Assembly (NCBI GenBank): GCA_951799445.1
Contig: OX637289.1
Location: forward strand, 48,460,264-48,524,263
Reading direction: 5' to 3'
Length of the DNA stretch: 64,000 nt
Origin: Pseudisothecium myosuroides
Taxonomy: Eukaryota; Streptophyta; Bryopsida; Hypnales; Lembophyllaceae
The notes under the pieces are model-generated. The model ran no database searches. It was not told where the DNA came from and saw only the letters and a list, made by a program, of their open reading frames with translations. Below, piece after piece: positions 1-64,000 of this stretch. Position numbers and translations under genes: made by a program. Within the stretch, counting starts at the first letter, position 1. Each line of letters starts with the position of its first letter.

Positions 1-434
1 TTTTGATCCACTCTCCTGGACCAATTCGCATACACTGCAGCACCCGCGTCCACCCAGGTGGGGGGACTTTTTTCAACGACCCATTTACCGTACCAGCAAT
101 TCCGATAAAGCAATTCCAGACTCGTTTCGGAGTTATCGGGTCGCCAGTACTGAAGCAAGAACTTCCCGTTATTCACATCTCCTTCCACTCTGCATACAGT
201 AGACAATGCTCTTCCCTGCCAAACAGCACATGATTCCAGGACTTCCGGTCTGACAAGTACCCAACAGCCTGGTCGTATGTCTAGCCATGGATTAAAGCTT
301 TCCCTTGGCGCTTCATTTGCAGGGCCGCAGTAAGGCTCCGGCTCCTCTTCTTCCTCCGGAATCACGTCCATGGGATTCACCGTCGATCCTGGGCGAGGGA
401 CTCCATTACGCGCCACCCTCCAATCGTGTTGTGG
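1..434 (-). CDS. in-frame continuation of the DUF7869 gene beyond a TAG, partial
   Basis: Directly after the TAG at 437-435 the same frame stays open for 144 codons to the window edge. It encodes an acidic linker (PEEEEEPEPYCGP) and then a segment resembling a small beta-barrel module (WLDIRPGCWVLVRP, FLLQYWRP, WYGKWVV). DUF7869-type proteins, as I recall them, often end in such a barrel. So this is probably the true C-terminus, cut off by a nonsense mutation or reached by readthrough. No intron that removes the TAG and keeps the frame was found nearby. Confidence 0.55.
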
Positions 435-3308
435 CTAGAAGCCTTCCACCAACTCCGGAGGACACTCGGGTAATGGTTCCTTCAGCTCATCGAGAACACA
501 CTTCCAGTAATCCACGTATGGACCGAACGCAGTTGCAAATCCTTCGCATCTAGAAATACCGTATTGCCAGTACTGAATGTATTTCTCGAGTCCTACCAGC
601 ATGAAATCCTTGTTCAAGGTAGCTTTCCGCGCCGCTTCCCTTGCCTTCTCTTGATTTCCATGCGGTATCGGAACCTCGCTGCCCCACATGGGCTTAAACG
701 GAATAGGCTTAGGACAGCCGTGAGGGAGCATGGGCCGACCATTGCTGTCTGTCTTCCAAATGCGTTCAGAAGGTTTCTTCGACGGCAACCAGTTCGAATC
801 AACTGCTGACCTTTTGAAGTTCATGACGGGGACCCCGTCAGTGTCCACGTAGAACTTGAACAGGTGCATCTCCCCCAATCCAATTAATTTTTCCCCGCGA
901 TCGCATTGGTAACCCTCCACGAACGACTTGAAATCCCCCACCTCCTGTATGAACTCCGGCATAAATGACAGTTCTTGGGACTGCATGAAGGCTTTCATGA
1001 GGTCAGCAACGACAAAAGTGTTCTTGGTCTTCAGGGCCTTGGAAAGGTGGCTGAAATATGCATCGATGTCCTCGTGAGTGTGTCCGACTAGTAGAAACCC
1101 AACCTGAATTTCCTTGAAGACACCTCGTGCAGTGAGCAAGGATAAGAACGCCATCAGATATTTGTTCTTGTTATCCTTGGCAGAGTTGTCAAGCTGAAGA
1201 TATAAATTTTCAGGAAGAGGGGTACTTCCAACCCGAGCTCCAGGTTCGGTGAGGGTTAGGCTGTCCATACATCTAGACTTTCCTCTAAGCAGTGCCTCGA
1301 ACAATGAGTTAGCCGGCGGATATGGAAAGAGGTCGCCTGCCTCTCGAATAGGTGGACCCTCCAGCCGGCGCAACAACCTCGCCAAAGACGAAATGGTGAA
1401 GTTGGAGTCCGCCGGCCAGCAAGATGGAGCATAATGGGCGTAAGCACCGTCACCATGGCCATGAGCTACCATTCCAGTAACGCTCATCGGAAGCTGCCCC
1501 AGACCGGCCGTGGCCTTCGTTGTCACCCGGAGTCTGGGTAGAGCCGTCTTGGATGTATCCATCTTGTCGTGAATTATACATAAAATTCTTCGAGGATCTC
1601 GTTTGGATTCCTCACGCCAAGACGCATACAAACGACGGCAAGAAGCTTGGTGATTCAGATGATGAGTCCGCTGCTTCACGAACTCCACGTACTCGGGGCT
1701 TCCTTTCGGAGACTTCAGAATAAACTGCTGTAGGTCGTCGCACGTAGTACATTTTGCAAACGAACTTCCGACAGGCTTAATGGAGACGTTGTTGAAGTTC
1801 TCCCGCTTGAGTCTACTAATAGTCGACTGGCTCACGGGCGGCAGACCGTAGTCGGCATTCAACTGCACATCCAGAATCGGTACGCTTAAGCATCGATACG
1901 AGCGAAGGGGAAGGAATGCAAATGACAAGCAATGCACCAGAACAGTGATCGTGATATCTCACGATCATTGATCTCGTCGGGAGATCTCACGATCAATAAA
2001 GCAGTGACAGGAGATAAGGGGCACTACCTCGTTGGCGTCTGCTCGGACTCGTTTCCAATTTCTTCCGGGAGGAAGGAATTTTAGAGTGTCCGTTCTTCCG
2101 TTCCCGATGCCGCGCATTTGGTGGGGCATTTGATCCGCATTCTCGTCAATAATGGCTTTCATAGTCCCAGCGACCTGAACAGTCCGAGCCCACGGGAGCT
2201 TAACCCCTGTGTTTCCATGCGTCCCTGATACGACGCCGTCGTTGTACATCTCGATGTAACTGTGGTAAGTGGACTTCGGGATGCCGTGAATTATGTGCCA
2301 CGCCTTGCCACAAACATCAACTCCCTCTAGCGTGACGTATTTCCGCTTCCGCTCCCCGTACCTTTCGTGTAGTTGTCCTCCCACTCCAATCCCATATTCA
2401 CGGCGCTCGTCAAACGACTTCAAGTAGTACTTCTGCCTTACTAACAGCGTGAACTCCTGGTTATAATGCTGACAACACAAACGTCTGCAGCACTTCTCCG
2501 AGCTGACTTTCCGAATCTCCTCGTCTGCCGTTTTGCGGGAGTACTGCGATTCCTTCAGTTCCAGATTGGGTTTGCGAACTATAAACCGATATGGTGCTTT
2601 CATTCTACCTCCGAGGTAAGCGAGAGGGTCGTCCATATCGGGAATGGCGGCAAAATGATCCACTGTCTCCTTCAACGAACGACCGTTGGGAAACCAGCAC
2701 TCCGAAATTGGCCACCTGTCGTGAGACATTATGGCTTCGGTGTCACCCACAAAAACATCGAGGACTGTCACACCTAGGAAACCTTCACCAAGTGTCTCCT
2801 CTTGGAAATGATCCTCCGGACTCCAGCAAATGATACGACCTGAGGAAACGAGGAGTCCGTCGGCGTCCTTCCGATGCACATCAAGTCCAAACCAGGCTCC
2901 TTGACGAATATACGGACATGGATCCATCGGGGGATCCCCCGACGCTCTAACAACGTCGGCGGCTCTCCACAACACTACATTCTCTTGAACATCCTCTAAT
3001 GTGTTCATACCCCTCTGACAAGGAAAGCATTTCAAATCCTGGAATTCTAATTTGACAGAATGAGGTCGCACCAGAATGTAAATCCAAGGCTCAACAGGTA
3101 TGGGCACACCCAGCCACTGGCCCTGGGGACGAACCTCTTTAATGATTCCTGATCCAACTTCACCGAATCCAGGCACAAACAGCTTAACCCAATCACCATT
3201 CACAAATGCTTCACATCCACCGGTGGAATCCTGTGATTCACCCTCTACATGCGTTCCGTCCACATACGGAACTATCGCGTTAGCAGCAGACTCACAGAAT
3301 GAATCCAT
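435..3308 (-). CDS. DUF7869-type transposase-like protein, two exons
   Basis: Exon A is 3308-2028 (427 codons) and exon B 1862-435 (475 codons to a TAG). The 165-bp intron has a GT donor at 2027 and a GATGTGCAG acceptor at 1863, and the frame is kept in phase 0. Exon A has a Cys-rich stretch (CCRRLCCQH, then GVDVCGKAW) that I associate with these proteins. Exon B has FNNVSIK, CTTCDDL and DKMDTSKTALPRL (about residue 525), LQLDNSAKDNKNKYL (about 650) and GHTHEDIDAYF (about 687), the signature order I recall for DUF7869 proteins. The conserved Asp/His/Glu residues suggest an RNase H-like nuclease, but that is inference. The gene lies divergent to the large plus-strand gene. It may have an upstream non-coding exon: a possible acceptor (TGTACAG) sits near 3366. 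The reading frame stays open beyond the TAG. Confidence 0.72.
1949..1992. repeat. two 16-bp palindromes in the DUF7869 intron
   Basis: TCGTGATATCTCACGA at 1949-1964 and TCGGGAGATCTCACGA at 1977-1992, 28 bp apart, both inside the 165-bp intron. Each is an imperfect copy of the regional consensus TCGTGGGATCCCACGA and keeps the TCG..CGA ends and the central GAT core. Confidence 0.85.
2927..2942. repeat. perfect 16-bp palindrome inside exon A
   Basis: TCGGGGGATCCCCCGA is perfectly self-complementary. Read in the gene's frame it encodes Ser-Gly-Asp-Pro-Pro. It uses the same codon phase as the four coding copies in the plus-strand gene. Confidence 0.85.
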
Positions 3309-3469
3309 TGTCAGAGTGAGCTTTATCGAATCCCGTGGACGAGATTAAAACGATCCGTAAAACCTGTACATCATACATTCAAGGAGTTAGGCATGTCTAC
3401 AGAAGAGCGCTGCATTCATGGCATTGTAACCTCACGACATGAAGGACAGAAGCATCAACGTCTGTACAG

Positions 3470-4148
3470 TCGTGGGAACTCACGATCACACGGCAACGCA
3501 ACATGAACAAGTGAATCTAGTTACTGTCAACAAGAAGTTCGAAAGCCCAGACGCGATAGTGCGATCTCAAGAAGGCCGTCCCAGAACCACTGGGAAGAAG
3601 CCAAGGCATCCAGGAAAACGTCGCAGAAGTTTAGAAGACATTAACCAAAGAACGTTCAGTACATCGTGGGATCCCACGACACTGATGGCGCTTAATCACT
3701 TAAACCAGAGATCGCGGTATTCCAAGATCCTCCTAAGGGATCACATAGACCGCTACAGAAATATAAATGAAGTACTGGGTCAAACTGAATCACTCTGATG
3801 AGTCCCCGACATATTATCAATCAATCGTGGGATCCCACGAGTTCGGTATCCTGTAAAATCCGGAAGAGTGTTTGTGAACCCCCCCGAGTAGGAGAACCTG
3901 GTGCCAACCGGAAATGTGATCGTGAGATCCCACGATGCTTATACAAGATCGACGAGGAGTATGACGGTCATCGAAAAGTAAGGCACCTAGACGTACACCA
4001 GGAAGGCCACAGCCAAGGTTCAATCGATCGTGGGATCCCACGACGAAATGATAGAACATCCCTCGACTACCAGACCGCGATATCTCTATACTCGAAGACT
4101 GAGAGGTCTCGCCCACGCTCAATAAGCGGAGATCGTGGGATCCCACGA
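3470..4148. repeat. cluster of six 16-bp palindromes upstream of the DUF7869 gene
   Basis: Copies start at 3470, 3664, 3825, 3920, 4028 and 4133. Those at 3664, 3825, 4028 and 4133 are perfect TCGTGGGATCCCACGA; the other two have one or two changes. The last four are spaced about 95-108 bp. The sequence between copies is not repeated. Short open frames exist here in several frames because the palindrome itself contains no stop in the frame read as SWDPT; I do not regard them as genes. The cluster lies where a promoter, 5' UTR or 5' intron of the minus-strand gene would be. Confidence 0.88.
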
Positions 4149-5485
4149 TGCTTACGTATGTTGGATATATACACGTATTCTACTGTCGTAGACTAACGTA
4201 TCTACAGATGATCGTGAAATTAGGTTTCCTGTCACTGGTTTCATGACATTCGACACTCTATAACTATTCTCAGTTACTGTACAAAAATTCTCTACTTTTA
4301 AAGTGGATTTTGTTGTAATTCAGACTCCTGAACCTCCATGGGTACAATAAGAAACGTTCTTAGAAGTAGTTGAATTTGATGGCTGGGTTTTCCTCATGTA
4401 AGTTCGCCTAATTCCTAGCGCAACCTAATTTCACTACTTTGTGAAGACGTTCTGACCGGTTGTCATCCACATACAAGGTTCTCATATCAACTTGCCCTCA
4501 GGGCAGTGCCGTCCCGCGATTCAAAAGGAACCTTGGTGTCACCACAGCATGGTGATCCCTTAAGCACGTGAGTTTTTCGCAAAATGAGTACAATGCGCGA
4601 AGAAAATTATCGCAGACTCCGTTTCACTTTCAATCTACGACATCCTCAGTTTGTGACAGAGTGCAGTGGCGTCAATTCGACTACAAAATCCTCGACATTG
4701 GGAATCGCATAACACTTGCAAGGGATGCATTCTTACCTTGCAGCAACTGGCTCGGTCAGAACTTCGTACGCCTCCACGCCCACTCTGTCGCCAATGCCGG
4801 CAGACACCCACTCGCCACTCCGCAGCCTGCTCCGCCTGTTTACGTGTGCAGACAAAAAGAGCAAGCTCCAGGTTCTTTTCGGGTTATGAACCAGGTGGCT
4901 GGTTCGAATTCTTCAGCTCTGAATTCCCGCCGCGAATTTTGAAATCACCAAGCGATCCTTGATTTTGAATGTTGGATGCGTTCTTGAATGTCGTGCCACA
5001 ATCAACAACGGCCTGGGGGTACGTGCGGTCCTTCACTTCGGAAGTTGATTGCATTCTCGAATTCCGCGCATCTCTGACTACAAGGAGGGAGGGCGTGAGG
5101 CTCTTGACTTTCTGACTGGAACTTCGCAAATCCAGGCTTCACTGAAATTCCGATTCTTCACTGACATTTTGAAATTCGCCGCATTCAAGGATGGTATCGT
5201 TGCACCGTTTTCTAGGAGTCAATGATGCTTTGACCAAAGCGGATCAAACTCTGAAGACTTTCACTTGACAGAATGTCACACGCTTCCCCGATCAATACTC
5301 GGAATTCTTCCCCTACACGACCTGATTATACGTATCCTACAGAAACGAACTGTACCAAATCTCGTGAACCCAAAAGCTTGAGCACCTGAAACATGTGGAA
5401 CACCTCACTTACAAAAAGAATCAACAAAAAGTTTGAACTCCCGAATGTTCATATTTGTTATTTTCTATTCCAATGAATGCAATCT
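4149..5485. other. intergenic, no recognised gene
   Basis: Mixed-composition sequence. Open frames of 80-130 codons occur but show no domain, repeat or splice support. A lone half of the regional palindrome (ATCGTGAAAT) is seen near 4210. The stretch 4560-5260 is GC-richer and could hold leader exons of the divergent genes, but nothing proves it. Confidence 0.4.
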
Positions 5486-5711
5486 TAGGGTCTAGGGTCC
5501 ACAGTCATAGGGTCTACAGTCCATGGTCATAGGGTTTAGGGTACATGTTGTAGTGTATTGTTCACGGTTTCAAGGTCATGGTTCTTGGGTTCAGGGTTCA
5601 GGGTTTCAGGGTTTAATAGGGTTTAGGGTATACAATGGCAGCGCTTTACATTAACGTTTTCAGGGTCTGCAGTTCATGGTTTACGGCTTTTAGGGTTTAG
5701 GGTATTATGAA
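5486..5711 (+). repeat. degenerate telomere-like repeat
   Basis: Many imperfect units of the plant telomere motif TTTAGGG and variants (GGGTCTAGGG, GGGTTTAGGG, GGGTTCAGGG, CATAGGGTCTA) are packed into about 225 bp. The array is heavily mutated, as interstitial telomere-like arrays usually are. Confidence 0.6.
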
Positions 5712-5961
5712 AAATGAAAATGACGCTGATTATTTGTTTCCAATTTTTTCCTCAATTAAGTTTACGTCATCTCAGACTGGGAACATATAAACTTAAAATT
5801 CAATCTAACTCAATATTGCTAATTAAAAATGTCAGTTAACAGATTGATTTCATATATAATTCTTGTTATGTAGTACAACATCCTATGGTTTAATATGGGA
5901 CTTTACGGATTAAACAATGATTGACACAATTTTTATTTCATCTACGAATTTTTAAATAAAG

Positions 5962-6122
5962 CACCAGGGGCTTTTTTGCGTTTCCCTCTCTCATTTTTTC
6001 CTGCGTAAACGGCAATCCATGACTTCTCGTTGTGTCACAATCCGTTGACACAATGAAAAGTCATAAGATTGTTGTTTACATAGGGGAAAGTGAGAGAGGG
6101 AAACGCAAAAAAGCCCCTTGTG
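5962..6122. mobile_element. 161-bp MITE, Harbinger-like candidate
   Basis: The two ends are inverted repeats of about 35 bp with very few mismatches, CAC(C/A)AGGGGCTTTTTTGCG continuing as TTTCCCTCTCTCA. They are flanked by a 3-bp direct repeat AAG (5959-5961 and 6123-6125). The size, the lack of coding capacity and the 3-bp target duplication fit a non-autonomous PIF/Harbinger element, although AAG is not the usual TWA target. Confidence 0.75.
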
Positions 6123-6489
6123 AAGGACTTTGGATGTGCAATCATGATGGAACAAAGAACAAACTAAACCATTTATTTATTTTGTATTTTAAATCTCAGT
6201 CTGAATGATTTAATGAGTTAAATGCTTTCAAATTTGTTAATGCACTTTGACGGGTGATGAATGCTTAAACCTGGAATCATGTCATTCATGAGAATATTGT
6301 AGGTCATGCAATCTTCCTCTGGATTTTTGAAATGATCGAACGTGGTATACATCTACATCATTATTTGACAACGATGTACGTAATATTGTTATTTGTTATT
6401 GTTATTTGAACAATCTCCACCGATGTGAAACAAAAAATCGGGAATGAAATGCATGATGGCTTGAAACGGCTTAAATCATATTTAAAAAG
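6123..6489. other. AT-rich spacer
   Basis: AT-rich sequence between the MITE and the satellite. I see no gene or clear repeat in it. Confidence 0.4.
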
Positions 6490-7957
6490 TCATGAAATTT
6501 CATACATGCATGCATAAAATTTGATTTAGAAAAATGTAATTGCTCCAACCTTAAATTCCACCACTATTTTCTAGTCTTGCCCGTTGAAAAATTCTAATTC
6601 ACATGAAAATAAAAAAATTGGGAATGAAACGGGCCCTGCCATTGAACTATGGCTTCATTTTAAAAATGTCATGGAATTTCACACGTGCATGCATAAAATT
6701 CTACTATGAAAGTTGGAATTGCTCTCAGGATTTAGATTCCACCACTATATTCACTTCTTGCCCCTTGCAAAATTCTAATTCACGTGAAGAAAAAAAAATT
6801 GGGAATGAAACAGTTAGGCCCTGCCATGGAATGGCTTCATTTTAAAAACGTCATGGATGGTTCATACATGCATGCATAAAATTCTATCGTGGAAGTTGGA
6901 ATTGCTCTCAGGATTTAGATTCCACCACTATTTTTACTTCTTGCCCGTTGAAAAATCCATCTTAACGTGAATTAAAATAAATGGGGAATAAAAATATTGG
7001 GCCCTGCCATGAAATGGCTTCATTTTAAAAATGTCATGGATGGTTCATACATGCATGCATAAAATTCTATCGTGGAAGTTGGAATTGCTCTTAGGATTTA
7101 GATTCCACCACTATAATTATTCACTTCTTGCCCATTGCAAAATTCTAATTCACGTGAAGTAAAAAAAATTGGGAATGAAACGGGCCCTCCCATGGAATGG
7201 CTTCATTTTAAAAATGTCATGGATGGTTCATACATGCATGCATAAAATTCTATCGTGGAAGTTGGAATTGCTCTCAGGATTTAGATTCCACCACTATTTT
7301 TACTTCTTGCCCGTTGAAAAATCCATCTTAACGTGAATTAAAATAAATGGGGAATAAAAATATTGGGCCCTGCCATGAAATGGCTTCATTTTGAAAATGT
7401 CATGGATGGTTCATACATGCATGCATAAAATTCTATTGTGGAAGTTGGAATTGCTCTTAGGATTTAGATTCCACCACTATAATTATTCACTTCTTGCCCA
7501 TTGCAAAATTCTAATTCACGTGAAGTAAAAAAAATTGGGAATGAAACGGGCCCTCCCATGGAATGGCTTCATTTTAAAAATGTCATGGATGGTTCATACA
7601 TGCATGCATAAAATTCTATCGTGGAAGTTGGAATTGCTCTCAGGATTTAGATTCCACCACTATTTTTACTTCTTGCCCGTTGAAAAATCCATCTTAACGT
7701 GAATTAAAATAAATGGGGAATAAAAATATTGGGCCCTGCCATGAAATGGCTTCATTTTGAAAATGTCATGGATGGTTCATACATGCATGCATAAAATTCT
7801 ATTGTGGAAGTTGGAATTGCTCTTAGGATTTAGATTCCACCACTATAATTATTCACTTCTTGCCCATTGCAAAATTCTAATTCACGTGAAGTAAAAAAAA
7901 TTGGGAATGAAACGGGCCCTCCCATGGAATGGTTTCGTTTTAAAAATGTCTGGCAAT
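6490..7957 (+). repeat. 183-bp satellite array with 366-bp higher-order dimer
   Basis: The landmark GCATGCATAAAATT recurs at 6508, 6687, 6870, 7053, 7236, 7419, 7602 and 7785, a spacing of 179 and then 183 bp each. Two monomer types alternate from the middle of the array. One carries CACGTGAAGTAAAAAAAATT and GGGCCCTCCCATGG; the other carries ACGTGAATTAAAATAAAT and GGGCCCTGCCATGAAATGG. This makes a 366-bp higher-order unit whose copies are nearly identical. The first monomers are more diverged, so the dimer was amplified later than the monomer. Confidence 0.9.
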
Positions 7958-9165
7958 TTCATGCATAAGACAGTGCATGTCGATATGGAAAAAAAGGTAC
8001 AAGTTCAAAATACTCCGCTCATGAAGTGAAGAGGCATGAGTGGGAGAAGTCCAATCATGCTACATTTTTACGAACTTACCACGTAACCTAAAAAGGTCCT
8101 CCTCCGCCTGCGGTTCATTCAAAGAACTCTCATTCCATAAATCATACATAAAACAGTACATGTCGGTATCAAAAAAAGAATGTATAAATTCTTAATCTTC
8201 CGCTCATGAAGTCATGAGCAAGAAAAGTCCATGGATTGGTACGTTTTCCAAAATTGCGATACATATTACATGTCGATTTAAAAACAAAAAATTGAAGTTG
8301 TAACTTAATATTAATTTTTTTTTCATAAATTGAAGATCATTTCTGAACGTCCTTTGTTTGACATTTTTTTTTAATTTCCATTTTTTGCAAGTAATTCCAA
8401 GATCATGGGCGGCTGGGCTTGGTCACGTACTTTGGAGAACTGTCTCCAGATATGCTCCAAAACACAAGTAAATTAAATAGATTAACACCTAGTATGCCCC
8501 TAAAACCGCGAGCAATCACGCTCTTGTCCACATCTATTCAATGATCATTGGAAGACAATTTATATAGAAGACAATAAGATAATTTAGATATTATTTCTTC
8601 ATTACACATTTGCCAATCATGTTGATTGTGTACATGAAAATGATTGCAAAGGAGATGAATGAGAAAGAATTATATAGGAAAATCATCAACAATGTTCTCT
8701 GTACTTATGTAATCGTTACAGTCATTTCTATTTAATTAAATAATTTGGACTAATCATTTTCTAGAGAAATGACAGAAGTGCAAACTAAAAATCAAAGTTC
8801 ATTATGTTAAAGGCATTTTTAGCGGCTTGTAAAAAAATAATAATCATCGAAACCAAAGGTTAAACCTAGAAATCAATGTAGCAATCTATGAAATTAAACC
8901 GCTCATGATTCGTAACTAATGTTTGCATGGGCAGAGTATTTAAAATAGTAAAACTACATTTTTTTTTGTTAAAATTAACTCGTACAACATCATGCATGAT
9001 TTATGGAATGAAGGGTCTTTGAACCGCAAGACTGAGGTTTTTTTTTTAGATTACGTGGTAAGTTTGGAAAAACGTAGCATGGACTTTTTCCGCTCAATCA
9101 TGACTCTTCACTTCATGAGCGGAGTATTTACAACTTGTACATTTTTTTCCCATACCGACATTTAA
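7958..9165. mobile_element. 1.2-kb foldback (inverted-repeat) element
   Basis: The left arm, about 7958-8148, contains TACTCCGCTCATGAAGTGAA, ACTTACCACGTAA and CATTCCATAAATCAT. It reappears in reverse complement at about 8990-9165 (TTTATGGAATGAA, TTACGTGGTAAGT, TTCACTTCATGAGCGGAGTA). The arms are imperfect. The loop (8150-8990) is AT-rich, holds a second partial direct copy of the left arm start near 8150-8250, and has no coding sequence. The left arm starts where the satellite ends, so the satellite may have arisen next to or inside the element. Confidence 0.7.
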
Positions 9166-9441
9166 AATAGTATAACTAGGTTGCCTTATTTCAACAAAGT
9201 TACTTTACAAGCCATCAAAGTAAATAAACGTTTCTACAATTATTTTTATTTGTAGACATGGAGTTTTGAGAGTTCCAATAGCAACAATACTTAAATAACA
9301 AATAGTGCATTCTTATAGAGAAACAAAAAAAATGTATGTGGTAATTATCGAATGTCACGAAATTAGTGAGGTGCAAGTGTGCGACCTAATTTCAGCATTT
9401 TGTGTAATGAGTGATTATTTAGCTTAAGACTTCTATTCAAG

Positions 9442-9474
9442 CCCTCCTCATGATGTCAGTAATTATGAGGAGGG
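9442..9474. promoter_or_regulatory. 10-bp perfect hairpin in the putative promoter
   Basis: CCCTCCTCAT (9442-9451) pairs perfectly with ATGAGGAGGG (9465-9474) around a 13-nt loop. It lies where AT-rich DNA (9166-9440, otherwise featureless) changes to the GC-rich leader of the plus-strand gene. A promoter role is inferred from position only. Confidence 0.4.
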
Positions 9475-9479
9475 TGGGC

Positions 9480-9971
9480 AGTCATGACCTCCGCCGTCTT
9501 GCACCTGACAGCGCCACGTCAGCAGACTCCCCCGCCGATTTCCTCTCCTCCTGGTCTCCTTTCCTCCCCACGACGTCTGCTTGCCACCCTTTTCTCCCGC
9601 CGTCGTGTGCTTCTCCGTCTTCCTGATTTCATGCGCTTCTCCGCTTTCCTTCCTCGCGATTTCATTCTGGTTGTTGCAGTCCGTTAGTTTGGTTGTCTGA
9701 AGCTTGGCATTTGGAGTGAGTTGGGTTGTGTGGAGTTTCTTTGGTTGGCGGGGCGTTGAACTTCTGTTTGCGGAGTCGAGCGCGGCGAGGGACATTAGAG
9801 GAGTGTATAATTCAAATTTTGCTGGCGGAGTGTGTGTGCGCGGAGAACGAATTTTTGTGGCGGAGTGCGGTAGTGCGTGAAGCATTTCCTGGCGAAGGCG
9901 GTGCGCAAGCGTCCGGACCTGTGCGCGAGAAAAACAACACGGTGCTGGACTTCACCCACCTCATTGAACAG
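9480..9971 (+). other. probable leader exon of the large plus-strand gene
   Basis: GC-rich, pyrimidine-rich start, then an open frame ending in LDFTHLIEQ at a good donor (GAACAG followed by GTTAGT, intron 9972-10640). The frame runs on without a stop into exon 2 (10641-10765, acceptor CATGCCACAG) as SFEERKGIFVVAENKAGP. No ATG precedes it in frame, so it is either 5' UTR or would need a non-AUG or further upstream start. I place the start at the first in-frame ATG, 10,713. Confidence 0.5.
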
Positions 9972-10712
9972 GTTAGTTCATTGTAGTCCAACCTCAAAAC
10001 CTACATTTTGATTTTGTAGTTCTCTGGCGGTGAGGTTCATTATTTGAATTCTTTGTTGTAGAATTGTGATCGCATGGAGGTGTGCGTTTGCTCTGGAGTT
10101 TAGCTTCTAGGCTTGGAAAGAATTGATCCCATTCAAGCTTGTCAAATGAATCTAGTACATGGATACAATGGCTGTATGGCACTCGCCCTCCTTGCAGGTG
10201 TAGGCTCTCCTCACGCATTGTAGTTCACGGTTCATCACTGTAGACCCTAGAATGGTAACCTGGATGTTATTCACGAACTAGAGTTCAATGTGTATGGACT
10301 GCTGTGAGTGTTTGAATTGAAGCAAAGTGAAGTAAGGAATGGGAATGTTGCTCCCAAAGAGGAATGGAGCGAAGAGTTCATTGTATATTATTTAGTTAGA
10401 CAGTACTCGTTTGTGAATGATATTAGGAACATGGTTTGTGCAGGGATTTTATGACTATGATCAGACACGCTTGTTTTCTGTGCGATAGGCTACTTAGTCC
10501 GTCGCTTTAGAATGATTTAAGTTTACCTTCTCTTCAATTAAATTCACTTCGCTAGTCATGAAGAAACAAGTTAAGAGTTTGTGATTCTCAGTGAATGATT
10601 GAAGCTACAATTTCTTCTGCATTTGAATTTCATGCCACAGTCTTTTGAAGAGCGGAAGGGCATTTTTGTAGTAGCTGAAAACAAGGCCGGACCCGTGCAA
10701 GCGGAAGCTACG

Positions 10713-13700
10713 ATGGCAGCAGCTCCATCCCAGCGTACAGCAGACCTCCCAGTTTGGAAGGACCCGTAAGTTACTTTGAACTATATTCTCATTACTTTCC
10801 GTTTCTTGCTTGCAATGTCTACGTTATAAACAATACCAATAATTAGGGTATGGCTGTTTGCAATTGCATTGGTACGCACTCTGCTGAAAACGAGGGTAGT
10901 AGAGCCTCTGTCATAGTCGCTGTTATAAACATGGCCGAGAAATACGGTAGTACATATGCCGAGAAGAACACACGGTAATGAGTACGTGACTCTGTTACCA
11001 CGGATAGTGACCCTAAAACCGTGCATCGTGGGATCCCACGACAGGGCAGTCCCTGTGTAGATTCGAGCATCGTAGGATCCCTGACTTGAAACCCTAGCCG
11101 CCCACCACTGCGCGGCCACACGAGTTTTAGGGTTTGTGGCCCATCGTGGGATCCCCCGATGATAAGATGTGAAGACGCAATCTAAACCCAGACCACAGGT
11201 TAGGCACAGACCAGGCAATGGATTAGTAACCCATCGTGGGATCCCCCGATGGAGGATAGTAAGGACCGCGTCTGACCCAGACTTAACAATTAGAAGGCCA
11301 CCTACATAGAGCATTCAAGTACTAAACCGTCGTGGGAAATCACGACGAGAGAGTCTAGCGTGGGTAGAGAAATTGAGATGCAGGCAGGTTAACAAATAGC
11401 GTTGATTATGTGAACAATCAATCGTGGGATCCCACGACAGACAGTAGTTTCACAGATCATCACCGATCACCTTCTAAGATATTCCAATATCCATTCTATG
11501 TTATTTGGTGCCGTCGTCATATGCCGGGACGCCTTCAGTTAGTGAGTTGAGATGCAGTAACCACCTGCCCACTACTGTCCGTGAATGTAACCGATCGTGA
11601 TATCCCACGACAACGGTAATTTGTGAAACCAGATCATCAAAATGATCACGAAACCATTCCTTCGCTTTCATAACATCCGTCGTGGGATCCCACGACTAAG
11701 GATAAAAATTAAAGTTAGAACGAGAATAATATCGCACCACCATCTGCTCTATCGGACAATGTAGAAACTAACATCTCTTTCTACCATGCTGCAGTGAAAT
11801 GCAAGTCGACGAAGGTCCAGAAGAACTGACACCAAGGAAGCTTGGTACCTTCATCGACTGCTACATTACGTCTTTGGAGTACACAGGTCCACATCCACCA
11901 CAAGCCTTTTTCCGATGCGACGAGCAGATTACGCATTGGGGAATCGCCTGGAAAGCAGAGAGTGACGGCTCCGCCACTATTCTTCCCACGCTGGTGAATG
12001 GGACAATGGGGCACCCAACTGCCGGACTGAAGGTACTAGAAATGAAGGGGCTTGACGACGACACAGCGCTCCTAGTTGTAGAGGAGAAGGTTCCCCTTTC
12101 CGGGGAGATCATAACGTTTGGGCTGATCCTTGACTACGCGAAGTTCAGCCTCACTCTTTGCGAGTCTGTGACTGCAAGATCACATCTGATGTGCAAGGAC
12201 ACGTCTAAGCCTCGGTGGAAGCCTAAGGAGCTGAAGAACCAGTGGGACATAATCCTGGAAGACTTAAGAGATACAAACGCTCCCCCGCAAGCCGTGACAG
12301 CGGTTGCTCCCACGCCGTCCCCCAAAAAGAAGACCAGGAAGAGGAAGTCTGCAGTTGGAGCTCCCGGGGACGAAGTTGAAGCCGCAGCTGGGACATCCGG
12401 AAAGAAGAAAAAACCGGATACCCCGCTTCCGCTTCACAGGGCTGTGGCTCTAGGGGAGGCAGACGTGAAGAAGATGACACCGGAAGAGATGAATAAGATG
12501 AGGACCCTGTACGAGAACTCTTTTGGTGGCCTGTACAAATGGGGCAGGAAACCAGTCTGTGACAGCAAAGGAGAGCTCATCCGCGTGCACTACGACTATC
12601 TGCACCAGGCACCTGTAGCACTGCTCGTGTACAGGGGAATTCAGGCAGAGCGGCTTGATTCGCTGACGAGGAAGGCACGAATCACACCTGATTATGACTC
12701 GGAGAACAGAGTCATAACAGTGCTTCCCCTTAAAGCGGGACCTTACGGCCCGGCGAAGGTAGTGTCGTACTATGAGAAGCAAGCGCCGAAAAAGGAGATC
12801 TTTGAAAACTCCAAGACGCACTACTACATTATAGGGGGCCAACACACTGTCCAGGCATTCAAGGACCTGATTAGGCTTGGTGTGATTCCCGAGAAGGACA
12901 AGAAGCTCGCCTCCACCTTCAATATTTTACCTGTGTGGACGGACAAAGATCACCACGGAGACCTAGTGCACTTCTCGCGGGCGCTGAACCAAGATGTCGT
13001 CGGCGAACAGAAGGAGCAGAACTTCACGAAGCAGCTGCTGAACGCAAGAATCAAGTGGCGGAGTATGGGAAGTCCACAGCCAGCAATATTGGGCAGATCG
13101 CACTCAGTAGAGTACAATGTAAGAATGCTGCTAGAGTTGACATATTTTTTTTGGGGGGTCATCAGAGTGCGCTCTACCTGACCATCGTGGGATCTCCCGA
13201 TGGTCCTGCACTACATCTCAGACCTTCATTACGTTAGAACCTCCTCATCGTGGGATCCCACGACTAAGTCCTGGATTTGCGATAAGGGGTAGTTCTACGT
13301 TAGAGTGCAGCCATCGTGATATCCCACGACTTTAACATATGAAATACCAGATAGCGCTAGTTTAGTTTTTTGTGCTGGCGGTTCAGTGCGTGGTGTTTTC
13401 AAATTGTGCATGTAGAAGATAGTAGCTCATCGTGATATCTCACGACTGCCTGTTGCCTAAACGACTTCCTCGTGGTAACTGACCGATCATGGGATCGCAC
13501 GACTGTTTATTGGACTTCTTGTGTTCACGTGGTCTGTCTACGGATCGCGTACTGACTGTTACTCCTTTGTTGGGCAGGCGTTTCAGCCGTCGGTGGCAAC
13601 AATATTTGCGGGAGCAAAGGCGAAAGACATCGCCGAACTGAGAATCCCTCTACTCTTCCTGGAGAACGACGCTGATGTTGAGAGATGGATCAAGATAGAG

Positions 13701-16700
13701 GAGAGATTCATGGCAGGTCTCCTTCCCGACGCGGCGGGGCTGGTCGATGTATCGGGGAGTACGGATCGCAAACCGTTGGCGGCAAACGACTTCAAGCCCC
13801 TTTACGGACTTAGACCGGAGGACATCAATTTCCTTGCAGATCAAGTCGAAGCCCAGGTTATTAGCATGAAGACCTCCGTCGCAAAGTCGAAATCACAGAG
13901 AGGTGGAAAACGCATCATCTCTCTTGCAGACGCCGGCGCCAAAATTCGGTTGGTCAGGGCGATGAAGAACAAACTCTTGTCACACTACAAGGGTCATCTG
14001 CTGCCGGCGAGGAGGGTGGAGTACGAGCCTTACCCGGACTCTTTGTGGGTCAAGTTTGCGACGGAAAGGAACATTCAGCACGAGGATGTGGAGATGTGGG
14101 TCAACAAGGCAATGGAAACCCCTGCTGGAAAGAAGTGGTTGCAGGATCGGACGAAAAATCTCAACAGGACGTTCGACCCAGCTGACCTTCCGCAGTCGGT
14201 GATCCAAATGTGGGAGTCGTACTTCAAGCTGACGGCGGAGGAAGAATCGGTGCAGGCAAATGCACGTGGTTTTTCAGAGCACTATCTCTGTAAAACCATG
14301 GAGGAAAGCAGCTGGGACATCAGCGCCACCTTGGCGGCAGGGGACGTCATAGCGTGGAGGGGAAAGAAGAAGCAGCACCTCTACATCTGGTTCATGTTCG
14401 AGTCAACGTCCTGCGGGTGTCGCGCCAAAATTCTTGAAGAGCGGAAGTTGAAGAGACTCTTTGACGCTCTGGAGTACTATGATCCGCAGGACCAAACAAT
14501 CGTAGCCCGCTCTGCCGCCGTTCTCCTCACAGATGCCGAAGGGTTCCACATGATTGTGGCTCACATAGAGAAACGAAGGATGGAAGTGAAAGCTAGGTTG
14601 TGGGACTGGCACGTTGTGAACTACATGGCAGGGCCCGAAGACTTCTTCCCTCAAGCTCCGGCCGGAGACGGGTACAATGTCTTTGTTGTCTTCATTTTTG
14701 GGCACAGCGAAGAGCACGAGCGGCGGACTTGCTTCAAAAGCTTCTTCCCGGGATTGGACCGCCTGACTCAGGTGTACAAGGCGGAAGATATGCCGGACAA
14801 CTACCCTTACTGGCGTCGGCAGCAGATGCCGTATCTGAAGATCAGCAGTGCGTTGATTCTATTCGAAGGACTAGCTTGCAGCGACTATGTCTTTGTGAAT
14901 GTCAACGGGGGTCCGGAGTTCACATATCTGGGCTTGGTATGCACTACAACGATTGTCTTTTCTTTTGTTCTTTTGATAATCTCATTTCGATTTCGGGGAT
15001 TTGAATGTCACTAATTTCCGGTTGTTGTATTTCAGTATTCGGAAGGTGGTAAAGTGCTGGAAGTTGTCGATTCAGCGGAAGCGAAGACGTTAAGTCAGGT
15101 CTTCGCCAAGCAGATTTGGGACGACAAACATGCGCAGGCGGCACCCCTTCCTCTTCCGGAGGCCGGACACGAGGACGAGGAAGTTGAGAGTGATGATGAC
15201 GATGCTGTACTCGAAGACATCACCCAACACAGACCGGGTTCAGGAACAAGGTCGGTTGAGCACCCTAAGGTTAGTGTGCATTATTTGCTGAACCATCGTG
15301 ATATCTCCGGACGTTGGGCAGCGTATATCTCTCGCATGCTAATCTGGGAGGGCAAACTGAGCTCAATTGTGGTGGGATATTGCTTTTCTCGCAGGCGAAA
15401 TCTCCGACTCCCTCCCCCCGGCGAGAGCAGCTGATGGATGCGCCAAGTGGAGCAGAGGATGCAGACGATGTTCCCGAAGTTCATTCGGCGCAGGCGGAGC
15501 TGGCAGATCTGGCAGAGGAGCATGAGAGTACTCCAGAGCCGTCACCAGCTGAACGAATTGTAATTCCAATATCCAGCGGGTCGTCAGGCGAAGTGAATTC
15601 AGGTGTCCAATTAACGGACCCAAGGATATCCAAGAGGAAGCCGCTTAAGACGCCGGTCAAGGAACCCAACACCGCAATGGATACTGGGAGCACAAAGGCG
15701 GCCAAGCGAGCGCGGAAGACAGCACTCGAGAATTGGAAGGGGGGGTCCTCCAAGTGGACTCCAAGTAAGTCGTTGGTGCAGCGCAAACAGTCGCTAGCGA
15801 AGCCGACTGGGAGTCCCAATCCCGAAGCATCAGTCGTGGCAGAAGCGCTTCTGAATTGTGCCTTGGGACCGTTACCATTGAGGCCTGTGAAGTCGACTCA
15901 GCCGCAACAGGAGGATGCGCAGGCATCTCGTGCTTCAGGAGCTGACAGACAGCTTCCGGACCTCGACTTATTAACCCTGGAAGACACTCACCGACCAGCA
16001 TCGGGGGATCCCACGATGACGAACGAGTCACTGGTCAAGAGCGGGGAGGATGCTGCCGACCTCAGCGAGGGGAGGAATGAGTCGAAGGGTGATGATGACC
16101 ACCTCGGATCGGGGGATCCCACGACGGGCCATGCATTACCTGTGGAGACTGTGTTAGCTGTCTCTCGACGTGGTGCAGGGAGGGATGACCAAGGCCGAAC
16201 ACCAGGACCTGAAGGATCGGGGGATCCCACGATCGTTGAAGAGTCAGTGGTCTCAATTCATCATGGCGATCCGGCAGAGAGCGAGGGGGGTGAACATCAG
16301 GAAGGAGTGGTTGCATTGTCTTCGTCGGGGGATCCCACGACTGTGCGAGAGCGATTGCTCCCGCCGATGGGCATCACGGTTGCTGTACTGAACGACACCC
16401 TTGTTGACTTGATCCCCCTGAGTCCCAAACCTGTTCCTGGAAGGAAGAGTAAACCTGTCATAGGGCGGGCGAGGATTGTCGACATTGCTTCACTGGCCTC
16501 CAGTGTTCCACTGGAGGTTGCAGGAGAGGTGGTTCCTGATGACGGTGAGTGCCATTCTGACGAAGTGCTAGAGGCCATACCTTACGAGGCCGAAGAAATA
16601 ATGAAGTTCTGTCTTGTTGATCGTATGAGAGCATTTGGTCATTTACCGAGTCTAAACCACTATGGGAAGAAGCGTCTCGATAACAACAAGGATATTCATT

Positions 16701-17817
16701 TGGAATCCGTAAGGCGAGCGAACCGTTTCTTTTACAAGCCCGTCTTTAAATGGATATTTCAGGATGGTCCGCGTGCAGTGTATGATGGAGGGGATCCACC
16801 TGATGCAGACGAAGAGTGGGAGGCATTGGAAGGCGGCGTTAGAGGGAGGAGGGTGGTGGTGGCTTCGAGCGACGACGACCTTGAGCCGGGATCTTTCAGT
16901 GGTGACCAGGGGGAAAGAGGACCAGTGAGCGCCGACGAGAGAGGAAAGGGGCAAATGCTCGTCGAGAGGAGAGGGGAAGGATCAGTGAGCGGTGGCGAGA
17001 GGGAAAGAGGACGATTGGGCGACGAAAGGAGGGCGGAAGGGTCGCCAGCTTGTAGCGTCCGAGCTCCCGCAGGTAACATGCCTACATTATTGTCAATGTA
17101 CATACGAGATAACGAATCTTGAATTGGCCGGTCACTGACTCTGTGCTTCTCTTGTATTCTGCAGTTTTTCGAGTGCCTGCTGAACCGGTGGCGAAGTCGT
17201 CGAATCAGGTAGAAAAGCGGCGGTATTATGTGGTCTTCGACCTTAATGGAGTTCTTGTTCACAGGTCATTCAATGATTTGAACAGACGCGTCGTAACACT
17301 TCGACCGAATGTTGGTCATTTACTAGACTTTGTGCATAGACATGCAAACATTGCATTCTGGAGCAGTATGACACCGGCAAATGTGACGAAGGTATTGAAT
17401 CAAATGCTGCCGGGGACGGCTGTTAAGGCGAAGGACGTGCCTGTTCTCACGCAGGAAGATTGCACAAAGTCGTCCTACAGAGACCCCAATCACCCGGACA
17501 GGCCCTTCTTCCTCAAGGATCTAAATCATTTCGCCACTAAGCTGGGTTTGAGGTCAACCGAGAATGTTCTCCTCGTTGATGACGATCCACTTAAGAACCT
17601 CTTGAATGATTGTCATAGCGCCATTTTCCCCTACAAATTTGATGGGGACTGGAGGGACCAGTACCTTGTGGGGGTGCTCAGTCCTTGGCTCGGAGGTCTG
17701 TTTAAGTCACAGGAAGCTGTGCCGGCGTATGTCAAGAAGCATCCGCTCCACAATGGTCTGCCACCGGCGGTCCCGTTGACCAGACCGGGCTCTGACATTT
17801 TGAGGGCAGTAGTTTAG
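10713..17817 (+). CDS. 1,766-aa protein: ParB/DGQHR-like segment plus C-terminal FCP1-like HAD domain
   Basis: Exons are 10713-10765, 11795-13118, 13578-14936, 15036-15269, 15395-17072 and 17165-17817. Every junction is GT..AG and the phases join without a stop. After an N-terminal region comes a basic stretch (KKKTRKRK, about residue 195). Next is IIGGQHTVQAFKDL (about 364) followed by ALNQDVVGEQK, which recalls ParB/DGQHR-type domains, though without the usual Arg after QH. Exon 4 (453 aa) is not recognised. Exon 6 encodes a disordered linker with four SGDPT repeats (about 1192-1300). The last exon is an FCP1/SCP-like HAD domain: FDLNGVL (about 1574, second catalytic Asp replaced by Asn), WSSMT, FLKDL, VDDDP (about 1687). 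The introns carry the regional palindrome. The function is unknown; the HAD fold is the surest call. Confidence 0.78.
11026..11695. repeat. eight palindrome copies in intron 2
   Basis: Copies of TCGTGGGATCCCACGA start at 11026, 11070 (degenerate), 11144, 11234, 11330, 11422, 11595 and 11680. Those at 11026, 11422 and 11680 are perfect. All lie in the 1,029-bp intron 10766-11794, mostly 75-100 bp apart. The sequence between them is unrelated. The flanking exon 3 has none. Confidence 0.88.
13185..13502. repeat. five palindrome copies in intron 3
   Basis: Copies start at 13185, 13248 (perfect), 13314, 13430 and 13487, all inside the 459-bp intron 13119-13577. The variants keep the TCG/TCA and CGA ends and change the centre between GGATCC, GATATC and close relatives. 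Confidence 0.87.
15296..15311. repeat. degenerate palindrome copy in intron 5
   Basis: TCGTGATATCTCCGGA lies in the 125-bp intron 15270-15394. Introns 4 (99 bp) and 6 (92 bp) have no copy. Confidence 0.6.
16001..16340. repeat. four identical coding palindromes at exact 108-bp spacing
   Basis: TCGGGGGATCCCACGA starts at 16001, 16109, 16217 and 16325. All four copies are identical over 16 bases, share one reading phase and encode Ser-Gly-Asp-Pro-Thr. The 36-codon units between them are mostly different. Units 1 and 3 keep a trace of similarity (TMTNESLV against TIVEESVV), so an old 108-bp tandem duplication has diverged except at the palindrome. Confidence 0.93.
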
Positions 17818-17846
17818 TTTTGGTTTCTCTTCCTTGACGGACTTCA

Positions 17847-18004
17847 TCGTGATATCTCACGATCTCCTTTTGGCGTGCATATTATTGCTTGTAGCTTAAA
17901 ACTCTTGAACATACTGTAAATATTGTAAATGCATTTTCGAAATACTGGACATTCTTTGTTTGTAGGAGGCATTGATTCTGCCTCGTAGTAAATGTGAAAA
18001 TAAA
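17847..18004 (+). promoter_or_regulatory. 3' UTR palindrome and polyadenylation signal
   Basis: TCGTGATATCTCACGA (17847-17862) lies 29 bp after the stop codon of the large gene. An AATAAA is found at 17999-18004 in a T-rich setting, about 180 bp after the stop, which fits a plant poly(A) signal. Confidence 0.45.
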
Positions 18005-18355
18005 TTTTTTTCCTAAATGCCTTTGATTAAGATAATTATGAGTTTGAAGGGATCACCTCGACCTTGACTATTAATCCGCGTGCATGCACATCTAGAGATC
18101 TAATGGTATACCGTGGAAGTGGATTCTATCGGTAGATCGGACTGTTCTGGGCATTTATCCTTGTCTTTTAAATCTAATGTGAATGCATTTCCGGAGCATG
18201 ACCCTCACTTAGAATTGTTTTCTTACTCTTGGTTTGCAGCTTTAATCTAAATTTGGTTCTGAAATTGTTTATCATATTACTCGGAAGAGTGGAATTTTTT
18301 GAACACTTCACTAGATTTTAACACTGGGCGTCATCATCTTGCGCGGCAAGCTTCA

Positions 18356-18920
18356 TCAGGAGATCGCACGATACGACGTGACGTGTGAACTTTGAAATGT
18401 TGTTTCCGTCCTTGTATTGTCTTGTGTTTTTGTACTTGTGGATGACAGTGAAGTTGTAGTTGTGCTTCTACTGTTTGTTTGGGAGTTCTCCTGCAGTTCC
18501 GGTTTGCTGAAGTACGGATTTGAAATTGATAATTTTGTCCTCTGTCTTCGGCTTGATCGGAAGATCTCACGATCATTTTCCCTTGCATCGAATTATTAGT
18601 CTTAGGCGGATTATGTAATGTCCATTTTTGTTGCTTCAATCGAATGCAATTGAATTTCTGCTGCGTAACTTCCTTTGCTTGAGTATTTTCGGTCTTCTAG
18701 TATGTCACCCTAAACCTTTTTTTGTATTTGACGCGAATTCTAAATCTGCATCCCTTGTTAGTGCTGTATTCTGGGCTGCAGTGACACCGTAGAAGTATTG
18801 CTAATTTCCTTGCACTATGCAGCAAATAAGACATTCAGTCGCTGTTCTTCAAATAACTACCCATGCGTATTTTCAATTAGCGGTTCTGTTGTATTGCATA
18901 TTGGTCGGGGGATCTCACGA
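18356..18920. repeat. three palindrome copies upstream of the second HAD-like ORF
   Basis: TCAGGAGATCGCACGA (18356), TCGGAAGATCTCACGA (18557) and TCGGGGGATCTCACGA (18905), all imperfect. They lie in non-coding DNA between the two HAD-encoding ORFs, again in the position of an intron or leader. The rest of 18,005-18,980 shows no gene. Confidence 0.75.
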
Positions 18921-18987
18921 TCAATTGACGTCGTTTCTGTATGTACATGTCTGCGTACTGAGGCTTACTTGGTCTTTGCAGAAGGCG

Positions 18988-19464
18988 ATGCTCTTAGTAC
19001 TAACAGGGGATCTCTGCGTGAAGGGCGGTGTGGCGGATCTCCCACAGAATATCGAAATTCGGCCCGGCTTCCGTGGTCTTCTCCGACATTTCGTTCATGA
19101 AACTCACTGTGGTTTGTGGTCCGCAATGCAACCTTCAACACTGGCCGCTCTTCTTCGACGTATTCTACCGCCGGAAATTCTGTCAAGGTTTCTATTTTTT
19201 GCCGGGTCTGACAATCCACGGAAGAACCAGGTGTATCCCCATCGTCGTGCAATACTGAAGACTGTCTTGAACATTCCTCGGACGCGCAGGGTACTCTTGA
19301 ATAACAGTGTTGTAATGCTTGTCCTAGATCCTCTTGATTGGGAACGTCCGCACTTGCTTCGACCGGCGTTGCATGTGAGGGATGATGTAGGTCCTGTAGA
19401 GTTAGATCGTCCGCACATTATAGCACCGCCTTTTGATTGGTCTTGGGCCCCAAAAAACATGTAG
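18988..19464 (+). CDS. second FCP1-like HAD domain ORF, catalytic residues lost
   Basis: 158 aa from the ATG. MLLVLTGDLC takes the place of the HAD motif I (normally a DxDG box), so the nucleophile Asp is replaced by Thr. EIRPGFRGLLRHFV and GLWSAMQP match the spacing and pattern of LRPNVGHLLDFV and FWSSMTP in the first HAD domain. RRVLLNNSVVM replaces the acidic VLLVDDDP. It therefore looks like a tandem paralogue that kept the fold but not the catalysis. A good acceptor (TTGGTCTTTGCAG) ends just before AAGGCGATG, so an upstream exon is likely. It could be a decayed gene or a pseudo-phosphatase. Confidence 0.6.
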   Translation: MLLVLTGDLCVKGGVADLPQNIEIRPGFRGLLRHFVHETHCGLWSAMQPSTLAALLRRILPPEILSRFLFFAGSDNPRKNQVYPHRRAILKTVLNIPRTRRVLLNNSVVMLVLDPLDWERPHLLRPALHVRDDVGPVELDRPHIIAPPFDWSWAPKNM

Positions 19465-19861
19465 TTGGAAGTGGACTAGCTGGGTTATATATCACCTGTT
19501 TGTTGCATCCAAATGATTATATAAGTGGCGAATCCACCTTTTCTATCTGACTGTGATTACACCTTACCAAATGTCTGTAATTGCATTATGTTGCTTCATC
19601 CATTCTTTTGTGTTATGTGATACTTTGGGAAGTATCTTCTGAGCTCTCCCGATCTGTGATGTCGCATATTAATGCAACCCCGGATACAAATGTACCGCTT
19701 ACAGCAAATGTCGGAGTTGACATCATCTCAAATTCATTGATTTGTTCGAACACTCTATCCCGAAGGAGTATATTTCCTTGCACCGGGAAATCTCCAGACC
19801 ACTTAGCATCCCAAAGCGATTTAAATCTCCTTTGAACGGCATTACGGACTCATTGTACATA
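19465..19861. other. no gene seen
   Basis: Low-complexity intergenic DNA after the second HAD-like ORF. It holds the presumed 3' UTR of that ORF and otherwise nothing I recognise. Confidence 0.35.
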
Positions 19862-19884
19862 CCATCGGGAAGATCTCCCGATGG
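19862..19884. repeat. last palindrome of the region
   Basis: CCATCGGGA and TCCCGATGG are perfect inverted arms around AGATC. This 23-bp site is the final member of the palindrome family in the window. It sits directly at the edge of the retrotransposon fragment that follows. Confidence 0.7.
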
Positions 19885-20632
19885 ACAGGACCTTCACAAA
19901 GTCCAGAATTCCCCGTAAATTCCAGAAGTAGTTAAATATGGCATTTGACTGCCCGGAAGAGGTTCTTCTGCAAGTCAGAAGATGCCAGGAATTTTCATAG
20001 GACCTTTCAGGGAGTCGCATGAAAGATGTGAAGGTGCATTTTTGTACCTGGCACAATTGGCTAGTGGAGATCCAAATTGGCCGTCTCCTTGAATTGTTGA
20101 TGGTGCGGGAATCTTCTGCAGATGAAGAAATCTTGACGAATCGATTTCGCCATTGGACTCTTGGCACGGGATTTTTTTTGGAATACCATCCTTGGGCAGT
20201 AGATTCCTCCACGGGCCCGTCTTGCGTTAGTAGCTTTTGCATGCTAATAATCTGGATTTTGGGAATTCATCGATCTAATAGGGAATTCAAAATCTAACTC
20301 TAGGATCCGACCTAGTGACCTTGCTGTAGATCCTTCAGACTGACTTAGCCATGAATTGCCACATTCATGGTGAGATTTAGCCCTTTGGAGGCTATGTGAC
20401 TCAAATCCTCCAAATCCCATTATCTTGTTATTTCTATTCTATTTTTAGGCAAGATTTGGAGGAATTCTAGGTATAAACACAAATCTAGACCAAATACTAT
20501 AATGGGTATGACACAATCCTATTCTGGTTCTACACTCTTTTTATGGCTTTTTGTATACTTTTATCAACTTTAAATTGCAAATTGCAAAAAAAAAAAATCT
20601 ACGAGTCCCAAGTGACAAATTGGGAGCTCACA
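19885..20632 (-). mobile_element. truncated LTR (family 1, copy C), inverted
   Basis: In reverse complement it starts TGTGAGCTCCCAATTTGTCA at 20632 and runs alongside the two other LTR copies of this family (21862 on, 43847 on). Shared blocks include the GTATACAAAAAGCCAT block, GAGTCACATAGC and TTGACTTGCAGAAGA-like stretches. It stops at 19885, so only about the first 750 bp of the LTR are present. No internal retroelement domains adjoin it. Confidence 0.75.
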
Positions 20633-21861
20633 CCTGCCTAGACTAGATTTGTAGTATGCTTGTTCAGCTTGGATTTCCAGCCTGTTGACTGGCTCATTTT
20701 CCACCTAATTAGGTCATTCCCATGCTAACTACCTTGTTCCTTTGCATACTTGCTCGTTCTTTGAATTGGCTTGGTTTTTGGTTTTATTTTGGACTAACTG
20801 GGAACTAATTCTAACACAAAAAAGAAAAGACTAATGGTTATTCTAATTTTTTTTGGATTTTTAGAGGGGGTTTCTATCCTAAAACCTAACTAGACAACAA
20901 CAATTCTAGCATCCTAATATTTTGGGTTTGGGAGATTTTCCTAAAACTAAAGCAAATTTTAACTAACAACAACTATAACTCTCACGCTCAAAATTTTTTT
21001 TAACTAATTCTAATATTTTTGGGGCTTTTTAGGATTTTTTGGGAAACTAACTAATTCTTCCAAAGACTAAACTATTAAACTAAACTATCAAAAATTAAAC
21101 TAAAAATCCATAATTTTGGTACATTAGCATAAAAAACACCTTTACAAAATTCAGGCGCAAAGAAAGGGAGCTACTTGATGTTTTGTGGGGGTTTAAATAG
21201 CCCTTAACAAGCCAAAGCTTGTCAATTGTTAATTTTTTCCACAAAGTAAATTGGTTTAAAGGTCAAAGCTTCACCATATGGGGGCAACCCCAGGCTAAAT
21301 TTATATATAACAATCTCAATTCTCCCAAAAAGTTTTTTAATCCTTTAGTGAGGTACATATGACATTGTTTAAACCGAAAATCAAGTATTAAAATGTTTCT
21401 TAAGGTATTCAAGAGTTTAACTCCTAAATGAGATATACATGACAGTATTTAACCAAAATTTTGGAATTAATCATACCAAACTCTATTATACAACAAAGTT
21501 CGGCTGGGTTTTGAATTTAGAAACTTTTGGTGAAGTCAAGCTTCACCGCCTTAAGGTTCTAACTCAAATCCTGTTGCAAATAACGAAATTGTTAGTATCT
21601 TTATAAAAAAGTATCACATTTTGGGGGACTAAACCTCCCAATAGTATGTTTTTAGTGTGGTTTGTTGGTTTGAAAGGGAACCCTATGTCTTCTAACTAAA
21701 TCCTCCACTAAAAGGAAGCAAATTTGAGCAAAAGATGGCCGTATCTTGGCCTCAATAGATAATTCCGACAGAATGTCGACAAACAAATTGAAATGTGGGT
21801 CTGCTATATTTCAACAAAATAACAATAATCAAAATGGGGTTGCAAGAAACCTCGGAGGGAG
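20633..21861. other. AT-rich, decayed sequence without gene
   Basis: No reading frame of note and no recognised domain. The purine-rich GGAGGGAG at its right edge directly precedes the LTR start at 21862 and could be a polypurine tract, in which case this is a remnant of retroelement internal DNA. Confidence 0.4.
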
Positions 21862-23126
21862 TGTGAGCTCCCAATTCGTCACTTGGGACTTATAGTTTTT
21901 TTGTTTTTTTAAATTTTGCAATTTAAGTTGTAATTATATTCAAAAAGCCCTAAAAAGAGTGTAAAACCAAAATGGGCATGTTACAAACCAATATGCCTTT
22001 GGTCCTAAATAGCCTTTCATCCTTAGAATAGCCCTAAATCCACTTGTAAATAGGCTAGAACCACAGAAGTAGTGGAAGCTAGCAGGTTTGCGGATTTTTA
22101 CCCAAATAGCCTAAAACCACTGTGCATGTGACCATGCTTGGCTAAATTGGTCTCAAGAGGGTCCAAGAAGATTCTTAGATAGATTCCTCAAGAGAGATTT
22201 CAGTTTCCTCATCCCATCGCCGAATAATAGAAATCTCAATTGTTAGCATGCAGGTGTCACTTTCTCAAGATGGGCCAACAGAGGAATCTACGGCCACCGG
22301 ATTGTGATCTTGGGTCGGAACCATACAGGGAAGTCAAAAGCAAAATCCATTAGCCAAAATTCCCCCGTATGTGGAAGATTCCCTGACTGCTGGTAAACCA
22401 ACGGAAGTGTCTTTTTACCTTCCATATCAAGACATGCAAGATCAAGACGTGAACTTGCACATCTTTTGGAGAACTCCATAAGAGGTTTCTCAAGAAGTTT
22501 CGGAATTTTCTAGATTGTAGAAATACCCCTTCCGGACGGTCAACCGCCTAAAATCATGATGGAAAATTCATGATAATTACCCTGGTGGCGGTAAAATCTC
22601 ACTAAAAATTAAGTTAGCTTCTTTTATGCTAATAACGCGCCCTGACAAGTTTCATGGTATTTTGATAACGGGAGGCGCCCGAATCACCGACATCCCTTCA
22701 AATTATCCACTTGGCGGGATTTACGTGGAATTGACCGGCGTCCTGGGAGCACACAAAGTCGGAACGAAGTCAACGAAGGATCTTTTCTTACTCCCTAAGA
22801 CCTTCCAGACCACCCTAGCTAGTCACCTCGGTCAGAAAAGGTAACCTCCAAGAAGTAGATTTTTACCCTTTTTATTGATTCTAGTTGGCGTTAGTTTTCG
22901 GTGGGATTTTGGTGTTAGAATAGGGGGTAGGGAGACCCCTAGACAAAAAATGGCCTTCTGAAGCCAATGACGCAATTGGTTTTTGATTTGGAGTTGATCT
23001 CCAGTAGTTAGAGTTTTGGACCGGCGTAAACCTCAAACCAAGTAAAATCCCTAAAAGATAAGGATGAAAATCCGGAAAGATAGGATTACCTAGGTTAAAA
23101 GAAGGGAGGTGGAGGCCTTGGAAGAC

Positions 23127-23134
23127 TATAAAAG
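23127..23134 (+). promoter_or_regulatory. TATA box of LTR copy A
   Basis: TATAAAAG is followed by GGCCCTCATTTCTCTCTC, a good plant core promoter. Copy B has TATATGAGGGCCC at the same place (about 45,110), so the promoter position is conserved though B's TATA box is weaker. Confidence 0.6.
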
Positions 23135-23516
23135 GGCCCTCATTTCTCTCTCAAGCCACCCCCCATGCTTGTTTTGGGATCCGTTGGGTCCATATAATGT
23201 TGGATATTTTGGCATTTTAGCCAAAAATCCTAGTGGTGTTTTTAGGGCCTTTGTTGCCCCGTTGTTGTTGTTATTTCAAGCTTTCAAGTTACCATTTTTT
23301 TGTTGTCCATTGAAGAGAGAGATACTTATGCAATTCTTGAGGTTATCATTGGTACTCGTTACATTGGTTTATTTGGTAAACTAACCCTAGAGAACCGCCC
23401 CTCCGTACCTTGGCGATGCCGCTTAGGGGGGCCTCTAGTGTCTTAATGTGAGTCACGCAGTGCTAATGTGGTAGTTGTTGGTCCTTGTCCACCTTATTCT
23501 CTAGTTTTGTCACCAA

Positions 23517-23590
23517 ACGGCGAAGCTTTGAACCTCCTGCAAGTAGCCAGTTACCTCCACCTCATCGAACGGCGAAGCTTTGAACCTCCT
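23517..23590 (+). repeat. two copies of a reiterated 20-bp LTR motif
   Basis: ACGGCGAAGCTTTGAACCTC occurs at about 23519 and again at about 23569, 50 bp apart, with different sequence between. The same motif occurs five times in LTR copy B. Confidence 0.75.
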
Positions 23591-23700
23591 CGGGTTTAAA
23601 AACCCAAAGTTTAATTTCCAAAAGGAATTTGGAAATTACCAAAGTTTAGTGTCCAAAATTAGGTACATAGCCATAGATTAGGCTACAGTATTATGGGTAG

Positions 23701-26700
23701 GTGTACGTTGGCTTAGGTAGTCCCACGACCAGCATCTTTACCAATATTATGAGGTTTCTCACAATAGGAGACAACCCTCCATTATTCCCTTAAAAAGGAG
23801 AAAATATTGTTATTTTGTTTTCTAGAAAATTCCTCCCGAAGGAATTAAGCCCAAAGCTAGCCCGTAAGACCAACAACTCCAAAAAAATTACGCCAGGCCA
23901 GCCCGCAAGGCCAACCCTGGCCAAGCTTGCAGGCCAAAAACTAGAATTTTTTTCCATTTTTTTTGTTTGAGTCTAAACTAAACTAAAAAAAAGGGGGAAG
24001 AAAAATAGGGGGTAGGGGGGATTATTAAAATTAGGGGGTAGTATTAGAATTAGGGAAATAAAGATCAAACTAAGGGGGGGGAAGTCAAGGTTCAAAGGAA
24101 GTAAAGTAGAATTAGAAGAGGGAGAAAGGTACAATAGAATTTAGGAAGAGATTAATAAGAAATAGGAGCCCAATTAGAAGGGGAGAATAGGAAGACATAG
24201 TATAAATTGAACACTAAAACGTCACCTGCACTCTCATCATTCCACCACCACTCAATCACAACTCCTCACAAACATTCATATACTCCAAGAGCAAAAGCAA
24301 AATATGTGGAAGACTACCAAGAAAGAGGTTCTAATAGGGAAGAAGATGAATAGGGAATAGATTAGCAACAATCCCACAAACCATTGTGGGCCACCGATTG
24401 CTCCAAGCGTAAGAGGAAAAAAGAGGATGCGTCAGACGCATTATTAGAAGTAGTTGGTGGGCATTAAAGGGCACATAGGGGAATAGTGTAGAAGAAAAAA
24501 GATAGAAGGGGTAGAAAAAGAGAATAGCGAGATAAGCAGAGTTGGATTTTCTTTAATATAAAGTGACCGCTTCCACAAACAAAAGCGAATCACCAAGATG
24601 GCAATCGAAGGAAACCTAATCGACTTAATTTGTGATCTCCAAGACGAGGTGGATTACTAAACTCCCTCCTTGCATTCCAATTTGCAAAACTAACCATTAT
24701 TAGGGAGGCCGAGAGCTAGGCCAAAGACTAAGATTTAGGCCAAAATAGATTAGAGAATCCTAGAGTAGGGGTCTAGAGGTTTTCAAAAACCTAAAATACA
24801 CCCAAATCCGAGCTAAAACGAAGAAGTTATGAACGGATGAAGTTAGGGAGTCATGTTAGATGAGACTTAGCAAAATTCATCCAAGGGGAATAAAGAATAG
24901 AATCCACAAAGTGAGAATAGTTTAGAAATCAAAAGTGAAATTAGAAATTAATTGTGAATTTAGGGTTGACCGTAATCAGTGGATGAAGTTTGAAGGACCG
25001 AGTAGCGGTCAAACTTCATCCATGGATAACTTTTGCTAGAAAGCACCAAATCTAATGTAACTAGTCATAGTAGAAAGTTAAAATCAGGGTTTACAAAGAA
25101 CAAGTCCTAACCTTCTAAAAATAGTAATTTACCAAGCGTCATTAAGCCCCTTAGGTAAAACTAGAAGGCAAATTAGGAGCTTTTAGGATTAGGTTTAGGT
25201 CAATTATAGATTTAGAAACTTATAGAACAAGCTTAAGGTAACCCAAAACTAAACCCAATTCAAGGAAAGACTTAAACCCCAAGCAATTGGGAAGGGATGA
25301 AGTCCAAAACAAATAATGGATGAATCCTTGAGGATTTCATCCATTTGAGTCAAGGCTTGATAATTAGGTTAAACTTAGGGATTCATACTTATAGCCCAAA
25401 TTCCAAGTCAATTCGGAATTAGGAGTCCATAGAAACAAATGGATGAAATTTAGGAGCACCCATTAGGACTAAAACTTCATCCGTCCATAACTTTCTCTAG
25501 GAGAGTCCAAATCAAACAGACTTTACACTTTTAGAAATGGCATGAGGTACTCTTTTACTTAGGATAGATAAGTTCCGATTGAGATTACCTCCTCTCCTAA
25601 GACACCAAGCCTCTTAGGTTTTGATTCAGACTTAGCAGTCATCGTAATTCCAATTAGGGTTTTGTTTTCATTATCCGAATTAGCAAATCTTAGGAACATA
25701 GAAAAGATCCATTGCTTGGAAGGCACAATGGATTGGCGCTAGACACCCATAGAACGAGTCAAAACAGTTATTTACCAAGCGCTTGGTTGTGCTCGTTTAT
25801 TTACCAAGGGTGGATAAATAAGCACTCACAGGGGGGCTTTATATACTTGTTAGAAGGCCCCACCACCTAAATTTACCACAAGATATTTCGTCTTTTACTC
25901 AAAAACTAACCCTAAGCTAAATCCTAATCTACCCTAAGATATTTGCTAAATAATCTTTGTTTGATCAAAGAATTTTCTAAAACAAGATTTAATTAGCAAG
26001 GAAAGCTTGTCCAAATAAAATCCAAGATTTTTCCCAAAAATATTTAGGAAATTAACTCAATTCACTCTGAGATATTTCGTGAATAACCATAGGATATTTT
26101 CAAATATTCTCAGTTTAATCTAAATTGGCTTTTAAAGAAAAGATTTGAAATCTTAACTAAATCCAATCTTTGATTTTTCCCAAGATATTTTGCAAATTAA
26201 CCTAGAATTACCATTAATTATTCTAAAAAAATCAAATCTACTACTGAACCTTTCATATTTTTTTTAAAACAACTTGAAATTGAAAACCAATTGTGCCATC
26301 GCATTTAAAAGATCCAAATTAGATGAGAAGGCCTCCTTTCCCCTTCTTCCACGCTGTAAATACTTGCAAAAATCACTAATGGTATTTCTAAATAAAAGTC
26401 AAAACTCCAACTATAGGAATCTGCAATTTTCAAAAAAACTAACTAGCAAGAGTTGCGTGGAAGGTTCATGAGAGTAAGAAAAGACTTCTTCTTTGCGACA
26501 TTTGGACACCGTTAGCTCTTGGTTCGCCGGTCAACCCGCCGCCATGTTGTAAATTTTTGTTAAATTTGATGTTGTCAATTCTGATACTTCTGACTATCAA
26601 AAAGTTTTCAAAATTGACAAGTCTCTTATCTGAGACACAAAACTATAATCTAATTTTTAATAAGATTTTACCGCACTTTGAATAATTTCTATGAATTTAC

Positions 26701-28146
26701 TATTAGTTTCAAAGGCACTTGACTTCTTATGGAGTTATTGTGGAGTTTTGTAAAATCCCAAAACTTTTGGACAATCTTCTAGGTTATGTCTAAAAGCTAA
26801 AGGCAAAACCAAACCTCCAATAAAGATGCTAAAATTAGTAATTCCTTAATAATTTCTACCAAAGGGGAAAATCATTTTACTACCAAGGTTTGTTGTAGAT
26901 GATTAGCTCCAATGTTGACCTTTTGGCATGCTTTTATTTTAAAAGCAATTTTCTAAAAATTTCAATAGCCTCGTCCTTCGTCTACTTTGCATTTTGGTTC
27001 ATATTCATAATCACTTGAAAGACTTTCATAAACTAATCCAAATTCTTCATGAATTGGATCTAAACACTTTAAAACATAAACACAGACTTTTATGATTTAG
27101 CCAGGTTGTCACATATACTCTATAGGTTGAGTTTCACATGGACAAGACACTAAAACTAGCTAACTCTCACATCTTTACTTCTCTCTGAAACACTAATCTA
27201 AACTCTAAGATACTTAACTAAGATCTAAAAATGAAAAAGTTGAGTATTTTGTGCTTTCCATGATTTCAAACTCTTTACTAATCCTGTAGGGACTTCTACC
27301 AAACTCTTCTCAACTAACTAATTTATACTATTTTTCATGAATTGACACTAAAAACTAACAATAAATTGTAAAAAATAAACCCAGAGTTCCAAGTACTAAT
27401 ATAACTTAAGGGCTCACGCCTATGGGCGATGATTCTCTACAAGGTCATTCACAAGGCCAACAATTCAATTCTTACAAGGATTCCAATAGGTGGCCCTTAA
27501 CCCCTAAAGGTCAGAGACTATGTTTTCACCAAAATTGCTCTAAAACTGCCATTTCTAATACAAGTACCAAACTTTAGAAAAAAAATATTTTTGTATACAT
27601 GTAAACATAAGATCTTATAGAGCACTAGTTTGAGAAGTTGTGGAAAAAATTTCAGAATTTTCCACCGAGCGGATTGCAAGATATTAGCATTTGAATTGAC
27701 AAAAAACCTTTATTTGTCCCTGCGAAAATCCAGGCAGCTGCACTTCACAAGGTCAAATTTGTATGAAAAAATGCCCAAAATGGTGATTACTCTTTGAATT
27801 CACTCTTCTAGGCAAGTTGGCTACATGCTTGAAAACTTTCAAATCATTTGGAATTGCACAACACATAGGAAAAAAATAGTAAGTAGAAAGAAGTAGAGAA
27901 TGATTCAAAACACTAAATTGTTAAGAATTTATTTATGGAATTGAAAAATGCCAATCCCAATGGTTGTAATGTTGTAATAAATAATCTACATTCAATGTTT
28001 TTATTTTTATTCAAAAAATTGGAAATTGAGTGAAATAAAGGACTTCAAAGTTTATTTTAGAGTAGAGATTCCATAACTACCCTCAAACTAAGAATCTTCA
28101 TTTTTTTTGACTCATTAATCCAAATGGAATGACTTAAAGCTTTCCA
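23701..28146. other. long AT-rich tract of decayed repeats, no gene
   Basis: No reading frame above about 65 codons and no domain. Purine-rich runs around 23,980-24,200 and the general look suggest remnants of retroelement internal DNA. Only the inverted GGATGAA/TTCATCC pairs (separate entry) stand out. Confidence 0.45.
24834..25487. repeat. four GGATGAA...TTCATCC inverted pairs
   Basis: Pairs at about 24834-24876, 24980-25024, 25314-25347 and 25438-25487. Pairs 2 and 4 are followed by similar text (ATAACTTTTGCTAGAAAG against ATAACTTTCTCTAGGAGAG), so they are probably diverged copies of one unit of about 460 bp. Confidence 0.55.
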
Positions 28147-28680
28147 CGTACGTGTAAATCTAAAGAACCAATTTCAAATTTTTATTTTAAAAAAAAATGA
28201 TTTTTAAAGAATATTTTTGAGCTACCTGGGCTGCCCGCCATACACAGAAAATTACATATCATACAATAACTTTTTAACCATGAAGTCAAAAGTTATGAAA
28301 ATTGTTGGGCCTTAAAGCTACTCTTTGGACACATCTTTTGTAAAAATTTCAAAGAAAAAAAAGAAAAACTTCACTTGTCATGAGCTGCCCAAAATCGCTA
28401 TGTTGTCAAAAAACGTACATGTAAATCTAAAGAACCAATTTCAAATTTTTATTTTAAATAAAAATGATTTTTAAAGAATATTTTTGAGCTACCCGGGCTG
28501 CCCGCCATACACAGAAAATTACATATCATACAATAACTTTTTAACCATGAAGTCAAAAGTTATGAAAATTGTTGGGCCTTAAAGCTACTCTTTGGGCACA
28601 TCTTTTGTAAAAATTTCAAAGAAAAAAAATAAAAACTCCACTCGTAATGAGCTGCCCAAAATTGCTATGTTGTCAAAAAA
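28147..28680 (+). repeat. 267-bp tandem duplication
   Basis: Two adjacent copies, 28147-28413 and 28414-28680, of equal length and only a few differences by eye (for example ACCTGGGC against ACCCGGGC). No coding capacity. Confidence 0.9.
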
Positions 28681-29042
28681 CGGTGTTTGGACCTTTAGGG
28701 CTTAATGCAATACAAAATTCTTTGTACGAACATCAATTGATTGCCAAAGGAAAATAGGAAAATTTGCTTGTGGAACAAGACAACACATAGGTGCTCCAAA
28801 GTGCCGAGGGATAGCCCTGCTCCTTTGGCATTGCATGCAATGAAGTGCTTCAATGATGTGTGCTAGGGGTTAGATGAGTACATTGCTTTTGGGGGAACAA
28901 TGACTTCTATGGAGAGTTCCGAAGGAAAAATGAGCCAGTGTATTAATACTGGGAAGGTGTGAGACGCACTCTCAATGAACCATTTGTGATGCGGGAAACA
29001 CTATGAGATGGATTTTGGCCGCATTCAATAGTCCCCGGTGAG

Positions 29043-30254
29043 GTGGAAGACCAATTCTTAGACAACGGCACTTTTCCTGAAGAGTTTGCGGAAGATGCAC
29101 CCTTTGTTGGTCGTAGGCGAGATCGTCCACAACCTTCATTTCGTGTTGGCCGTGATGTGTATGCGGGTTACTTTCTTACTATGCGCCCCGCTAATTGTGA
29201 CCTCCGTCCAGTTTGGATTACTTGGGCATTTACAAATCCCAGTCCAGATCTAACGCATATCAATTTCATTCAATTGAAATAGGATCATTGCAAGAAACAC
29301 CAACCCATTTTCGTAGCATTTTCTATAGTACTCATTTTTTTTCCGGGAGTATTGTATGATTAGTAAAACAATTTTAAAAAAATGTAAAAAATATTTTTCA
29401 TGTACACACCTTTAAGAAGAAGTTACCCTATGAAGAAAAAGCATAGAAAAATTCTCTAAGTAGGAGAACTAGATAAGTGCAAAATCTCATGAAAATAGGT
29501 ACTTTCACATTTTAATTTGTAAAAAATAGGAAAAGCAATTTTTAAAAAAACTAAAAATTGGAAATTTGGGAAAACTTCATGATGAAGAATTTTCACCAAA
29601 AGAATGATCTTAAAACCATCTTCAATGTTTAGAAATACCCGCGCAAGGGAGCCCTGTTTGCACGCATGTGGAAGACATAAAATAAAATATTTTTAAATTT
29701 TCTTTGGTAGAAACATTACTTCCTACTATAGGAATAGACCATAATAATTTCAGCTCTAGATCATTAAATTTGAATACTCCCCAATACTAAAAAACCCTAA
29801 ACTGCAAAGTGTGACAAATTAGCTAAACTGAAATTTAAATATAAAATGATTTTTGAAAATTTCTAAAAAATAAGGGATCTAAATACTATCAAGATAGACA
29901 TCTCCAATAAAAATTTCAAGTTAATAGCGTTCATGCTTCAAAAATTATAGCCAATGACAAGTTCGTCACTTCAATTGTGACACAAAATAGTACCGGTCTT
30001 TCTTGCAATCACCTAGTACTAAAAACCCGTGTCATTTCAGCATGTTGACAAGAAGACATATTTTGGATGAGATACGGTGTGACAACTCAGAGGTCTCTAT
30101 GAGCTGGAATCATACGGATACTATCATGACGGCTTGGAAGCTCCGTGTGAGAGCGGGGACTTTAGATCCCAAAGTCAAAGTACAGATTTGCATCACCAAA
30201 GAGTCTATGAGCTCCATAGTGGCTAGGAAAAGGAATAATGTACCCTTGGAGTGA
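29043..30254 (+). pseudogene. gene remnant split by a TIR element
   Basis: Two coding-like pieces with normal plant codon use stand out from AT-rich DNA. The left piece (29043-29282) reads PSFRVGRDVYAGYFLTM and RPVWITWAFTNP, then INFIQLK. The right piece (about 30042-30254) reads SWNHTDTIMTAWKLRVRAG and ends at a stop. A TIR element lies exactly between them. The left piece resembles the barrel-like end of the DUF7869 gene at the start of the window (GCWVLVRP, VWQG, FLLQYWRP), so it may be a decayed member of the same family. That link is a weak inference. Confidence 0.45.
29280..30015. mobile_element. 736-bp non-autonomous TIR element
   Basis: Ends TAGGATCATTGCAAGAAA at left and, in reverse complement, TAGGTGATTGCAAGAAAG at right. 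AT-rich, no ORF. Its body matches, with divergence, the right half of the inverted repeat at 32.3-34.1 kb (AAAACTAAAAATTGG, GCAAGGGAG, GACATAAAATAA). That structure has closely similar inner ends (GGTGATTGCATGAAAGACTA). Confidence 0.65.
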
Positions 30255-32266
30255 GGATGAATAGTTTGTAGGCATAGCAAGTCAATAAGAATTTTAGAAG
30301 TTTGTAGGATATCTTTAAATATCTTTTAAATATCTTTTAGATATCTTTAAAGAGTTGAAAAATTCTAAAAAATAGTATTTCAAAAAAGGATTGTAAGGAG
30401 TTGTAGAAGTGATACAAAAAAAGATTGATAGGTTATTTTTTATAATATGCTGTAAGAAAAGGAAAATAAAATAGAAAATAGAATTGTTAAAAAAAATTAG
30501 ATTGGAAGGGAGAAGTAGATTTTGTTTGCAAGTTGCTTTAGTTCATTGGATTGACCTTTATTTGACCTTTATTTCAAATTTGATTGTGGTGAATTTTGCG
30601 CAATAAAATATGTTTGTATTGTTAATTTCTTGTATTATATTGCACGTTTTGTGGTTTATTTATTGTATTTCAATTGTCCATATTTGTTTGTTTCAAGCGC
30701 TAAATGCATCTAAGTATTTTATGATACTAAATCTTGGACTTCTCTACCAAAGTGTATGGAAAATCTTTTTGAAATCAATCTTATATTGAATCACACATTA
30801 TGAATGGTCCAAGTTCGAGTATCATTGGACTCCTTGAAATGTCCAAATAGTGCCAACTAAGTATATTCAAAGAGACGGATAGAAAAATATGTGTGCTTTG
30901 TAATGGACCCGTATACCTTGAAATATGAATTGTGTAGTGTGCTTAGTAAAGAGTGTTGGTATTGTTTCTTATATTTGCAGAAATTCATGGTTCATTGGGC
31001 ATATCATAATTTCAATATATTGCACTGTCTCATTTTAATGAAATCTTTTGTAAACTAAATTGAAGATCATGATTATAATGAGACTCCAAATTTTTTCATT
31101 TTTAATAAATATGGCCTTCTAAACTCGGGCTCTAGTTTTTGTTGGATTCAACAACTATGAATTCCATGGAGCTTTGCACTTGAGTTTTGAAAGTCTCAAA
31201 ATGACCATTTTGTCTCAATTTAACAAATAAGGCCTTCTCTTGGTCTTGTGTACTGTATTTTTATGATAAACATTTCTTTCATTTTTCAATGCTGGGTTTA
31301 CTTATGTTTTTTATAACAATTTTTTTATAAATTCTCTATATGAGTCTGTGTGGTGTCATTGTTGTATTTTGGTCTCAAACGTTTTAGGGTTGCTTGAATG
31401 TAATGAGTGGTCTCTGTATAATCTCCTTGGGCTCTTTTGCATCCTCTGCTAGCAAAAGTAGTAGACCATCCCACACTATTAGGTAGTGGGGAACTGTGAA
31501 TACTTCCTAATGGCCTTGCATACCAATGTCATACTTCTGTAATATGTATGCTTGTTGCTATTAGTACTTGAACTTAGTAAAATAACCAGTGGTCTTGATA
31601 CATTTCAATATCAATTTATTAGATTGTTTCAATTTAATAAATCTTTTTAAATTCTAAATTTAGGAAGATAATTAAAATAAAAATCCACTTTTTTCATTTT
31701 AATGAATATATCCTTTTTAATGGATTAAATATATACTAGACAGTGGGCCCTATTCTTGATACTTTAAAATATTTTAGCATACTATTAAGTTTGTTTTTTC
31801 CTAAAAAGTCATTGTAGCTTGATAGTACTACAAATACAATTATATTGAAATCTACATTTTTTTATGAATGATATTTTTACAATTTTCACAAATGAGTATA
31901 GATGAATTGACTCTTATCTACATCCTTATACAAATATGTTGAAAGAATGACTACAAAAAACATTTGGACAATATTTAAGCTTCACACATTGTACGTCTAA
32001 CATGTCCTATGAGCAATTTTTAAAGTAATGAGCCAAAGAGGCCAAAATTTATTATGAAGGTGGATGTTATCCTTATAAATATAGTAGTTAGCTTTCAAGT
32101 ATTTGAAAAATTGTTTAATGTTTAAAATTCACTTTTGCTAATTTATCACTCTTATAATTTTCATAGTTTTTAGGATTTTCAAGTCCTAAAATCCATATAT
32201 ATATATATATATATGTTGTTGTTGAGAAATATTGAAACTCGAAAAATATTGAAACAAATATGAGTC
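30255..32266. other. AT-rich, no gene
   Basis: No reading frame or domain of note. Short internal repeats of ATATCTTT near 30,310-30,350 and a (TA)n run near 32,192-32,213 are the only structures seen. Confidence 0.45.
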
Positions 32267-34130
32267 CTACAATTTACAATGTCCTCTAAGAACTCTTACA
32301 ACCCCACTTTGCAGTTCTTCAGATTTTTCTTCTTTAATTCCATTTTAAATTTTTTATTTTATACAATCTTGATCAACACACCAAATTTTAATTTTAGAAT
32401 ACAAAATTCCATTTTTGATCAATTATTTTGTGTGTTTTTCAATGTATTACATAATAATTTATTGAAAAATATTGGTGATGAAATTTTTTAAATTTTAATG
32501 TGGAAACATTTAAGAAATATCAATGTATACATCTCACTTTGAGGAAAAATTTGCATTACCAAAGAAAATTTTTATACTAGGATGATTGCATGAAAGACTA
32601 GTCAATTTTGTCACACGTTAGCAAAATTTGGGTTGTCTTTTACTACATTTGAATTATGAACCCAATGCCAAAAACAAAAAATAGAATGTCTAGATGTCTT
32701 GATTGCAATTGTAACCCTTATTTTTCAAAAAAAATCCGAAAATCATTTAATATTTAAAGTTCACTTTCTCTAATTTGTCACACTTTCAAGTTTAGAGGTT
32801 TTGAATACTATTGAGAGGTTCAAATTAATGGTTTTCAGTAAGACATGTCTGTGCAAAGAGGCCTCCCTTGCGCACGCAGTTGTGAACAATAAAAATAGTT
32901 TTAACCTCATTTTTTTGTTGAAACTTATTACTAGGAAGTCCTTCCAAATGGCCAATTTTTAGTTTTTTTTATAATTTTTTTCCTATTTATTACAAATTAA
33001 AATGTCAAAGTATGTATTTTTTCACCACAATTCTATGTCCAATAATATGTTCAAAAAAATACATACTTTGACATTTTAATTTGTAATAAATAGAAAAAAC
33101 AATCATTAAGAAAACTAAAAATTGGCCATTTGGGAGGACTTCCTAGTAATGAGTTTCAACTAAAAAAATGAGGTCAAAGCCATTTCTATTGTTCACAATT
33201 GTGCGTGCAAGGGAGGCTTCTTTGCACAGATGTGGAGGACATAAAATAATGTATTTTTAGATGCCCTACGATAGGAACATGTCTGCCTACTATAAAAATG
33301 TATTAGAGAAAGTTCAACTGAAAACCATTAATTTGAACCTCTCAATAGTATTCAAAACCCCTAAATTTGAAAAAATGATAAATTAGAGAAATTCAATTTT
33401 AAATATTAAATTATTTTTTAAATTTTTTGAAAAATAAGGGATATAATTACAATCAAGATATCTAGAAATAGATTATTTGTTTTTGGCATTGGGATCTTAA
33501 TTCAAAAGTTATAGCACAAAACAATCTTCTCTTGCTAAAGTGTGACAAAAATCAACTAGTCTTTCATGCAATCACCCGCTATAGAAAATTCAATGTTGAG
33601 GTGTTGCCTTCCCAAATTTTATTAAATAGATATTTCTAAATTGTTATTATATTTTACTAACTGACCCTTGTATTTTGACTTTGCTTATACCTTTGAGTAT
33701 GATGATGCAATTGGTTTCCCAAACCTAATTATAATTTGGAGATATTTATTACACAAATATTTAGAAAGGCAATACCTTGACATTGAATTTTTTGTAGTGT
33801 TAAATTTTTCCTTGGTAATGTAGATTTTTCACAAAGTGAAATGTGCACATTGATGTTTCTTAAATGTTTCCACAATAAAATAAAAAAAATTCATCACCAA
33901 TATTTTTCAATCAATTATTATGTAACACATTGAAAAACACACAAAACAACTTACCAAAAATGGAGTTTTTGTTTTCTGAAGTTGAAATTTGGTGTCTTGA
34001 TCAAAATTGCATAAAATAATAAATTTAATAAGATGGTTTGAGAATAAATTCTTAAAAAGGAATTTAAGTAGAAAACCTAAAGAGCTGCAAAGTGGGGTTG
34101 CAAGAGTTCTTGGAAAATATTGTACATCAC
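32267..34130. repeat. 1.9-kb near-palindromic inverted repeat
   Basis: The left arm, about 32267-33030, is repeated in reverse complement at about 33055-34130. Matching pairs include CAACCCCACTTTGCAG with CTGCAAAGTGGGGTTG, GTGGAAACATTTAAGAAA with TTTCTTAAATGTTTCCAC, and ATACATACTTTGACATTTTA with its complement next to the centre. The inner borders GGATGATTGCATGAAAGACT mark a smaller TIR element inside. The right arm is longer because a MITE is nested in it. Confidence 0.85.
33579..33799. mobile_element. 221-bp MITE nested in the inverted repeat
   Basis: The left end CTATAGAAAATTCAATGTTG and the right end in reverse complement CACTACAAAAAATTCAATGT are imperfect TIRs of about 35 bp. The piece is absent from the left arm of the inverted repeat, so it inserted after the palindrome formed. 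The CACTACAAAAA end suggests a CACTA relative. Confidence 0.7.
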
Positions 34131-35630
34131 AAACAAAATGACTTTACCAAATAGCAATATACAATCTTTCAAATTTAAAGGAATGTAGAGTAATTTCTTT
34201 GTCAATTGGTAATCTTGATTCTAGTGGTAATCGGTATCCTAGGCCCCTTTCTAAAGATACATTCTAATCATTTGCAATGCCAAGAATCTAGAGTAATTTC
34301 TTGGTCAACAAATCTTGACTTAAGAGATAATCAATGATCTCAACCTTCTCTACTGACACATCTTGTAATAAGACAATCCTTGAAAATTTGCCATATTGTA
34401 TACATACCTAATTGAACAATTTCTACATGTGAAGTTGCAAATACATGTAACTTCATTTAGAAGCCCACTTGTCCCCAATGACGATCATTACAAATGTTCA
34501 AGTGTAATATTAGCTCTAATTTTAGCACCATTCATTCATCCAACAAGTAAATGTGCAATACTAGCATCACAATAAAATTAGAAGAGGATATAGATTTATC
34601 CATTACCTCAATTTATTTTCTATAACTACAACACTAAAGAAATTACAAATTTTTCAAACACTACCCAACATCTATAGATTGTAGAGAGGTTACAGATTTG
34701 CCAAGTACTAATTTTATTTTCTAGGAATTAGTAAAACACACTCAATATTTCATGCCACACTAATTTGAAAGAAAATATATTACAACTAGTGCATCTTTTG
34801 TAAATTACTGTCCCACACTAATAGAAACAAGCACTTTAGTAACAACCGAGCCATAATTCCTAAACATGGATCCCCTATTACAATTGAAAAGCCTAAAACT
34901 CACATCAAATCTCAAACAAGTGCCTCCAAAACTAGAGTGCATACGGGGCACTTATGGCAACTAAGACAAATCCAACCAAACACATAGAAGAGTAAGAAAT
35001 GAAGGAAAAGACAATACCATGTAAACCCGAAACTTCGACTACAATAAACTTACATTCTCTTGAGCTCAAAGCCACACTAACATAAAACTCACTAATTATA
35101 ATCACCTAGCCTCAATAGTGACTTCCAAAATTCACACCAAGGCAAGGACCAAAAATTGAGTTACCTATTTATGAGCACATCAACTGCAATAGCAACAAGA
35201 ATGACCTTGCTACTAAGAAAACATAACTCCTAGCATGGCCACCTTGAACGAAGAACTTCGAAACAATCATTTTGACACTTTTTCTGGGAACAGTCTTCTC
35301 AATACATTTTGAAATTGCCAACAGAAGGATGCATATTGCATGGACGGGGTCTTAGGCCCATTCTAACTAAAATTTGCCATCCTTTGATTTCAACTTCTTC
35401 ACAAAAACCATCGCTACAAAAAATGCAAAGACAACAACCTCTATGAATACCTCCCTCAAGTCATTTCCAACAAATGCAATTGTTTTCAATCAATGATCAA
35501 CACGATAACTATATTCACAAAGGATGACAAATTACAATGAAAACTTTCAAATTAAAATTGCATGCAAAAATCATGGTCAAGAGATTCAAAAAACAAGATA
35601 GCCAACAATTGGTCAAGATTGCCAACCTGG
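34131..35630. other. no gene seen; downstream flank of the PPR gene
   Basis: AT-rich DNA without reading frames. It contains the presumed 3' UTR and terminator of the PPR gene near its right end. I see no clear poly(A) signal that decides the end. Confidence 0.4.
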
Positions 35631-38255
35631 TCACCAATAATCACCACAAGAACACACGCCATCTTGGAAGTGGTGAAAGCGATTAGCATCCCTCAAAACA
35701 ATATCTCGTTCAGTCACCTTTGAGATAAACTTGGTTGCTATATGGCAGTCTGAACACACTCGAAGGTTCTTGAACACCCGAATTGGCTCTCCACAGGGGG
35801 TCCGCATGAGTCCATAAGCAATAGCCAACTTCTCGCTATGGGAGCAAAGAGCAAGTTCTTTCTCCTCCTTCTCAATGTTCCGCAACACTAGCCGGGTATC
35901 AGGAATGTAGCCTTCCGCCTTAATTGTCTCAGTCAATCTCCTCAGCTCAACATAGATCTCCTTCGCTTCTGAGTGAGAAGTATCCCCTACGACGAAGTCA
36001 TGGACCTTGTTATCAACTTCAATCCAGCTACGCCCTGGCTCCTTGCGTATACCTCTCTCCTGCATCATAGTGCGCACCCACAACACCTCCTCCCACTTGC
36101 CAGCTGCAGCAAAGATATTCGAGAGAAGCACGTATGCAGAAGCATCCTTCGGTTCCAACTTGAAGAGCTCATTAGCGGCAAGTTTGCCCAACTCCACATT
36201 ACCGTACGTTCTACAAGCACCAAGCAAGGCTCCCCAAGTTGCACCATTTGATTCCACCGGCATGTTGTCAATCAAGAGCTTTGCTTCCTCCAAGTGTCCT
36301 GCTCGCGCAAGAACATCCACCATGCAGTTACAATGCACCACAGTAGGTTCGATGCCATAATCTTGTGTCATAGCAGAAAAATGTCTACGGCTCTCATCCA
36401 CAAGGCCTGAATGACTACAAGCTGACAACACTGCAACGAATGAGATCTCGTCGGGCTTCATACCGTCTGCAATCATAGTTTTAAAGACTTCCAGCGCTTC
36501 ATGCCCACATCCATGCTCTGCAAGTCCACCAATCATCACGTTCCAAGTAATCACGTCCCGTTCCTCCATCTTGTCAAAAACCAGTCGCGCATCATCGATA
36601 CTGCCACACTTTGCATACATGTGCACCAGCGCGGTGCCCACACGCACATCTGACTCAAATCCGGCTTCACGGGCATGGCCATGAACCTCCCTGACCCACT
36701 CCAAAGCCCCCGCACTTGCACATGCATTCAGGATACTCACATATGTAAATGCGTCTGGTTTGAAGCCTTCCCGTTTCATTTGGACAAGAAGTCGATATGC
36801 TTCAGACCCACATCCATGCTCTGCAAGTCCACCAATTATCACGGTCCAAGTAATCACGTCCCGTTCCTCCATCTTGTCAAAAGCCAGTCGCGCATCATCG
36901 ATACTGCCACACTTTGCATACATGTGCACCAGCGCGTTGCCCACACGCACATCTGACTCAAATCCGGCTTCACGGACATGGCCATGAACCTCCCTGACCC
37001 ACTCCAAAGCCCCTGCGCTTGAACATGCATTCAGGATACCCATATATGTGATTGCGTCTGGTTTGAAGCCTTCCCGTTTCATTTGGACAAGAAGTCGATA
37101 TGCTTCAGACCCACAGCCATGTTGCGCAAGTCCTCCAATCATCACGTTCCAAGTTATCACGTCCCGTTCCTCCATCTTGTCAAAAGCCAGTCGCGCATCA
37201 TCGATACTGCCACACTTCGCATACATGTGCACCAGCGCGTTGCCCACACGCACATCTGACTCAAATCCGGCTTCACGGGCATGGCTATGAACCTCCCTGA
37301 CCCACTCCAAAGCCCCCGCGCTTGCACATGCATTCAGGATACTCGCATATGTAAATCCGTCTGGTTTGAAGCCTTCCCGTTTCATTTGGAGAAGAAGTCG
37401 ATATGCTTCCTCACCATCACCACTGTCGGCATATGCTCCAATCATCACATTCCAGGTAATCACATTGCGACTCGCCAACTTATCAAAAGTGTTCCTTGCC
37501 TCCTCTATGTTCCCACACTTTGCATACGTTTTAAGGAGCGAAGTCCCCACACGAACATCTGACTCGAACCCACCCTGTTTGATATATCCATGAACTTCCT
37601 CAACCCACTTTAAGGCTGATGGGCTCGCACAGGCTTTCAGGATGCTCACGTAAGTAATTGCATTAGGTTGCATACCTTTCTTTCGCATGCGATGGAAAAC
37701 TTCCATGGCGTCTTTCCCACATCTGTGCTGAGCATAACCTCCAATCATGACGTTCCAACTAACAACATCCTTATTCGCAAGTTCGTCAAACAGTCCGCAG
37801 GCATCCTCCAGTCTCCCACATCTGATGTATCCACTCAATAGGTTGGTTGCCACATATATATTCTGCTGCATGCCAGTCTCAATGGCGCACCCATGAACCT
37901 GCTTTACTGCCGAAAGGTCTTCCTGCTTCAAGCACCGCTTCAGAATTTCGACATAGGAGTACGAGTCTATTGCAATGCCCTGTTGAAGTCGGTTCTTCAA
38001 AAGATCAATTGCTTCACTAGCGTTCGTTGCGCTTTGCAGGCGCTTACTCCCACCACTAACTTGAGCTGCTTGCTTTGACGCTTTCGCACTAGCGGGCGAA
38101 GTTTTTCTCCAAACTGATGACGATGAACACCTAATGGGTCCGCTGCTCCTTCCTCCATAGGAGGCTGAGACACATAAAATACACGGCTGTATATGCCATG
38201 GAGACTTCAAGAGTGTGATCACACAGGCATCCTGGTCACACAAATCCTCGACAGT
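35631..38255 (-). CDS. PLS-class PPR protein with E and DYW domains (RNA editing factor)
   Basis: About 870 codons in one exon, ending in GDYW and TGA. A tract of PLS-type pentatricopeptide repeats (VSWNVMIGGYAQ, DVITWNVMIGG) fills most of the protein, followed by E/E+ motifs (GACRTYGNVELG, YVLLSNIFAAAGKWEEV) and a full DYW cytidine deaminase domain with HSEKLA (about residue 802) and CSDCH (Cys about 830 and 833), the zinc-binding deaminase residues. Such proteins bind organelle transcripts and convert C to U. Three repeat triplets of about 303 bp are almost identical. No ATG occurs in the first 128 codons. A perfect acceptor, TTTTTTGACAG, ends at 38256, so an upstream exon should supply the start and targeting peptide. 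An in-frame TGA lies just before that acceptor. Confidence 0.93.
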   Translation of the reverse strand, partial: TVEDLCDQDACVITLLKSPWHIQPCILCVSASYGGRSSGPIRCSSSSVWRKTSPASAKASKQAAQVSGGSKRLQSATNASEAIDLLKNRLQQGIAIDSYSYVEILKRCLKQEDLSAVKQVHGCAIETGMQQNIYVATNLLSGYIRCGRLEDACGLFDELANKDVVSWNVMIGGYAQHRCGKDAMEVFHRMRKKGMQPNAITYVSILKACASPSALKWVEEVHGYIKQGGFESDVRVGTSLLKTYAKCGNIEEARNTFDKLASRNVITWNVMIGAYADSGDGEEAYRLLLQMKREGFKPDGFTYASILNACASAGALEWVREVHSHAREAGFESDVRVGNALVHMYAKCGSIDDARLAFDKMEERDVITWNVMIGGLAQHGCGSEAYRLLVQMKREGFKPDAITYMGILNACSSAGALEWVREVHGHVREAGFESDVRVGNALVHMYAKCGSIDDARLAFDKMEERDVITWTVIIGGLAEHGCGSEAYRLLVQMKREGFKPDAFTYVSILNACASAGALEWVREVHGHAREAGFESDVRVGTALVHMYAKCGSIDDARLVFDKMEERDVITWNVMIGGLAEHGCGHEALEVFKTMIADGMKPDEISFVAVLSACSHSGLVDESRRHFSAMTQDYGIEPTVVHCNCMVDVLARAGHLEEAKLLIDNMPVESNGATWGALLGACRTYGNVELGKLAANELFKLEPKDASAYVLLSNIFAAAGKWEEVLWVRTMMQERGIRKEPGRSWIEVDNKVHDFVVGDTSHSEAKEIYVELRRLTETIKAEGYIPDTRLVLRNIEKEEKELALCSHSEKLAIAYGLMRTPCGEPIRVFKNLRVCSDCHIATKFISKVTERDIVLRDANRFHHFQDGVCSCGDYW

Positions 38256-40400
38256 CTGTCAAAAAACACATTCAAGTGGTATCAATTTCAGCATAAGGTA
38301 CTCATCGGTTCTAAGATTTAATGTTTAACGTCCAACAACCAAGTTCACGTCCTGTCAGTTTGGGAGAAGCGTACCACCGTATTGATCAAATATACTGCTG
38401 TCGACGGACCTAAATGTATCGGACACATGTGTTGCTAACATGACTACGGTACTTCAGTTCAGACAAGTCACAAGTCATCCAACTACTTCCGTAGAACAGG
38501 TGAATGGCTGGAAGTCAACGCTCACTCACCCGTGCACCAGCTCCAAGCACCACATAGCTTCTCGTCTGCTGCCTATGATGCGACAAAAGGTGCATTAATG
38601 CGGACATTTTGTGGCTCTGCATATAGAAACTTCTAAAGGTTCCGCTTCAACAACAGAGTGACACCACAGATAGAAATCCAACTTCTCATCTAGAAAAAGT
38701 ATAGGACTGAATCCCCTTTCAAGTGTACGTCCTCCATCAGTTGAAAAGAGCTCCTTCTGCATATCCAGGCCATGTCTGAAACCTTGAGTAAAAGTTGAAA
38801 AAATAGCAAATAAGTATCAATCTGCTCCCTTCAACTGAGTTCCTTCTCTTCCTCAAATTGCTAAACCTCCAGGCCGGAAGAGAAATTCTAGTTTCGTTCA
38901 GCAACCCCAACCTCAACATCAGCAACGTCCAATGAACACAACAAGCTTCAAAACTCGACTTCAGCAGTGACACAAAGTATCATGTATGACTGGCAATATC
39001 TTCAAGTCTGTCCAATTGCTTGTCTGATTTAATACCTCCTTCTCGGCCTTCAGCACCAATAATTCCAAGGTCTGCCGCTTCCAACTTATTGACTAGAAGT
39101 TCAGTTCAGTCCACACACAAAAGTTCCACATATGAATGCCTGTCTTGAGATCTTCCGCTCCCCGTTAACTGAAAACGATCTCCTCCTAATTTCGGAACCC
39201 CCTCCAAATTGCTCAGCCATCAGGGTTCTGAGAGAAAAAAACACTCACTAGTTCCCTGCATCAACCACAACCGACGTATGGAGCCTTAATACTTAGCTTC
39301 AGTCAAACAAATTACGGCCTTCTGCTCCCTTGCGTCTGTGTCTGTTCGATTCTCCACACTGCTCAACCCGGAACTCTCAGACCACCAAGCACGGAGGAAG
39401 GAACAACTGCAGCAGCTTGACATCAACATCAACAACTTCAAAGGACTTCAGCTTCAGAAAACTGGACTGGAACGTAGTCAGGGGAAACCTCAAATGTGAA
39501 AGTATCAATCTCTAAGATTCTCTAATCCCGTACACACTCTTCTATAGCCGGCAAGAAAGCTGCAACAGATACTGTAACTCATGAAAAGCAAGAAACCTAA
39601 ACCACAACATCGCACATGAACAACCCCAATATCTGAGCTTCCCTCCCCAATCGAGTAAACCTCCAAGCAGGAAGCGAACCCACAACGCCCACAACTCTCG
39701 ACATATGCAAACAGCTTTAAAATTTAACTTTGCTGCAGAGAAAGGATATCATGCTGCAGTGAGGAATTATGCCCTGAAGGCGGAAAGTTCTGCTGTTGTA
39801 CATGAAGGCGGAAAGTTCGATTTTTAGAATCCTTGAGGCCTTGAGTGACAACAGCAGAACTGAAAGTTCTAAAATCCACGGTCCCAGGAATCCTCTTTGC
39901 CCCTCAAAATGGTGTCTGGCCTGCAGCAAAACCACGAACCCCTGCTTATCCGAAAATCCCGGCGAAGGACAGACTCGGATATCCTTAGCCGCATCCTAAG
40001 TAAAGATTGAAACCGGTCACTTCAAACCTTAGATCTAAATCGAACGAGAATTCACGACTACGAGAGATTAGGGTTTGGGCCTTCTTCCGTTTGCACCACC
40101 AGTAGGCTGCTCTGTTTTCTACGCGGTAGGAGCGGCTGTGGTCGGTTTGCGAGTTCTCCGTTGGGATCGGAATTCGGAAGCCCTGCATTTCCGATGGAGG
40201 CTCTGTGCGATAGCGTTGACGCGAAGAACTAATGTACTCCGTCCGTACTAAATACGTGATGTCTGTTAGGGATGAATGTTTGCGAGTAGTTGCTCTTTGA
40301 ATATTCTCTCCAATTTTGTTTAGTTGACTCCCAAAGAACTCACTACAGTAGTGGGCTGACTGGGCTCTTATTGCGACCCTCTTCTTCAAACAGTGACCCT
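38256..40400 (-). other. probable leader exon and intron region of the PPR gene
   Basis: GC content is clearly above that of the surrounding DNA. The end near 40,000-40,400 looks like a plant 5' leader on the minus strand (AAACCCTAATCTC) and holds an open frame of up to 134 codons. The middle (38,800-39,800) contains three or four strongly diverged repeats, recognisable by CAAGCTTCAAAACTCGACTT (38,940) and AGCTTTAAAATTTAACTTTG (39,711) before TATCATG. The first exon of the PPR gene should lie here, but I cannot fix its borders. Confidence 0.4.
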
Positions 40401-43400
40401 ACAAGAAAGTCTGGAATGGAGTATAAGTGATTTTGAAATGAACTGTCGATAATGTGAGAGCGTATTAACCCCTAAATGCCCAAGGCACCAAATTTTGGTG
40501 TCGACAATACTTTGAAGTTAAATAAAACCTAGCCAAGTTGCTATTTTTAGTAGTTTATATTTTTGTAAAATTCTTTTTGAGAGTCCAATTTTTAGCACCA
40601 AAAATCCAATTTTGAAAATGATTGATTATGATTTTTTCTATTCAAGATTTTGTGCAAGGGTACCCATTGTAATCTTGAATTTCCATAGTGTTGAGGGCTT
40701 TTAGAAATGAGCCTCAAATACACTAGATCTTGGAGAAAAAATCACATTTTAAATTCATTCAAAAAAATTGTAAAGTAGATTTTGAGAAGCCATAAATTGA
40801 TTTTGGTTATGCATGTTAGGCCCTTTGACCTCATATTTTTTGGTGACCAAATTTTTAGATTTGAAATGTGAAAAAAAGATTGAAAGAATTTCTTAGTTTT
40901 CACACCCTCATGATCAAACATTATAATCTTTCAACCTATATTAAGTGATACTGTTGTGTTTTCTTTTCCTATGTGATTCCTAATATGTCTAGTTTGAAAT
41001 TGTACAGTTACAATTTTTTTTTAAATAATACAACTTATCAAATTGTTGGCTTTTTATTCAATTTAGATCAAATTTGTAAAAGCTCAAAAAAGGCCTTGGA
41101 TATTTAGGGATTAAGATTTGTCAGAGATTGGTTTATACTTAGCCAATGGATGGAATCATAAGAACCAGTGTGGGTCCACTTTGGAACTAAGGGGATACTA
41201 GACAAGTGTCCATTGAATTCTTGCAAGAAAAGTTGCAAGAAACACATTTAAGGTTGAACCTCCTTCTTCTAAAATGCTTCTCAGTCACTCATAACTTTAA
41301 TTTTTGGATTGATATGAAATTTTAGCCATACAAACTATACTATTATGCGTACTTTTCCAAAAAAAATTTATTGGAAACGAACACTATATGAAGAAGAAAC
41401 AAGCTTTCAAAAGTTCACTGTAATCCAAAACTCTCGGATTTTGAACTTCAAATTGCTTCCAAACATTCAAAACAATTTGGATTTGAAAATTTTACCACAA
41501 TAACTAGACTCCAAGTAAAACATAACCCAACAAATTTTTATTGAAAATAGACATTGGATGAAGTAAATACAAGCCCCCAAAGTTGTAGCCATCAAATGTA
41601 GTTTGATAAACTCAAATTGAACTTGCAAATTTTGATTGGCTTCCAAAAAATCAAGACATTTTTGGATTGATCTGAAAATTTTACCACATAAATTAAAAAA
41701 GAGAGCGCAAATTTTCCAACAAGTTCTATTGAATTTAGACATCGGATGCAAAAATTATAGCACTTTGAATTGGACTTGAAACTATCTAAAGAAACTTTTG
41801 GTCCCTTGGAGCGTTTACGGGTTAGGTTTAGTAATGGTTGCATTTCGGAACCTTGTGTGTAACTTTTTACATGCCGCAATGCTTGTTTTTGGTAAATCCA
41901 TATCTTTGCTCAAATTGCGTGTGTAGGATTTGCAAGGCTTACAATTAGGAATAGGTGCCTACAACAAAATTCTTTGGAAATTCATAAGTAATTCATAAAT
42001 GCGCCAAAAAATATTGAACCGATTGTGTTAGATTTTGCATCAATTTTTCTTCAAGTGAAAAATAAGGCAAAATACTTTTGTGCATCTGAAATCCATCAAA
42101 AAGGCCAACTAGACCTTAAAGAGTCGCTTCATGAATACACTACCTTATGACCTTAGAGTCAAACTTGGAAGTTTTTCACTTTGTATCTTCCATTTTTTTT
42201 CTAATTTTGAGTGAATTCTTTTGGTTATATTTTTCAGAGAAGAAATCACATGTCTAATATATGCCACTAAATTTTCTAAATATTTTGTAAGAATTTCAAA
42301 TTACCATTAATTTTCAAAGAAAAAATTAAGAAAATCCATATCAAATACGTCTATGTACACATCATGCTCAAAAATCTGAAATTTTCAGAATAGTAGTACA
42401 TTATAGTGTAGAACATTATGCTTTATAGAAAATTTCTACATCACTCCATATTTGAAGTTGTGGTTATAGACCTTCAACTTCAACTTGAGAATTTCTTGTA
42501 TTAAAGAATTTTTCAAAATTTGCAAGTAGGTTAGAAACTTCACTTTAGAAGCTTCATAAGTGGTAGGGACTTTTGTGATGCATTGATTGAAGTGGAGTGG
42601 AGGTTGAAGGGCATATTTTATGACGATTGGATTAAGATATACCTAAATTGTCAAGGTCATCGTAGTAAAAGAATAGGCACTTCAAGAATAATTGTGATGC
42701 CAACTTGGAGTTGTTCTTGTATAATTGGGCCTAGTATATTAAATAGGAGAATATCTTGTTGTAAATTTGTAACGCAAGGGTATATAAGCACGTAGAGCAC
42801 CTTGAGTAGTTAGTTGATTTTGAATTGGACACATGGAGTTGTGGCTTGTAAAAAGGAAGATTCCAAATATACTTCTCATATAGTTTACATATAAAGGCAT
42901 GCATTTGAAAGAAAAGTTGGGTGTAATTGTTATAGATTTTGCCTTCAATTGAAGATAGTTGTTGATATATTGAATCAAAAAGCTTTGTACTCATATATTT
43001 TGTTGAGTATAATTTGACACTCATATATTTTGTACATCAAAATTGTGTATTTTTATAGACTTCATTGATGATTGCAAAATATGCCATTTGTATGCATAAA
43101 CTTTTTTCAATCTACATGTAGATCACTACAATACTTTGCACAATCAGTTGTGTCCAAGTGCTCTTCTATTTCTTATGGTTCAATTTTCATCTCACATATC
43201 CTTAGTCCTTCATAATTCAATGAGAATTAAAAGATTCTCAAAATATCCCTCAAAGTACTATATTTGCATTGGGACTTAAAGGGCATATTCATTAAAATGA
43301 GACAAAATGCATAAATTAAGACATCCATACCCCACTTTTCAAGGCCTATATTTCAAAGATAGTTGTTCAAGGCAAAGATAAATTAGGGCAAACCTATGAT

Positions 43401-43846
43401 GCAAATTGAAATTATAAAAGCTCGTTTTGCAAAAGGCATACAACACTCAAAGACAAATATACTAGGATAATACATAATGAGAAGTGTGCGTCCACAAGAG
43501 AGGCCAAGAAGTATGTTGCATTACACAAAAAAAAATTTACATTAAAAAGTAGAAATTTACTTCAAAACTCTCAAAACTCTCACTTCTATATAAACAACGA
43601 AGTCTACTTTGCTTTACTCATTATATTTTTTGTATTTTATTTAAAAGAATGTCAATTCCAATGTCTATTCTACTAATCGTAATCACATGGTTTCCTTCAC
43701 ACGTGTGAATTGCCTAACCATGGCTTGTGCTTTACGAAGTGATCTTCGCTACCTCTATTGCTTTCTCCTTTGCCCTTCCTCTCAAGATATCCTCGCGCCG
43801 AGAATGCTTGAGAAGCCTACTTTCATTGATGAACTCTCTGCACGCC
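40401..43846. other. AT-rich tract, no gene; three diverged 180-bp repeats
   Basis: No supported coding sequence. At about 41,270-41,770 a unit recurs three times with period 178-185 bp. The landmarks are TTGGATTGATATGAAATTTT (41,296), TTTGGATTTGAAAATTTT (41,476) and TTGGATTGATCTGAAAATTT (41,661), each followed by ACCACA or GCCATA and later by a 'GACATYGGATG' type word. Confidence 0.5.
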
Positions 43847-46054
43847 TGTGAGTTCCCAATTTGTCACTTGGGACTCGTAGAATTATTTTTTTGAAATTTG
43901 CAATTTAAAGTTGATAAAAGTATACAAAAAGCCATTAAAAGAGTGTAGAACCAGAATACGGTTGTGTCATAACCATTATAGTATTTGGTCTAGATTTCTG
44001 TTTATACTTAGAATCTCCCCAAACCTCGCCTAAAAATAGAGTAGAAATAACGAGATGGCTAGAATTAGAGGATTTGAGTCACACAGCTCCAAAAGGGCTA
44101 AATCCCACCATGGATGTGGCAATTCATGGCTAAGTTGATCCAAAGGATCTACAGCAAGGCCACTAGGTCGGGTCCTAGAGTTAGATTTAGAATTCCCCAT
44201 TAGATCGACAAATTTCCAAAATTCCGATTGTTAGTATGCAGAAGCCACTAACATAAGACAGGGCCGTGGAAGAATCTTTAGTCCAAGGATGGTGTTTCAG
44301 GAGAAATTCCATGCCAGGAGTCCAACGATGAAATCGATTCGCCAAGATTCCTCCACTTGTAGAAGATTCTCGCACCATCGCCAATTCGAGGAGATGACTA
44401 GTTTTAATCTTCACTGACCAATTGTGCCAAGTACGGAAACGCACCTACACGTCTTTCATGTGACTCCCTGAGAGGTCCCATGAAAATTTCCGGCATCTTT
44501 CGACTTGCAGAAGAATCTTTTTTGGATGGTCAACCGTTCTAACCTCCAACGGGAATTTTGTGGAAATTACCCAGATTACAATAAAATCTTTTTAAAAATT
44601 AGACTAGCTTGTTTTATGTTAATAATGCACTCCGTGAAATTTCACGACATTCCGATAGCGGCAAGTACCCGAACCGACAAGATTCCTCGGGAAGTAACCA
44701 CGTGGCGGGGTCCTCGCGACGTTGACCGGCATTTCGGGACCATACGATGGTAAAACAAAGTCAACCAAGAGTCCTTTCCAACTCTCTTGCACCTACCGAA
44801 GATCCTAGGCTAATTACATTTCTCAAAATAGGAGACCCCCAAGATCTAGGATTTTACCACGATTTGGTTTTTAAATTAAATTAGCCTACGATGGGTTTTT
44901 GATCTCGGTACAGGGGGCAAAGAGGTTTAGGACAAAATACGGCGATCTGGAGCCAACAGTGCAATCCGTTTGGCAATTGGAGTCAATATCCAAAAGTTAG
45001 GATGTTGGTTTAGCATAGATGGTAGAAGTAGTTTTTAGGAATGAGGATGAAAATCCGAGTTGATAAGTTTACCTTAGAAATTTAGAGAGAGGGGTGGGCC
45101 CTTGCAAACTTATATGAGGGCCCCATTTCTCTCTCTAAAACACCCCCAATTCTTGTTTTGGGTTTGTGGTCCAAGTTATTTTGGATATTTCGGTGTTTGA
45201 AGCCAAAAACCTCTATGGTGTTTTTGGAGCACTTTTGGCTCCATTGTTGTTGTATTTCAAGCTTTGAAGATCCTTCAAGGTCCTTCTATCTTGCGTTGTG
45301 TACTCTTTGTGTACTTCTTCTTGTGCTTTTGTTGCAAGTTGAGAGCCCTCCTCTCTTTTGTGCGTTTTTGTTGCTAACTTGTATGTCTTGAGAGTCTTTT
45401 GGTGTCTTGTTCTAATCCTAAAGCCACCCCCCATCGTACCTTGGCAATGCTGCTTTAGGGGGCCTTTAGTTCGTAAAGTTATGTGTCACTATGTATCCTA
45501 ACTTGTCTATTTCCCTAGTCACGTGTTCTTATTTTCTTCTAACCTCCCTCTCGTTGTGTAGACCTCCCTCGAGACGGTGAAGCTTTGACTTTGTCAAGTG
45601 TCTTCTTTAAGTGTGTCTTTTTCTACCCTCTTCTAAAGTCTCCCTCCTCGTGTGGACCCCCCCCCCCGGGACGGCGAAGCTTTGAACCTGTAACTAAGTC
45701 AAGTCCTATAGTGTGTATTAAAACAAGTCCCAGACGGCGGAGCTTTGAACCCCTGGAGTGTCGCAAGTCCTAAAGTTGGTATTAAACCCAATTTTACGGC
45801 GAAGCTTTGAACCTCCACAACCCCTAATTCCAAAGTCTAGTTTCCAATACCTTCTTGGGAAAGTCCAGAGTTTAGCTTCCAAGATTGATCATAGGCTCCT
45901 AGAAGACTGGTGACCGTCCCGTAACATTTAGCTTAGTGTGGCATTCTAAAAATTTGGGCCTAGCCCCCGGACGGCGAAGCTTCGATCCTGGCATTAACTT
46001 TCCAATAACAAAAAATCCGATTTAGTTTTGTGTTAGTGGGTTCCCCTAAGGGAG
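43847..46054 (+). mobile_element. LTR (family 1, copy B), interrupted by the Athila-like element
   Basis: Starts TGTGAGTTCCCAATTTGTCA and aligns with copies A and C. It has the promoter region near 45,110 and five reiterations of the GGCGAAGCTTTGAACCT motif. The Athila-like element begins directly at 46055, so this LTR was its target. If copy A and copy B belonged to one element the PPR gene would lie inside it. I regard them as separate insertions, because the copies differ a lot and no retroelement proteins lie between. Confidence 0.7.
45571..45990 (+). repeat. five reiterations of the LTR motif ACGGCGAAGCTTTGAACCT
   Basis: Motif copies begin at about 45574 (ACGGTGAAGCTTTGA), 45671, 45734 (ACGGCGGAGCTTTGAAC), 45796 and 45971 (ACGGCGAAGCTTCGATCCT). 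The spacing is irregular, 60-175 bp, with unrelated sequence between. The copies often follow a CCTCCCTC or C-run block. Confidence 0.8.
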
Positions 46055-48730
46055 TGTAATGTAGATTTTGCCTACTCGACAAAACCCCAAGACAATAAAT
46101 ATAGGGGGGTAATTCCTCTAGGAAAGGTCAATAAGTCTGATGTTTTATGACTAAAGTCACTCGTTTTGTATGGTGGATACTTGTTTACTTTGTTTTGTAG
46201 TTTGATTTATAGACAACAACCCAAGGAAATAGTAGAGAAGTTCTAAAATCTTGGGAATGGTCAAATAGTCACTTGTTTCCTAGGATGGAAAGGAATTCAA
46301 TATGAACTATCAAACTATTTCTTAATAGACAATTTATACACTCTTATACCCAAGGGAATAATTTGTTGGCCAGTCCATTAAATAATGCTATGGGACGCAT
46401 GATTGCTGTCTCGGTCCTGTCTAGTATGCTAGGGGTATTTCAAGACAATTTGTCAGGTTGTTCAACAATTTGTCATGCATGATCTAGACTTTTAAGTGCA
46501 ACAATTTGCATATATATTTATATATATAATATATAGATTCCTTAATTACCATAAAGTTTTTTTTTTTTACCATAACAATTTGTCCAGTCACTACTTAGCT
46601 AGCCAAATTACTAATTTTAAATGAGTATCACAAAGTCCCAGTCCTCTACAACAAATTGTCTCTATCTAATGCAGGGGGAATGAGTGTGTAATGCAATACA
46701 ATTTATAACATCAACAACAACAACAAGGCAATTTATCTAACACATACACCCATACTTCAATCAATCACAGCATTTCCAAAATTCTCCTTACTCATCCAAT
46801 ACAAGTCTAAACATTAGCCAGAACAATTTTGACATCCATAATACTCAACAGTCTACTCAATCACGTTTATTTATTTAGTCCCTCTAGTTCTACCTGATCT
46901 CAACCACCGGTCAGTTTACAGTACGTTCAGAGTACTGCGACAATTTGTCTATATACTACCTGTAGACGGTAGACCCGACTAGGAACTACGGCAAATTGTC
47001 TGGTAACAGTAACTACTGCAAACAATTAACTTCAACAGTAACACCCCGTTCAAGCCAAATTTGTCAATTAGATCTCTGGTTTTAAATCAATTTGAATCTC
47101 AGAGATCCAGACAATTTGTTTCTAATCTACTTGCTAAATTATCAACTCATGTTTTCAACCGTAAAGAATTTGAATTAAAATTGAATCCAGACAATTTAAC
47201 TAACCACGCACCACACCAGATTCAATCACATACATACATTCAAGACAATTGGACTTCGTACATCAAACACATATAATAAATCCGTCAAATTGTCTTACCT
47301 GGATCCGCTCATACAGCATCCAGTCTTTAATTTCCAACTTTTACACAAACTGGTTCAAAATATTCAAAATCACTCATTGCTCAAATTCATTGTTGGAACT
47401 GTTAGACAACTTGTCACTAATTTATTCTAATCCTTAGAAACTGGTTCTAATTCTTTATCATAATTTACATTTATTACTTCGACAATTTGTCTACTTACAG
47501 CCTTACGCTAAATCTCTGATATTCCTCTCAAACTACATAACTCATAGGATTGTAGCAGTCTGTACTTCACGAAGATTATAAATGTATTTAACAAGACCAT
47601 TGGCCGAGAGTACGAATTAGAATAATACAAAAACTTATCTGTAAAATTAGCTGATCTGCATTGCTGGTTCCGGCAAATTGTCTTAGTCTGCACTCCGCCT
47701 CCACAGCATCCGCATTGTCGAACTAGTTGGCAAATCGCCTGCTTTGTTCGTTTTACGAGAGTCCCACAGACAAATTGTCTTCCAATCCCGATAAATTGCT
47801 ATCCATTTCCTCACAGTACTCTCCGACAATTCAACTCATACACTCGTGATACGAAAACTAATTCAGTCAATTTGTCTTAACATGTATTCACAACCACATA
47901 ATTCGCACAGATTTGCACCACACAGTTTCAACAACTCAATACATAAATCACGACCCATAATTCCAGCTGAGTAAGCACACACATAATTTCACCGACAATT
48001 TGTTACACAAATCATTTCAACAACCATAAATTCATCACAAGAAATCTGCACACAATTCTACACAAAGAATTTACAGTCACCTTGACGTCTCTCACAGTAG
48101 CAAAGCCTGTTCACTGGTTCGCAAAAGAATTCGACAAGTTGCCCAGTGTTACAATCTACTCATTGGATCAACACAAACAAGCTCACAATTTTATAAATTC
48201 CACAATCAAAACACAAGCACCAGGAAGACAATTAGTCACAAGTAAACGATGAGATCCAATCACTGGATACTCAAGACAATTTGTTAAATTAATTCACAGT
48301 TCAGAGGATCCAATCACTGGATCTTGACTGGGAATTATAGAATGCTCAATTTAGTCCAATCCCTGGATCTAAATTTAGAGCTTATAGACAAATTGTTTAT
48401 AAGAAATATTATATTATTGAAGAAGTTCAGAGTACATGAAGACGAGACAATTTGACAAAGCTATTTGATAACCGAGTAAGTGAGAGAGAGAAAATGACAA
48501 ATTGCCTGGCTATATGCAAAACTAAAGACAACTATTCAAACCCGAAGTGTAGAGTCAACTTGTCTTTTGCCATCTTAAACCTTTTATGTGTTTTTTTTTT
48601 CTTCTAAATTCTTTCTAATCTGGCAATTTGTCCATATTACTACTCTATTGTGTGAACTCTTCGTCAATTTGTCTCTATTTACACTATTCACAGCAAATTG
48701 TCAAAAAATTGAAAATTTCAAGAGACTACA
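46055..48730 (-). repeat. 3' LTR of the Athila-like element
   Basis: About 2,676 bp, TG...CA bounded on the minus strand (starts TGTAGTCTCTTG at 48730, ends CTACATTACA at 46055). The 46055-47831 part matches 62227-64000 almost exactly; by eye I found one 3-bp length difference (CAA) and one G/A change. At least four perfect GACAAWTTGTC palindromes (46444, 46939, 47481, 47769) and many 9-10 bp partial copies lie in it. No protein-coding content is supported. Confidence 0.9.
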
Positions 48731-48743
48731 TAGCCCCCTACTT
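48731..48743 (-). other. polypurine tract
   Basis: AAGTAGGGGGCTA on the minus strand directly precedes the LTR start TGTAGTC. It lies 19 bp after the stop of the 973-aa ORF. This is the expected site of plus-strand priming. Confidence 0.65.
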
Positions 48744-48761
48744 AGCTTATTGACGCCCTCG

Positions 48762-51683
48762 TCAATATTTCCTTGGTCGCTTCTGGTTACGATTCTGATT
48801 CTGCCGATTCAGACGCTGCCGCTTTGCCTTGGCCACTGCCTTGTCAACTTGTGGATCTCTGGCAAGTAGTCCTGGATTGTTGTCACCTTGCGACTCGTAC
48901 CAATATTGCCACGCCCAGTAGCGAGTGCATGGAAATTCGTTGATGAAGCATAAATGAATACCCGCCCAAAAATGGGTAATGGCCATAACTTCCAAAATCC
49001 GGTGCCAACGTGTCCCCTGGTGCTGGATCTTAAGGCAGAGATGAAATTCAGGTCGTTGCCGGTCAAAGTGATTAATGTTGGCCAAAATCTTGTGTTGCCT
49101 GCACATCTCAGCCAAAAACTTGCAAAACACCGCAGCTCTGAAACAGACTGGATCGGTATGAGTCTGGTGCGCCTCATAGAAAGCTTCATAAGATTCTGAA
49201 CATTGTTCAGGCGTGTTGAATCTCCCTCCAATAATGGGCCAGTTGTACTCCACGGAGTCGATGGTGGCATGGGGATCCCACTTATGCCTCCTAGGGCAAT
49301 TACAAAAATGACCATTTGTCAAAACAGCAGGTGGCGGATTTACTTGCCAGTCCCCTGAAATATTCAAATAGACTTGATCATACGACTGCTCCTCCTTCAC
49401 CGTTTGCCCATAATCTTCCGTGAGCCACTCCAATGCTTTCCATGATGGGATAGGCAGTTCTTCATTCATGTCATTAAACAAATTGTAGTATTTCCCTAAA
49501 AACTGCTTCGTTAAAATAGAACCTTGCACTGGAGGAGTGACTTTCATCCAGCTAGCCGGCTTGTAGTCGGGCGGTGGTAAAACAAATTGGCTGGAGTCCC
49601 TAGTATCAGGAATCACCAAGTCGTACTGGGCTGCTCTATCCATAATCTTCTCCAGTCGAGTAAATGTCTGATGCAAATTGTAAACGTAGTGGCTGTTAGT
49701 AAGCTCACCCCGCTGGAATATCTGCTCCCGCTCCAGACAATTTGTCATAACTTCGTGAATTACATGTCCTTTACCCGGAACTTTAATGGCATCCTTTAGC
49801 TCTCTCAGCTCCATCATCCGAGCTTTGGCCAAATGGTCTGGAAGGACTTCCTCAGGACAAATTGTCAAGCGATGGTCTGCAATACGCACCCGCCGCTCAG
49901 TCTCCTCAGCAACATCAATTTGTCTCTGACGGCGATGCTGCTTCTCCAAGACAACGTAATACAGCAAAGCTCGCGCTCCAATATCCACAATGGGGAAAAA
50001 TAACGATGACCAGTCTTCCAAAATCAAATCACCTCTCACGATCATTTCGCAGAGTAAGTTACGCTGGTTCTCCCCTGTCTCACTGATAAGCCAAATTTTC
50101 TCGAACATCTCGAGAGACAAAACTGTTGCTCGTTCAACCTCGACAATTTGTAGAAAAACATCCCGCTGGAGCTCATAGGTACGGAAAAGAGAGAAAGACG
50201 GAGGTGATTTTAACTGATTTTCCCACATCATCTCATGTAACTGCTCCTTCTCCTTCTCTAGCAGCTCTACTTTCGAATGCAATTCATCATTGGAGTTGAT
50301 GAGAAGCTGTATATCAGTCTCATCTTCCTCAGACAAATTGTCTCTTGCACTGGCCTCGCCCACCTGTGGTACTCGCGGGTCCTTAACGCACGACAATTTG
50401 TCTTCCGCTTCCTTCAGCCTCTGCTCCAATTCCTCCTTCTCCTTTCTCGCATTGTGCCTCAATAATTTCATATTCTCCTGATGTACTTTAATGTCCCTCT
50501 TGTGGCTCTCCAATTGAGTCTTCATTTCAGCTATTTCTTTGTCTTGAGATGGTTGACTCTTTATTTCTTGCAGCTTAGCCAAATGTCTCTGCTCTTGGAG
50601 ATGAAGTCTCTCCTGCAGCTGGGCTTTTATTGTCTCCCATGAATCACGATCCCTCTTCATAGTAACCTGCAATGCTAACAAATTGCCTGCATGATCTTCA
50701 TTATTCTTCAGGAGTTCTTCTGCCCTCTTGGCCAAATCGTCCTTCTCTTGTTTGATGACCTTGACCTCCTGCTGCAATTTGTCTTCGCTGGCCAACGCGT
50801 TCTTCAACTCCGTGAGGATCACCTCATTTTGAGTCTGCAGCTCCTTATACTGCTTAGTTGACTTGGGAGTGGGATTTTTCTTCAAATTGTCACAAGAAGA
50901 TTCGACTGGAGTCGCTAGTCCTGAACTCGGCGCGTGCTCTGCGGTCCTTTTCTCTTGACAAGTTGTCTTCGTGGCTCGGCTGCTCTCAGCCTCCAGCAAT
51001 TTTGTTTCAATGGGCTGCACGTGCAAATCCTGCTTGGCAGTGGATCTGGCCATCTCAGAAATGTAGGTAGCGGAGATCAACGCCATTGGATTTCTAGACT
51101 TTTTACGAGCCAGCTCCATCTTGATCTGCATGTAGACAATTTGTCCCCAGTCCAACGGTTGTCCTCTCCATGCGGCCAATCCGGCTGACAAAGCATCTAG
51201 TGTGGCTAGGTCTGGACGACTTGCCATAAAAAGACGTTGGTTGACAAATTGTAACCAGTGACTCAGCGGAGCAGCTACCCGCAACAAATCCCATCCTCCT
51301 GCCTTCTTCGCAGCTTGAAACTTCTTTCCAAAAAGTTGCTCTTTTAACTCCTTAGACACAGGGGAAATGGCGGTGAGTCCTTTTCCTTCGGGGGAAAATC
51401 CCAACAACTCTCCTAGTCTTCCTCCATCGAATTGGCAGGGTTTCCCTTGGATCATCAATTTGTCAACAACTTGTCCGAAACTACTGGCCTTGACAAATTG
51501 TCGCACCTGTTCCATGTTAGGCTGGTCCCATTCTCTTTGAACATACTCCCACAAACCTGTAGAGCGGAGGTGGGTTTTCCGTTCTTCGACAATTTGTTGA
51601 AGGACCTCCTCAGGTATCTGGAACAACGGAATAGGGAAGACCTTCAGCTCTTTCGGTGGAGCCATCTGACAATTTGTCATCAC
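48762..51683 (-). CDS. 973-aa extra ORF after pol, coiled coil with basic tail
   Basis: The N-terminal 200 residues (FPIPLFQIPEEVL, GKPCQFDGGRLGELLGF) recall the ORF found in Athila-type elements, although I cannot confirm the family. Residues about 290-500 are a long heptad-rich coiled coil (KQEKDDLAKRAEELLK and similar). The C-terminal part is rich in Cys, His and Trp (HFCNCPRRHKW, YWAWQYWYES) and ends in a basic tail (KAKRQRLNR, NQKRPRKY). Five perfect palindromes of the element (49736, 49856, 50332, 50392, 51135) lie inside the coding sequence. A sixth (51668-51678) overlaps the codons right after the start, MMTNCQ. The role is unknown; an env-like role has been proposed for Athila ORFs, but no membrane segment is obvious here. 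A DNA-binding role is inference. Confidence 0.75.
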   Translation of the reverse strand: MMTNCQMAPPKELKVFPIPLFQIPEEVLQQIVEERKTHLRSTGLWEYVQREWDQPNMEQVRQFVKASSFGQVVDKLMIQGKPCQFDGGRLGELLGFSPEGKGLTAISPVSKELKEQLFGKKFQAAKKAGGWDLLRVAAPLSHWLQFVNQRLFMASRPDLATLDALSAGLAAWRGQPLDWGQIVYMQIKMELARKKSRNPMALISATYISEMARSTAKQDLHVQPIETKLLEAESSRATKTTCQEKRTAEHAPSSGLATPVESSCDNLKKNPTPKSTKQYKELQTQNEVILTELKNALASEDKLQQEVKVIKQEKDDLAKRAEELLKNNEDHAGNLLALQVTMKRDRDSWETIKAQLQERLHLQEQRHLAKLQEIKSQPSQDKEIAEMKTQLESHKRDIKVHQENMKLLRHNARKEKEELEQRLKEAEDKLSCVKDPRVPQVGEASARDNLSEEDETDIQLLINSNDELHSKVELLEKEKEQLHEMMWENQLKSPPSFSLFRTYELQRDVFLQIVEVERATVLSLEMFEKIWLISETGENQRNLLCEMIVRGDLILEDWSSLFFPIVDIGARALLYYVVLEKQHRRQRQIDVAEETERRVRIADHRLTICPEEVLPDHLAKARMMELRELKDAIKVPGKGHVIHEVMTNCLEREQIFQRGELTNSHYVYNLHQTFTRLEKIMDRAAQYDLVIPDTRDSSQFVLPPPDYKPASWMKVTPPVQGSILTKQFLGKYYNLFNDMNEELPIPSWKALEWLTEDYGQTVKEEQSYDQVYLNISGDWQVNPPPAVLTNGHFCNCPRRHKWDPHATIDSVEYNWPIIGGRFNTPEQCSESYEAFYEAHQTHTDPVCFRAAVFCKFLAEMCRQHKILANINHFDRQRPEFHLCLKIQHQGTRWHRILEVMAITHFWAGIHLCFINEFPCTRYWAWQYWYESQGDNNPGLLARDPQVDKAVAKAKRQRLNRQNQNRNQKRPRKY

Positions 51684-54061
51684 CTCAGCTCAGTATTTGA
51701 GTATGAGAAAAACAAAGAAACACTCTTAACACTCAGCCTTAGTCACTCAATTCAATGCTTCTCTTCTTCCAAGATTTCATAACTCAACACTCATTCTTTC
51801 AAGTTTCTCATTTTCTTTCACACTTATTTTCTCTCATTATGTTCTTATATTAGTCTCACTTTCAGTCCAGTTGTCTTACAAAGCTCACGGGAGTCATACC
51901 CTGAATCTCTCGGAAAACTTTCTTTACTCTCGAATAATTTACTCCTTCAAGCTTCTTATACTTCAATAATTTGTCTTCTTACTGTGGTTACAAGCAATTT
52001 GAATTCACATTGACAATTTGACTTAGACTCTATACTGCTAATCTCTCTCTCAAGTGGTTCAGCTCTCAACTTGCATTATGCTCATTTTCTCTCAGCTCTC
52101 ATTTTCTCTGAGCTAACCGACTTATTTCTTACTTCCTGTCAAATTGTCTGATTCCTCACGAAAGCAGTTCCTGAGTCCAACTCGGAATTCTCACTTAGTC
52201 ACTCTTTAAATTGCTTCCTCATGCTTCGATAAATTATTCTCATATTATCCACTTCACTTCTTGGAAAACAAATTTGATTTATTACGAATTATTCTTGATC
52301 ACTTTCACTCTCAGTTTGGTATAACAATTTGTCTGTAAATTATCAAATTATCAGTATTCTATCTACACGACCAATTGTTTTACTGATTCTGAAGTTGCTC
52401 CCTCAGGCTTCTGAATCTCAAAGCTGCAGCCTTTCTTTTCTTCTTCCATTTAGTCAATTGGTCTTGTTGTTCTTTTTATCATGTTTTATCATCTTTCAAG
52501 AATTTCACTCAAATTATTTATATTCTCTCTTTATATTTTCCTTTCACAACAGGCACTGATAATTTGTCTTAGTTAATACAATTATCCTTCAGTTATTCTA
52601 ACTTTTGGATCTACAACTGTTAAATTGTCTATATCTTTCGTAAGCAGCCATTCTATAGACAAATTGTTTTGCACCCTATTTTATTCGAAAACCATCAGTT
52701 CACTCGGTGATTTACTCAGTCATTGGCAATTTGTCTATAAGACTTACCAGCAGGTATAACGATTTGCTATTCTCACTTCTCTTGGAAACAGTTTCTCCTG
52801 GACAAATTGTCTATATGGCCTTCTTCAACTAAACTGATCCAATAACAATTTAACCCTATTAGTTGAAACTAGAGACCGGTTTTAAAACTCACAGTCTTCA
52901 TCAGATGACCACTCGTCCACTTGCTTTTCTTTGACGACAATTAGTTATTATTTCCAATTCGATTAGCAAGAAGCATTAAGATTTTAGTTTCTCATTTTCA
53001 ACTGCAGCAAACTTGAATTATTTTTAACTTAACTAACACAGTTTCTTTTCTGAACAATTGTCAGTTAATTGAGCACCACCAAAAACTCTAGGACAATTTG
53101 TCAAAGTCGATTCTACATACACCTCTCAATCTTACAACAACCAGTTAACTTAAACGTGCTTTCGGCAAATCATGTCTGAGTTCTGACTATCAATACTTTC
53201 CAGAACAAAGAATTAGGCAAATTGTCTCTCATTTCATTCTCTTATTAAATCAATTTGAGAACTTCAAGATTAGTGTTTTAAGGTTCTTCTTTACAATAAC
53301 TTAATCATGAAATTAGGGTTACAAAGTTCCCGCAAACAAATTGTCACGCTTCATGATTCTTTGAAAGACTGACAATTTGTTTGATGGAAAGAATTCAAAC
53401 CTGATTAACGCAAACAACCTGTCTTGCTCAGAGAATGAGGAACCAACAATTGCTCGCACAATGCTTGAAAACTCCCTTTCTTGCGCTCTTCAAACCCTGT
53501 CTTAGTTTTCCAAGACAAATTGTTAATAACTTTACTAAATCCTCTCAATTTGGCAATTTGCTCTCATCAATTTCTCAACACACGTTTTCTCACTCAACCG
53601 AAAATAAGAAGCTTACCAATTGTACACACCTCGACAAATTGTCCGCCGCTTAATCACTCGCATACCGGCCGCAATGCGCACAAACAATTTGCCCTAATCT
53701 TACTTTGGACAAATTGTTGTTCGCTAATCGGGTGAAGATCTGAGTTACCGGTACAGCCGGTAGCTCATTATTAAATTTCAAATTGTTCTTTTCATTTAAT
53801 GCAGGGTATTATTTTCAATATCCTTATCCAAAAATTAATACCCCGTCAAATTGTACTTACATTACTTATTTATTAATTTGTAATGCTTATGTAATCATTT
53901 CCTTTGATTATTATTTTATGTCAATTTGTCTTTGTAATAATATATATTTTTAATAATATAATTTCCAAAAAATAAATTCAAAAATTATAAAGAAATATAG
54001 ACACTACTTGCTAAATATTCAATTAGTATAGCCTGCCCTCTACTTAATTCAGAACTTGTCC
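51684..54061. other. palindrome-rich non-coding spacer between pol and the extra ORF
   Basis: No long reading frame. The motif CAATTTGTC or its complement recurs every 50-150 bp, including perfect palindromes at 52801, 53092 and 53633. The spacer also looks like the LTR in composition. Part of it may hold a promoter or intron for the downstream 973-aa ORF. Confidence 0.6.
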
Positions 54062-57000
54062 TCAAGTTATGTAAGGTTTTAAACGATAACCATTATACCT
54101 TGTAGAATGAATATTACCGGCAAAATCCTGCAATTCGACAGACCCATTAGAATATGATTTTAAAACTTTATACGGGCCAAACCATCGCATTTTGAATTTG
54201 CCTGGAAATTTTTGGAATCGACTATCAAATAAAAGAACTAAATCATCCGGTAACAAATTCTTGGGGATTAGTTTACTATCATAGTAACTTTTTCTTCGAT
54301 TTTGAATAGCCAAAGTATTTAAATAGGCTTGACGTCTAGTTTCATCTAATTTTTCCAACATGACCATTCTCTCTTGTAAAGATTCCATATCACCTAGTCT
54401 ATGATCTAGGGCAATTCTTAAAGATTGTACTTCCAATTCAATTGGTAGAATTGCTTCTTGTCCATAGACTAGTTGAAAAGGAGTATTTTTAGTAGTAACT
54501 TTGTAAGCAGTCCTATAAGCCCATAAAGCATCTAGGACTCTTGCATCCCAATCTATATTAGACCCTTGGACTGTTTTGGTAATAATTTTACACAAAATAC
54601 CATTGGTCTTTTCAGTTTGTCCATTTGCTCTTGGATGATAAGGACTAGTTTTTCTATGTTTTATAAAATATTTTTTTGTTAATTTTGTAATGGTGTCATT
54701 TATAAAATGGGTACCCCTATCACTAACCAATTCTTTGGGGCAACCAAATCGGGTAATAATATTCTCATATAAGAATTTAGCCACTGTATTGGCATCGTCA
54801 TTTCTTGTGGCAAGGGCCTCAGCCCATTTAGTTACATATTCAGTTGCCACAAGAATGTATCTTTTTCTTCCTTCTCTACTTGGTGGGTTAATTGGACCTA
54901 CAAAGTCTATGCCCCATTTTTCAAATGGAATTTGGGCTAAAATTGGGACTAAGGGCATAGCAGTAGTAGGTGTGGGTTTTCCTACTCTCTGGCAGGGATC
55001 ACATTTTCGTGTATATACTGCTGCATCAGAAAACATTGTGGGCCACCAATAGCCTGATTGCAATGCTTTCTGGGCAGTGACTAATCCTGCAAAGTGCCCT
55101 CCACAAACATCGGTGTGGCAGCCTTCTAGGACTAAGGGTACTTCACTAGGGTTAATACATCGTCTTAGTATTTCATCTTTTCCCTTTTTATAAAGCATCC
55201 CACCAATTAGGGTATAAGGGCTAGTTTTATAGGCTAACATTTTCTTTTGGTTATCAGAATATTCTAAAGGGAATTGTCCTGTGGAAAGAAAATGAATAAT
55301 GTCTGCATATTCTGTAGGTATAACCTCAACTTGAAATAAGGCAGCATCAGGAAATTCATCATTTATAGGTTCACTTCCTAGTTCTTGGTTTATCCTAGAA
55401 AGATGGTCAGCATTAGCATGACTTTTTCCAGGTCTTACTTGAATAGTGAAATTAAATTCTTGTAGTAATAGAACCCATCGAGCTATTCGACCACTAAGTT
55501 GGGGTTTATTTATCATGTATTTTAATGCATCATGATCTACATGAAAAGTAAACTTATAACCCAACAAATAGTGTCTGAATTTTTGAACAGAAAAGATCAT
55601 TCCTAAGGCTTCTCTTTCTGTTACTGTGTAATTCTTTTCTGCAGCCGCCAATTGGCGACTTGCAAAATAAATTGGTTTATCATGTCCTTTTTCATCTTTT
55701 TGACTTAACACACTTCCTATTGCAACATTAGATGCATCAACATATACCTCAAAATCTTTATTCCAATCAGGGGGAATTAAGACAGGTGCAGTTGTTAATT
55801 TGTGTTTTAGAGTTTCAAATGCTTTTGTACAAGCTTCTGTCCAAATAGGAGGAGTTTCAGTCTTTTTAGTTAATTCGGTCAGAGGTATTGCTATATTAGC
55901 ATACTTGTATATGTATCGCCTATAATACCCAACATGACCTAAAAAGGCTCTAACTTCTGTAATGGTATTAGGCTGAGATAATTGGACTATAATAGCAACT
56001 TTATCTGGGTCTGTGGCAATGCCTTGGCTAGAGACAATGTGACCTACCAATTTGCCAAAAGGTACAGCAAATTGGGACTTAGCTGCATTAATAGATATAC
56101 CATATTTCTCACACTGGACAAAACATTTTTCTAGACATTCTGCATGTTTATCTTTTGTGCTATAGACGCAGAAATCATCTAAAAATATTTCCATAAATTT
56201 TCTCAGATATAATTGAAAGGCTATGGTCATTAACCTTTGAAAGGTGGCTGGGGCATTACACAAACCAAATGGCATTTTGGTATGGGCATAAATACCCCAG
56301 TCAGTAGTAAAGGCAGTTAATAGCCTATAAATTTGAGCAATTTGGATTTGATTATATCCAGAAAATCCGTCCATAAAGGAATAACATTCATGACCAGCCA
56401 CACCATCTAATAAGGTGTCTGTGAATGGTAAAGGAAAATAATCCTTTTTGGTCACACTATTTAATTTTCGATAGTCTTGACATATTCTAAGTTTTCCATT
56501 CTTTTTAGGAACTACGACAATTGGAGATACCCATTCACTATATGGTACTTCAAAGATAAATCCACAAGCTAAAAGCTTGTCAATTTCCTCTTTGACCATT
56601 AAGGAATATTTGGGGTTCATCCTATATTGTCTTTGCCTCACTGGTTTAGAATCAGGTTCTAGCACTATTTTGTGTTCACAAATTTCAGGTGGAACACCTT
56701 TTAAATCCGTATAGTTCCATGCAAATGAACTTCTATGTCTTTTAAAGAAGTTAGACCAATATTTAAATTCGACTTTGGTCATTTTAGAATAGACTCTGAT
56801 AATTTTAGGATTTTCATTAGTTCCTAAATTCATGTCTTGTAATGGTGTGTTTAAAGATTCTTTAAAGTCTTTTCTTTGTAAAGGAGTGGTATCACTATGA
56901 ACAAACATGTCATCTATTTCTCTTTCCTCAGATTGGGATTCGGGTTCTAACTCTGAATTTTCATCAATACCTATATTTAGGACTTCAGAATTTTCCCATG

Positions 57001-60000
57001 CCAAAATAGCATCATCTGAATCTTCTATGTTTGCTAGTGGGGTGAAATATTCACCTAAACCAATACTTTTATAAGGCATTTCTTTATTAACTTTTTGTGT
57101 TTGTTCTTCCTCACTAGTTTCACTCTCATTATCCGTTTGGTTTTCTGAGGTGACACTAGTTCCGTCCTCTTGGGTTTCACCCCCATATTTTGTGGGAAAA
57201 AGAGGCAAAATAATTCTATTTTGTCCTTTACCTATGGTTAAGGTTCCTTTGCCCCAGTCATCTCTCGCTTTTGCTGAGTATAACCATGGTCTTCCCAATA
57301 AAATGGGATATGAGGAAATAGACTCTGTGAGTTTGAACACTATGTAATCAACTTTATAGTCTATCCCACCTATGGTTGTCACAATTTGTGTTAGGATTCC
57401 CATAGGTTTAACTCTACTTTGGTCAGCCATTCTTAAAATAATTGGAGTTGAGGTCATAGTGGTTAATCCCAATTCTTCCATAGTTTCGAAGTTCATGAGA
57501 TTAACACTAGATCCACTATCAATTTGAACTCCATTTATTAAAGATCCATCAATTATTACATCTACCGTAGGGGCTCCTGGATCCATGGAAATTTCATGAA
57601 TTTCCAAAGGTTTAACCCTTTTTCTCACTAATGCTGTACTCAAGTCACTTCTGCATTTAGGAGAAATTGCTAGTAATTGTTTCATACTAATTTCAGGTTG
57701 AAGTTTATCAAGGTTAGCCAAAACATCATATGGTTCCATGCCAGATGTTAATTTCATAGATCTAGGCATTTTACGTTTTGGTGGAACTTGACTTTTTAAA
57801 TTTATTCTCTTTGCAGGAATTTGATAAAAACTAGGGATAGTATTAGTAGAAATTGTTGGTAAATTTACTGGTGGATTTATGACTTGTGGTGGTATAGTTG
57901 ATTGGGGTTGACTAGGTTGTTTAAGAAATTTTTCTTGCATTTCCTTCCAAGTCATTTCTTTATTAGGATGGTTGGAATCTAAAGGGATTTTTACTGGAGG
58001 TATCACTTCTTTTTCTTGTGTTAAATTTGGTTGTAAAGATGCTCTTGGCATTATAATTTTAGGTACTTCAAATTCACTTTCAAAATTATCAGAAATTTGG
58101 TTGTTTAGTAAATTTTGTTGAGCTGTTGTAGCTCTTGTGGCTACAAAGACATTTTCTGAGTTTGGTTCAAAAATAGAATGAGAAATATGATTTGAAGGTC
58201 TGGTATTTCCTTCTGCTTGGAATTGGACTTGTTTAGGTCTAGGATAATCTCTCTCAGAAGGTGGAAATTTTCTAGGTGGGGCAGTGCAGTCTTCAGGTAA
58301 ATGACCTTGTTGACGACATCTGCCACAAAATGGTGAGTATCCTACTTGTTTTCTAGGGTTGGGACATTCATTAGAGTAATGACCTAATTCCCCACATCTA
58401 TAACACACCACTTGCTTTCCCCTTTCTGGTGGACCATAACGGTGGGTGTTAGGGTTAGATGGAGGTCCATTCCAAACTGGAGGTTCATTATAATTATCAC
58501 CCCAACGGGGTCGATTGTCATTTGACTTATAGGATGATCCACTATTGGGTCTAGAAAAAGGTCTTTTATTAATATTTGTTTTGTTGACCCAAGGTTTAGT
58601 AGAATCAACTTGCAAGACTTGTTTTACAGTTCTCCAATCTTCTTTCATTGCTGCTAAATTCCAACACTTTTCAGTGGGATGATTTCCTCCACAAAAAGTG
58701 CAACGAGATCTATTATCAGTATTTCCCGTAGTAGGTGATGGACATTCGGAAGGTAAATGACCATGCCCTTGACAATTTGTACACCAGACATTTGTCCTGG
58801 TATTGTTAGGTTTTGACCTTTTAACTGGGGCATTAGTGATTTGAACCCTTAGGTCTGCCATTTCTTCTACTAATTTACTTAAGAGATCTGTCTTTGGGTC
58901 TTTGACCTCAAGTTTAGGAGGTATTGCTATGGTAGGTTGGATTGTTTGTGCAGGATATGTTCTTAGGGGTGGTGTCTGATAAACAACTTGTTGATAGGGT
59001 ACTCCTTGATTTCCCAAGGGAGGATATGCTAGATTTGGGGGATACATACCAGGATCTATACTAGTCATCTGATCTTCCCCTATTCTGGCTTCTTCATAAT
59101 GTTTAGCATAGGTTAATGCAGTGGCTAGGTCAACAGGATTCTTTTCCTTAATGGATATTTTAAATTCAGGAGGATATAAACCTCCTACAAAAATTCCAGT
59201 TAAATAGGCATCAGGAATCCCATGACCTCGCCATCTTTGCAAAATATAGTCCATTCTACCATAATAGCTATCAACAGTTTCTCCTACCATCATTCTTATG
59301 GTTCTTAAACGTTCCTGTAGACTTTCTGTAAAAGCTAATGGTCGAAATCTGGTCAAAAATGCATCTTTTAATGCTTGCCAATTGACAAATGGGTTATGTG
59401 TTTGATACCATTCCTGAGCAGTCCCTAGCAGTGTTGCAGGAAATGTTACAAGGAAATTGGCTTCAGGTATCATATTGGCTGCACATACTATTTCAAATCT
59501 ACTCATATGGTAGTCAGGATCAGTGCCTGCTTGACCATAATATTGAGGCAAAGTGACCAAATTAAAAGGACGTTGTGCCATGTTATAGTCTTCTACCCAC
59601 GTATCTTCTTCAAATTCTAGGTTTTCTAAATCTAGATCAGAATCTTCAGATAATTCTGATTCTGATTGAAGAGTTTGAAGAATTTGAAAAGGTTGCAAAG
59701 GTGGAAGACTTTGGAACGGTTGAAAAGGTTCTAAGCTTAATGCAAAAGGTGATCCTTGCAAACTATAAGGGTTAATATTTTCGTCCAAATTATAGTTTAT
59801 AAATTGTCCTGAAGATATTTCCAAATGAGGTGGAGATTCAGGTGGAGATTCAATTCTCTCTGGTTGTGCCGAACCAGAGGAAGAAGCTCTTCTATCGTCT
59901 CTAAGTGGTGATAAATAATTTTCTAATCTATCTAACACACTAGGACTTTCTTCATTCCATGTATTTCTTAGATATTCTGTTAAAGCTGCACTAGTTCTAT

Positions 60001-60541
60001 AATCACCTGGTCTAGGTGTAGAAAGGTTAAATTGTTTTGGTGTGGAAAATAAATTTTCAACTGGATTAGGTGTTCTAGGAGATACTGGTGTGGGTGTTCT
60101 TAAAGGACTAATAGACGTTCTTTGTGGACTAACTGAAGATTGGTGCAGTACTTGACTTACAGAATCTTCAGTTATGGGATAAGGAAATTCTTCCCTTTCT
60201 AAAGATGTAGCAGTATCCGTTAAGGGAGTTCCTTGAGCAGCTATTTCTCCCCTTGTAGATTCCTCAAATCCTTTAAATAGGTTAGCACTAACTTCAAAAT
60301 CAATTTCTGATTCAGTTATTTCACTTTGAGATTCATTCTGGGTAGAATCTGTAACTAATCTTTGAAATTGTTTGATAGATGATTCTGCAGTAGTGGGATC
60401 TACAGGACTAGGAGGAGGTTTAGGTGGTGAAAAACAGGGATTAATGTAAGTAGCCGCTGTTCTTCTATGTTTTGGTTTACTTTCTGCCTGAATTTTTCGT
60501 GTGGCGTCTCTTAATAAACGATCAGGCTTTTTGCCAGTCAT
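54062..60541 (-). CDS. gag-pol polyprotein, 2,159 aa
   Basis: A single uninterrupted frame. A 320-residue low-complexity N-terminus rich in Ser/Pro precedes a second Met (MAQRPFNLVTL), where a typical gag would begin. The gag domain follows (about 330-500, ATLLGTAQEWY, LQERLRTIRMM). Four CCHC zinc knuckles lie at about 585, 611, 710 and 737. The aspartic protease has IDSGSS (about 1005). Reverse transcriptase starts near 1289; its YxDD box reads FLDDF (about 1453), as is common in this branch. RNase H has VYVDAS (about 1598) and the REALG and DH motifs. Integrase has the HHCC finger (about 1808) and D-D-E residues in GIDFVGP, VSDRG and GQTEKTN (about 1875, 1938, 1972). It ends without a chromodomain. 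All expected catalytic residues are present. Confidence 0.96.
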   Translation of the reverse strand: MTGKKPDRLLRDATRKIQAESKPKHRRTAATYINPCFSPPKPPPSPVDPTTAESSIKQFQRLVTDSTQNESQSEITESEIDFEVSANLFKGFEESTRGEIAAQGTPLTDTATSLEREEFPYPITEDSVSQVLHQSSVSPQRTSISPLRTPTPVSPRTPNPVENLFSTPKQFNLSTPRPGDYRTSAALTEYLRNTWNEESPSVLDRLENYLSPLRDDRRASSSGSAQPERIESPPESPPHLEISSGQFINYNLDENINPYSLQGSPFALSLEPFQPFQSLPPLQPFQILQTLQSESELSEDSDLDLENLEFEEDTWVEDYNMAQRPFNLVTLPQYYGQAGTDPDYHMSRFEIVCAANMIPEANFLVTFPATLLGTAQEWYQTHNPFVNWQALKDAFLTRFRPLAFTESLQERLRTIRMMVGETVDSYYGRMDYILQRWRGHGIPDAYLTGIFVGGLYPPEFKISIKEKNPVDLATALTYAKHYEEARIGEDQMTSIDPGMYPPNLAYPPLGNQGVPYQQVVYQTPPLRTYPAQTIQPTIAIPPKLEVKDPKTDLLSKLVEEMADLRVQITNAPVKRSKPNNTRTNVWCTNCQGHGHLPSECPSPTTGNTDNRSRCTFCGGNHPTEKCWNLAAMKEDWRTVKQVLQVDSTKPWVNKTNINKRPFSRPNSGSSYKSNDNRPRWGDNYNEPPVWNGPPSNPNTHRYGPPERGKQVVCYRCGELGHYSNECPNPRKQVGYSPFCGRCRQQGHLPEDCTAPPRKFPPSERDYPRPKQVQFQAEGNTRPSNHISHSIFEPNSENVFVATRATTAQQNLLNNQISDNFESEFEVPKIIMPRASLQPNLTQEKEVIPPVKIPLDSNHPNKEMTWKEMQEKFLKQPSQPQSTIPPQVINPPVNLPTISTNTIPSFYQIPAKRINLKSQVPPKRKMPRSMKLTSGMEPYDVLANLDKLQPEISMKQLLAISPKCRSDLSTALVRKRVKPLEIHEISMDPGAPTVDVIIDGSLINGVQIDSGSSVNLMNFETMEELGLTTMTSTPIILRMADQSRVKPMGILTQIVTTIGGIDYKVDYIVFKLTESISSYPILLGRPWLYSAKARDDWGKGTLTIGKGQNRIILPLFPTKYGGETQEDGTSVTSENQTDNESETSEEEQTQKVNKEMPYKSIGLGEYFTPLANIEDSDDAILAWENSEVLNIGIDENSELEPESQSEEREIDDMFVHSDTTPLQRKDFKESLNTPLQDMNLGTNENPKIIRVYSKMTKVEFKYWSNFFKRHRSSFAWNYTDLKGVPPEICEHKIVLEPDSKPVRQRQYRMNPKYSLMVKEEIDKLLACGFIFEVPYSEWVSPIVVVPKKNGKLRICQDYRKLNSVTKKDYFPLPFTDTLLDGVAGHECYSFMDGFSGYNQIQIAQIYRLLTAFTTDWGIYAHTKMPFGLCNAPATFQRLMTIAFQLYLRKFMEIFLDDFCVYSTKDKHAECLEKCFVQCEKYGISINAAKSQFAVPFGKLVGHIVSSQGIATDPDKVAIIVQLSQPNTITEVRAFLGHVGYYRRYIYKYANIAIPLTELTKKTETPPIWTEACTKAFETLKHKLTTAPVLIPPDWNKDFEVYVDASNVAIGSVLSQKDEKGHDKPIYFASRQLAAAEKNYTVTEREALGMIFSVQKFRHYLLGYKFTFHVDHDALKYMINKPQLSGRIARWVLLLQEFNFTIQVRPGKSHANADHLSRINQELGSEPINDEFPDAALFQVEVIPTEYADIIHFLSTGQFPLEYSDNQKKMLAYKTSPYTLIGGMLYKKGKDEILRRCINPSEVPLVLEGCHTDVCGGHFAGLVTAQKALQSGYWWPTMFSDAAVYTRKCDPCQRVGKPTPTTAMPLVPILAQIPFEKWGIDFVGPINPPSREGRKRYILVATEYVTKWAEALATRNDDANTVAKFLYENIITRFGCPKELVSDRGTHFINDTITKLTKKYFIKHRKTSPYHPRANGQTEKTNGILCKIITKTVQGSNIDWDARVLDALWAYRTAYKVTTKNTPFQLVYGQEAILPIELEVQSLRIALDHRLGDMESLQERMVMLEKLDETRRQAYLNTLAIQNRRKSYYDSKLIPKNLLPDDLVLLFDSRFQKFPGKFKMRWFGPYKVLKSYSNGSVELQDFAGNIHSTRYNGYRLKPYIT

Positions 60542-60757
60542 TTACAGAGGCCATAGAGAAAGAATTTTTTTTAAGTTTTTAGGTAAAAGGTTAAGTCAAA
60601 GTTTTTGCAACAAAAACCCCGGGAAACATTGGGGACCCTTTATCACAACATGTCGGGGTAACGAGCTCCCAATGCTCCCGAAGTTATCCCTCTATACTTG
60701 ACTTGGGTTCTTATAGTAGAGATTTCGGGTCGGGACAATCGATATGGGATATTGCTC

Positions 60758-61276
60758 TTACAGACGGAGGTAACTAAAACTAGTCGGGCAGACTAGACTA
60801 AACGATGGACTTAAAGGATTTATTTTCTCTTTACACATAAAGTCTGGGATAAGTGGAGTTACTGCTGGATTCATGGGTCCATAAGTAAATATATAAATTC
60901 TATTTATAATTTGAGTGCCAGTCCAAGCAGCATATGCTTTAGGTACTTTGCTTTTAGTTTGCGATTTTAATTTCCCGTATTGACTAATTAAATAGTGTAG
61001 GGAAAAATCAAAAAGCAATTCTCCACTTTTCACAGCAAATCCTTTCTTGAATTCAAGCTTTTGCCAAACTTTACTAAAAATAATCCTCTTTATGTCTAAA
61101 GGTAGTTGGTCTATGTTTTCTTTTAACTGCTTGTCTTTTATATGGATTCCACTTAACTGGAAACCTTGCCCAAAATATGCGTTTTTATATAAACGGTAAA
61201 GGGCCATAAAAAGACAAGGTCCTGAATAGTAGTCGTCTATTATTTCTGGAGCTTCCCACGGAAACAAGTGTCCCAT
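60758..61276 (-). CDS. 172-aa ORF upstream of gag, unknown
   Basis: Begins MGHLFPWEAPEIIDDYYSG and lies between the PBS and gag. I do not recognise a domain. It contains hydrophobic-aromatic segments (CLFMALYRLY, YIFTYGPMNP) without a clear membrane segment. Extra ORFs at this position are known from Ogre/Tat elements, where they also lack a known function. Confidence that it is translated is moderate because the frame is intact in an otherwise intact element. Confidence 0.5.
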   Translation of the reverse strand: MGHLFPWEAPEIIDDYYSGPCLFMALYRLYKNAYFGQGFQLSGIHIKDKQLKENIDQLPLDIKRIIFSKVWQKLEFKKGFAVKSGELLFDFSLHYLISQYGKLKSQTKSKVPKAYAAWTGTQIINRIYIFTYGPMNPAVTPLIPDFMCKEKINPLSPSFSLVCPTSFSYLRL

Positions 61277-61563
61277 TGTAATTCATTTACATATAATTTC
61301 TAGTGTAAATTTGACCTAATTTCACGAATTACACTTTGTGATGGGTGAAAATAAATTAACGTGTTAATAACAGTTCTTAATTGAAGTAAATTTCCTATGG
61401 GCGTTTCAGGATTTCCTAAATGATTCAAACTTCTAAGTATATTTTCAAAACCTGAATCATATGAGACATACTGTTGTGTTGGAAGAGGTGGTTTGCAAAA
61501 TTGAATTGGAATTGTAGGTCTAGCAAAAGGGGTAGGAGGAATTCTTTTTGTACTATCAAATGC

Positions 61564-61872
61564 TTATTTCTTAAAACAAGTATTTTTAATGTGACCAGTT
61601 TCTCCACAAAAATGACAATTATGACCCTCTCTACGACCTTGGATTTTTGCTTTAGTGTATGCCCTACTTTCTGTCAAGTTTATGTTTCTAGAAGTTGATG
61701 TGGGTGGTTTCAAGGGGTTGGTAGCACGATTATAACTTAGCAATGTTTCTATAGGTATGGTCCTTTTACAACAATTTGGAATTGGGGATTGTTCTACTTT
61801 GTCCTCTTTAGGAAAGACATCTGCTAAAACCTCGTTTATGATTTCTTGGGTTATTTTCGTGCATTGACCCAT
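61564..61872 (-). CDS. 102-aa ORF with one CCHC zinc knuckle, upstream of gag
   Basis: Begins MGQCTKITQEIINEVLADVF and ends in CHFCGETGHIKNTC, a clean CX2CX4HX4C knuckle, followed by FKK and the stop. A nucleic-acid-binding role is likely from the knuckle. It is the first ORF after the PBS. It could be joined by splicing with the 172-aa ORF, as the two are separated by 287 bp and no stop-free path in one frame links them. Confidence 0.55.
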   Translation of the reverse strand: MGQCTKITQEIINEVLADVFPKEDKVEQSPIPNCCKRTIPIETLLSYNRATNPLKPPTSTSRNINLTESRAYTKAKIQGRREGHNCHFCGETGHIKNTCFKK

Positions 61873-61913
61873 GTTTACGGCTCTAATAAGGTATCTACCA
61901 TAATAATAATAAT

Positions 61914-61955
61914 TATTTTTTTATTTTTTATTTTTTATTTTTTATTTTTATTTTC
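61914..61955. repeat. (TTTTTTA)n simple repeat
   Basis: Six or seven units of T-rich ATTTTTT in the untranslated leader of the retroelement. Confidence 0.85.
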
Positions 61956-62205
61956 TAAATTTTTATAAGTAATAAGTATCCTTACCTTCTTAAAGTTTAT
62001 CCAAAATCAAAAGTTCCAATTTTAAGAATTTTCTAATAAAGAAAATACATGTCATTCCATTTCTAGTCTTAGAATTCTATAATGGAAGATACATAATCTA
62101 TTTTCTTTAGATAATTTTTCTTAAAATTTATTTTCTCTGAATATGGATAAAATCTAAATAAAGGTATTTCTACTCTACATTTTAGCCACCATTAGCCAGG
62201 ACCTT

Positions 62206-62223
62206 TCCCCGGCAGCGGCGCCA
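62206..62223 (-). other. primer binding site, tRNA-Asp type
   Basis: TGGCGCCGCTGCCGGGGA on the minus strand differs by one base from the TGGCGCCGTTGCCGGGGA site used by Athila-type elements (tRNA-Asp). It follows the LTR end after three bases (TTT). Confidence 0.88.
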
Positions 62224-62226
62224 AAA

Positions 62227-64000
62227 TGTAATGTAGATTTTGCCTACTCGACAAAACCCCAAGACAATAAATATAGGGGGGTAATTCCTCTAGGAAAGGT
62301 CAATAAGTCTGATGTTTTATGACTAAAGTCACTCGTTTTGTATGGTGGATACTTGTTTACTTTGTTTTGTAGTTTGATTTATAGACAACAACCCAAGGAA
62401 ATAGTAGAGAAGTTCTAAAATCTTGGGAATGGTCAAATAGTCACTTGTTTCCTAGGATGGAAAGGAATTCAATATGAACTATCAAACTATTTCTTAATAG
62501 ACAATTTATACACTCTTATACCCAAGGGAATAATTTGTTGGCCAGTCCATTAAATAATGCTATGGGACGCATGATTGCTGTCTCGGTCCTGTCTAGTATG
62601 CTAGGGGTATTTCAAGACAATTTGTCAGGTTGTTCAACAATTTGTCATGCATGATCTAGACTTTTAAGTGCAACAATTTGCATATATATTTATATATATA
62701 ATATATAGATTCCTTAATTACCATAAAGTTTTTTTTTTTTACCATAACAATTTGTCCAGTCACTACTTAGCTAGCCAAATTACTAATTTTAAATGAGTAT
62801 CACAAAGTCCCAGTCCTCTACAACAAATTGTCTCTATCTAATGCAGGGGGAATGAGTGTGTAATGCAATACAATTTATAACATCAACAACAACAAGGCAA
62901 TTTATCTAACACATACACCCATACTTCAATCAATCACAGCATTTCCAAAATTCTCCTTACTCATCCAATACAAGTCTAAACATTAGCCAAAACAATTTTG
63001 ACATCCATAATACTCAACAGTCTACTCAATCACGTTTATTTATTTAGTCCCTCTAGTTCTACCTGATCTCAACCACCGGTCAGTTTACAGTACGTTCAGA
63101 GTACTGCGACAATTTGTCTATATACTACCTGTAGACGGTAGACCCGACTAGGAACTACGGCAAATTGTCTGGTAACAGTAACTACTGCAAACAATTAACT
63201 TCAACAGTAACACCCCGTTCAAGCCAAATTTGTCAATTAGATCTCTGGTTTTAAATCAATTTGAATCTCAGAGATCCAGACAATTTGTTTCTAATCTACT
63301 TGCTAAATTATCAACTCATGTTTTCAACCGTAAAGAATTTGAATTAAAATTGAATCCAGACAATTTAACTAACCACGCACCACACCAGATTCAATCACAT
63401 ACATACATTCAAGACAATTGGACTTCGTACATCAAACACATATAATAAATCCGTCAAATTGTCTTACCTGGATCCGCTCATACAGCATCCAGTCTTTAAT
63501 TTCCAACTTTTACACAAACTGGTTCAAAATATTCAAAATCACTCATTGCTCAAATTCATTGTTGGAACTGTTAGACAACTTGTCACTAATTTATTCTAAT
63601 CCTTAGAAACTGGTTCTAATTCTTTATCATAATTTACATTTATTACTTCGACAATTTGTCTACTTACAGCCTTACGCTAAATCTCTGATATTCCTCTCAA
63701 ACTACATAACTCATAGGATTGTAGCAGTCTGTACTTCACGAAGATTATAAATGTATTTAACAAGACCATTGGCCGAGAGTACGAATTAGAATAATACAAA
63801 AACTTATCTGTAAAATTAGCTGATCTGCATTGCTGGTTCCGGCAAATTGTCTTAGTCTGCACTCCGCCTCCACAGCATCCGCATTGTCGAACTAGTTGGC
63901 AAATCGCCTGCTTTGTTCGTTTTACGAGAGTCCCACAGACAAATTGTCTTCCAATCCCGATAAATTGCTATCCATTTCCTCACAGTACTCTCCGACAATT
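62227..64000 (-). repeat. 5' LTR of the Athila-like element, cut by window end
   Basis: Starts in + reading with TGTAATGTAG at 62227 and matches 46055-47831 almost base for base to the end of the window. About 900 bp of it should lie beyond the window. Confidence 0.92.

Follow-up and report, generated by a model that had tools for sequence, protein, structure and literature searches.

A palindrome dispersed through a 21.5-kb moss transposon, a probable recognition site of its family

Genes and palindromes of the locus

The window analysed here, a stretch of 64,000 nucleotides from Pseudisothecium myosuroides, contains a DUF7869 gene, a second gene in which a predicted ParB-like fold is joined to an FCP1/NIF phosphatase domain in a frame of 1,747 residues, and many copies of a 16-bp palindrome, TCGTGGGATCCCACGA. 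The palindrome-bearing region corresponds to a single copy of a DNA transposon, 21,495 bp long, that has terminal inverted repeats and is flanked by 4-bp target duplications. The features are as follows.

1..19944, unstranded: the part of the transposon inside the window; a further 1,551 bases lie to the left, and the whole element is C3:48458713-48480207
435..1937, minus strand: DUF7869 exon, with a predicted fold like that of DDE transposases
1949..1992, unstranded: two palindromes in the DUF7869 intron, which is a by-eye prediction
1965..3308, minus strand: open frame interpreted as the DUF7869 exon before that at 435..1937, the junction being predicted by eye
2927..2942, unstranded: perfect palindrome TCGGGGGATCCCCCGA, within the upstream exon of the DUF7869 gene
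3470..4148, unstranded: array of six palindromes upstream of the DUF7869 gene, whose start codon is predicted at 3308 on the minus strand
11026..11695, unstranded: array of seven palindromes upstream of the ParB-like/NIF gene, with its predicted start at 11799
11799..13118, plus strand: ParB-like/NIF exon 1, which encodes the predicted ParB-like fold (GGQH); start codon predicted at 11799
13185..13502, unstranded: array of five palindromes in ParB-like/NIF intron 1
13578..14936, plus strand: ParB-like/NIF exon 2, for which Pfam gave no match
15036..15269, plus strand: ParB-like/NIF exon 3
15395..17072, plus strand: ParB-like/NIF exon 4, the most variable exon, which carries the palindromes spaced by 108 bp
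16001..16340, unstranded: four palindromes TCGGGGGATCCCACGA, in frame (SGDPT) within exon 4, at intervals of exactly 108 bp
17165..17817, plus strand: ParB-like/NIF exon 5, NIF/FCP1 phosphatase domain (PF03031, E 1.8e-13)
17847..18920, unstranded: sites 17847, 18356, 18557 and 18905, the second and third with four mismatches each
19863..19883, unstranded: subterminal palindrome variant CATCGGGAAGATCTCCCGATG, 21 bp, some 60 bp inside the right end
19921..19944, minus strand: right terminal inverted repeat ATGCCATATTTAACTACTTCTGGA; the left repeat lies outside the window
19945..19948, unstranded: target-site duplication TTGA; the same four bases precede the left end

The whole window was scanned for TCGTGGGATCCCACGA with up to three mismatches, and the 27 matches found all lie between 1949 and 18920; the chance expectation from 100 dinucleotide shuffles is a mean of 0.07 and a maximum of 1. 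A preliminary description had reported about 30 copies, at least nine of them perfectly self-complementary, and none in the other 44 kb. The first figure is borne out when the weaker copies and the 21-bp variant are added to the 27 matches; it owes its size, and the description its end point at 19.9 kb, to the copies at 18356 and 18557 (four mismatches) and the variant at 19863-19883. Nine perfect 16-bp palindromes were indeed located (2927, 3664, 3825, 4028, 4133, 11026, 11422, 11680 and 13248). The remaining 44 kb contain no match at up to three mismatches, and a looser criterion (up to five mismatches, at least 12 symmetric bases) adds just two sites there, at 31139 and 44632. Four further sites with up to three mismatches lie to the left of the window within the same transposon copy. 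Site 17847 is 30 bp past the ParB-like/NIF stop codon.

Over the 27 sites the columns TCG, G, ATC, C and CGA are near-fixed. The dyad symmetry of the motif suggests, from sequence, the site of a dimeric DNA-binding protein. The perfect symmetry of nine sites could also be read as a structural feature of DNA or RNA, such as a cruciform or hairpin; this is highly improbable, as the palindromes have no loop spacer, keep the near-fixed sequence besides their symmetry, and are stable across copies of the element even where imperfect.

The sequence between the sites had been described as unrepeated, and for the most part this is so: the identity of flanks between pairs of sites is mostly close to the random median of 0.24-0.25, and within one array the sites are 69-100% alike while most spacers have near random identity. 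The claim does not extend to a few faint exceptions, namely some flank pairs with identities of 0.42-0.47 (45 bases; the 99.9% null is 0.47) and a pair of exon-4 units with an identity of 0.43 (92 bases; the 99.9% null is 0.40).

The transposon family and its miniature relatives

The limits of the element are sharp end points that the window copy has in common with four contig-1 copies of 93-99% identity. The 24-mer ends are identical at both termini in the window copy and in copies A, B and D, and copy E has two mismatches at one end; the termini read ATGCC. Each of the five copies is flanked by a different 4-bp duplication (TTGA, AGGT, TTGT, AAGG and TCAT). Inverted repeats and target-site duplications, the marks of a TIR DNA transposon of the DDE class, are thus both present. 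Copies D and E have five of the 108-bp-spaced palindromes in exon 4, against four in the window copy.

In an alignment of the five copies, which are close relatives and not independent, 24 of 512 positions vary in the motif, versus 256 of 2,241 in the flanks (p 1.4e-6). This Fisher test was done first with sites chosen in the window copy, and gave the same result when it was repeated with sites found in at least one copy, and again after the window copy had been left out. Six sites are perfect in all five copies (3664, 4028, 4133, 11026, 11422 and 11680); all are internal, in the two upstream arrays.

The genome contains 3,242 near matches to the palindrome (47 for a reversed control). Fifty perfect palindromes listed on contig 1 were placed: 41 lie within 25 kb of six element copies, seven in MITEs and two in fragments. 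Among the 50 places examined the palindrome is therefore a property of the family, and the even spread over the genome that would have counted against self-marking was not seen. An exact palindrome was not found in viral contigs. In a cross-species comparison, peptides predicted from the palindrome gave two matches in 140 homologous proteins, against a mean of 1.89 for shuffled and one for reversed peptides, a null result. In two proteins, P0140 and P0121, possible intron read-through of a palindrome was noticed by eye and is left out of this tally.

The seven palindrome-bearing MITEs are 202-247 bp long and have element-like termini, with 4-bp duplications at six of the seven read with their flanks. 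In these MITEs the palindrome starts 50 bp from one end. Among five MITEs chosen by their ends alone, four have a site with up to three mismatches, compared with 1 in 10,000 base shuffles; the fifth has only a disrupted form with five mismatches. A BLAST comparison of one MITE with the element gave a match limited to the first 45 bases. The MITEs may keep their sites only through descent from the ends of the element. The earlier statement that the palindromes are not MITE copies holds for those of the window, but elsewhere in the genome the same palindrome does lie inside MITEs.

A GGQH gene was found within 60 kb, on the expected side, of 68 of the 86 scored DUF7869 copies, so that the proposed co-location was observed for the GGQH gene. 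For a second family of DUF7869 genes, no perfect palindrome was found near any of six copies, a contrast drawn from one contig and perfect matches only. None of 63 DUF7869 matches of this family has a ParB-like match within 25 kb; three have one within 60 kb, one of them in the expected orientation, and this last case (C6:29110731) is also 10.4 kb from a DUF7869 copy of the first family.

Candidate readers of the palindrome

The explanation we favour, and consider somewhat better supported than not, is that the palindrome is a family-specific recognition site of the 21.5-kb transposon family, bound by a dimer of an element-encoded protein. Because it is found in one transposon family, and also in tiny relatives that share the ends of the element but lack its genes, it probably serves the element's own proteins as a label for recognising their DNA. 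The suggestion in the preliminary description of a self-marking system in an undescribed element is well supported: the region is a transposon copy, and within the 50 places the mark is confined to this family with its MITEs, and it is conserved relative to its flanks.

Copies near the ends, retained in most of the MITEs read, would assist the DUF7869 transposase complex in locating the two termini and bringing them together. The predicted DUF7869 structure resembles a DDE/RNase H-fold transposase, with transposases or integrases making up 48 of the 50 matches listed. Homologs of DUF7869 number 142 at E <= 0.001, of which 120 are listed, with no relatives in viral contigs; a full-text literature search by this name found no paper, and Pfam gave no match for the frame at 1965..3308. 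It is possible, if rather unlikely, that the palindromes are transposase-binding sites and nothing more, DUF7869 binding the subterminal ones and the internal arrays being by-products of local duplication that have no regulatory role; they would be comparable to the TnpA motifs of CACTA elements, except that here they extend inward. The DUF7869 fold and the site 50-60 bp from an end in the MITEs and at the element's right end are consistent with this; against it, every site that is perfect throughout the five copies is internal, the spacers have diverged and the sites have not, and no perfect motif lies near the six second-family copies on contig 1, although the transposase of that family may read another site.

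On our preferred reading, the element would identify and control its own body through the arrays that lie 0.1-0.8 kb ahead of its two main genes, the intron sites and those past stop codons. By analogy with VANC acting on VANDAL, their most likely purpose would be to protect promoter activity from silencing by the host. The arrays ahead of the two genes might instead serve a host factor, for instance a plant dimer of NAC or TCP type, used by the element for expression or by the host for silencing; CGTG..CACG and GTGGG..CCCAC are similar to such sites. This alternative is quite unlikely: none of the 50 placed perfect sites is outside the family, its MITEs and fragments, so that no use by host genes was seen, and an element would hardly conserve a site for its own silencing.

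The favoured binder would be the ParB-like/NIF protein, because it combines a predicted ParB-type fold with a domain of a polymerase-II-tail phosphatase family and its gene accompanies the palindrome, and because the second DUF7869 family showed neither the palindrome (six copies) nor a ParB-like gene nearby (25 kb, 63 matches). In the model of the GGQH domain, residues 250-402 are similar to ParB, Noc and KorB, and a ParB-type N-terminal fold is predicted. No homologs of exon 4 were found. Active sites of FCP/SCP phosphatases have the form DxDx(T/V); in this NIF domain the motif reads DLNGV, with the second Asp replaced, and the domain has no sequence match in the PDB.

A special case of the preferred explanation, whose probability overlaps with it, is a ParB/parS-like system in which the ParB-like domain loads on the palindromes, spreads as a nucleotide-gated clamp and coats the element. 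We regard this as improbable. Foldseek alone placed no ParB among the best 50 matches listed, and the ParB-like profile matched neither a Pfam ParB model nor PDB chains by sequence. The nucleotide motif of ParB is usually of the GERR type; here GGQHT stands in its place, and Pfam recognised no HTH or ParB. Eukaryotic members of the ParB/sulfiredoxin superfamily have other roles. A broader and more speculative proposal, also unlikely, is that the ParB-type fold, fused to the polymerase-tail phosphatase domain, serves the transposon for self-recognition: it would load on dozens of the 16-bp palindromes along the whole element, coat or regulate it and shield it from host silencing, and related DUF7869 families would each have a motif of their own.

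Comparison with known systems

VANDALs are Mutator-like elements, with a MULE transposase domain and a duplication of about 9 bp. A VANDAL or other Mutator-like identity does not fit the 4-bp duplication or the Pfam result, which was DUF7869 and NIF only, and no DNA-binding domain, in the open frames scanned. CACTA elements have CACTA termini and a 3-bp duplication; that identity does not fit the ATGCC termini and the 4-bp duplication.

In the available parts of the literature on the Arabidopsis VANDAL/VANC system, the VANC21 motif is short and densely placed in non-coding parts of VANDAL21, namely introns, intergenic stretches and terminal regions (PMC5735166), and the motif is rare in related families and changes in number by tandem duplication (PMC5735166, PMC10398659). 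Our element is similarly a DNA transposon with many copies of one short motif in such parts, and in the 50 places the palindrome is concentrated in non-coding stretches of a single family and rare outside it, apart from exceptions in exons. It differs in having a DUF7869 transposase candidate, a 4-bp duplication, a 16-bp palindrome that is partly exonic and a ParB-like/NIF candidate binder. Some sites are exonic (2927; 16001-16325), a counter-point to the mainly non-coding VANC21 motif as described in those parts.

As far as the accessible text describes it, soybean Tgmt* is a 20.5-kb CACTA element with a TnpA-type repeated motif in its subterminal regions (PMC2613891). Both are large plant transposons whose repeated motif is thought to recruit an element-encoded binder and has diverged between families; in ours the sites extend through promoters, introns and exons, and the termini and duplication length differ.

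With ParB/parS, Noc and KorB of bacteria the element shares the ParB-type fold predicted for one domain and a target similar in length and symmetry, but its host is a plant. The bacterial parS-type site sequence and nucleotide motif differ from those found here. The short elements of 202-247 bp, with closely similar termini and 4-bp duplications (six of seven), resemble the MITEs of known pairs with an autonomous partner, except that most keep an internal palindrome besides the ends.

The 12-mer core occurs in print in three papers, whose listed entries place them in research on neural stem cells, on CYP3A4 expression and on a tissue scaffold. Among the listed matches on ParB/parS with eukaryotic transposons, and on giant moss or bryophyte transposons, nothing was recognised as this element.

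The association of DUF7869 with a bounded element that has ends, target duplications and MITEs points to a likely role as a transposase. A DNA mark that is conserved, can be counted and goes with one family would provide a second case, beside VANDAL/VANC, in which to study how a transposon tells itself from its host. If the ParB-like domain is the reader of this mark, a ParB-type DNA-loading fold would be at work in a eukaryotic mobile element.

Boundaries and copies of the element

The element was delimited by comparing the left neighbour of the window and five other loci with the same spacing. A repeated unit of 21,495 bp starts 1,551 bases to the left of the window and stops at window position 19944, and both ends are common to five copies with 93-99% identity: the window copy and those at about 1.98, 16.94, 43.64 and 51.82 Mb of contig 1. 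At a sixth locus, at 24.17 Mb, neither end was seen within the stretch compared. The termini are 24-bp inverted repeats (with two mismatches in one end of the 51.82-Mb copy), and 4-bp duplications, identified by eye, flank the five copies (TTGA, AGGT, TTGT, AAGG and TCAT). The unit belongs to the terminal-inverted-repeat DNA transposons, with duplications of 4 bp. At up to two mismatches, the 388-Mb genome contains 584 and 571 occurrences of the element's terminal repeat and none of the reversed control.

Inside the element, a 183-bp tandem repeat of about 8 copies (6476-7950), aligned with gaps in the other copies, holds no palindrome at up to three mismatches. An open frame at 18817-19464 resembles, by eye, a degenerate second FCP1-type domain and had no Pfam match. 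The rest of the window includes a DYW-type PPR gene in which a 303-bp unit is repeated three times (36496-37409, 94% matches), a 973-residue open frame (48762-51683) with no Pfam match at E ≤0.1, and a gag-pol frame of 2,159 residues (54062-60541) whose appearance, judged by eye, is that of a Ty3/gypsy retrotransposon.

Sequence and placement of the palindrome

The preliminary description reported some 30 copies of a 16-bp palindrome in one region only, nine or more of them fully self-complementary. Both points hold: with up to three mismatches, TCGTGGGATCCCACGA has 27 copies in the window, all within 1949-18920, where 0.07 would be expected, and 9 of them are perfect. Nearly fixed among the 27 are TCG, G, ATC, C and CGA; positions 4 (T/G), 6 (G/A), 7 (G/T) and 13 (A/C) vary, and position 11 is mostly C or T. 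The preceding base is A or G at all 27 sites, and the following base is T or C at 26. Beyond the left edge of the window, still within the element, there are four further palindromes (≤3 mismatches).

Placement of palindromes relative to the DUF7869 gene (minus strand, transposase candidate) and the ParB-like/NIF gene (11799-17817, plus strand)
Between 0.16 and 0.84 kb ahead of the DUF7869 start codon predicted at 3308: 6
Predicted DUF7869 intron: 2
DUF7869 exon: 1
Between 0.1 and 0.77 kb ahead of the predicted ParB-like/NIF start codon: 7
ParB-like/NIF intron 1: 5
ParB-like/NIF exon 4: 4, at exact 108-bp spacing (5 in the contig 1 copies D and E)
17847, past a stop codon: 1
18905: 1

Within one array the palindromes are 69-100% identical and the spacers mostly at random identity. 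When five copies were compared, using sites from any copy, 24 of 512 motif columns varied against 256 of 2,241 in the 40-bp flanks (p 1.4e-6), or 23 of 512 against 247 of 2,241 with the window copy left out. An earlier count found 8 of 51 CpG dinucleotides varying in motifs and 152 of 433 in other non-coding DNA. All these tests overstate independence, since the element copies are interrelated.

Palindromes across the genome and in MITEs

Genome-wide, 3,242 matches were found at up to two mismatches, against 47 for the reversed control. Placement was sampled from the first 50 listed, all perfect and all on contig 1; for 41 of them, one of six element copies is no more than 25 kb away, and the 18.14-Mb copy among the six was placed without sequence inspection. 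Inspection of the other nine put two in fragments of the element's promoter array and seven in MITEs of 202-247 bp, whose termini are 2-3 mismatches off those of the element. Matching 4-base flanks surround six of the seven (CTTT, CATT, ATAA, TGTT, AGTT and CTAT); in MITE L039 the ends are decayed, and a clean duplication is missing. As these seven had been met via the palindrome, five more were chosen by paired termini alone. Four carry it, at 1, 2, 1 and 3 mismatches, and the fifth has only a disrupted form (5 mismatches); in the base-shuffle control 1 of 10,000 shuffles reached three mismatches. The listed range of contig 1 includes 12 pairs of unmismatched termini, and 5 of these enclose a perfect palindrome.

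A second DUF7869 family and the putative binder

Family 2 comprises 63 matches with 48-68% identity to the protein P0054 (examples at C5:11655416, C8:323962 and C1:7511303), which is itself 40% identical to the window DUF7869 protein. On contig 1, no perfect palindrome lies within 25 kb of the six family-2 copies; in the same range all five listed family-1 copies have one. None of the 63 matches has a ParB-like locus within 25 kb; at 60 kb the number rises to three, with a single one in the expected orientation. The count rests on 102 known loci, and a more diverged ParB-like gene in family 2 could escape it.

The window copy's DUF7869 open frame (435-1937) has 507 residues; the commonest length among tabulated copies is 677. 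Contig C11, possibly a low-recombination or sex chromosome, holds 16 of 95 ParB-like and 11 of 86 DUF7869 matches, many with stops. Just one organism, the liverwort Riccia sorocarpa, is named among the 120 DUF7869 relatives listed (in 2 rows); the DYW-type PPR gene points to a land plant, and the host would then probably be a bryophyte.

The simplest account of the palindrome is a putative dimer-binding site for an element-encoded protein. We favour the ParB-like/NIF protein as the putative binder, because its gene accompanies the palindrome in the sample and was not found within 25 kb of the palindrome-less family 2. The closest precedent is the Arabidopsis anti-silencing protein VANC21 acting on VANDAL21 (PMC5735166, PMC10398659). 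That MITEs retain the palindrome suggests that it would serve mobilisation, and its arrays in promoters and introns suggest that it would also serve regulation.
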